A stretch of DNA of 50,131 nucleotides. Source: Fragilaria crotonensis (lineage: Eukaryota; Bacillariophyta; Fragilariophyceae; Fragilariales; Fragilariaceae). The stretch covers positions 1-50,131 of the forward strand of contig JAKSYS010000470.1 in the NCBI GenBank assembly GCA_022925895.1. Reading direction: 5' to 3'. A program made the position numbers and the translations under genes. The notes under the pieces are model-generated. The model was given only the letters and a program-made list of their open reading frames with translations, had not been told where the DNA came from and made no database searches. Positions 1 through 50,131 of the stretch are shown piece after piece (position 1 is the stretch's first letter; each line of letters opens with the position of its first letter).

Positions 1-189
1 AAAGCATGTCTTGATTCAGTTATGAATTATCTAAAACATAGAAAAGTGAGCATTACCTTGTTCGAGTCATCCTTCAATCCCGAGTCGTACTGTGCAGATG
101 TAGTACCGTATAATGGTACTTGATACATGATTCATAGCATCCTGAATGATACAGTACTTGTACCGGTAGGGTAGCTTGCAATATCAACA
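1..189 (-). repeat. 3' LTR of the copia element (partial)
   Basis: Matches 6301-6490 almost base for base, ending ATATCAACA at 189. About 32 bp of the LTR are missing because the window starts inside it. In element orientation this is the 3' LTR. The inner sequence next to it is a short G-rich run (GCGGGGAC on the minus strand), a weak candidate for the polypurine tract. Confidence 0.93.
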
Positions 190-382
190 GTCCCCGCGAC
201 TCTGAATTAAGTTCCTGAATCAGAGGCGAATCACACTTCCTGAACCGATATAATTATCTCGACAGAGGCCCCGGCTACGTCGTTAACATATATAACCCTG
301 CGACGGTCACCTACTGTTTTCGATGGACAGTTACCATTATATCGCGACTACCCAATTCGTGTCCCCGGGTGTTGGTCGTCGA

Positions 383-1527
383 TTACCAGAGTATGTTATG
401 CAACAACTCCTTCATCTTCGGTCCTGGCATTAACTTTGTCAAGATATCTGCCAAGTTCGTCTGTGTGTTTTCTTTTGCCACCCTGATGGTCCCGGCAGCA
501 ATCGCTTCGCGTACGCGGTGAAAGTTAATTGCAGCGTGCTTCTTCTTGAGTGTCGATTCAGGTCGGGAATTAGTCACAACTGCCGAATTATCACAAAACA
601 CGGAGCATTCCTCGGTTAGCGGAACACCCATCATCCGCAGTTTGTAACGTAGTCCCTCTATCATCTCAATCGATAGTCGCATTGCAAGTAACTCTGAACC
701 ATACGTAGACGCCTCGACCGTATTCTGCCTCTTGGAAAACCAAAGTATCGGCGCTCGATTAACGAATATTAAGATCCCTGAATGTGACCTCCTTGTCTCT
801 CTACACCCTGCGTGGTCAGCATCCACGAAACATGACATTGTGACATCCTTTCCACGTGGCGTCGGCATGTTTTCGGGTATTGCTTCGGCTGCGTCGGGTA
901 GAACTCGGACCAGTCACATTTGACGAATCGCTCACCTCGGAATGTCGGGATCGTATCGTCGAACACCATTGTCGATCTCGGATGATGCTTTAAGTATGCA
1001 AAAATATGGAAGACTTGTTCTAAATGTCCTTGTCGTGCCGATACCAAGTACCGCGACATTAACGACACCGGCATCAAAACATCAATCCTCCCAATTTCGC
1101 AAATCCATCTGAGGACGCCAATCAAACCTTGATAGTAGTTCAATTGTTTGCTCCCCAACTCCGCTGAAAGGTCTAACTCAGGCCGGTATCCACTTGCCAG
1201 CGGAGTCTTTGCATTTGGCAACAGTCTGAGATCGGCATCTTCAAGTTCCTTTTCCAGGTCGGCGATCGCCTTCTTCACGTATGAAGTTGACTCGAACGCC
1301 CACCGCACCTTATCGGGCTCGTCAGAATCTGGGATACGGAATTTCTTTATGTCAACGCCCAAATAAGTATCTGGTTCTTTAATGCTCCCGGCTTCAAGGT
1401 AAAACGCTGTCCCAGGGCATCCATAAAGCCCTCCGGATCTATTCCTTGAAAAATCAAGTCGTCCACGTACGATATGACGTACTCGTAGACTTTGTCCCCG
1501 TTCGGTTTGACCGCCGCTTTCATCCAC
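383..1527 (-). pseudogene. copia pol: end of RT and RNase H
   Basis: Two overlapping minus-strand reading frames hold the C-terminal third of pol. The 1527-to-769 frame carries the RT thumb/connection region (DTYLGVDIKKF, then LIGVLRWICEIGRID, a typical copia block). The frame changes near 870, and the 868-to-383 frame carries RNase H: FVDADHAGCRETRRSHSG with the first Asp, EASTYGSELLAM with the Glu, VFCDNSAVV with the second Asp, and the C-terminal LADILTK block that commonly ends copia polyproteins. The change of frame between two adjoining conserved blocks indicates a frameshift, so the copy is probably inactive. Confidence 0.88.
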
Positions 1528-2435
1528 AGATCAGGGTCAGCTTTCGACGACGCGAAGCCCAGTTCCCTTAAATTCTTAGCCAAGTAGTCGCGAAACGATC
1601 TTCCGCTCGATCTTAAGCCATAGAGCTTTCGCGATTATAGCTCTTTACCATTGTACTCAGGTCCTAATTGATCAGTAAACTTAGTCCACACCTTTTCCTT
1701 ATTCGGTGCCGCCAGGTAAGCATTTTGAATATCACACGACAAGAGGTCTAAATCGTTGAGAGCGGCCAAGAGGAAGAAGAGTCTCACCGTATCTCTGCTC
1801 GACAGACGCAAACGTTTGTTCCTTCGTTGCCTCGGTCATATTGCCTCGCGCTACCAATCTGGCCTTTCTAGTAAGGTCCATTTTGATGTCGAAGACAAAA
1901 TATGTATCAACGAACTCGTACCCAGGTGGAACTTTTGTGTCGTCGTCTTCGATAAACTCGAATGCAGGAAAACGTTCCGAATCTCTTTTTCGATCGCCTT
2001 CGTCCAGAAATCCGTTCCCGTTCTCTTGTCGATCGCTAACGCATGGGCGACACTTTTCGGGTTCTAATCCGTATTTGTGTGAAACCGACCAATATTTCGA
2101 CTTGACCTTTTTAGAATCCTTTCTCGTTTCTTGAGTACAAATGGAACCCACCATCGGAACGCTGGTTCGTTTGACAGGTTGTTTGTAACGGCGTAGTCGG
2201 CAACTTGAACTGGGTAAGAGTCCTTTAAATCTGCCAGCGGTACCCAAGTACTGGAACCGTCTTTCCATTCGACTAATAGGCGCCAGCCCTTTGTCGTTCT
2301 CTTTGGTTTCGGTCCAGTCTTGGTAGAGTAGTACGCCTCGTCCTCTCGTAGCGCACTATGACTCTTTTCGTGGTCAACGATCTCCTGCATCACTTGCAAG
2401 CGTCGACCATCGTCATCTATTTGCAGTATAAACAC
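1347..2435 (-). pseudogene. copia pol: reverse transcriptase, N-terminal and YVDD part
   Basis: The 2435-2064 and 2268-1732 frames contain a WKDGSSTWVPLADLKDSYPV block that normally precedes copia RT, followed by FVFDIKMDLTRKARLVARG, the first RT motif. The 1583-1347 frame carries the catalytic box YVISYVDDLIF. About 150 bp between them (roughly 1590-1740) reads as AYLAAPNKEK-like RT sequence in other frames. At least three frame changes are needed to read the domain, so it is broken, but the order and spacing of motifs leave little doubt of its identity. Confidence 0.85.
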
Positions 2436-2714
2436 TCAGCAATTAGATTCGCAGTGTATGTCTCCTCCGTCCCGTCCTCGAAACACACAAGGTATTCGCG
2501 GAATCCAATAAAGGATTTGGGTTTGACGATCCAATTGGCTTTCCGTCATGATCTCTTTTTCGGCTTTTCACGGTGCCGCGAAGGATATCTCCGCCGCGGT
2601 CGGTTACTATCTCAGCAGTTAAGTACTGATCAAAAGCCTCCGGGGTATAATCATCAGCGTCGGAGCGTCGGATTCTCCTCCGTCCTCCGTTGCGTCATTC
2701 AAGTCCCGAAGATG

Positions 2715-4478
2715 TCAACCAGGAAACTGATTTTCACCAAGCTCTTCCGCCACCTCCTCGTTTGTCCGCTTATCCCTATCTTCTCTTCTATCGATTCCAA
2801 CAATTCCGCGATCTCCTCCCTTCGATCTGCGTTCATCAGGTGTTAGAGCCCAGAACGTGCTCCTCACGATGGCTTTGCCGACTTCGGTAACAGGAACGCT
2901 GCGTCCCCGCCACCATAATCTTCTGCTGGCCCTAACCAGCATGCCAACTTCCGCTCGTTGTCATTGTCGAGGTAAGAAATAACTTCGTACCAACCATGCA
3001 TAACGTAAAGCGAAATATCTGGTGTCCACCCATGGACATGTTCGAAGGCAGAGCGTCCTTGTAGATCCGGATGCGTCCCCGCAACAAGGATCTGATCCTT
3101 GCGCAAGGTTGACGAGATAATTCCAGAGTCTTCTTGGTGATCGCGTCTTGTCTTGGAATCTTCGGATCATCCTCTTCAACTCTCTGATGTCTAATTCAGC
3201 CTTGTTCTGAAACGGTGAATAGGGTTCCGTGTATTTCGGATCAATGGAATACTTTCGGATCCTCTTCTTCCACTCGCCCCATCCTTCCATTGTGGCGTCG
3301 TTATCGCACAACAATACTTCTGGAATTCCCACTTTCTTGACAAAATCATCTAGCGCATAGATTGACTCGTTCTTACGCTCCATCGGGTAAGCCTTCGTGT
3401 ACCCCCGGCCATTCCCAATAATGTGAGCATATCGTTGCGAATCGATTGATTTGATCTTCGGTTCCATTATATCGGCGTAAAACATTCCCCTCAACCTTGG
3501 ATAGCGCAGATGTGCCATCTGAGTTTTAAAACGTCGCATCGCTGGATTCGGTATCGACCTGACTCCTTGTTGGGTTGTCACCCTCAAGGAGTTCTTCGCA
3601 GGCTCTAATCCAACCATCCAGCGTCGTGCCACGTTTTCAGGGGTTACATCGGAAGTTACATCTCCAGTTCGTATCGCCGCAATGCCAGTCTCCTCCGAGT
3701 TCGCATCCGCTGTCGTCATAAGTGCTGCGACCCTTCGCAGTATCGGGTCGGTCTGGTTCAGCAGATTTATTTCGTTTGCGATTTGCATTTCGAAGGGGAA
3801 CTGGCTCGCTGCAAGAACCTGCATGCAACTCTTGATCTTCTGTTTCGTTGCCTTGGAGTGTAGGACCTTCAAGCGCCTTGCTCGCAAGTTCATAATCTCC
3901 TCTTCATCGTCGGAATTCAAGGCATCCTCCTCCGCGAGCGAGAGCGCGAAGGTGTGGGGAATCCACTCGACGTCTGAAGTGAGTTCGACATGCAGGGCAG
4001 TATTATCAAGATCATCTTGGGTTGGGGGTCGCGAGTCAAAGCCTGCGACAACTCCGTCGAGAGTAAAAGGGATGCGTAGGGGTTCGGATGGAACGAGGAT
4101 GCCAAATATCGAGTCAGGGGCATGGTGCCTGTGCCGTTCGTCGACGTGAACATCGTTGTCCCGGAGCTGGTTAGGGGAAAGTAATGAAAATGGCAAGGAG
4201 TCGCCGAAGTAAAGGGCTTCGTTAATGATTATCACATACGTGGCCCCGGAAGTCGGACAATCGTAGGCCGTTGCAACCGTTGCGATAGGGATCTGCTTCG
4301 AAGGGTAATCAGGCGAGTAAGCTTCGACCTCAGCTGATCGCCCAGTATATTCGAGGACCACGCAATTACTCCCCGCCACGCATGTGTCGGCGTGAGAGTC
4401 CATCTCGCACCGACCCGAACGATGACGCTCTCCGTGTATTGCATTGTAATCCACCGAATAAACTTCCCTCGAAACCAT
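2715..4478 (-). pseudogene. copia pol: protease and integrase
   Basis: The 4478-2961 frame opens with a retroviral-type aspartic protease motif (EMDSHADTCVAGSN, near residues 25-38), then runs to an integrase core: FYADIMEPK with the first Asp, LLCDNDATMEGWG with the second, and NKAELDIRELK with the Glu. From about 3110 the frame shifts, and the 3106-2864 frame supplies the block after the integrase core (HVHGWTPDISLYV, WLGPAEDYGGG). A further shift leads to the 2942-2715 frame. The ATG at 4476-4478 follows the gag stop after only six codons and is in the same frame as the end of gag. Confidence 0.88.
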
Positions 4479-4496
4479 CGCAACGGTTCTGCACTG

Positions 4497-5847
4497 TCAT
4501 GCCTTATCCAGCTTCTGCTTCTTCTTGTGAGCGCCGCGACCGAATTCTTTTCCGGCCGCTTCATCTGCGCTCGACTCATGCTCATCATCGCCATCGTTGT
4601 CGTTTCCCTTCGCCAGTTTCTTCATTTCATTCTTCAACTCCTCCTTGATCTGTTTCTTCAAAGCAGCCACGGATCTCTTGCCTTTCTTGTCTCCCCACTC
4701 CTTAAGCTGGTCTCTCTGCTCCTGGCTCAGAAGTCGGAAGATCTTTGGTGGGTAATATTTATTCTCTAACTTGAAACCCTTTGGCAACTTCCCTGCCTTC
4801 GCCGTCTTATCCGTCTTCTCACCGCTCTTCACGCCCGAAATGTTCCTTTCCTTACTTCTCTCGAGGGTTGCCCTGTTTTCCACGGTCGTCGACAGGTATT
4901 GTTGACATGCCTGGAAATTGTTCAGCAGCTTGGGATCGCCAAGCACCACTGAGACGGCAGATTCCAATTTCGGATCCGTAATTCCCTTGAGAAAATCAGC
5001 AACTTTCTTGGATTCGGGGACGGCTTCGGTTGGATCGCAATCAAGGATTTCATTGTGAGCAGTCTGGTGGACATTGATAAAATCTTGGAATTTGTACTGG
5101 CGACGCGATCGACGCATAAGCCTTGTTCTTACGTGTGATCTTGGACGCCGTGCCTTCACACTTCGTCTTCAATGCCAAGTACGCTTTCCTTCCGTCCTGG
5201 GACCTCTCAAATTTCTTGATGTAGGACCACCCTTCTCCATTTACAACAAAGGTCTTCAATTCCCGATAGAATCGAGGATTATCCAATTCGTAATGTCGTC
5301 CCTCGAGTACCGTCGCTTCAATAAGGTACTCCATTGGACTTCCGAAGTCCGCCGGATCAAGAACATTCTCTGGCGCTTCCCTTTCGTCCCTGGTGAGGTA
5401 AACGAGTGGGATCTTTGCGGCACTAAGGATTTGACGAAGGTAGTTCTGGAAGGACTCATTCCACAATGCCCAGTTAACCAACTTTTTGAGGCTGTCTGGC
5501 TTGGACGCATCTTCGTCTTTCGCCGCTTCCTTCTGTTCCTGGTATTCCTGGCACTTGGCCGTGAACTCAGGAACTTTGTCAGCTGTGAAACTCTCGGGAT
5601 TTGCCTCGAACCCGGTCCGCTTGCGCTCATCCGCCCAGAAACGGAAGCCTTTCAAGTTCTTCACAGCAATGAATGGCATCGTAACGTTGCCAGCTCCTCG
5701 CGGTGCAGATCGAGCAATGCTTCTGGCGATCGAGTCGAGGTCCGACTCTGTTGCAAGCATCAAGTCGTTCGGGGTTGAAAAACCCTGAGCAATCAGCCAC
5801 GTAACGGTCGGGGCATTAAAGCCGCATCGTTGGAGGGCAGCGTTCAT
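4497..5847 (-). pseudogene. copia gag
   Basis: The reading frame begins at the ATG on 5845-5847, the first plausible start after the right LTR and a 420-bp leader, and runs to about 5100. There the frame changes and the 5159-4497 frame continues to a TGA. The second part carries a YYPPKIFRLLSQEQRDQLKEW stretch like the C-terminal gag block of diatom copia elements and a lysine-rich tail; no CCHC zinc knuckle is visible. The identification rests on position and general character. The TGA at 4497-4499 is in frame with the pol frame that follows. Confidence 0.8.
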
Positions 5848-6268
5848 GGTCGAGATATCGGTTCGTGGTGGTCTTGTATGAAGCTCCTAAAGAATCAAGC
5901 AAGAGTATACGAGGGTGAAAAAACCGGGATTACCGAATCCACAAGAGTGGCAGCATTTATGCCAACCGCATAATGACTTGCCGAAATAATATTTAGGAGA
6001 TTTGTTACGAATCGGTCTTTGGTAGACTGACTCATTCCGTGCCACGGTCATTTACTTATCCGTACGACACGTCCATCTTAGTATTGCGGTCATTCAGGCG
6101 TGAAAAACACTCCCAACGCAATTTCTCATCAAGTCCCGACATAATCTGCTCAACATCATTTCATCACATGTGGCCATTCTTAACCATGATGAAATGATCA
6201 ACCGGTGATCTCCATTCAACCGATCAGATGGCGCCATTCATATCATTGAGCCGTTGGGTCTGATAAAC
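5848..6268 (-). other. copia leader with probable primer-binding site
   Basis: This stretch lies between the gag ATG and the inner end of the right LTR. Directly next to the LTR the minus strand reads GTTTATCAGACCCAACGGCTC, close in position and character to the internal initiator-tRNA-Met primer sites of other copia elements (compare TGGTATCAGAGC in plants). I see no gene here. Assigning the primer site is inference from position and partial likeness. Confidence 0.5.
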
Positions 6269-6490
6269 TGTTAATCCTACAAGTATACCATCCTTGTAGA
6301 AAAGCATGTCTTGAATCAGTTATGAATTATCTAAAACATAGAAAAGTGAGCATTACCTTGTTCGGAGTCATCCCTCAATCCCGAGTCGTACTGTGCAGAC
6401 GTAGTACCGTATAATGGTACTTGATACATGATTCATAGCATCCTGAATGATACAGTACTTGTACCGGTAGGGTAGCTTGCAATATCAACA
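6269..6490 (-). repeat. 5' LTR of the copia element (complete, 222 bp)
   Basis: Bounded by TGTTAATCC on the left and ATATCAACA on the right, giving TG...CA ends. Positions 6301-6490 repeat the first 189 bases of the window. In element orientation this is the promoter-bearing 5' LTR. It contains several TACAGTAC/GTACTTGTACC-type palindromic stretches. The right end adjoins the A1 repeat of the next element with no spacer. Confidence 0.93.
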
Positions 6491-6624
6491 CATAAACGTG
6501 AATTCGCCGATCCAGCAAGCTGGAGTGGGAAACGTTGCACACATCGAACCACTATCGTGAATTGACTGTGCCATCCCCACCACCCCCCAAAGCCAATAGC
6601 TTAGCTTCTAACTGTTTAATTTTC
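6491..6624 (+). repeat. split direct repeat A1 (visible part)
   Basis: Matches 13476-13606 with a few substitutions and small indels (134 against 131 bp), from CATAAACGTGAATTCGCC to the T-rich CTAACTGTTTAATTT. The gag ATG follows within a few bases. The repeat begins abruptly at the copia LTR boundary, which suggests that its left part was displaced by that insertion. Confidence 0.85.
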
Positions 6625-6625
6625 A

Positions 6626-8666
6626 ATGGCTCCCATGGTCAGCTTTGCAGGAGAAACTGCTTCTACTAACAAGTGGACAGAATTTTATGCCCGAAACCAG
6701 AACGACGGAGGACCTTTTCAGGTACTTTTCGAGACAAACATGGAGACGATGGCCTGGAAGACAGAAGGGCATCTCAACAGCGTTGCTAAGCTTACGGAAA
6801 CAATCACCGGGAGCGATTACGGAAACATGCTACTAGTCCCAGGAGATAAAGGGACAATGCAACTCATCCACCACGGATTTGCCTGCAATACCGAAACAGG
6901 ATTCTCACTCGCGTTCGCGCACGGAAACCTCGATGACACCACGACATTCAAGACCGTAGACCGAGACGAGTTAGTCTCCCCCGCCTTGGTGAGAACGAAG
7001 GCGGAGACGTGGAAGGACCCGGTAGAGGACCGCTGTTCCCTCCCTGGACAGCATGATGGCGGCCGAGTCACCAGATGAGTTCGCCGAGCTCGTAGCCGAA
7101 GGCAACCAAATCCTAGAGAGACGACCCAATCACTGCCTCATCACCACTAGCACCTTCGAGGAAGTCGAGGGAGCCAAGCTGGTCTCCGCCAAGGACCTCG
7201 CATTTGCCATCATCGAAGCATTCCAGATCGCGGCGGCCGACGACGACGTGATAAGCACGGAGAGAGAAGCGGAGGCCGCGGGGCTGGAAGACATAGTACT
7301 AGCCCTCTTATGGGCATCGGAACAGGGAATGCTCAGGGAAATCCGCCTCGTCGACGTCCCCGAGAGTACTATGATGAGTCAGGGGGAAGCTCACGGGGGT
7401 CGTAGCCCGCCCCACAACAGGAGGGACAGTCGCGGGAAACGCGGACGCCCAGGGAGAGGGGAACGCGAGCATGGAAATGATGGCGGCCTCCTCACAAAGC
7501 ATGGTCGCCCTCCTCAGTCGTTTTCAGGAAGGAGCCGACTCGGACCGCCAGAAGAAGGAAACCGAGAAGTCGATCCTCAAGACCATGGGACCAACTCAGC
7601 GCGGACTGTTCACGTCTCTCTGCACCGCGCGGATGAGCGTCGAGCCCACGATGACGGAGTTCATGATGAACCTGACGACGAGCAAAACACCTCAGAAGGC
7701 CATCAACCTCATACAGTCCGAGACACGGGATTGGGAAGGAACCTTCTCCGTCGGCGGCTTCCACAAGATGCTGTCAAATGGTTTCCTCTCCCAGGACCCC
7801 AACAGAGCAAACCCGGGCGGGTTCACCATATTCATGTTCCACCCGGAGACAGTCGACCTTGGATCAAAGGGAAGTGGGGAAACGAACTCCTGCGAGAGTA
7901 CCTGGGGATGGACGTGGACGAAGCGACCCTAGAGTTCTACATGAAACAGGGTTTTTACACCCCGAACACGCCCCACGACCTGCGAGTGCAGCTCCAGACC
8001 GCGCTCGACATGCTGGAACTCTTGACCTGCGACGGAACAATTGCGGGCAAGGGCCTAGCCTACGTGTTGGACGCGCGTCGATGGGGACAACTGACCACCG
8101 TCCTCAATGACCGATTCAAGTCGGAGACGGACTTTGGCGCGAAGTTCTGCTACGCCCTCGATCGACACCTCCAAACCTTCTTCAACAAGGTCACCAGGTG
8201 GGAGGACATTGCAACGGAAGGACAATCCCGGTACCTCACCAACAAAGCAGAGGAGTTGATCGAACGACTAGAAGACGGCCAGGGATTGAACGTCGTATTA
8301 CCGGTTGCGTTGAGCGCGACTTCCACGACCGCGGACAAAACCAAGCGCGTGGGGACGGTCGCGACCGGAGACAAAGCCGCAAAGAAGAAAAAGCCGACCG
8401 CCATCGCATCGCCCTCGGTGGTGAGGGACGCTGTCGCCCACTCCAACACCGCACCCGTCGCCGCCTGGCAGCTACCCGAAGGGATCGACTACCTGGACCT
8501 CTTCGGAACCAAGATGCCCGGCCTAAAAGGGTGGCCTGTGCTATTGGACACACGCATCTCCGAGCGGCTCAACAAGACGCAGAAAGCCCCCATCACCTCC
8601 ATTGACATGCCCGATAGCGCTCGCGAAACCGCGACCGCACGATTCAAGGTCGTCTACAACGCCTGA
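6626..8666 (+). pseudogene. gag-like region of the split-repeat retroelement
   Basis: The ATG at 6626 follows A1 directly. The likely coding path uses three frames: 6626 to about 7050, then the frame open from 7053 (AAESPDEFAELVAEGNQ, then AKDLAFAIIEAFQIAAADDD), then the 7471-7932 frame (SMVALLSRFQEGADSDRQKK, TRDWEGTFSVGGFHKMLSNG), and from about 7870 back to the 7053 frame to the stop at 8666. The last part ends in a lysine-rich segment and a GLKGWPVLLDTRISERLNK block. At least three indels are implied. I assign gag by position and general character; no zinc knuckle is seen. Confidence 0.6.
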
Positions 8667-8681
8667 AGGCGTCGGCCATCG

Positions 8682-9614
8682 GTGCCACCAGCACCCGACC
8701 CCGATGGCCCACCACGCCTATTTTCCACCCACCCACCCCGCTCGTCCTCAGACGTTCATTCAATGGCTCGACGGACACACGGGGCGGAACCAGGGCGGGA
8801 TCCGGACCTCAGTAAGAAGGCCGGCACACAACCAGCAGCAGTCCACAGTATGGGGACTGGTGGGGGGAACAGATCAGCCAGTAAGGCGGCACCAGGGCAT
8901 GGCGCGACCAGTATGGCGCGAAGCCTGACCAAGGACCAGTATGGCCCAAACGAGAACACCGCCACACCGGCAGGATCGACAACAAGCGAGGCGTGCAGCC
9001 TGACAGCCGGGGACCAGTACGGCCCCCAGCATGGCGCGACACCGCCGGTCGCCAGGGCCGATATGGCCCACAAGGGGTCGGGAATTCACTCGACGAAAGG
9101 CGGAAACCAGTACCGAAAAGGGCGAAACCCGGCCTCGGAAACGACGTTCATGGCGAACGCCGCGTCGGCCCGGCGGTCGAGGCTGCGGTACGAAGGGACT
9201 CTACAAGCAGCCCGGAGTGCCGAGGTCGCGGTTACCACAGGCGCCGTAAAGAAGGAGACGAGCCAGCCTAAACCAGGACTAGCAAAGCTCCCAACGTATC
9301 AGACCCCCGAGTCGACTGACAAAGGGGAAGGCCCAAATCCAAGTGGCCACCTCACGACGAGCGCCGCCGAACGCGTTAGGAGCGTCCTCAGCCCCGCAGC
9401 GCGCCTCAAACAAAGGCAGACCAACAACTGCCGAGAGCCCATGGTTGTCACAAAAGGGGAGGAGCGAAACGCCAAACGCCTCAGGGAATCGGACGTGAAT
9501 GATCGGGAAACCTTAGGTGAGTACCCGAGAATAGTGAGTTCGTACGGAGACGAAGTCCACCTGCCGAGCGACGCCGCGCTTTTCTTCCGGGAGCCACCGT
9601 GCGGCGTGCGATGA
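8682..9614 (+). CDS. linker ORF between gag and RT, low complexity
   Basis: This 310-codon frame lies between gag and RT and is rich in Gly, Ala, Thr, Ser and Arg. Residues roughly 70-140 hold spaced repeats of a DQYGP-type peptide, caused by a recurring CCAGTATGGC/CCAGTACGGC motif in the DNA between about 8900 and 9070. The tail ends close to the RT frame. It may be the N-terminal region of the pol protein, or simply open because of high GC content; I do not recognise a domain. Confidence 0.35.
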   Translation: MPPAPDPDGPPRLFSTHPPRSSSDVHSMARRTHGAEPGRDPDLSKKAGTQPAAVHSMGTGGGNRSASKAAPGHGATSMARSLTKDQYGPNENTATPAGSTTSEACSLTAGDQYGPQHGATPPVARADMAHKGSGIHSTKGGNQYRKGRNPASETTFMANAASARRSRLRYEGTLQAARSAEVAVTTGAVKKETSQPKPGLAKLPTYQTPESTDKGEGPNPSGHLTTSAAERVRSVLSPAARLKQRQTNNCREPMVVTKGEERNAKRLRESDVNDRETLGEYPRIVSSYGDEVHLPSDAALFFREPPCGVR

Positions 9615-11780
9615 GTTCAGGCCGCCAGCCTGGTTTCTGGAGGCAATCAAGGCGATCTGTGCAGCACCCTCGGAGGTGCCCACAAAGTCCCAATTCGGTT
9701 CGAGGTCTCAGAGGCTGCGTCAGCGCACAACGCGGAGTTACTGAGTCTTTCGACTTCGATCTGGGCCGCCTAATCCAGGCGTTCGACTCGTCGACCATCG
9801 GCTTCGGGTCGGAGTTCCGCAAGGTCAGCGAACTCCGCCCACTCATTGGACGACACCCCCACTTCCCCCGACTCGAGACACTACTCACGGAAGGAATGCA
9901 GTACGTGTTCGACAGGGAGCTGAGCTCCCAGGAGAGGGGAGACGAAGTGACGGCCATGCTGGCCAGGGGGAATCACAAGTTGGCCCAACAGGAGCAGGAC
10001 CGTGTGGGAGAGCTGCTGGCCAAGGACGTCACCCACGGGTTCACGATACCGATACCGATTGCCGCGGTTCAGTCGATCCCTGGAGCCATGGTACAGCCAC
10101 TTGGGCTGGTCCAGCAGTGGACGGTCGACCAAGACGGCGCGAGGAAGGCCAAGTTCAGACTTACCCAAGACCTGAGTTTCTCAACAGGGCGCGGGTCGGA
10201 GCCAACCTCCATCAATTCCCGTATCGACATGTCGGCCTACGTCAACATGGTGTACGGATGGTGTCTACCTCGCATTGTCCACTTCATCGTCGCCTTGCGT
10301 TCGCAGAACCCGGCACTGCTTATACTCATAAGCAAGTACGATTACAGCGACGCGTACCGACGCATTGCGCACAGCTCAACCGCCGCCGCGCAGACCATCG
10401 CAATCAATGGAAGCACCGCCTTCCTCTCGCTGAGGCTTACCTTTGGTGGTTCCCCCAACCCACCAACGTGGTGTATGTTCTCGGAGCTGGTCACCGACTT
10501 GGCGAACGAAATCGCGCAGTGTGACGATTGGGACCCAACCGAACACAGGAGCCCAGCGCAAGCATCAACCCCCGAACCCTTGCGACTACCGGCCCATGTC
10601 CCCATCGTCCAGGCCCGACGGATGGCAATCAACATCCCGCCGACCAAAGCCGGAGGCCGAGTCGATGGGTTCATCGACGACCTGATAAACGTGTTCCTAG
10701 ACACCCCGGCGAACTGCCTCAGACAACCGCACATCGTGCCACTCGCCATGCACCTGACGAGCCGCCCCCACGCGGGCGACGAGCATGAGCCGATACCTCG
10801 AAGACCGATTCTATCCATCCCAAAACTCATCGCAGAAGGACGACCAGAGGAGGTCCAGATCGTGCTTGGATGGAGGATTAACACGCGACTCCTCGAGATC
10901 TCCTACCCGACGACAAGTACCTCGCCTGGGTTGAGGACATCAGGAAACTTAGGGCCGCCGGTCATTGTCCGACGAAGGAGCTGGAGACGCTGGTGGGACG
11001 GTTAAACCACCGCCTATATCATCCCAAACTCCGCCATTTCATGAGCCGAATCAGGAGGGGACTCGAGCGCGGCGGAGGGGGACGGAGAAAGAAGGTAGGA
11101 CCCGAGGCACTGGACGACTTGCTTCTTTGGGAAGGGTTCCTCAAGCACGCAAATCAAGGAGTACCAATGAACCTACTGGTAACGAGGGAACCGGACAAGA
11201 TCTGCTGGTCGGATGCTTGCCCGTATGGACTCGGAGGGTACAGCCTGTCAGGACGAGCCTGGCGCCTCCGAATCCCGAAGTCCAGTCCAATATTCGGACA
11301 CCAGGGAATAAACAACCTGCTCGAATTCTTGGGAATGGCCATTAATGTCTGGCTTGCGTGTCGCGAGTCTGATGGGGGGGAACACTGCATACTGTCAATC
11401 GGTGACAACACGTCGGCGATCGGGTGGCTCCACAACTCGTCCCGACTGGAAACCGGATGGGAAGCACAAAAGGCCCACCTCCAGGTAGCGAGGAAGCTAG
11501 CCGAACTGCTGATCGAACACAAGTGTTGCCTCGCCTCGCAACACCTGAAAGGCGAACTCAACGTGGTCGCCGACTTGCTATCTTTCGCTGGCGACGACTC
11601 GCGCGGAAAGAAACATCCTATCGCAGCAGACATGCCTGCAAACGACGAACTAACCCGTCGGTTCCTCACATCGTATCCATCTCAGGTGCCGGAGAACTTC
11701 GCTATCTCACAGCTGCCGGAAGAGATACTATCCTGGACCACGCAAGTGCTGCGAGTCGCAGAGTCATATTTGACGGTCGG
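9599..11780 (+). pseudogene. reverse transcriptase and RNase H of the split-repeat retroelement
   Basis: The 9599-11005 frame carries RT motifs in order: KFRLTQDLSF (fingers), ISKYDYSDAYRRIAHS (motif A with the first catalytic Asp), LTFGGSPNPPTWCMF (motif B) and VDGFIDDLINVF (motif C, with FIDD where YxDD is usual). Between about 10880 and 10990 the frame changes. The 10993 frame then gives RNase H: ICWSDACPYGLGGYS (Asp), NNLLEFLGMAINVW (Glu), LSIGDNTSAIGWLHNS (Asp) and GELNVVADLLSF (Asp). The same frame runs on through QVPENFAISQLPEEILSW, a block I associate with the start of the recombinase region in diatom elements, before another shift near 11780. The RT is of the DIRS/Ty3-related kind. 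Confidence 0.88.
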
Positions 11781-12992
11781 CAGGAAAGCAGCAACGAAGG
11801 TTACGACCGAACCTGGAGACGGTGGATTGGGTACTGCCGTCACGTTGGGTACGAAGCTGACCCCTGCCTCACTCTGTTATCCGACAACGAGCGAGACCTC
11901 TTCCTCCGGTCATTCCTCGGCTTCTACAGAGAAGCCGAATGGGACGCAGGGGGGAGACCTAAGGGAGATCGTCGCGAGCCAGTGGTCGCGAGTACTCTGC
12001 GCAAAACCGCAAGCAACCTGGCTGCGGCGTTTCGGGGCAATATCGGGAGCAGCCCCCTGCACATCAAGGGATCCCCGAACATGCGACCTTTCGTCAGGGA
12101 CTGGCTTAAGGCCTGCGACAACACCGACCCACCGAAACGAAAGCAAAAAGCCGCGACACCCCAGCTCTTGCGGGCACTGTTTGAGCAATCAGCAGGGGCT
12201 GGAACGGAAGCAGGACGAGACACACGCGAAGCGGTCGTTGCCGAGATAGCGATCGCGGCTTACTTCTTCGCTATGCGGTCGTGTGAGATCACAGCGACGA
12301 CCACCCCAGGAAGAACCAAGATCATACGTCTCAAGTGCGTCGTATTCCGAGACGCGACGCATCGGGAGATCCCCCACTTGTCAAAACAAGAGCTCCCGAT
12401 GGCCCGCTGAGTAACGGTCACGTTCGAGAACCAGAAGAACGGGCTCAAGATGGACAGGCGCACCCAAGAGAGGACAGGGGACAGTGTCATGTGTCCCGTG
12501 CGGAGGCTGGCATCCCTAGTCCTGCGGGTACTGGACAGAATCCCGGGAGCGGAGCAGGAGACACCCATCGGGTCGATCCAGCAGACGACGGGAGGAACCC
12601 GGGTTATCACCAGCAGCGAACTTCGTTGGAGCCTACGATCAGCGTGTACCAAAGGAGGGGGATCGAGCACCTTCGGGTACAACGCGAGCGACATCGGGAC
12701 GAGGTCGATCAGATCTGGAGCCGCGATGGGACTCTTTCTGATGAACCAACCGGTGGCTAAGATCATGATCCTAGGAAGGTGGTCATCGGATGCCTTCCTG
12801 GATTACATCCGACCCCAGGTCCTGGAATGGACGAACCAACTGAGCGGAGACATGATCCACAACGATTCGTTCTTCGACGCTGCGGATTCCCGGAGAGCAA
12901 ACCCGACCGACCCACGTACGAGGACGAAGGCGGGAGCCCCACTAGCAAATGGATCGAGGAAGGTGGCAAACCGGATGCACCTGCACCACTGA
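11780..12992 (+). pseudogene. tyrosine recombinase of the split-repeat retroelement
   Basis: Read in one frame from about 11780 to the stop at 12992, with one in-frame TGA at 12408-12410. The N-terminal arm-like part has YDRTWRRWIGYC. The catalytic domain shows AYFFAMRSCEIT (first catalytic Arg), FENQKN (Lys region), GTRSIRSGAAMGLF at the HxxR position, LGRWSSDAFLDYIRPQV with the Trp replacing the second His and the catalytic Tyr. At the HxxR box the His is Arg here. The role in the family is insertion of the circular cDNA. The stop and the upstream frameshift make this copy doubtful as a functional enzyme. Confidence 0.85.
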
Positions 12993-13033
12993 CGGATGAA
13001 GAGCGATCTGAGTCAAAGAGAGATTCAATGGCG

Positions 13034-13238
13034 GGACCACCCAACATCCGGGGAGTTGGAGCTGAACTTACCGTCGAGGAATTCCCCTCGACCAAGCCAA
13101 ACATCAGCCTACCAACCTACTACACTAATAGGGCGAGACAACTACTCGCCGAGCCCGACAGAAAACGACTTGGGCAACCCAAACGGAAACAAGAGAGAAG
13201 AACAGACTGGTTTCGAAGTGGCGCAGCGAACAACTTCG
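13034..13238 (+). repeat. split direct repeat B1 (205 bp)
   Basis: Repeated at 13622-13826 with the same length and almost complete identity. It starts just after the recombinase stop (12992) and ends CAACTTCG. Confidence 0.92.
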
Positions 13239-13606
13239 TTACATGGTCTGGGGTGAGAGCACAGTACTGTGTCTCCAGCTCTACTACTACTACTACCACA
13301 CTGGGAAGCGACAGTAGCACTATCGAGGGGGTACCAACGGTCCCACACTATCGGCATTTCGTGTCGGCACCCGGCCACGAAATTTCGTATCGGCATTTCA
13401 TATCGGCATGTCATATGCGGACATACGTGCCGGATACGGACACAACCACGATTCACCGTTGGATGCCGAATCGCACATCAACGTGAATTCGCCGAACCAG
13501 CAAGCTGGAGTGGGAAACTTTGCACACATCGAACCACTATCGTGAATCGACTGTGCCATCCCAACCACCCCAAAGCCAATAGCTTAGCTTCTAACTGTTT
13601 AATTTC
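13239..13606 (+). repeat. split direct repeat A2 (13476-13606 proven, 13239-13475 inferred)
   Basis: 13476-13606 matches A1. The 237 bp in front of it have no partner inside the window, but if A1 was cut by the copia insertion they are the rest of A2, which then abuts B1 directly as in PAT/Ngaro elements. This part includes a run of TCGGCATTTC-like repeats (about 13350-13415) and the palindrome CGAAATTTCG. Confidence 0.7.
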
Positions 13607-13621
13607 CCCAAGCCCACCCCT

Positions 13622-13826
13622 GGACCACCCAACATCCGGGGAGTTGGAGCTGAACTTACCGTCGAGGAATTCCCCTCGACCAAGCCAAACATCAGCCTAC
13701 CAACCTACTACACTAATAGGGCGAGACAACTACTCGCCGAGCCCGACAGAAAACGACTTGGGCAACCCAAACGGAAACAAGAGAGAAGAACAGACTGGTT
13801 TCGAAGTGGCGCAGCGAACAACTTCG
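13622..13826 (+). repeat. split direct repeat B2 (205 bp), right end of element
   Basis: Second copy of B1, separated from A2 by 15 bp. It ends CAACTTCG, directly before a perfect 8-bp-stem hairpin at 13828-13857. Confidence 0.92.
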
Positions 13827-13827
13827 C

Positions 13828-13857
13828 GGGATGCCGTGCTTTTCAAGTTGGCATCCC
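13828..13857. other. hairpin next to the B2 end
   Basis: GGGATGCC (13828-13835) and GGCATCCC (13850-13857) form a perfect inverted repeat with a 14-base loop, one base after the end of B2. It could be a target-site feature or the flank of an older repeat; no T-run follows. Confidence 0.55.
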
Positions 13858-15742
13858 CTATCAAGTGTTTTAGTTTAGCACTTCTAACGGCTCCACACCT
13901 TCGCGTTTTCCTCACTTCTTTAGAGAGTACAAGTACCTTACATTTAACCGCAGACGACCTTGGGAATAATTTTGGAATTTGACTTTTGTCACCTTCATCT
14001 GCAAAGACGATGACCATGGACCTGGCGAGAAAATGAGGGCTGCAGTTGCCAAGGGAACGTTCTAGGTTTGGCAGGCCGAAGACGATCCAGACTATATGGA
14101 GCACGCGAGAAAAGTGGATTACCACACCCGCGCATACCGAGAATTCACTTGGTGGCGTGCTGAAGGATGGGAGAGTGAATATGAACGGCGAGCATCACCA
14201 CGCCCTGCCTCGCGCCGACCACCCCGTGGTCAATACACTAACTGATTACTCCGTTCGATACGCCTTCTCTGACACTGACATGTCATCGTCGATTCGGCTC
14301 CTACGCACTTCTACCCTCGTTCCCTCTCCTTCCATTCTCTTCTTGAACTGTGAATCCTTAGTCAGTCTTCTTCCCCCGGACAACCCCCTGAGACTGTAAC
14401 ATGTAGAGGGGTGGCCACTCAAATTGATCATGCCTTCCTAACTGTACTAACGGTTTACGATCCAATTCGTAGTGCAGTGATGGGCGCTGTTCCCATTCAG
14501 GTCTCAGGAGGCAGGAGGCGCGTTCGCGAAAAGTAGTCCTGTCTACGGGCTCGGGTTTCACGGCTCAAGATCATACAATTACCAAAGTCCAACCACAACA
14601 ACCAAGGCTCCTCTAGCTAGTAGAAGTTGCACACGAACAAGCACAGCTTCGACGAGGGCCACATTGCACTCGAGCCGTGTCCTCAACCGTGGAGGCATTC
14701 TTTGAGATGATTCCATGGCGCCGTGCCAGCGCGCATGTGGGACCCAGTCTCGGATGTTGATAGCGCTGACACGTGAGATTGGTACTCTAGCAAGACCTTC
14801 AACACTATGTCTATGCAAATGTGCAAGGACTTCCACTCCGACATGACCTTTTCTGATGAAAGACATGGATATTGTCCATCATGGCGGTCACAGTCGATTC
14901 GAATAAGTTGCCACGACTACAAAATGCTCGAACAACGAGCAAAACCCGGAGCATTAACATGAGAGTGGTATATTGACTTCAAGAGATAAAGGATACGCAT
15001 CGCTACACTCTTAGGACGATTTCGTATGGACCGCAAAAATTTACGACTAAGCATTTATCGAAGGTTGTACACTTCTATCCATGATTGTTTCTGTTGTTCG
15101 TTCACTTTTGGGTGAAATCGCTAACGGTAGAGCATTCTAAACATACATGCGGACAGCGTGCGAGATCCAGACGTGTCATGGCCAAAGCGCACGGTGCCGT
15201 ATAGCATGGATGTATGAGTCTGTGCGTGAAATGCACATGTTCCAAAGCGACGCAGGCGCCATGGCACTGAATGCTCGCCAGATCCGACGTATGTTGATGA
15301 CTCGAGATGACTATCCCAAGGAGATAACCGGCCCTGAATTCCGCGAAATCAAGAGATGTACATAACGAGAAATGGTGAGAGCAAGTCAGTACAATTTTGT
15401 CTGCCAAACACCCGTGATTGTTCCAATTTCCTCGTCCCACACCATTTTGGTATTGGGACTCGATATCGTGCCATATATGCCAGGATGAGGTTGATGAAGA
15501 CCTATGAGGGCAACGGCCAAGGTGCTAGCGATTTCTTGTAGCTCGGACTGAACGGACCAGGATATGTGTGTGTCATGTATTTCCCGGTTAGCTGGCCAAG
15601 CGTGTTTTTGGTATGTGATGGGGGCACGGAGTGTTTCGATTTCCACTTCAACAACAACAATATAGATATATACTTCTTACCGGATGTTCTCTTTAGATTC
15701 CAAACTGCTGTTTTCTCTGTTATTCTTGCGCACCTTACTGAC
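13858..15742. other. intergenic, possible gene remnant at about 13985-14225
   Basis: No gene can be supported with confidence. On the plus strand a frame from about 13985 to 14245 reads as ordinary protein (VTFICKDDDHGPGEKMRAAV, then a TAG at about 14064, then VWQAEDDPDYMEHARKVDYH and REFTWWRAEGWESEYERR). This composition is unlike random sequence and may be an exon or a decayed gene piece. Another short plus frame at 15230-15364 (QIRRMLMTRDDYPKEITGPE) is similar. I recognise neither. The rest holds nothing I can identify. Confidence 0.35.
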
Positions 15743-16015
15743 TCATTTAACCGACAATCCTTCCAAGTTGGATTCCAAATCTGTGAGTGGTTGTTGTGAT
15801 TGATCATCGTCCGGCGGCAAATCTGGCAAATCTTCTTCGTCGTAAATCACCATGATGCGCAACGTGCAAGAGGGACATTTGGCAATGTCTTCACCATCCC
15901 ATAGCTCTTCAAGGGTGATGCGAAACTTGTCGCCACAAGGACATGGATAGGTATAGACCTGCTCCTTTGGATCGTAGTCCATGTCTTCAATCTCTATTTC
16001 TTCATAAATCGACAT
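15743..16015 (-). CDS. DPH3: diphthamide biosynthesis protein 3 (CSL zinc-finger protein)
   Basis: A complete single-exon ORF of 90 residues, ATG at 16013-16015. DPH3 (Kti11) is a small electron-donor protein that partners the Dph1-Dph2 radical enzyme in the first step of making diphthamide on eEF2, and it also supports Elongator-dependent tRNA modification. The CSL zinc finger is visible: Cys25 and Cys27 in YPCPCGDKF, and Cys47 and Cys50 in IAKCPSC. The EEIEIEDMDYD start and GEDIAKCPSCTLRIMVIYD core are typical, and length is in the family's usual range (about 80-90). The C-terminal 25 residues are acidic and Gln-rich. It stands alone among mobile elements and looks intact. Confidence 0.95.
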   Translation of the reverse strand: MSIYEEIEIEDMDYDPKEQVYTYPCPCGDKFRITLEELWDGEDIAKCPSCTLRIMVIYDEEDLPDLPPDDDQSQQPLTDLESNLEGLSVK

Positions 16016-16876
16016 TGGAATGACGATGCTGAGAACTGGTCCTTAGCTGTAATGCTGGCGGGTTGGATCGCCGCCGCTGCGAACCTCGAGTTGAGGAACA
16101 GCACTCAGAAGAGGATTAATTGTTATTTGTCAGTGACGGAGTGAGTGGTGGGCGACCCGCCGCTGGGGGTTGGTGATTTTGGTGAAACCTTGTTATACAT
16201 ATATGAATACCGTCCGAATATATCGTTTATCATATGGTTAGTACTGTAGCTATTTGTACTACAGTATACAGTATGTATGTGATCCGTGAGAATACAACCA
16301 GTACTGTACAAGTTGTACACGACGAGAGCTGGTGTTGTAGGTCTGTATACACTTATACAGTACAATACCCTTGTACTGTTCATATCATACCAGGGCAGCA
16401 CTGTGTATACCGGTACTTTGACCTCTGACTACCCTGGTACCACGGTACTCGTAGCAGGTAGAGTACGAGTCCTTGTATGATACAACTACAGGTAGATGTA
16501 ACATCGAACAGAGCACGAATCTGATACAACATGGAGATTCGGAGAGAGTTGAAAGGTGCAAGTTTCAGCAGTTATCGTAGTTATCGTATGGTTCTGAGTT
16601 CTGAGTGTGATGCATCGAATGTGTGGTGGGACGGTGGGACTTAGGGTTCAGGTCCATAACCTAATTCTGGTTTGGGGTTATGCAAATTATCATGCATTTA
16701 ATTGCGGTGGCAGTAAGGCAACATGAAGTTTGAACGATGCCAGTATCCATACCATATGTACCAGATACTTGTAGTCTGAAATAGTCAGCATAGAGTACAA
16801 GTACTGTAGGTCTGTAGTGGGCGGTTGGCATGGTACGTTGGGGAGTCGGGAGCTGGAGACCGGCGGCCTTGCCGTT
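16016..16876. other. intergenic, rich in GTAC/TACAGTA palindromic motifs
   Basis: No coding region is supported. Between about 16240 and 16500, and again at 16790-16820, the sequence is crowded with GTACTGTA, TACAGTAC and GTAC words (for example AGTACTGTACAAGTTGTAC near 16300). The first 50 bp or so are the likely 5' flank of DPH3. The same words recur near 19610, 19990, 20105 and 28555 and in the copia LTR. Confidence 0.5.
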
Positions 16877-19450
16877 TCAGGCCCAGGCGACGTGGGCCGT
16901 TGATGCGTTCACACGCAGCTGGCCGGGGTTCTCCTTCGCGGTCCAAGCGCAAGCCGAAACCCGGCGAGTCAGGACAGTACCACTATCAGGATGACAGACC
17001 AAACCCCCTCTGCTGACGAGTGAAATGGCGGCCTTGGCGTTGCCCACATAAGTTGCCGGCGTCTTCGACCAAGCTGAGACGGGAGGTAGACGGATGACGT
17101 GAGAGACATAGACATCCCGAGCTCCGGTGCGCCTCTCAGGCAGAGCAGGCCAATCGTAACCGGGGTAACGCAAAGACGCCAGAGCCCTCAAGGACGGTAT
17201 ATACCAGTCGGCCTGGATGTAGAGGGCCGAAGAGCCCGGAGGCCTGTATATGTTGCCAGACCGGGTTCTTCCCAACAAGTCGGCTCGGAGCCCCGGAGCC
17301 GACACTGCCTTCAGACTAACCGACTCTTCACTCCCACACAGAGATGACAAACAATCTCCTCCCAAGGCTACGGCGTCAACACCGGCAAGGTACGCCGAGG
17401 CTGCGAAGGAATCCCTCGCGCGGTCGCTCTGGAACTCCAACCTATGGAGAGCGTAGGCTAACCCCCAGTCCCCGAAGTGCCAAGTCTTAATTGGGTGGTC
17501 GGAGTAGAGGCGAGTGAGCCCGAACACCGAAACAGCCGAGAGGAGTGCTACGCCGCTCGAGACGAGCGACGGGCCCAGCGAGGATATCCAGGTGAGCAAG
17601 CCGCTGGCAACGGCTATGCCCAGGGCGATCGAAAGTAAAGACAGGGGGAGGCACGTGAAGAGCACTACGTTGAACGAAACTTCCCGGCTAACCAGGACAG
17701 CCGCACCCGATGAGCCTCCGAAGCGCGGGGCGGTCGATACGGCCCACCGACCTCCGCCGGACCTGAAGGCTCGTGGTGGCTTCCAGGTCGGAGGGACGGT
17801 GGGAGGAGCGCTCGACCTCAAATCGCCTAGAATGGCGGCGTGGTCGAGATCCAAAGCAGCCGTGCCGTGGTAGAACTGGTCCAAGAACGCTAAATCGTCG
17901 ACTCTCCTGTCCGACACTCCGCTTAATAGCTCGCTCGTCGAGTGGTGGCTTCCAGGTCGGAGGGACGGTGGGAGGAGCGCTCGACCTCAAATCGCCTAGA
18001 ATGGCGGCGTGGTCGAGATCCAAAGCAGCCGTGCCGTGGTAGAACTGGTCCAAGAACCCTAAATCGTCGCATCTGCTGTCCGACAATTCGGTTGCGGATT
18101 GAGAAGCCTCCCCTACATCCGACGACGCGCGTGATAGCTCGCTGGTCGACTGAAGAGGCGCACTCGAACGCGGCACGTCCGGGGCGGCGCTGACCCACCA
18201 ACTAGCGGGCGTAGGGGATGGGAGGCCGGCTCGGGTGGAGAACGAGTACTTCCTAGGAGGCCTTACACAGACTAAAAGCGGGAACCCGGGCATTTCTGGC
18301 CGTGGACTGATATAAGACTCTTTTCTGTCAAGAGCGTGCTTCAGCCTGCCGGCAACGGCCTCCACACTGGCTTCGTTAGCCGCTACAGCGAGGAAATACC
18401 TGCCGAGATGCCATCTGGCGTCTCGGGTAGTCAAGTCCGAGGAGAGCGCCGCGGCAAGAAGATTCGGAAACACGGCGTGTGAAGGGAAGGAGTCGCCTTC
18501 TGACAAAGTGTCGCCTTCCGCGTTCAGTAGCAGTGCATTGAGAGTGTAGCGCTGTAGGTCATCATCGCTCCGGAGTTTAGGGGCACGGGCGGCTAAGCCG
18601 GCAGCAACGGCCGCATCGAGCAAGGCACCGTTATCCTCGGTGCGCTTTATGAGAGCGCCGGCCGGCGATGATAGCTGCCTAGCTTTGCTAACGGCGCTCC
18701 TGCTGTAACCCAGAACCATGACATCTTCTGCAACGGCCAGGTACGCTGCGTCAACGTTGTCGATGTCCCTACAATTATAGCACTGCTCAATGATGGCACG
18801 ACTCGAGCTGTCCGAGAGCAGTACATCGCGCCGCCCCTCCCTTGCGGCGTCTACGGGAATCGCGGGAATCGCGTTACGGACTACCTCAAGGATTTTACCT
18901 AGGTATATCAGAGCTGCCGCGCTGCCCCCCCTACCATCGGCGTAAGAACCGACGTGGTTTATGAACTCCAAGTCCAAAGCGGCCGAAGGTTCAAGACCAG
19001 AGCCAGGAGTAGGCGCGCGAAGTAGTCTGGACAATTCCCCGACCAGGAAAGCAGCACGTAGCTTGCTTAACCGGGAGTCGTCCGAACGAACTCTAGCTAT
19101 AGCGCAATCACGAGACTTGGCGTTCCAGTTGTCGGGACCGCACCATTTGAAAACGTCGTCATCTACGCCTGCGAGCATTAGGACCTCCCTCAACGTATGG
19201 TCTGGCCTCGTTGCGTCAGCATACCAGTCCTTTGTGACGGCTTTGCGAGCTAAGACGAGAAGATCCCGGCAGAGTTTACTCCTATCGGGATCGGGTTGCG
19301 TATCGGGATCGGGTTGCCGAGCGAGCTGCGGATCGGCGCGCTGCCCGCGAGTAGAGAAGACGCTCGGCAAAGACCTCAGCATCTCAGACACCAGAAACAG
19401 CGGTGTCTCACAGCGCGAAGCGAACGTCGAGGAGCACAGGAAGGCCCGTT
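16877..19450 (-). pseudogene. unrecognised GC-rich gene, broken by tandem duplication and frameshift
   Basis: Two long minus-strand frames, 19391-17688 (567 codons) and 17917-16877 (346 codons), are parts of one gene. A segment of about 169 bp is present twice (17773-17941 and 17942-18110 region); 169 is not a multiple of three, so the copy shifts the frame. Both copies encode the same DQFYHGTAALDLDHAAILGD peptide. Upstream, a frame at about 19450-19590 (VRFATARLNFDLDLL) probably continues the N-terminus after another shift. The protein is Ala/Leu/Ser/Asp-rich, with two hydrophobic stretches, possibly membrane spans, near 17500-17680. I recognise no family. A viral or other foreign origin is possible from the isolated GC-rich block, but nothing in the sequence proves it. 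Confidence 0.55.
17773..18110. repeat. 169-bp tandem duplication
   Basis: 17773-17918 and 17942-18087 are nearly identical, offset by 169 bp. The end of the unit also recurs as TAGCTCGCTSGTCGA at about 17926-17941 and 18132-18148, with 37 extra bases in the right copy. The duplication falls inside the unrecognised gene and puts its two halves in different frames. Confidence 0.9.
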
Positions 19451-19599
19451 ATACCTCCTCAGCAAGCAGGTCTAAGTCAAAGTTCAGCCTCGCTGTAGCG
19501 AATCTAACCTTCGAATTCGCCGAAGGGTCTACCGGTAGAGGTGTCAAGGCAGAGGGTAACGTGAAGCGATGGTCGCGGAGCACTGGGGGGGCACAATCA

Positions 19600-20498
19600 G
19601 CTACTACCTGGTACTGTACCTCTGCTTACCTTGCCGGTTCCACTTTTTTTGCACACTCGTTTGTTTTATGTCATTTCTATGTTCTGATTGAAGTAATGCA
19701 CAAGCAAGTCGTATTGCACGTATATCTAACTACCGGTACTCTGTATGGCCTTTTGTCAGCAAATCTTTTTATTCACAATTTTTCTGTGTATTCATTTCTG
19801 TTAAACGTATTAATTACATGTTCCCCTGTAACATCTAGTACACTAGCCATGTAATCACATGGTATTCAATTTTTTAATATATACAATATTGATAATTTTT
19901 TTTACTCGTTCAAAAAAAATGTGTTCGTTGCACATTTTATTTGTACGACAACGTACATTTGCCGCGTATTAATGTTACATAAAAATGTACAGTATTCTTC
20001 TACGATGGCAGCACTCCGCGTACCTATAAGCGTACAGGTCAAGTTGGATACTGTCGCACAGCAGACACTACACCGGTAGCTACTACTCCAGAGTCCAGAG
20101 TACTGTATATGATTCGACTGCATCCCTAATTTCCGTTTCTAACACACTGCCGTCATCGCGTTGAAAAGGTCATCGGCATCCCGCAGACACCGTTGAACCA
20201 CGTACGAGTAATGGCAGAGTGTTGGTTTGTTGAGAATGAGGAAGATGTTTTGTCTGCGTGATGAACACATCTATCTAGCCACTAGGCTACTTGAAGTTTG
20301 TCTACCGTATGCTCTGGTCGGGCGATCAAAGTCCTTACCTCATACTTTGTATTCAACTATCAGAGTATGCAAGTGATTCAGCGGGACGACCCTTCGTCCA
20401 CTCTTTTTGGCTCTAGCCTTTATCTTCGAACCGTACATCCAAGGCCTATCGCTAGCGAAGCCATCAAGCAGTTTCTTTTTCCTTTCCTTCGTTCTGCC
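19600..20498. other. AT-rich intergenic and leader region
   Basis: From about 19620 to 20000 the sequence is strongly AT-rich, with long T runs. No gene is supported. The last 200 bp (about 20300-20498) lead into the gag of the next element and contain a short inverted repeat, CATACT...AGTATG (20340-20368). I could not find a repeat of this leader at the other end of that element. Confidence 0.45.
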
Positions 20499-22842
20499 AT
20501 GTCCGATGTCGACTCCGTCCTCGATTCCTTAATGGATGATGCCACAGGCGTTTCCTTCGTTGTGGTCGAGGGCTCTGCGCGGGCTGCTCGCCCACCCTCA
20601 CCGCCTCGGGCGGTTCGTATTATGGGGGTTGGTAGAAGCGGGATGCAAGGTACGACATCAAGTGCTGTTAGTGGAAAGATTTATCCTGTTGTTCGTGTGA
20701 CTGGTTCCGATCGTTCAATTTGTTTCGGTCTTGTCGGTAAGGGGGTGGTGCGTTTTGCATGAAACGTAATTGTACTTTTAGTTCCCACGGGGACGCAAAG
20801 ACTGCGTTTCAAGGAACAGAAGCGACGTGCTTCTTCATCTGTCGAGGTGGAGAAGTGAGTACTATCATCTACGCACAACCCAACATCGATGAGCGTCGAG
20901 TTCCTTTGAAAATCAAAGAAGAATGGCAAACCCAGCAGCGAACCCTAGCCGAATGGAGGATGGCGTTCAGGGCCGTCGAAAATGTAGATGATGTAGACGC
21001 TTCGACAGATGAAATCAAAAAGGAAGTCACGTTCTTGGAGGATACCTCGAATTTTAGAACACCATCTAGAAAGCGGAAGGAAGCGTCATCGGATGGTGAA
21101 GGAGAAGCTTTGGGAAACCTTGATTTTGTTGGACACGTAAGAGCCCTCCCTGAAGACCTCACTGCGGAACTGGAGGATGTTATCACGAACACCATGGCAA
21201 AAGGGTTGCTTACGCGCATTGTTGCCCGACTCGAGTCGAGCATGGTAAATCAAGGAGCGGCGTTGGAAACAGTTGCTGAGATGACCTACAAGAGATTTTT
21301 GGTCAACGAACAAGACTTGCGAGCAGTTTCAGGCGCCGTTCAATACATCCAAACGTCCGTGGGACAACCAGTTGAATTGGACACCAGGTTTGAGGCACCA
21401 ACACTATGGAGTGCTACGTCGTTCGTATCCGAAGAACTTGTAAGAGTTGCGAATGGATTGTCGAGTCTGGAAGGAGCGTTGGAACCCATGCAGAAGGACC
21501 TCAGTGTGATCAACGGAAAGTTCAGTCAGTTTGTCAAGATGGGACAAGTAGTAGATAAAATGCTGAAAGTTATCGTGATGATGTCCGGTAAGGTGAAGGA
21601 AGCATCGAGCGAAATCATTGGGCTGAAAGTCAAGATTGAGTCCATGGAGTCGGAATTAAGCACCTCTCGAAATTCGAGTCGCGATAAGAGACCTAATATC
21701 TCGGGCTCCAGCAAAGTCGAAATGGATGAGCTTATGGATATGTTTGGGACCAGTCATGTTGCGGGGGGGAGCGTCGGGACGGTGGTCACCCCAGAGAACT
21801 AAAGTTCGACTCATTCACTCGTCAGTTGAAGCAGTTGAGCGACGATATCGGGGTTCTCAAGGCAGTGTCGGAGGATAAGTCTGTGAAGTTTGCTGGCTTG
21901 GGTTGGAGGACGATCCTGGACTGTCAGCTCTGGATCAAGAGCAACTTTCCAAGCAACCGATACGGGCTTATCATGGACCCATTGCTGATGTTGGATCGAG
22001 TGTTCGGGTCCGACGACGTGGAAGCCGACAGCCAGTTCAAAACATTGGAGTCGAGAGTCAAATTGAAGATTGCAACAGGGGCAGAAGCGGCCGCAATCAA
22101 GGCTTTGTACTTCAAGCGGCCTCGTTTGTTTCACTCGGGACAAGTATCGATGGCAACGGATCGTCACAAGTCCAAGCTTAACAAACTTCCGGATCATAAA
22201 GTTTGGAAAGCTGGGGGAGAAGGCGTTCACAATCATATTGTGATGCGGTTGAATCTCCTGCACTTGACCATTTCGCAGGACATCGGACACGTTCTTGGAC
22301 ATGACCCAAAAGGACAGTTGTTGGCGACCATGTGTTTAAACGCGACCGTCACTTTTCTGACCCAAATGCTCGCATTCGTGGACTCCATTTATGACAAGTT
22401 GGTGATGGCGTCAAAATTCACGGCCGAACAGGGATGGTCCCTCACGATGAAGATTCTGGACAGAATTTGTGAAGATTTGTATGCTCCCAAGGAAGGAGTG
22501 GTGGTCGCAATGAACGTAGAAGATCCAAGTTCTATTTGTGCGCATGTGCTGTGGTCCTGCTTCAGGACCCACGACATCATGGCAACGTACATGGATGTGA
22601 ACTTTGAAAACCACCCGGCAATCTCTGCAGAATATGTTAAATTTCTTGCGACAAACTCTGGTTTCGAGAAGGTCGAACGACTCGAGACGACAGTTGCCAG
22701 TTTTAAATCACTGGTAGACAAGGCGTCATCGGACGCCGCAAAAGCCAAGTCGGTGGCTGATGGCTCGGCAAGCGCGGCGTCGTCGGCGACAAAGGCGCTG
22801 GCGGAGTTAGTTAAACGAGTCGGAAAGTTGGAAAATAAGTGA
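20499..22842 (+). pseudogene. gag-like region of the second retroelement
   Basis: Start chosen at the ATG on 20499-20501 (MSDVDSVLDSLMDDATG), after an untranslated leader. The first frame ends TGA at 20760-20762 and overlaps the next ATG by four bases (ATGA); the second frame runs 20759-21802 and the third from about 21803 to 22842. The three read as one protein: the ends join without loss of character and only single-base shifts are needed. The second part has an acidic stretch and predicted coiled-coil character (EEL, ESMESEL heptads), and the third part ends in an Ala/Ser-rich helix and a final coiled coil (ALAELVKRVGKLENK). Gag is inferred from position; no zinc knuckle is seen. Confidence 0.6.
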
Positions 22843-22860
22843 CATGGTGGCAGAGAACAC

Positions 22861-24280
22861 ATGAGCGGGAGTGGGCGCGGAGTTAATGATAGTAGCACCA
22901 ATTCTGACGCTACCGCAAGCTCATGTGTTGGTGTAGACCCCGTGGGGGGGATTGGGCGCGGTCAGGGGGCGTCCGTGTTAAACCCTCAAGGCAGGGACGA
23001 CGCGTTTTCCCAGACTTACTCGCGCCTCAAGCTGTGCAAACGGGGGCATCGAGAGGCATTGGTTGAGCGAGTTTGTGCTGTCTCGTTTGAGGATCTTCCG
23101 GTTTGGCTTTGGACGCTGCGATTGGCAGAGTGGTCCTCTATCCATATCGTGGACACAGATGAGGTCCACTTGCGCCAGTATCATGGTGCAACATGGGAGG
23201 CAATCAAGTCAAAGCTGGTAATAAGGAAGTCGTATGTAGGTTTGGGGGTCGACGTGTGGTTGGTCAGCGGATCTCTACAATTTCTATGTGCACAGGAACG
23301 CCTGCTGGTCGGTGAACCAATGGTGGGATGGCTGTCAGACGGAGGTCGGAGAAGACCCAAAGTCGAAGGATCGCAGTGGTCGTGGTTTCCAGTGTCACAT
23401 AGCAGGATAGGTGGAGTAACCAAATCCACCGGAATGTTTGGTACCATCGGCTTCGAACCAGGCATCGTTGTTGCGGATGATCCAATTCGAAGGTCTATTG
23501 GACACGTGATCAAGCACTCGGAGCGTCCAAAACCGTGCAGTCTTCCCTTTACTAAGCCCCATTACATCACTACAGACCTCCTTTCGGTCCATCAACTTCA
23601 CGTACCAGTGGTGTTTCCAAGCGGTTTTTCCCGCACGGGATGGGGACAACGACCATTGATCGGGTCGGAGCTCGCACATGCTTTTGACTTGCCAGCTTTT
23701 GTCGCGTGGGAAAGCATCGGGGCATCTAACGTTATCCCTATTCACATGTTTCGGGTGGTGTTGGATGCAGTGTTGGCTACATTGGCCCCAGCTTTTCAGG
23801 ATCGGGATGGATCTCATGAGAAAAACGAACCAAACTCAGGGGCTGTGTCGAGTCGTCCCTTCCTCTGCCGTTGGACACGACATGGTTACCCGGCGTGCAA
23901 CAATGGCTACCGGGGGCGTGGACCGACATCTCCATTTCACACAAAGCCGTCAAGTCCGATAACGCAGCTGTTGATTTTTTCCCGTGGAATCAGCGGATCC
24001 AATTACTGTTTCCCTGCCCTCACGGTACTATCGTTGCCTTGGAGGAGTTGATGATGCACCGATGGCGGCGCTCCGTGGTGGCGTCTTTCTTGCGCTACCT
24101 CATCACGAAACATGGGACGAACTGGAGCGCCCTTCTTGCGTCGGGACGCCTCGTGTCTGATCAGCTCAGTGAACCGGCAGTTAAACGCCGGAAGGTGGTT
24201 CTCGCGGTGACAGGGCGGGCCGTGTCGGAGAACGTGGTGGGGGGAGGATACGTAAAGGAAAGAAAAGGAGAATGATGTGA
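22861..24280 (+). pseudogene. pre-RT region of the second retroelement
   Basis: Starts with an ATG 18 bases after the gag stop. The frame is open to 24051, but after about 23800 the protein-like sequence moves to other frames (the 23678-23962 and 23871-24275 frames). The block TGWGQRPLIGSELAHAFDLP (near 23640-23700) followed by IPIHMFRVVLDAVL is a conserved feature I associate with these diatom elements just upstream of RT. No enzymatic domain is recognised. The region could hold a protease, but I see no convincing D-[ST]-G motif. Confidence 0.5.
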
Positions 24281-26155
24281 GCGTTTGCGACTTTGCCGAA
24301 CTCAAACGCGATGTTGTCAAAGGTCGGTTAGTGGTGAAACAAGTGTTGCAGAGCAATTGGTGGGAGTGGACCTTTGGTCAGCTCTCTTGTTTTGGCGCTG
24401 GAATGGAGTCGAGCAGATTGCGGCGGCTCGGGATGGGATGCGAATACACGTGCAAAGCTCCCTCCCGATTGGGCGCAAACGAATGAAAAGGGTTAAGCTT
24501 AGTCTCGAGAGCAAGAAGTTAGTGGGTGAAAAGATTGAAGGCATGCAGAAACGTTTCTACTTGGAGGCGACGGGTCACGTGTCCAATTCTTTGAGTTACT
24601 TCGCAGTACCAAAAGGAGAGGCGGACATTCGTGTGGTTTTCGACGGTTCGGCATGTGGCCTAAACGAAACCCTATGGGCCCCCAATTTCTTTTTGCCGTC
24701 GGCCAACTCAGCCGCAATGCTCTTGACTTTCGGAACTTGGATGGCGGACATGGATTTCGGTGAAATGTTTCATAATTTCCCGATGGAAGAGCGAATGCGA
24801 AGGTGTTCCGGAATTGAGTTTGAAACGCGAACAGAGGTGGGCGGAAGCGTGACCAAGATGCTACGCTGGACACGTCTATTCATGGGCATGCGCCCAAGTC
24901 CCTACATTGCAGTCCGGTATTACTACTGGGGGGAGGAATTCGCTCGAGGCAATCCCGCGAGGTCCGACAACCCAATGGGATACGACTGCATTCGGTTGAA
25001 TCTCCCTGGAATGAGCCAATTTGACCCGATGCTTCCGAAAGTAATGAAGTGGCGAACAGAGGCGGGCGTGCTGGCAGGGGATGTCATCACATTTGTAGAT
25101 GACGTTCGCATCACGGGACATTCGAAGGAAACTGTCACGAGGTGCATCGTCAGTTCGCAAGCAGAATTCAGTATTTAGGTATGCAGGATGCTCCGCGAAA
25201 GTTCCGACCCCCATCCCAAATGCAAGCCGGTGCGTGGACAGGTACCATATTCAAGATTACTCCGTCATCTATCTCGAAGTCTGTGGCACAGGAAAAGTGG
25301 GAGAAGGGGAAGTCCATGGTGGAGCGATTATGGTGGGTGTTGATCAACGATGACCCAAAAGAGCGACCATCGATAGACCGGAAGACATTGGAAAGGGAAA
25401 CTGGTTTCTTGAACCACTCGGCGATGACATTTGACGTGATTACTCCGTTCCTGAAGGGTTTCTACCTGACGTTAAACTCATGGAGGTCGCATAGAGATGA
25501 GGGTGATTGGAAGATGCCAGACAAACGATGGCGACAACTGTTGTTCGCTCAATTCGAAATGGGAGCAATATCGGAAGAGGAACTGGACAGCGCTCTGGAC
25601 GTCCATCAAGATGTCAACGCTGCTCCGCAGATGGTGAGGGCAAGCATCAGTTTGTCAAGTGATGTGAGGGCATTGTGTGAGATTTTCTCCCCGGCTCTGG
25701 TTCCGGTCGTTGGGGTCAGGTCCAAGCAGATCATCACCGTGGTTTACGGATTTGGAGACGTCTCAGGCACGGGTCTGGGAGCCACATTCACTTGCGGGTC
25801 TGGCTTGAACTTCCGAATCGGAGTGTGGGGGTCTAAGGAAGATCCGGAGTCCTCGAACTGGAAAGAGTTCACCAACGTGGTAGAAGCTCTTGAAGAAGAA
25901 GGCGAGGAAGGAAATCTCAACAACTCAGAGGTCTTCATGTTTACGGACAACTCGACCGTCGAGGCATGTGTTTCAAGAGGATCATCGACGTCACCAAAAT
26001 TGCTGGAATTGGTAGTCCGGCTCCAATCGTTGTCATTGAAAATGGGAATAAAAATCAATGTCTTTCATATTGCCGGAACCAGAATGATCGCTCAGGAACC
26101 GACGGAGTCTCTCGCGGGTTCCTTGGTCAGGGAGTCATGGACGGCCAGGCAATGA
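24281..26155 (+). pseudogene. reverse transcriptase and RNase H of the second retroelement
   Basis: The 24285-25178 frame carries LFWRWNGVEQIAAARDGM, a block before RT, then LSYFAVPKGEADIRVVFDGS (fingers), WMADMDFGEMFHNFPM (motif A Asp), LFMGMRPSPYIAVRYY (motif B) and ITFVDDVRITGHS (motif C, FVDD). Near 25165 the frame shifts by a base; the 25142-26155 frame gives IQYLGMQDAPRKFRPPSQ (connection) and RNase H: VYGFGDVSGTGLGATF (Asp), SNWKEFTNVVEAL (Glu), VFMFTDNSTVEACV (Asp), and HIAGTRMIAQ. The final Asp (GTDGVSRG) lies just past a second frame change at about 26095. The motifs are complete although the frame is broken. Confidence 0.87.
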
Positions 26156-28079
26156 GTGCGTTCGTCCCAATCCACTTGTCCGCGGTCGATCGGTCGCCAG
26201 AGAATCTTGTGCCCTGGATTCGCGAATGGTCAGGAAAGGATGCTCTCCTATTGGATGAAATGGGGTGGTTCGAAACAGGGCACGATATCGAAGGATGGAA
26301 CCTGGATGCTGATGGGTTTGATCGACCTATCTTGTCGAATAAAGGGAGGACGTATATCTGGGCACCCGCACCGATGTCAGCGGAGGTCGCGATATCCGAA
26401 ATGCGGAAGGCCAGAGTAAAGCGACAACAGTCATCTCACATATTTGTTTGTCCCCGGTTGTGCTCGAACCAGTGGCTCCGACAGTTGTACAAAGCGGCTG
26501 ACTTTGTTTTTGAGGTCCCGATCGGATCAAACATGTGGGCCAGTTCTATGCACGAACCATTACTAATAGGCATTCTCTTCCCCTTTATCAGATGCAAGCC
26601 TTGGCAACTCCGCAGTACCCCAAAGATGCACGCAGTGGGTAGGCAACTGCGTCAAGTGTTCAAAGAAACGGGTGGACCCAAGCGATTTTCTGCGCGAATT
26701 TTGGCTTTGCAGTATCAACCTCGGCAGTCTGTCGGAATCTGTGGTGCGGAAGTTGTTATACTTCCAGCAGTGAGCCACAGTTCTTCATGGCTGCAGGGAT
26801 CAACCCATTGCTGAGGCGGACGATGATCGCATGTTCTCTGGCTGGACTCCCAGAAAAAGCGACATGGGTCGATTCACTTCGGCGAGAAATGGAGACAACC
26901 TTATGGTTCCGTTTGAATGTGATTTCTGCGTGTTCGGGAAGCTGTTTGACCACACACCAGACGCTTCAAACGCAAAGGATGCGTTTGCCATGGCATGCAT
27001 TCGCAGAATTATTTTGGATGCGTTTTGGAGTCGAGCGAGATCAACGGTGGATGCCAATACTGCGAAGGCCAGAGAAGGCTTGGCGTTGTCAAGAAGAATG
27101 GGGATGAGAGGGCCGGCGGAGGCCCCTGGTCCGCTGCCAAACGTTGATCATTGTGGGTATGAGGTGGCTATCCAGATTGTTGTGTCCTCCTTGGAATCCG
27201 GTCGATACTCCAAGACTCACAAGCAATGGGGCACCGTTAGGCGATTCCGATCGTGCTACTCCAATCAGGTCAGAGCGGCTCGCGATGCGAACGCCAACCC
27301 GATCGTTATGACTGATGCAGACGGGAAGTCGTATCAACGAATCGGACGAGACGCGTGTGGGTCACTATGGTTTCAAAGGTTAACAATGGGTGCCGCAAAA
27401 GAATGGGTCAAGATTGGCGACCAAACCAAGCCATCAGCGTAACCCTGATGCAGCAACTACTGCAGAAGACCGAAGGACGAGCGAGAAGGGAACAAGATTC
27501 GTCGGAGAGGCACAAGTGGATCCTAGCCGGGGGATACTTTTGCATTTGCTTCGTGTTGTCACTTCGCAGTCCGGAAGGACTGATGGCGGATTTGGAGGGT
27601 CTAATAAAGTATCATGTTGAGGAAAGTTATGAAGTGGTGATCCCTTTGCTTGGTCGGTTTAAAGGCGAACATCATGTGAAGCAACATTTGTTGATGTCAT
27701 GCAGTACCACGAGCTCTGGGATCAGAGTCAAGCAATGGATTCGCAAATTGGGACGGGTATCAGGTGACGACCTCTGAGATGAATGAATTGTTCTTACAGG
27801 TATTGGGTGAAATCCACGACGAACAGCCGAGCCTTTTCGGTGTCGACGTAAATGACGTAAGCGACCTATCTGACAAATACAATGTGTTCAGATCCTTTCG
27901 GCGAGGATCAGAATCAAGGGCAGTGGCGATGAAAGTATCCGAAGCAGACCGATATGTGGTCAACAGATGCAAAGAAGGAGGCAGCTGGGGCAAACAAGAC
28001 AACACATGCCATCGACCAGCATTATGTGGATGTTTCCTTGGTTAAGGAGTCATTCATGCGATACACGAATGCTATGTGA
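26156..28079 (+). pseudogene. post-RNase-H block and tyrosine recombinase of the second retroelement
   Basis: The 25966-26814 frame continues from RNase H with AFVPIHLSAVDRSPENLVPW, WAPAPMSAEVAISEMRKARV and QLYKAADFVFEVPIGSNMW, a block usual in this lineage. The 26831-27442 frame holds the recombinase N-terminal domain (GRYSKTHKQWGTVRRFRSCY). The 27355-27777 frame gives CFVLSLRSPEGLMADLEG, with the probable first catalytic Arg, and VVIPLLGRFKGEHHVKQHLL. The 27764 frame gives VFRSFRRGSESRAVAMKVSE at the HxxR position, where His is absent. After one more shift, HYVDVSLVKESFMRYTNAM ends at the TGA on 28077-28079, with the likely catalytic Tyr in RYTNAM. Assignment of individual catalytic residues is inference. 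Confidence 0.7.
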
Positions 28080-28700
28080 GCGAGGGGCCAAATCAATGGA
28101 TGCACGTTTTTGGAGAAGCAGTGTATTCCTTTTGGCCAGGACCTAGGAGATATCCTAGTTCCCGGATGCGATAGCATCAAAGCTACCATTCGCTCGGATG
28201 TCGCTCACAGGAGCGGGTATCAAAACAATCCCTTGTGTGTGAGCAAGGTTTGGTGGTTCTCGTGGTGGGGGGTTTCGAGTTCAAGGTCCGGGTTATAAGT
28301 TCGGGCACTATAACTCGGTCCTGGAAGTTACTTGTCTTGCCCTGATCGATCGGACGTGAGTCTCTCGGGAGACGACTCGTTCGAGCAGGTATATTTCCTC
28401 CCGGATCAAATCCCGCTCGGCCGTTGACCTAGGTCCGACGAGCGACGATCGGAACGGGATTAAAGGAGAACAACCCTTTCAGTTCTTGTCAGGAGCTTTC
28501 GCGAGCCCATGCTACGATGCATGACCTGAGGAGGGATTTATACTATATTTCAGTATTGACGTACTGTGCTACTGTTCCCCCATTACACTGGCCGAATCAT
28601 ACTATCTATACGATTCGGCCTATGAGACATCATCAAAGAATACCGCAGTGTCACTCACCATTCAGTGGGTGAGTGTCATCGCGGGTGGCTAGACTACTCT
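28080..28700. other. hairpin-rich 3' region of the second retroelement
   Basis: No gene is seen. Three inverted repeats stand out: GGTCCGGGTTATA / TATAACTCGGTCC around 28287-28323 (11 of 13 pairs), GGCCGAATC / GATTCGGCC around 28590-28620 (perfect 9-bp arms), and TGTCACTCACC / GGTGAGTGTCA at 28649-28678 (one mismatch). After about 28700 the base composition turns AT-rich. These may mark the element's 3' terminus, but no partner at 20300-20500 was found by eye. Confidence 0.5.
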
Positions 28701-29175
28701 TAACTATTGGTAGTCGAGTCAATATGCATTTGTGTTACAAGTTGTACTGGCTGTCGAATGTAAAAACAGAATCCGTATAACCCTCATCATTGTAAGTCTA
28801 CTCCAATTATTCTACGATTGAAAGTACACTTGTAAATGCAGTGTTGTATGCCAAATAATTATCTTATAAAACTTACCTATCTGATTAGATACATAGACGT
28901 GTTTATGTACAACTTTATTGCACTGCACGACTGTATGTTCTTCAATACGTCTTCCACAGTCGTTGTGTACCATGTGTATTGCATTTCCATGTATTACATC
29001 CTTATTATAGTAGCTAATACTTGTTACACATAAAACTATAATCAAGGAAAAAATTATTCATAATGGAGTCCCGTGTCCTGGTCTTGTTGTTGCTGCTAAA
29101 TACAGTTTGTGTTGTTTTCTGCAGACTGATTTTGCCAGGATAACGAAATAAATTCCAAGTCTTGTCCGAATTTCT
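28701..29175. other. AT-rich intergenic
   Basis: Nothing recognisable; short ORFs on both strands have the composition expected of AT-rich non-coding DNA. Confidence 0.5.
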
Positions 29176-29674
29176 CTAAGTCCGTTTAGTCGGATGAGTC
29201 GTCTGCGCTGAGTTTCCGTTATGTCGTCGTTTCGTCCACTGTGTACTGACGTCCTGTCTTTTCTGTCGATGTTTGCGTGTCAAAAGCTTATCGGGTTGGA
29301 TGCGCAGAAGTGGGATGTTGCCGTAGATCATCACGTCGATGTCTAGGTGGTGACTTATGACGCAACGTAGGATGTGGTGGATGTAGTGCTTGTCGAGGCC
29401 ACGGATGATGTTGAGTTCGGGTGGGTCGGCGAGTGTGTTGATGCAAGAGGCAGAGATAGTGGCACTCGTGCGAACGCAAAGCGGTAGGTCGCGAAGTTGA
29501 ATCGTGCCGTTGATTGTGTCCAGTAGCATTGCCTCGGTGAAAAATAGGTCGCGTGACGGATTGTGATGGAAGTCTTGGAACATCCGAAAAGGGTGGTGAT
29601 GAACGACGTTGAGAGGGTTGGGATATTGCAACGGTGGAGCAGGGTGCAGAGGAGGCACTAGTCTGACGCCGCAT

Positions 29675-29684
29675 CACAAGGTGG
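29675..29684 (+). repeat. T1 left terminal inverted repeat
   Basis: CACAAGGTGG, inverted at 33897-33906 and shared with the ends of T2. Preceded by the duplicated AT. The preceding GC also pairs with GC beyond the right end, so GCATCACAAGGTGG is symmetrical at both sides here. Confidence 0.8.
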
Positions 29685-30291
29685 TATATGGTGACTTTTA
29701 AAAAATAAAATGGATTCAATACATATGGTTAGTGGACGGGGATTAATGAATATAAAATATTTAGCACTAACATTTTAAAGTTATATTTCACAGTTTAGTA
29801 TCATACTACACCTTTAAGCAAATACTCAACAAACATCAAAACAAAAAACAAAATAAAACAAGATTTGTCGATTGCAATTACAATTTTCTTTGTGTTTTAA
29901 ACTTTTAAATTGGTTTACATGGCTTTTTTTGGTTTCAAGCAACGTTATACAGTAAATTTGAATCACAATGTAAATTGAATGAATCAATTTAAATGGGTAT
30001 CTGTCACCATATTACAGTCATTTATAACAATAAAAGATAAATGCTATAACTTTATCTGATGAAATGAAATTCTTTAAATTGAGCAGAGTCGTTGTTAAAC
30101 GTTTCTTACTAGCTTGAAATATTGATTGCTTGACAACAATATGTTTATAGTTTAAGTTTCTATGTTTAACAATGACGCTGCATGTCAACATCTCCACATT
30201 CAAAAGTGGAGTTATTACTCCTCGATGCGGTTTCGTTTCAGAATGTTATGGTGATGATCATAATAATTGTGCACCTCAATAAATTGCGTTG

Positions 30292-31690
30292 TTATTCCAA
30301 ATCCCAACATGCTTCCACTGGTTCTAATGCTTCTGCCTGCTCTCCATCGGAGGTGTCTCGACTTCCTTCACCATTTGTTCCTCTCCTTTTCAGTGCAATG
30401 CAGTGATTGAGCAGTTCACGCTCCATATCCATGGCTTGTTCACACGTGCGATCAGCCTTCACCAAGTGATAGAATTCGTTGTACCTTGCCATTCCTTCGC
30501 GGCTCCATCCACCATACTTGCAGTGGCCTGTTTTTTGCGCAGTATACTTGCCTTTCTCCCTTTCCCTCTTGGACTTTTCCCTGCTGCCGGCGCCGCTCCT
30601 TGGTTGTGGTTCTGCTGGTGGGGTCTCGTGCCGCAGTTGTTCCTCTCGCTGAAATGCCTTGAGCCACTTCTCAATATAGTTGTCGTAGAGAAGGAGAGCG
30701 AAAGCCTCGTCGCTGATGGTCACCAACTTGCCGTGTTTTGTGGCCGAGCTCGTCGCCTGCGACACCAATTGCTTACTCTTTTGTACACCCCAGTGCTTCA
30801 GGCCACAAACGCACTCAAGAAATGTTCCATAGAACCAGAGGAATGCTTTTTTCTCCCTTTCCGTACTTGCTCTCCTCATTTTTGTAATTCATCAATTGAG
30901 AACATCCATTCTATCTTCCTTGAATTGTTTTAGTTCTCTCATCATGATGTTCTTCCCCGCCTGCTCGCATGTGCTCCTCTTGCTGTTCAACGCATGGTTA
31001 AAAACACTTTCATATAACATCTGGAATTTCACACGATCTCGGTTTGCCACACACTCGTGGTCCATCACCTCCTTGAAAGCCTTACCAAACATGTGTTCAT
31101 TGCTGATAAACTTGACGACTCGAAACATATGTTTTCTGACGTAAGTTGTGACCCTATCTGCAATGTTCTCCTGGTGTTTTCCGACATGGACGATTCTTTT
31201 GCTGACATACCTCTTACTCGTATCAACCCTTCAAATTCTGCGCAGCTCCTGCTGGCGATGTTCTTCCACGTTTTGCAGGAACAACATAGTCGTCATCATC
31301 ATCGTCATCATCGGACGAATGTAATTCCTCGGCACCCCGGCAGGGAAGCATTTTGTCCAACTCCTATCCACTCTCGTTCTTGGTCACTATTTTCTTCTCC
31401 GTCACTTGTGTTATATGTGTGGTCCGGGCTACTAGACCGTGCCGTAGCCTCCTCGTTGTCATGGTCCTCTTCTTCGATATGTTCTCTTTGCCGCTTTCCT
31501 CCTTTTGACGATTCGGCAATTTCGTCTTCGCCACTGCCGCTGTCTTCATCCTCATATAAAGATTCGAGTCTGATTTGTCAGATACAGTTCCGTTGTTCAT
31601 GGCTTCAGTTACTCTGTTGTAGTAGTATACAATTGTGGGAACAAGTTTCATCGCTTGCGGCACACAAGAAAAGTTTTGAGCGCGAAGCAC
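30292..31690 (-). pseudogene. gene A of T1 (decayed paralogue of T2 gene A)
   Basis: Three minus-strand frames (31690-31364, 31128-30892, 30879-30292) match gene A of T2 in order. Shared blocks include NSKRSTCEQAG (T2: NTKRSTCGQAA), EKKAFLWFYGTFLECV (EREAFLWFAGELLECV), VTISDEAFALLLYDNYIEKW (VTVSDEAFALLLYENYIDKW) and GHCKYGGWSREGMARYNEFY (GYCEYGGWSEDGVLRFNELC). Two consecutive in-frame TGA codons (30889-30894) separate the last two parts, and a homologue of the T2 block before KFITSGEHF is found in another frame near 31130-31200. The function is unknown. Preservation in both elements suggests that it matters for the transposon, for example as a DNA-binding accessory protein like those of CACTA elements; that is inference. 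Confidence 0.75.
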
Positions 31691-31699
31691 TTTTGTTCA

Positions 31700-32779
31700 C
31701 AACTCCCATTTAAATTTGAAGAGTTGGGCACACATGTTGTTTGTATGCTTGACACAGAGTCAATTTGAATGGGTGTGTCGACAGAAATTATTACTAAAGG
31801 CACTGTACAATTGTTTGTGGCAAGCTACCGTTGTAAATAAATATTGCTGTGTCGGGGATTGAAGGCTTACTAGTTATATTCCTGCAATATATCATGATGT
31901 GTATACGTTTATATGGCAATATTTTGCCGCTAATCGTTTTTGTAACCGCCACAATTACTTCGTGGGAATACTCCGATGTTTGCGCATCATGTACACTCAC
32001 TCGGTACGATGAAGATGCGCATGTGCTTGGTATATATGATTTGTTACTAAGTGCTGCGAGTTTTTTTAGGTGCTGCGATGCGTCAGTTCTCAGTACTAAG
32101 GTAAATTACCATTATCATCTTAAGTACTGGCTGGCTGGTGATGCATTCGACTTGGAATTTCTGTATGTGACAAGAATGTGTGCCTGAATACACATAAGGA
32201 TTTAGCACATCTATGGCTACGTTAGTTAGGGTCTTGTTGCCATGGCAAAATGAAGAAGATGAAAAATAAATGACTAACACATGTTTATTTGTTTTTGTAC
32301 TTAGACAGTTTTGAGGGGAAGGAAATTTTGGCCTGAAGTCCCATGGGCAACGCGTGCCTTGCGTAGTATTGGTTATACTGGAATCGACGTGAAATGCACT
32401 ATTTTGCACGAGTTGCTTTCACAACAATTTATGGACATCCACACTGCTGTTGCACTCTTTGTGCCCAGCACATACGTATACCACATTCATGCTTGTTGTC
32501 GTCTGAAGAGGAGAACTGCTTGCTTTTCTGGCGTGTTGGAACTCTGGTACAATTGCCTTCTCCCCAGACAGGGATTTGCAAATCTGTCCTTTGTGACGAC
32601 GTGTTGCCTTATCACTCAACGTGAAGAGGGGGAATTGCTTGTTTTTCTGGCGCGTGCGAACTCAGGATTGGTTGTTCCCCCCAGACAGGGGTGAACAACT
32701 TGTCGTTAGTGATCGCGTTGCCGCCTTATCGTCGGTATCATCATGTTTGCAGATCCTTCACGAGATCGCGCCAGGATAG
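31700..32779. other. T1 interior without recognisable gene; 118-bp tandem repeat
   Basis: No coding region is supported. 32505-32622 and 32623-32740 are two diverged copies of a 118-bp unit (GAAGAGGAGAACTGCTTGC... and GAAGAGGGGGAATTGCTTG..., both with TTTTCTGGCG and CCCAGACAGGG). In T2 the corresponding place holds the transposase core, so this is where T1 has lost sequence. Confidence 0.6.
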
Positions 32780-33394
32780 CTAGCGCGCGGCGTACGCTTC
32801 CGGCGCAGAGCTCTGTTTCAGCCATGGGACGCAATCCGCGTGCGGTTGGGGTTGGTGCTGCAGGCCATGACATTGCTGGCAGTTCTCTGCCTTTAGATCG
32901 GACTGCTGGAGGAGTTCCTCGTACAATTCAAGGACTCCTTCGTCAGGGTCTGTCGCTCCGTTCTCAACCAAATCAGGTGGCGTCGTCAACGACTCTTCCT
33001 CACCAAAAGGATTGACGTCATCGTCGTCGTCCAATTCATGCTCATCGGGGTCATCGTCACCATCTAGTGCTTCAACAGAAGCAGCACGACCAGCATCCTG
33101 AACAGAACTGAATTCGAATGGTGCAGAAAATCGTTGACGACTGTGACCCTCCTGGTGTCCAGTAGTTACTTGTCCTGTGAGGATATGTGAGGACAACGAA
33201 GCGTGGTTTTGCGCGGCCTTGGCAGCACTCCGGTTAATCAAAGTACCACCAATACCAGCAGACGGATCAATTGTGCTCTTCCGAGAAGCATAAATGCTGT
33301 TGCAAACAAGATTGTGATTCAGGTGTACCTGGATTCGCTTGAAGGGTTTGTGACATCCGTCGCACAACGTAGTAGAGGATGTGCGTTTCGGCAT
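32780..33394 (-). pseudogene. gene B of T1: zinc-finger N-terminus of a transposase, truncated
   Basis: ATG at 33392-33394. The protein starts MPKRTSSTTLCDGCHKPFKR and continues IQVHLNHNLVC, a C-x2-C...H...C zinc-finger-like module at residues about 11-32 that I associate with the N-terminus of DDE transposases in diatoms; T2 gene B has CISCGRFVVAGPMGLSRHLS at the same place. An acidic stretch follows (residues about 110-155) and LELYEELLQQSDL, after which the frame runs into unrelated sequence and stops. The DDE core is absent. It could still encode a DNA-binding fragment of about 200 residues. Confidence 0.7.
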
Positions 33395-33896
33395 GTGAAT
33401 CCTTGTAAAGAGAGAAGCAATGCACAGAATTGTCGAAGATTCAACAATGAACTCAAAAGGTCACTGGACCTGTTGAACAACAGCCATTAAATGCCAGAAA
33501 TACGGTAAAAGTTTTAGACAACGCCATTCACTGTGCCTCGGAAACCTAACTGGCGAGTATGCCTCAATATCAGTGAATTTAGAAAACACCAAGTCAAATT
33601 TTTGAAAAAATGGTTGCAGCAGTGAAAATCAATTCGTTATATCCATCACTTTGTTGATTCAATCAGAAATATAGTTATAGTTTATATTTTTTTGTTGATA
33701 TCAAACCATATAGATTGATTATAATTCGAGAATTCACTGATAAAATTTGATAATTAATATATTTTAGTATTATATCATTATAACATGTAGAAAGAAACCA
33801 ACTATATACAACTATTGACTATTTAAGTCTAAAAGTAACCACTTCAGTAAACATAAACTGTCATTAATGACTACATGTATATCAACTCACAAAAAC

Positions 33897-33906
33897 CCAC
33901 CTTGTG
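33897..33906 (-). repeat. T1 right terminal inverted repeat
   Basis: CCACCTTGTG, inverse of 29675-29684, followed by the duplicated AT at 33907-33908. The next inner bases on the minus strand, GTTTTTGTGAG, resemble TATATGGTGAC of the left end only loosely. Confidence 0.8.
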
Positions 33907-34650
33907 ATGCGGGTTGTTGTAAAGCTGTGCTTGGTACCTCATTAGGTTCACCAATATCTTGGTTAGCGTCGCCATTATTGTCAAGATCATCCTCAACAAT
34001 GTCCATTGGTTTGGGATCAGGGTTGTTTGCAACTTCTGGTAACGGATCTGGGTCGGCATCAGGATAAAAGTTAACAGTTTCCCTAGTGGAGTCATTATTA
34101 CTGCAAGAGTAACAATGATTGTCAACAAAATCATCAACATCAGCATCAGCTGGGGAGCTTGGCAAATCTTCCACCTTGATTGGGACAGGGTGCTGAACAT
34201 CCAAATAGGTTAAACTCTCAGAGGAAATGGTCGGATTGTGGGCTCTGCAGGCCCATTGTTGTGGATTGGGGGAGGAAACCGCGGTACGAATGACAGTAGC
34301 TGCATTTCCCGTGTCAACGGCAGCGCAGTACAAGGGCGATGCGTCAGAACCGATAAAGGGACGTTTCGCAAAATCAGGAATCTCCAAAATGACGTCAGGA
34401 ATCGGGCTTGACGTGGAAAATTTGCAAACAGAATCGAGGGTTGTTGAGTTGTTGTCGGAATTTGGATTGGGATGGGACTCCCCAAAGGAACAGGGACTGT
34501 ACTGGGGAAAGTACCAGGGTAGTTAGGAGACGTAGGCGGGGTGGCCTTGGGAGTTTTGGGGGAATCCGGAATGTTTGGTTCAATCGTGGAAAAATCAGTA
34601 CAAAAATTCTGAGTACCGGATCCGTTGTCACTGTTCTCATCATGCGTCAT

Positions 34651-34931
34651 AGTTTTTCGTCGCGCGTCCGCTGAATTGCTGGAGGTTCCGGAATTTCGGC
34701 TCTTTTATGTGTCTCGTACCTTTTACGCAGATTATCTACCAGAAATTTGTTCGACAAACATCTAAATAATTCCTCGTTTCCAAAATGATAGAATATCTTC
34801 TGTTGATACACTATAATTAAAACCGTGCTTTATTTTGGAACTGTTTTTTAAATCGTTTGTTATGACAAGTACGACATCGATTCAATGTCTTGGATGAACT
34901 AGTACTATGTAGGGATATTTAAAAAAGGCGT
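34651..34931. other. intergenic between the T1 target ORF and the palindrome array
   Basis: AT-rich, with no gene seen. It presumably holds the 5' flank of the minus-strand ORF starting at 34650. Confidence 0.4.
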
Positions 34932-35051
34932 TGGCTCTTGAGCCACTGGCTCTTGAGCCACTGGCTCTTGAGCCATTGGCTCTTGAGCCCCTGGCTCTTG
35001 AGCCATTGGCTCTTAAGCCACTGGCTCTTAAGCCACTGGCTCAAGAGCCAA
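34932..35051. repeat. array of eight 15-bp interrupted palindromes
   Basis: Eight head-to-tail units of TGGCTCTTGAGCCAC type. Each unit carries GGCTC and GAGCC arms around TT and so can fold on itself. Units 6 and 7 have TTAA at the centre, and the eighth (35037-35051) carries the loop inverted (CTCAAGAGCC). A related four-unit array lies 400 bp to the right. Confidence 0.95.
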
Positions 35052-35189
35052 TTTACCTCGTCCAACTAGTCGAGGAACGTGTTTTCTTTAAATGAGAACT
35101 CGCCACACGGGGAACGGAAAAAAATGACAGGTCATCTAAGGTCGATGGTATGCGTATGCGTTACGTCTCCATTGATACATATGTATTTC

Positions 35190-35335
35190 GGCACATACTA
35201 CATTTTCTGTAAGCATCGGCGAAACAATATACAGGTATGAAGAGAATACATTCATACATATAGGCACATAGAACATTTTCTGTAAGCATCGGCGAAACAA
35301 TACTCAGGTATGAGGAGAATACATTCAGCGAATGA
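35190..35335. repeat. 73-bp tandem repeat, two copies
   Basis: Copies 35190-35262 and 35263-35335 share CATTTTCTGTAAGCATCGGC and AATACATTCA blocks with few differences. They lie between the two 15-bp arrays. No coding capacity is evident. Confidence 0.85.
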
Positions 35336-35444
35336 CAAGGAGTGGTATGACATAAAGTGCGAGCACTTTTGAGGACGAGCTCTATGACACAGACAAAACG
35401 TGTGTTCTTGAGTTTGACTTCGCCGGGGGCTGTTGTTCAGCCGT

Positions 35445-35504
35445 TGGCTCTTGAGACAACGGCTCTTGAGCCAATGGCTCTTGAGCCAGCGGCTCTTGAG
35501 ACAA
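35445..35504. repeat. second array of the 15-bp interrupted palindrome, four units
   Basis: Four units of GGCTCTTGAGCC / GGCTCTTGAGAC type with the same 15-bp period as 34932-35051. It is a multiple of three, so both strands stay open across it (for example LAQEP repeats on the minus strand), but I see no reason to call a gene. Confidence 0.92.
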
Positions 35505-36273
35505 CGGCTGCCGACACCTCAAATGTCGAATATCCTTAAGTAGGATTTTCATAAAACGTCGATTCCGTTGTCGCATAGTCTAATCTCAAGTTCTTTAGTT
35601 GAAGCTCAAAATTTGTCACGTCATGAGATTGATGTACCTAATGATCCGGACATTTGAAGTGATGGAACGTGGAATATTTGTCGGGCGTGACGAACAAAGT
35701 TGTAGAATTAGTATCCGTAGCCAGTAGTATACACTTATAGGTAAAAGAGCCGAAATTCCGGAACCTCCTGGTGTCCATCAAAATGCCCGAATTACTCCCA
35801 GAACTTTGAACAGTCATTTCTCGAGATCTATCGCTTCGATTTTGCTCAGATTTGGGGAGGGCACTAAAAAGGTTGTACTGTGGCGCCTGGCATCGCGTGG
35901 TATGGCGTGCAAGTGCGTGCGCGATCATGGTGAGTGTGTTTTGAAGAGACATCAATTGCTCGTTTCCAATGGCTCTGATGACCTTGTCAACGTCGTCTTG
36001 GATCTCCCCCAGGGTATAAGAGGCTTTAATTGGTTCCTCATCTTCGGTGAAAATGCCAATTGTGCAAACGTAGCGAGCCATGTTGATGGGATAAAATCTG
36101 CGAGCGCGAGGCCTGCACTTCGAGGAAACCATAGGAGGCTAAATAAGCTCCTGTGGCTGGTGGCGTTTGGATGGCGGCATTGGCGTCCGCGATGTCGATT
36201 GTGGAGTGTGGATGTTCCATGTTCTTGTTGTATTTATTGTTGCTGACCTTGGTGGTTGTAGCAAATGTAGTCC

Positions 36274-36570
<297 letters not shown>

Positions 36571-36722
36571 CCTCCTCATTATCATCTGCAGGTCCAATGT
36601 CTTTGTAGTTATCATTGGTAGATGCATAATGCTTTGTAGTTTCATTTTCTGGTTCAGTAGTTGTGCCCTTGTTGTTGTCATCCGTGGTGGTTGAAGTAGT
36701 TGGAATAGTTGGAGAAGTGCAT

Positions 36723-36745
36723 CACAAGGTGGCGGGTGGTACATG
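36723..36745 (+). repeat. T2 left terminal inverted repeat
   Basis: CACAAGGTGGCGGGTGGTAC followed by ATG; matches the reverse complement of 46087-46109 at about 19 of 23 positions. The first ten bases are identical to the T1 ends. Confidence 0.8.
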
Positions 36746-36777
36746 TAACATATTTGTTACATAGACTGTTTTTTTTT

Positions 36778-36983
36778 GAGTCCGGTACAGTTCGAAATAT
36801 CTTATTACAATGTACCATATTGATTTTCCTGTTTATTTTTTTGTGCATGTACCAATATTTTTTGAGTCCAGTACATCGTCCCGACGTGCATGTTACATGT
36901 AAAATTTTTTTTATTGTACCATTGCCTGCTTACTGTCCGTAATTTGTTTGTCTTTGTACAATGTTTTTTTTTAGTCCAGTACA
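36778..36983 (+). repeat. three subterminal GAGTCCRGTACA repeats
   Basis: GAGTCCGGTACA at 36778-36789, GAGTCCAGTACA at 36864-36875 and TAGTCCAGTACA at 36972-36983, each directly behind a run of T. A GAGTCCATGTA match sits next to the right terminus (46082-46092). Spaced subterminal repeats are known as transposase-accessory binding sites in CACTA elements; here that role is inferred. Confidence 0.7.
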
Positions 36984-37224
36984 GCGTTGTAACATTCATT
37001 CTACACCAATCACCTTTTTGTCACTGCACCACGCATGCTTTGGATGTCCATTCTTTGTTACAATGTATCATCTTGTCACAGTACCATTCCTGTATAATAA
37101 TACTGCTTTTCATAGTACTGGGTCGCTGCGTTCAATTGTTGCTAGTTACAACTCAATAAATGCATTGACTACTTGTTCATTCCGGTCCAAACTCCTTTGC
37201 GAATCACTGTAATCCACCTCCCTC

Positions 37225-38922
37225 TCATTGCTCCTCCACTCCCTGTCCTGCTTGTTGCCGAAGACTTGCCATTAGCCTACCCTCAGCCTCCCTTGCATTT
37301 CGACTGGCCCTGTCCTCTTGCACCATTTGGCACAATTCATTGAATCGCAGCACACCGTCCTCGCTCCAGCCTCCATATTCACAGTACCCAACGCTACTTC
37401 TTGTGTACCTCCCAGCAATCCGTTTTGACCTCTCTTCTCCCCTTCGATCCTCGTGGTACCTCTTGATCCACTTGTCAATATAATTTTCATATAGAAGCAA
37501 CGCAAATGCTTCGTCCGAAACCGTCACAATCAGTTCTCCGGTATCGTTTGATGTTGCTTCTGATATCATTGCCTTATACTTTGTCCTCGCCCCCCATGCC
37601 CTCTTTCCACTGACACATTCCAGCAATTCACCAGCAAACCACAGAAAGGCCTCTCTCTCCAGATCAGACTGTGACTGCCGTAGCTTGCAAAGGATATCCA
37701 TTGAATAGGGCGGTGGCTCCACTTCATCAACATGGTTTTTAATCTTCAGCAGTTTCATCACTGCTTCAGTAGCAGCTTGCCCACATGTGCTACGTTTAGT
37801 ATTCAGGCTTCCAACGACACATGTTTTGTAGATCCTCACAAATTTGGAAGCATCAGCTGGTTTCTCCGAATCCACAACCACCTGCATTACCTTGTCGAAG
37901 TGTTCCCCGCTTGTAATGAACTTGCATTTCCGGAAGACTTTCGTTTTCACCACAATCTGTATGCGATCGGCAACATGTTTCTGCTGCATTGCTTTTGCGG
38001 CTCTGTAGGACATGGCTCGTCTTCCGGCTTCATGTAGTAGTGTCCGATCTCCTGCCCTGTACCTGATATCTTGTCCAACACCTTCGTGATGTTCCCAAAT
38101 GGACTCCTGCTGGTTCTGCACGTGGTGTCTCTGGTGCATTTCCTGATTCATTGGAGGTTGCTGCTGTCGAGAGACCAACAAGTCATCATTGAAGTCGTTT
38201 CCTCTGGATGGAGGCAATCGTCCATTCTGACGAACATGGTTGTCTGACTGTGTGCTTGTCCAATGATTGAGTGGAGCTTGTGTCCTGTTCTGGTCACGTG
38301 CAGTTTGGATGGGTCTGTCTCCGAATGGAGGTCTGCCTCCGGTAGATGGCGGCCTGCCACCGACTTGCATATTTGCAGTACTGTTGCTTCCACCCTGCAG
38401 CATATTCCCATTGTTCAGGTGATATGAAGTGTCACCTGGAATGTCTCTGGATGGAGGCATGCCGTCGACTTGCACATCACCAGAAAAATGGGGTCCTCCC
38501 TCCTGTTGCTGGCGATCCCGCTCATGGTGACCTTCTCCTACTGCATGAGAGTCATCCTCACTACTAGAGCAGTTATCTTGTGAAAGGGTGTCTAGTTCCT
38601 CCAATACAGACTTAGATGGTGAGCTTCCTCTACTCTCGTTGCCATTTGCGTTCAAATGCCGTTCCAAATTTTGATTCAAGTTGCGCAGACTCCTCCTCTG
38701 CTGTACTCTCCTTCCCTGCACATCTTTTGACCTACCTCCTGATTCTGGGTCTATGTTTTCATCATTCCAAACCCTCTTTGGCGGCATTCCTGTTCGTCTT
38801 AATTGCTTGTTTCCTCTTACCTGGTCGTACAATGTTTCAGACAATGTGTTGGAGTTTGTGTTTCTTTTCATGTTTTGTGCGCTCCTTTTGTTGGGCGGAT
38901 GCGAGGACAACCGGTCGTACAT
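37225..38922 (-). CDS. gene A of T2, unrecognised transposon-associated protein
   Basis: An intact 565-codon ORF, ATG at 38920-38922, beginning MYDRLSSHPPNKRSAQNMKR. Residues 1 to about 300 are hydrophilic, rich in Gln, Asn, Arg and Pro, with repeats of a GGRPPSTGGRPP kind, and look disordered. From about 310 the sequence is ordered and conserved with T1: KVFRKCKFITSGEHFDKVMQ, NTKRSTCGQAATEAV, EREAFLWFAGELLECVSGKR, VTVSDEAFALLLYENYIDKW and GYCEYGGWSEDGVLRFNELC. I recall similar C-terminal blocks in diatom hypothetical proteins but no known function. It lies in T2 upstream of nothing else on its strand except the transposase 3.5 kb away. Its promoter and first codons are duplicated at 39734-39785. 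A DNA-binding or recombination accessory role is possible but unproved. Confidence 0.8.
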   Translation of the reverse strand: MYDRLSSHPPNKRSAQNMKRNTNSNTLSETLYDQVRGNKQLRRTGMPPKRVWNDENIDPESGGRSKDVQGRRVQQRRSLRNLNQNLERHLNANGNESRGSSPSKSVLEELDTLSQDNCSSSEDDSHAVGEGHHERDRQQQEGGPHFSGDVQVDGMPPSRDIPGDTSYHLNNGNMLQGGSNSTANMQVGGRPPSTGGRPPFGDRPIQTARDQNRTQAPLNHWTSTQSDNHVRQNGRLPPSRGNDFNDDLLVSRQQQPPMNQEMHQRHHVQNQQESIWEHHEGVGQDIRYRAGDRTLLHEAGRRAMSYRAAKAMQQKHVADRIQIVVKTKVFRKCKFITSGEHFDKVMQVVVDSEKPADASKFVRIYKTCVVGSLNTKRSTCGQAATEAVMKLLKIKNHVDEVEPPPYSMDILCKLRQSQSDLEREAFLWFAGELLECVSGKRAWGARTKYKAMISEATSNDTGELIVTVSDEAFALLLYENYIDKWIKRYHEDRRGEERSKRIAGRYTRSSVGYCEYGGWSEDGVLRFNELCQMVQEDRASRNAREAEGRLMASLRQQAGQGVEEQ

Positions 38923-38941
38923 TTGATTTCAAATCACCGTA
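38888..38941 (-). promoter_or_regulatory. gene A start region, first copy of a duplication
   Basis: TTGGGCGGATGCGAGGACAA and the following bases through the start codon and CAAATCACCGTA recur at 39734-39786, offset 845 bp. Beyond that both copies continue with TGTACATGCTGTATGTACAG and TATGTCYCCACGTACGCATTG-like sequence. It therefore includes both the translation start and upstream DNA of gene A. Confidence 0.8.
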
Positions 38942-39443
38942 CTAGTACTCCTTGTACATGCTGTATGTACAGCTATATTTACTACGTTTATGTTCTATTG
39001 TATACATGGTCACGCTATACATATGTCCACGTACGCATTGCGTTTATGTAGAACCTATTTTCGGCAACTTTGGTGTTTTCTTGCACCAGTGCAACTACTT
39101 CTGGCGTGCTTTTTGCACCCGCAACGCTAAAAGCCAAAATATTGCAATTTCCTCACACAGTATCATTCTACTGCGTCAAAGTGGATGTCATCGCATGTCG
39201 TCATCGGACGAAACGAAGATGTGAAGTTTGCGTGCCATACCAGGTACTACGAAACGCATCAAGTACAAGTACAGCAATGATTGCTTCACAAGAACAACTT
39301 TGATTGGAAAATTCATACTGTTGCACTCCGTTAAATTCCTACTGTTCATACTACAGTACAAGTAACCTGATTCGAATGGTTCGACAATGCATTCGGATGA
39401 TTCGATTACATTACTCCTTTGAGTCGAGCAAGTCAAAAACAGG

Positions 39444-39612
39444 CACGCTATTCATTCTATTTTCATTCTTTTCACCATTGATATAGCGTGTCAAGAATGA
39501 AATAGCGTGACCAAAATGTCAAAAGGCCCAACCGGTGGTATAATTTTTGGACATTTTCGTCACGCTATTAGACCATTTTTGCAAAATAGCGTGACGGGTG
39601 GGGATGCTCTTA
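39444..39612. repeat. fold-back sequence with inverted AATAGCGTGAC motifs
   Basis: AATAGCGTGACCAAAATGTC (39501-39520) pairs with GACATTTTCGTCACGCTATT (39550-39569) at 19 of 20 positions. Further copies of the motif lie at 39444-39452 and 39483-39490 (inverted pair) and 39583-39596. The right edge reads GGGGATGCTCTTA. It resembles a small fold-back or MITE insertion inside T2; exact ends are not clear. Confidence 0.65.
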
Positions 39613-40547
39613 TGTTCTATTTTAGACATGGTGTATACATATGTCTCCACGTACGCATTGCTATGTTACTGTATGTAGTACGTTTAGTACCACGCATGGT
39701 ATTTGAATTTTGTTTGTACCAGCATGACGTTTTCGTTGGGCGGATGCGAGGACAACCGGTCGTACATTTGATTTCAAATCACCGTATGCATACTATTACT
39801 CCCTGTACATGCTGTATGTACAGCTATATTTTCCTACGTTTGTGTTCTATTACGTTTAGTACCTCGCATGGTATTTGAATTTTGTTTGTACCAGCATGAT
39901 GTAGATGTCTGTGCTGGGTACTTTGAGGCATAGTACCTGAATTCAATTCTACACCGGTTTGCAACGCATTTTCTCAATGCAAAGATATATAGTCACGTAT
40001 GTAGTATTTCGAACGAAATTTTGCGTGCATATGCGCATATGCTCCCACTATGAGCAAGTTGTAGTATGCATATCTTTGATACTTAGCACAGGTTGATACG
40101 TACTACGTATCAATCGTCTGCAACATGTCAGTGCCCGACGGTTATGATAGTCGTTTTGCACGTATTGCCAGTGTAAGCTACAGTTATCAAATGGTTTCCA
40201 AGTTTCAACTTATTCCCTATGTAACTAAGTTTCTTCATACATGGCATATATCTAGATACCTTCTTTGCATGTATGCGTGTACATGGCAAATTCCTATGTA
40301 ACTAAGTTTCTACATATATGGCATATATGTAGATACCTTCTTTGTATGTATGCTTGTACAGCGCAAATTTGTGGTTTTTAAGCGGCAAAATGAAGTCCCA
40401 CATTGCAGTCTTGTTGTTTGTGCAACATATGTTGCTTGAACTAGCCTGTACGTAGTCCTCTAGTACTTTTTCACCGCTCTGCTTTTTAGTTTCTTTCCGC
40501 AATTTGTAGCAATTAACACACGTTCACAGGTTTGACGAATACGATCT
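39613..40547. other. non-coding stretch of T2 with duplicated gene A 5' sequence
   Basis: 39734-39860 repeats the gene A start region and its upstream flank. 40200-40360 contains two similar copies of TTCCTATGTAACTAAGTTTC and ATATATCTAGATACCTTCTTTG-like sequence about 80-90 bp apart. No gene is supported. Confidence 0.6.
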
Positions 40548-41712
40548 TTGTTGCCATCCAGTAACAATCAAGATCAAATCGTCGCTTCCATCCAGTGACA
40601 CGGTGCTTAACGTTGCGAGAGGAATTGTCGTTCCGTCGCTTCGCTGACGCGGTGCCGCTTAACGTTGCGAAAGGAATCTTCGTCGCCCTTACCGACGTTG
40701 TACTTGAGGTTTCAAAGTGATCGTCGCTGCCATCCAGTGACGCGTTCGCATCGCTGCAAAGAAACAACGTCGCGAAGAAACGAATCGTCGTTGCCATCCA
40801 GTGACGCTCGATTGTGTGTTGACGCCGCAGTTCTTGACGTTGCGAAGAGGATCGTCGTTGCAATCCAGTGACGCGGTGCTTGACGTTGCGAAGAATTGTC
40901 ATCGCCATCGCTTTGACGTTGCGAAGAAACGAATCGTCGTTGCCATCCAGTGACGCTCGATTGTTTGTTGACGCCGCGGTACTTGACGTTGCGAAGAGAA
41001 TCGTCGTTGCCATCCAGTGACGCGGTGCTTGACGTTGCGAAGAGAATTGTCGTCGCCATCGCTTTGACGTCGCGAAGAAACGAATCGTCGTTGCCATCCA
41101 GTGACGCTCGATTGTTTGTTGACGCCGCGGTACTTGACGTTGCGAAAGGATCGTCGTTGCCATCCAGTGACGCGGTGTTTGACGTTGCGAAGAGAATTGT
41201 CATCGCCATCGCTTTGACGTTGCGAAGAAACGAATCGTCGTTGCCATCCAGTGACGCTCGATTGTTTGTTGACGCCGCGGTACTTGACGTTGCGAAGAGA
41301 ATCGTCGTTGCCATCCAGTGACGCGGTGCTTGACGTTGCGAAGAGAATTGTCGTCGCCATCGCTTTGACGTTGCGAAGAAACGAATCGTCGTTGCCATCC
41401 AGTGACGCTCGATTGTTTGTTGACGCCGCGGTACTTGACGTTGCGAAAGGATCGTCGTTGCCATCCAGTGACGCGGTGCTTGACGTTGCGAAGAGAATTG
41501 TTGTCGCCATCGCTTGACGTTGCGAGGAGAATCGTCGTTGCCATCCAGTGACGCGGAGCTTGACGTTGCGAAGAGAATTGTCGCCATTGCTTGACGTTGC
41601 GAAGAAACGAATCGTCGTTGCCATCCAGTGACGCTCGATTGTTTGTTGACGCCGCGGTACCTGACGTTGCGAAGAGGATCGTCGTTGCCATCCAGTGACG
41701 CGGTGCTTGTTG
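40548..41712. repeat. minisatellite with about 150-bp higher-order unit
   Basis: The phrase GCGAAGAAACGAATCGTCG recurs at 40772, 40921, 41072, 41222, 41373 and 41599, that is at intervals of 149-151 bp and one of 226 bp. Each unit is built from three related subunits carrying TGCCATCCAGTGACGC and TTGACGTTGCGAAGA. As 150 is divisible by three, all minus-strand frames stay open for many hundreds of bases (348, 241 and 163 codons). I treat these frames as a by-product of the repeat, not as a gene. Confidence 0.93.
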
Positions 41713-41719
41713 TTCTTAC

Positions 41720-42445
41720 AATTATGTCTACTTCACCATTTGGGAGACGCTCTTGCAATCATACTCGGGAATGTGGCTCCTCTCTTGTGAGAACCGCAAA
41801 CGCAAGGCGGACTCTGATGTCTTGGATGTTCAGGATCTCGCCTCGCCGGTACGTCGTGTGTTGGTGGCTTCCCATGTGGTTGGGGGCCGAACGTTTCCTG
41901 GAGCTTTCGCGTTATATCATTGCGGGTACAAAAATCCACGTGTCTTTTGCGGTCTTTCGTCTGGAGATGAGTCGCATTTTCGGATCCCGCGCGCCGCAGA
42001 CATTCTGCCCTAGTCAAGTGCAGGCTGCGGCGGTGTTGTCGAAATGCATTCCACGTCATCTGTCGGAGTCTTTCACCAAGCGCTTTCTCCATCATCAGGG
42101 ATTGCCCACAGCCGGTTCAAAGTGGGTGCATGATGCCATCCTGCCTGGAGCACAGGTTTGCAAAACCTTCGTTTCCAGTATTCACGAAGCACTAGTGGAT
42201 ACCTTTGGTGTTGGTAATGTTTCCGTGGAACAGTGCCAATTCATGAAGTGTGATCGCGACAAGACGTGTGGTGTGGCTGTTCCTCACGTTCTTGAGATCA
42301 TTGTTCTCGATGCTGTCTTGGCGCGTTCCAAGAAAGTTCCAAGGCCATTGTCTTCCACCCGCGCTACGGTTGATACTCCTGTCAAGATGCGTATTGATGA
42401 CATTTCCCTGAAGGAGCCCTGTCACGACCACCGTTTCAGGGCGTT
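41720..42445 (+). CDS. unrecognised plus-strand ORF of T2 (gene C), frameshifted
   Basis: Protein-like sequence lies in two overlapping frames: 41753-42013 (GMWLLSCENRKRKADSDVLD, VVGGRTFPGAFALYHCGY) and then the frame open to 42560, from about 42010 (QVQAAAVLSKCIPRHLSESF, KWVHDAILPGAQVCKTFVSS, FGVGNVSVEQCQFMKCDRDK). One shift near 42010 would join them. It is convergent with the transposase and absent from T1. I recognise no family; it may be cargo or part of an older insertion. The final 40 codons of the second frame run into the 27-bp repeat of the gene B tail and are probably not part of it. Confidence 0.4.
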
Positions 42446-45400
42446 GGTCGCTGTGCTTCCGGAGGCGGGTGTGTTTTACTGCCACCGGGAGAGGAGGAAG
42501 GTGTTTTACTGCCACCGGGAGAGGAGGCACTTTCGTCGGATTCGGGTTTCTCACGAGTGATGACTACTTCTCTGTGCTTCTTGTGAATGAAGGAGTCCCA
42601 CGTTGTTGACCACTCAGATGGGGAGAGAATCATGAATAGGTACTTGATGTCGGGAAGACTTTGCGCATTGTTGTCGGGGGGCGAATCGCTGAATGTATCG
42701 GGAATGGCCACAGTAGGTCTCCATATTGCATTGACATGGACAAGGTAGAGGATTGGTTGGAGAGTTCCGGGGATTAATGAGAGCTTGAACTCTCGAAAGA
42801 TGGATCTGTCAACTTCCTCTTCCACATTGTTGTGGTCATTGACTTCTTCGACGTCAAGGTCTTCCACATCACTGCTGTCATCATCATTGTCAAGCACAAC
42901 CTCATTGTAAGACTCAATAACCGCATAAAAACCAGGCGTTTTGACGGCAACAGATTGTCCTGAGTGGGGAAACTGATACGGGAACCACTTTGTACATTGT
43001 GAAGGTTGAGAAGGTGTGAATTCAAGAAGGAAGAGATCATTGAATCCGGACCACTTGACCAAAGCATAGTCGAACCATGGTTTTGGTGATGATAGTTGGG
43101 ATGGGCACGATAGATCTGTCCATCAGCAGATTTGTATTCAGTGTGACAGTGAAGAATTGGCGTAGTCAAGTGAGGGAGGCAATACGATGCCAGGGTGTTG
43201 GTAACATGTGAATTCAGGTGGTACTCCTCAGGAATGGAGTCGTCAACTTTCTTCTTTGATGCAAAACGGCGGCACTTTACATTACCATGAGCATCCCTCT
43301 CCATGGAATACCTCTTGCCTTGCAAGCGATGAGTGGTGGGAGGCAAGTTGGTGCTTGAGAGGAATCGCTGACACTGGAAACAGACTTCCTAATTGCAAGG
43401 TTCTCAACATAACGCATAGCAGCCTGGACTGTAAATGTTTCTTGACGCTTTTGGGTATTCCGTGTGGTATCTTTGGAGATGGTGATGTGAGCAGACTCTG
43501 CATAGGAACTATTCATAACCTCGGGGACACCAAAATTGAGGATGTCGTCTGCAATATGCAACACAAGATGTGTTTTGATTGTTGCATTGCCCATGGCACC
43601 GGCAAGTCTGGGGGCAACAAACTTCAGGGTTCGCATCAGCGACGATGTTGCATAGCCAGATCTCAATGCGGATAGACGTGGGATATGAGGTTGCTTCAGC
43701 CAGGCGTGCCATTCAAGCAAAGAACTGAGTAAAAAGCTTCCAGTCGTTGACAAAATCAGGGTTGCTCAGGTTCATGTCAACATCGGGCTGATGAGACGAT
43801 GCCTTTTTTGATTGAAATATTTCTGAGAATTGAGTGGTGTACAATGAAATCAGCATGATGAACAGGCATCCCGCATATTCATGTCCAGGAATGTTAGCGG
43901 TGGAGGAAAAACCCTTTGTGACATTTGTCTTGGGAATCTGACGATCACTTTGCCGGCGTACTTGCTGGTTGATGTCCAATAACAGATTATTATACCTCCT
44001 TGCAAATTCGGATGTCTTTCCAATTTGCTTAAAGAACGAGTCAAGAACATTTTTGAACCAGCCTAAAAGAACCAAGTGAAGGATCTCGCCAGGGCAGGCA
44101 CCAAAAATGCCGCGATCGTTGTGGGCGCCAAATCGGACAGAATCGAATGCATTGATCAGAAACTGTTGAGAATTGGACTTCAACAAGTCAAACTGTCGCT
44201 TGGGGTGACCATTTCATTGACGGACTTGGGTGTGCGTTTTGGATAGGCACGTGCCTTGGAATAACCTGATTTCCCAGTTGGACACTCGCAAGCACGACAT
44301 AGCTGTGCAACACCTGCTGTGCGAGATCGGTAATGACCACAGAGAGTGTCATGTCCCTCAGTGTCTCCAACAATGAATGGAACGTAAGGGTGCAAGACAA
44401 CAGGGAAAGATTTACCGCGATAACAAAGGTTCCATTTCATACCTGTTTCTTGGAGTTGAAGATATCCTGACTCACGAAGAATGAAGTCAATTTGAAGGTG
44501 ATATTCATTTACGCGGTAGCAAGCATCAGAAACAAGTGAAGATGATACAATTGGGAGTGGCGTATTGGCTTTTGGAACACCAGGAGAGGAATCACGTTCC
44601 TTCACAGGAGTTGTGTTGATGAAACCCAACACCCTCATTGCGGCGGGTGTCTTGCGAATGTCATGCTTCATCAGTCCATAGGAAAGAACAATGGGTTCCA
44701 AACTCAACCTACCACCGCCACCAATGTCGCATGTTGTCTTATCAATTGCAAGTATGCATGGAAGTAACATATCCTCAGGATTCTTGATAAGCTTGTCGTA
44801 GGTTTTCAGGTAGGACATGCCAGTATTGATATCACCCAAAACTGACCCGGACGGTTTTGCAAATGGGTCAAGGTGGTGATTGTTGGGGTCGTGAAATATA
44901 TAGTTCTCGTCCTGGTTAAGGTCCGGACAAGAAAGAAGAGAACTGAATACGGCATGGGCACTAAAATAAACAACCTCAATGTGGCAGTTTGAATAAGGGA
45001 GGTAGAGCTCTTTCACGATGGGAGTCAAAGAATCGAGGCCAACACGTCCACGCAGCTTGTCCATAACCGTCTTTCGTGAAGTGATCGGCATGTCGCGAAA
45101 AATGTGTCCTTCTGAGCAGGATCTAACAGCCCACTTCATAACCTCGTCATAAGCAATCATTGGAGCTTTGAGTCTCTTCAGGGTCTGAAGGAGATCAATC
45201 TGAACCTTTTCTTCAACAGAAAACAACGACAGTTCAAGGCCATCATCGTGATCATTTGACCATGGATCCTTGAATGTATCAGAAAAAGAAGGGGCATCGC
45301 CAATCTCAGCAGCAGACATAGGGACACTGCTGTTGGGATGGTTGGATGCAAAGGTGGTGGAGTCCTCAGCGATGGATAGTAAAGGGTCATTTTCATCAAC

Positions 45401-45907
45401 ATCAGCAAATGACGAGGTACCAACAAAATCATCCTCAACGTGCAAGGGTAGTAAAGATATGTGATCGTTGTTTGCATGGGCACCAGTAACAGATGACAAG
45501 GCAGCATGAAAGCTCGCATTGGTTTGTTGGTGATGAAGGGGTGGTGCGTCCATTATGCCACCATGAATGGAAGGATCTTTTGAGTAATCCAAGGAACACT
45601 GAGGATGCGTTGAGAGATGACGGGACAGACCCATTGGGCCAGCAACAACAAATCGACCACATGAAATACATTGGTCTTTCTCTGGGGATAACATGAGGAC
45701 TTTCTTGGCATTTCTCCTGCGTGAATTTTCGATCCGACGTGAAAGCCTGGCCTGGAGGCTCATGGTGGTGGCATCCAAATGAACAACAGACAAGGACGAG
45801 CGACTTAAACAGAAAACCCTTGCATGTAGGTTGAGAATGACACAAATGAAGTGGTACACCGATACCAAGAAAGTTGCGAATACAAAAAAAGAAACAGAAC
45901 ACTTCAT
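42436..45907 (-). pseudogene. gene B of T2: zinc-finger DDE transposase (CMC/Plavaka-like), frameshifted
   Basis: Frames 45907-44180, 44186-43713, 43753-43277, 43346-42774 and 43062-42436 form one protein of about 1100 residues. In order: CISCGRFVVAGPMGLSRHLS zinc finger (with HPQC); VEEKVQIDLLQTLKRLKAP; LLPCILAIDKTTCDIGGGGR with the probable first Asp; PFIVGDTEGHDTLCGHYRSR with a second Asp and the nearby CRACECPTG Cys cluster; FGAHNDRGIFGACPGEILHL; RRQSDRQIPKTNVTKGF; and THLVLHIADDILNFGVPEVM followed by SSYAESAHI with the probable Glu. A missing base in a C run near 44210 accounts for the first shift. Similar blocks are recalled from diatom proteins; the CMC/Plavaka label is inference. The natural start may be the Met before SLQARLSRR (near 45763). 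Confidence 0.75.
42470..42525. repeat. 27-bp tandem repeat, two copies
   Basis: GTGTTTTACTGCCACCGGGA followed by GAGGAGG occurs twice in a row. On the minus strand it encodes a repeated SSPGGSKT peptide in the tail of gene B. Confidence 0.9.
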
Positions 45908-46086
45908 ACATAGAGGTGTTCACTATATGCATGGATATGTTTGAAATACAAAATTGGCGTACCATAGGTGGTACACTTATTTTGAATGGTTTTGGTTGAA
46001 AATTCCATATTAATGTAAAATACATAAAGGTACAAATTGTAAAAAGTTTGGACATAATTTGTAAAATAATGTACTATGTAGGAGTC

Positions 46087-46109
46087 CATGTAAAAGCCGC
46101 CGCCTTGTG
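46087..46109 (-). repeat. T2 right terminal inverted repeat
   Basis: Ends CCGCCTTGTG at 46109, followed by the duplicated AT (46110-46111). On the minus strand it starts CACAAGGCGGCGG, like the left end but with C for T at position 8. Confidence 0.8.
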
Positions 46110-46936
46110 ATGTGGCTTGCATCTTTGCAGCCATCTTGGTTGGAGTGGTAGCCCTGTGGCTAATGTGGGTGCCCTGATGGAATGGAGCTGCAATCTTGTT
46201 GTTGCGCTCATGGAGGTGGAGGTTGCAATCCTCCTGGATGATCTGGTCAAAATTGTCGTCGGAATTGGTGGCATGATAGGCGGCTTGGGGACCTTTCTTG
46301 ATGGAGGTGCGCCTCTTCTTCTTGGTTGGTTGATCCTGATCGTCATCAGGGGTAGTGTTGGGAGAAGGAAAACGGTGGACACGGCGATGCTTGGATCCTC
46401 TGGGAGATCCGAAAGCTAAGGCTCCATGATAGAGGCCAGGATAAGTGGGCGTGTCGGGAGGGACAGGATTTGCGCCGATTGGGGCGCAAACGTCGACGTT
46501 ATCGTCGAAGGCATCGAGGTCTTCGGCCTTACGGGCGGACCTAGTGATGCGAGGGGCAAGGGTGGGGGGGGGCGTTCTTCATGGTGGACTTGGGGAAGCT
46601 TCTGTTCTTCAATGGGGAGTTTAAATTCGCTGCTGGCAAGTCCAAAAGGAGAGGGAAATTAATAGCAGTTAAACTCAAATTGTTAACGGCCGTAGGAAGG
46701 CTCGCCCAATGATTGTGCATGTCGGGCTAGTAATTTCTCTCGACGGTAGAGCCTTGGACCGGTGGTTTGAGGCGAGCAACCATGACAGTGTTCGTGTGAT
46801 CGGTACACAAGTACTGGCCAACGGTAGACTTAAGGTTAGTACGACATAGAAGTCTAGCGTCGGACTTCACGGGTGAGCAAGCGAACCTGACGGATCGTCC
46901 AGCTTTGGGCAATGGTGTTTTGTAGACATACACCAT

Positions 46937-47729
46937 GGCGGTAGTAGATTTATTGATACAAGGATGTAGAAATGTAGGAAACTAAGTAGTAAAGGCCTTT
47001 ACTGGTTTTGGTTTGTGGAAATTATAAGTTAAATTAAGGATGAAAAATGAAGATGAGACTAGCAACAACATTAGTTGGAGTCTCACAAATGAAGTGTGGT
47101 CTTAGTCCCACTTCCTGAGTGGTGTTTGGGAAGTGTTGTCCATACTAGTAAAAAGAGTGTTGTTGAAGTTATCAACAACACTCATGATTTGAACTACATA
47201 GGAAGTGATTCAAATCATTTTTGTGTTGCAGACCGGTACCCATAGAGTTCTGATTCTCAGAATTCTACTGGAACGGGTCACGGACAGACTAAGGAAAATA
47301 AGGGACTGTCTACTGTAGTACCGTATGGTATTTAACCTTACAGTAAGTACTAGAGACAGTGTGACAGAGTGACAGTAGATTCCTAACATGCATTGCCAGT
47401 ACACAGTGCAGTAGTGGGCTGTAGGCATCTTCGAAGCTCGCACCACGCGATTTTGAATTTTGACCACAAAAAACGTTCCCTTGGTGGCCGGACCACCCGG
47501 TCTGTCTGGCACAACGGCACAACGCTACATGTATCGAAATGTCCATGGGCAACGCACGAAAGTGCGCACATGCACGCCCAAGCAAACTCGCGCAGCCTCC
47601 AAAATTGGAGCGCATGATTCGTGACCATCAAATCAGTCTGTCTCGAGTCTAGGAAAGGAAAGGCGCAGTCTTTTTCGTGTGGTTGAGAGAGTTGAGTGCC
47701 TACTTCTTGCAAACTCCTAGGTTTCAACC
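46937..47729. other. intergenic, eIF5A upstream region
   Basis: No gene is supported. A perfect 12-bp-arm hairpin lies at 47155-47183 (GAGTGTTGTTGA / TCAACAACACTC, 5-bp loop). The last 300 bp must hold the eIF5A promoter and 5' UTR; I see no TATA box that stands out. Confidence 0.45.
47155..47183. other. 12-bp-stem hairpin
   Basis: GAGTGTTGTTGA (47155-47166), loop AGTTA, TCAACAACACTC (47172-47183), a perfect inverted repeat. No T-run follows that would suggest a terminator-like role. Confidence 0.85.
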
Positions 47730-48579
47730 ATGTCCGAAGAAGAGCACGATTACAACATTGAGAACGCCGATGCCGGCGCCTCTGCTACCATTCCCATGGA
47801 AGCCGGGCAGATCAAGAAGGGAGGGTAGGTGACATGATGATACGTCCGCAACGAGCATTTTCCATTTCCCCTGGAAGGCACTGGTTTTCACGTACCGTCG
47901 TACTATGGCTACGGAAGACTGCCTACAATACCGCGTGCGAGTACTGTTGTTGAGCAACAACTGATAAATATTTGCTATCCATCAGTCACCAACTAAAACT
48001 GACTTGAGTGTAATGTTGGGAGTCCTGTGATCACTCCCCTCTAATGTCCTGTTGGGCTTGTCGAAGCAACGGTCAAAGGAACATGAACTCTTGCCTCATT
48101 CCTTCCTGTGCTTGTCCGAACCACAACCTCATAACATTGGATTCACGTATGTTGGCACTCAAACTCACTCCTTATCGTGCCTCTGCTTCTTCAGATTCAT
48201 GATGATCAAGGGAAAGCCATGCAAGGTTTTGAGCATTTCCGTCTCCAAGACTGGAAAGCACGGCCACGCCAAGTGTAACTTCACCGCCGTCGACATTTTC
48301 ACCGGAAAGAAGTTGGAAGATATGATTCCATCCACCCACGGAACCAGCGTTCCTATTGTCAACCGTACCGAATGGGAGATTATCGACATCGGGGAGGACG
48401 GAGAGCTCACCCTCATGGACGAAGGAGGCACCCAAAAGACCGACCTTAACCTCCCTGAAGTTCCCGAGGGACTTGCCCAAGAGATCAGGGACGCATGGAG
48501 CGACGGAGAGAACACTGTCAAGGTTGCGGTTCAGGCTGCCGTCGGAATCGAGCAGGTTATCTCCTTCAAGAAGGAGTAG
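47730..48579 (+). CDS. EIF5A: translation initiation factor 5A (two exons)
   Basis: Exons 47730-47824 and 48195-48579 give 159 residues; the intron 47825-48194 has GT...AG ends (GTAGGT donor, CTTCTTCAG acceptor) and splits a Gly codon. eIF5A binds the ribosome E site and helps peptide-bond formation at stalling sequences and termination; it works only when one Lys is turned into hypusine by deoxyhypusine synthase and hydroxylase. The modification loop SKTGKHGHAK is intact, with the hypusine Lys at position 53. Other family marks are KGKPCKV, VDIFTGKKLEDM and PSTH. The acidic N-terminus (MSEEEHDY) is usual. The length fits eukaryotic eIF5A (about 155-160). It is convergent with panB, 276 bp apart, and appears intact. 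Confidence 0.97.
47825..48194 (+). other. eIF5A intron
   Basis: 370-bp GT-AG intron between the KKGG and FMMIKG coding parts; both flanks match the conserved eIF5A sequence, which fixes the junction. A polypyrimidine stretch (TGCCTCTGCTTCTTCAG) precedes the acceptor. Confidence 0.93.
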
Positions 48580-48855
48580 TGGACTAAATCAGAAACAAGT
48601 ACTACTATCCGAAACGCACACGCACACCTACTCTTTCATCGCCCTCGTCCAACAATTTCATCATCATGTGTTTTGATGAAACGAATCGAATCAAGATTCA
48701 TTTTCTCACAGCGCCTTCTCGTACGCACCAGCAAGGATAGAAACAACCATAAGCTAGTCTGTCTGAGTTGGTAGTCAAACCATATATCTGGCGTTCTCCA
48801 GGTACCTATCTTTTTGACAAGGCCTATCCTGGCAAACTCCATTTCGACGAACCGA

Positions 48856-50131
48856 TTAGGAAGGCTTACCACTACTACTACTACCACCACTGTCGCCGTA
48901 CAATTTCAGAAGCTCGTACTCGTCCGCTTCGGTCAGCTTCTTGGCAATGTCTTCGTGATGCAGTTCGCGCTCTTCTTCATCACTCTTGAGGAGATTCTCA
49001 AACGCAACCTTCTCCTCGTCCTTCATGACGTACGGCGAATACAATTCGCCAGGAAACACACCAGATTCCACATCCTCTTTGAACTCCTTCAATCCAACTT
49101 GAATTTCATGTCCTATTCGAGCATATCGTTTACAGAATTTCGGAACGAACGCCTCATGGTGCGGATGCGACAACATCCCCAGCATATCATGAAAGACCAG
49201 TACTTGTCCCGATGTGCCACCACCGGCTCCAATGCCAATGGTGGGAATTTCGAGTGTATTCGTAATGGCCGCGGCTACATTGGCTGGGACACATTCCAAC
49301 ACAATGCCAAAGGCACCCGCATCTTGCAATCGCAATGCCTCATCCACCAACACGCGCGCCCGAGCAGCAGTTCGACCCTGGGCGCGAAAACCACCAATCA
49401 CGGAAATGGCTTGAGGAGTCAGGCCAATATGACCCATGACGGCAACTGGAGGGAGAGTGCGTGGGTGAGCACATGCCAAACACGAATGGATCGCACACGA
49501 CACAATGAAACTATTGAACGTACCACCACCACTGACGATTTTCTCCACCGTTTTCGCCCTTGCTTTGCTTCCTCCCTATTTTTTCATCGTGATGAGGGAT
49601 TAAAGACGATGAGTGACAAGGAACGATTTGGTGCAACATCACCTGCATGGCGTCATAATCCAGTCAATGCCAATTTCGGTCAATCTACTACACGCGGGAC
49701 GCACACAGATCCGAAACTTCATTACACCAATATCAAACAGAAACTCACTCACCTCGATTTTGACAGCATCAACACCTGCTTCCTTGACAAATCTATAAGC
49801 ATTTCCTAGAGCCACATCTGTATCCTCAAATTCATAAGATCCGAATGGCATGTCCCCAATCAGCATGGGTATTGTCGGCGCATTGGAAGCGGCAGCATAT
49901 TCGATTCCCCGCTTCACGTTTTGACAATGATGCAGCATTTGTTCCATGGTGACGGGTTGTGTGGTTTCAAAGCCCATTTCCACCATGGCCGCAGAATCCC
50001 CAACCAAGACGATATCAATGCCAGCTCGTGCCACATGAACGGCGGATGGGTAGTCGTAGGCAGTCACCATGGTTATCTTTTGACCATGGCGCTTCTTGGA
50101 GGTCAAGGAGAGGGCGGATGCCTTGGAAGTT
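48856..50131 (-). CDS. panB: 3-methyl-2-oxobutanoate hydroxymethyltransferase (three visible exons, 5' end outside window)
   Basis: PanB adds a hydroxymethyl group from methylene-tetrahydrofolate to alpha-ketoisovalerate, giving ketopantoate, the first committed step to pantothenate and CoA. Visible exons on the minus strand: from the window edge to 49753, 49575-49527, and 49445-48856. Introns have GT-AG ends (donor GTGAGT at the first). Metal-binding and active-site blocks are present: [10 protein letters not shown] (Asp), [14 protein letters not shown] (Asp), VDAVKIEGG (Glu, across the first junction), [12 protein letters not shown], and [13 protein letters not shown] with [15 protein letters not shown]. 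It starts before the window edge, and the first visible residues ([20 protein letters not shown]) suggest an N-terminal extension, possibly for organelle targeting. The C-terminus ends in a Ser/Gly run. The exact end of exon 2 is inferred from the protein match. Confidence 0.93.

Follow-up and report, generated by a model that had tools for sequence, protein, structure and literature searches.

Among Plavaka transposons, the PlavakaB group has been described from Agaricomycotina fungi, in which the elements terminate in CATCA..TGATG and generate target duplications of 2 or 3 bp (PMC12730594). According to that source, Plavaka transposases are EnSpm-related, some fungal PlavakaB elements carry an accessory gene, and the Plavaka families bearing Tet all belong to PlavakaB (PMC12730594). 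Outside of the fungi, Plavaka is mentioned in an ichthyosporean (PMC11244446), and EnSpm-Plavaka elements are reported in the green alga Auxenochlorella, where insertions are polymorphic between haplotypes (PMC12633428). A search by title, with most subscription papers outside its reach, found no report of Plavaka in diatoms, and no title on diatom transposons was found in the literature on Plavaka with Tet. Here we describe two elements, T1 and T2, within a 50,131-nucleotide stretch of the freshwater diatom Fragilaria crotonensis (contig JAKSYS010000470.1; hereafter, the window). With a probability of roughly 0.9, we interpret them as Plavaka-type cut-and-paste transposons of the PlavakaB group, bounded by 13-bp ends and inserted separately into a host repeat designated R.

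The original prediction held that the window contains two related transposons with inverted repeats, and in this it was correct; its placement of their ends was not. Each element had been taken to begin with CACAAGGYGG, a motif with exactly four occurrences in the window, once at each of the four proposed ends (shuffled sequences give a mean of 0.22), and AT, which adjoins both elements on both sides when they are so delimited, had been taken as the duplicated target. When the flanks are joined over a single AT, a minus-strand frame remains open across the junction for 370 aa at T1 and 383 aa at T2, and the interrupted frames do carry on at the far side of each element as proposed. These two matches are real, but they provide only modest evidence where they had been offered as making chance unlikely, since a chance match is expected, if both flanks are already open, at an estimated rate of about one in three per element. 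The frame test is, moreover, blind to the choice between the two sets of ends considered here, because a further 3 bp per side amounts to 6 nt and leaves the frame unchanged: with the corrected ends the joined frames are still open, at 368 aa (T1) and 381 aa (T2).

Comparison with the host genome (62.1 Mb, 881 contigs) locates the ends differently. The shorter CACAAGGYGG has 299 matches in this genome as compared to 261 for its reversed control, and ATCACAAGGYGG has 79 as compared to 18. All 75 ATCACAAGGYGG matches outside the window were retrieved and compared, and the three bases preceding them read CAT in 64 cases, TAT in 8, AAT in 2, and GAT in 1; judged by eye, the 11 non-CAT termini do not continue like an end of the family. 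A few of the 64 CAT termini are also unlike family ends. CAT stands before most termini because the terminal repeat is longer than first read: among the genome copies, homology runs past the proposed ends by CAT/ATG, and the real ends lie 3 bp further out at each side. With CAT read at 64 of the 75 genomic termini, the suggested preference for CATGC targets is not seen.

Nineteen convergent pairs, picked by eye by way of their CACAAGGYGG ends, make 21 candidates together with T1 and T2; one pair was excluded for a right end without CAT, and another has the flanks of a pair already counted (the two, on contigs C22 and C40, probably represent two haplotypes), leaving 19 distinct paired elements. 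The terminal inverted repeat, the 13-bp CATCACAAGGYGG, bounds T1, T2, and the 17 others on either side, and just outside CAT..ATG lies a target duplication of 2 bp and of variable sequence (TG, AT, GG, TT, GA, TA, CG, CA, and TC across elements). Specifically, the duplication is exact in 17 of the 19 distinct elements and absent in two, agreement among mismatched pairs is limited to 27 of 342 cases, and a 3-bp duplication is seen in none of the 19. The 2-bp length originally assigned to the duplication is thus upheld, and its sequence is not AT, being CG at T1 and TG at T2.

With the corrected ends, T1 spans 4238 bp (29672..33909, minus strand), from a left terminal repeat reading CATCACAAGGTGG (29672..29684, plus strand) to a right terminal repeat at 33897..33909 (minus strand), and lies between copies of CG at 29670..29671 and 33910..33911. 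T2 spans 9393 bp (36720..46112, minus strand); its left repeat likewise reads CATCACAAGGTGG (36720..36732, plus strand), its right repeat reads CATCACAAGGCGG (46100..46112, minus strand), and the flanking copies of TG occupy 36718..36719 and 46113..46114.

The DNA surrounding both elements belongs to R, which is present on the minus strand to the left of T1 (29285..29671, 88% identical to a copy elsewhere in the genome, L128), between T1 and T2 (33910..36719, including stretches unmatched in L128 and a TTG-repeat tract), and to the right of T2 (46113..47388, 91% identical to L128), where it terminates at TGTTAGGAATC, an edge common to several copies and the sole edge found to be fixed. The joined flanks of T1 match 28 other places in the genome at 89-91% identity and those of T2 match 29 at 88-93%; the two sets of places largely share their contigs, and relatives of R that are more distant lie below these levels. 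In L128, the two targets lie within two ORFs that overlap; T1 and T2 are separate insertions into two ORFs of one copy of this approximately 28-copy repeat. Two separate host genes, considered as targets, are ruled out, as both sites fall within a single copy of R. No Pfam family scored above its cut-off for five ORFs of L128, and comparison of the fixed edge with the rest of R revealed no terminal repeat.

Copies of R serve as the empty sites of T1 and T2. At the T2 site, 16 of the 17 distinct copies read show no junction gap with the corrected ends and the other shows one of 1 nt, whereas ends at CACAAGGYGG with an AT duplication leave 16 of the 17 copies 6 nt too short and the remaining one 7 nt. 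All ten distinct copies read at the T1 site are 3 nt shorter than the corrected ends predict, a difference located at the right-hand CG, as compared to 9 nt too short in all ten under the AT duplication; the leftover 3 nt must be put down to variation between copies that are about 91% identical. The flanks of each of the 17 other elements, joined so as to keep one copy of the 2 bp, were likewise used as queries, and their matches were assessed by coordinates alone. Five of these elements (C108, C195, C263, C279, and C392) have an empty site that is 100% identical along the full 220 bases; a sixth, C252, which sits in a target that is repetitive in its own right, has one at 99% over 225. Five more have matches across the junction at 82-96%, one of them equal and full length and four unequal or partial, and six have no empty site among the approximately 40 places scored per search.

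These data bear directly on the reading first put forward, in which the elements end at CACAAGGYGG, duplicate AT, and favor a CATG or CATGC target. AT does precede every end of the paired elements, and the excess of ATCACAAGGYGG over its reversed control is consistent with that reading; it is nonetheless almost certainly wrong, given that the empty sites are joined elsewhere than at AT, that the R copies are without the extra bases at both targets, that the 99-100% identical empty sites of six other elements fit the longer ends, and that 17 of 19 elements have a variable dinucleotide duplicated beyond CAT..ATG. Very unlikely as well is the assignment of T1 and T2 to CACTA/EnSpm elements proper. 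The EnSpm-related nature of Plavaka transposases (PMC12730594) and the presence of CACAAGG within the ends argue for such an assignment, but all 19 elements lack a 3-bp duplication, the termini are CATCA, and the transposase ORF of T2 matches Plavaka alone. That two independent insertions occupy ORFs of a single copy of R could, finally, reflect a preference of the elements for R or for each other's neighborhood; T1 and T2 come from different families, however, and chance nesting in repeat-rich DNA would suffice, making a preference improbable. Separate insertion of two PlavakaB-type elements into R remains the preferred reading.

Examination of the elements themselves reveals that T1 and T2 share little DNA and that their regions encoding a helical protein (ORF2) are related, the three longest translated stretches being 34-42% identical. 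T1 derives from a fuller element by internal deletion. Positions 1-3248 of T1 correspond to positions 23-3280 of a 9.3-kb copy on contig C571 (L129), and positions 3237-4238 to positions 8355-9355, at 98.2% and 98.3% identity, respectively; approximately 5.07 kb of L129, including the transposase core, is missing from T1, and this comparison places the deletion junction at approximately 32908..32919. What T1 retains includes an ORF representing the transposase N-terminus (32780..33394, minus strand), which matches the start of the L129 transposase frame, and an ORF2 remnant with internal stops (30409..31218, minus strand), which is 43% identical to ORF2 of T2 (E 7.8e-44).

In T2, the transposase frame (42436..45907, minus strand) is broken into several overlapping ORFs. 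A truncated third gene lies on the plus strand (42093..42503), its 137 matched residues being 98% identical to residues 27-163 of a 739-aa protein from a fuller relative, the C609 copy, with the HxD domain discussed below unmatched. ORF2 of T2 (37225..38922, minus strand) encodes 565 aa of no known family, with a C-terminal domain confidently modeled as helical. The tetranucleotide GTAC occurs 10 times in the left 400 bp of T2, and 5 times in the right 400 bp, as compared to 3 per kb in between. CACTA/EnSpm elements, too, carry subterminal repeats and give rise to deletion derivatives.

Placement of the elements in PlavakaB fits their termini, duplication, and predicted transposase domain. The T2 transposase shows a modest match to the Plavaka family PF18759 within 44180-45907 (E 8e-07; 29 bits against a cut-off of 26.3), its only family match. 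When three longer relatives were scanned for PF18759, none rose above the cut-off (P0014 reached 24.9 bits; P0008 and P0006 had no match), and precomputed annotation records the family in 4 of 29 transposase homologues. A regularly spaced series of D, D, C(2)C, H(3)H, and E is complete in 5 of these 29 homologues, the other 24, many of them partial, being without one or more motifs; in T2, two ORFs share the motifs between them. PlavakaB transposases likewise have C(2)C and H(3-4)H between their second D and last E. Along with this arrangement, the CATCA..TGATG termini, 2-bp duplication, and Plavaka domain in T2 agree with that group; the TGT..ACA termini of PlavakaA are not those found here, and neither is the 3-bp duplication of EnSpm/CACTA elements (0/19). 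A structure model of the transposase, built with 23 of the 29 homologues, is poor (mean pLDDT 43.5), and the fold is not confirmed by it. The T2 transposase has at least 86 matches in the genome, among which are relatives with open transposase frames above 1,100 codons. Within 1500-base flanks, CATCACAAGG lies near the transposase start at 7 of 30 other transposase loci; these seven represent six distinct places, every one of them from the family of T2.

Fuller relatives share a common gene order, consisting of the transposase, a third gene in inverted orientation, and ORF2; the third protein is the 739-aa product noted above in the C609 copy, whereas its gene in the C571 copy is divided between two frames. 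The frequency of this layout was counted from all 86 transposase rows, 61 of 69 third-gene rows, and 66 of 87 ORF2 rows, leaving out further fragments on contigs already entered, and among the matches listed, merging of neighbors gave 67 transposase, 55 third-gene, and 66 ORF2 loci. A transposase lies within 15 kb of 30 of the 55 third-gene loci, on the opposite strand in all 30, and ORF2 lies within 15 kb of 29; the 24 third-gene loci with both neighbors display the same order and orientation without exception (24/24). Viewed from the transposase, 30 of 67 loci are within 15 kb of a third gene, and 36 of 67 are within that distance of ORF2. Among the matches listed, 25 third-gene loci are without a nearby transposase, and contig ends or more distant transposases may lie behind some of these.

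The scans performed gave no above-cut-off match to a family model for either the third gene or ORF2. A model of ORF2, for which the ORF in the window was combined with 46 of 91 homologues, has confidence values mostly above 90 from approximately residue 310 onward, and its comparison to the PDB returned 88 matches, none at E <= 0.001. For the third protein, 85 homologues and the protein of the T1 family were considered, and the 71 sequences covering more than 150 of 231 residues were aligned (72 rows with the query; 15 sequences left out). H482 and D484, forming an HxD motif, are present in 72 of 72 sequences, as are D487, W506, and D540; R542 and R545 are each present in 71 of 72, H546 in 70, and H533 in 63, with D in its place in the other nine. 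These positions resemble the HxD...H...R arrangement that comprises the iron and 2-oxoglutarate residues of 2-oxoglutarate dioxygenases.

In profile searches, one of the 45 members of a further alignment (the query together with 44 of 85 homologues) matches the Tet-like family PF20515 at E 0.15 (12.5 bits against a cut-off of 27), over residues 76-211, a span that includes the HxD (141), H196, and R205 of that member. The other 44 members have no match to PF20515 at E <= 0.5, and no Tet model reached its cut-off. Searches of the genome with PF20515 and PF12851 found nothing, the PF20515 control being silent as well; sequence and profile searches of the third protein against the PDB gave nothing significant; and when five third-gene proteins were scanned against PHROGs and six against NCBIfam, no match covered the domain or exceeded a cut-off in a way worth following. 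In one homologue, P0200, a weak match to PF20691, a Tet-associated glycosyltransferase family, falls outside the HxD domain (E 0.018, below cut-off). Judged from residue conservation, identification of the third protein as a Tet-like, DNA-modifying oxygenase stands slightly below even odds, weakened by the nine sequences without H533. By the same token, it is a tentative proposal, with the odds leaning somewhat against it, that diatom PlavakaB constitutes a three-gene lineage in which the third gene encodes a Tet-like 2-oxoglutarate/Fe(II) dioxygenase, and of which T1 and T2 would be derivatives that have lost this domain.

As to mechanism, the transposase most likely binds the 13-bp ends and excises the element, which would then be joined to target DNA whose strands are cut 2 nt apart, such that gap repair would duplicate whatever two bases were there. 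Catalysis would presumably be performed by the encoded transposase, T1 would be mobilized in trans, and the third gene and ORF2 may have roles of their own.

Like fungal PlavakaB elements, T1 and T2 combine CATCA..TGATG ends with a 2-bp duplication and a Plavaka transposase (PMC12730594); unlike those elements, they reside in a diatom, and their fuller relatives possess ORF2 along with a third gene that is conserved and inverted. The Auxenochlorella study likewise depicts Plavaka-type cut-and-paste elements in an alga (PMC12633428). CACTA/EnSpm elements share related transposases and CAC-like ends (PMC12730594) and differ in having a 3-bp duplication in place of 2 bp with CATCA ends. The TET/JBP dioxygenases of fungal transposons (PMC12730594) resemble the diatom third protein in occurring in PlavakaB-type elements, and the HxD, distal H, and R of the diatom protein may correspond to theirs; they differ in that the diatom protein reaches no Tet model cut-off. 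Plavaka-type elements are of a known kind, and it is the diatom host and conserved three-gene layout that are new, as far as our searches reach.

Taken together, these findings place the PlavakaB terminal signature, reported from mushrooms and their kin, in a diatom, with empty sites fixing the ends to the base, and they illustrate a pitfall in that a frame test combined with flanking identity can misplace the ends of an element by a multiple of three. Should a Tet-like enzyme indeed be encoded by the third gene, transposon-borne base-modifying enzymes would occur in Plavaka elements outside of the fungi, and these diatom elements would provide a natural case in which to ask whether algal transposons counter DNA methylation themselves.

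The repeat that holds both transposons, R, is present in approximately 28 copies, represented by 46113-47388 in the window and by positions 2476-7860 of L128, a genomic stretch bearing another copy. One edge of R is fixed (TGTTAGGAATC), several copies sit close to contig starts, and no known protein family was matched above the Pfam cut-off by five ORFs of the L128 copy. Immediately to the left of T2, the R copy in the window carries a long TTG-repeat tract (36274-36570), which reads as poly-asparagine in the minus frame; the L128 copy contains no tract of comparable length.

Elsewhere in the window, ordinary host genes occupy 48052-50106, encoding translation factor 5A (+) and a ketopantoate hydroxymethyltransferase (-) split between two ORFs; 24285-25178, with a weak, sub-threshold reverse transcriptase match (PF00078, E 0.00099), is perhaps a retroelement.

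Around element ends elsewhere in the genome, paired ends lie ~23 kb apart (L087-L090) with flanks identical between contigs C22 and C40, and the assembly therefore probably contains both haplotypes. Short relatives of ~1.3 kb (L061, L066, L067, L068, L077, L078), whose ends are 77-84% identical to those of T1, show the same 2-bp target duplication.

Within T2, a minisatellite-like array of ~150-bp units (40640-41721) is likewise contained in the fuller relative on contig C609. The left-hand 400 bp of the element (36720-37119) contain 10 copies of GTAC and the right-hand 400 bp five, versus three per kb mid-element; the terminal copies represent candidate subterminal transposase sites.
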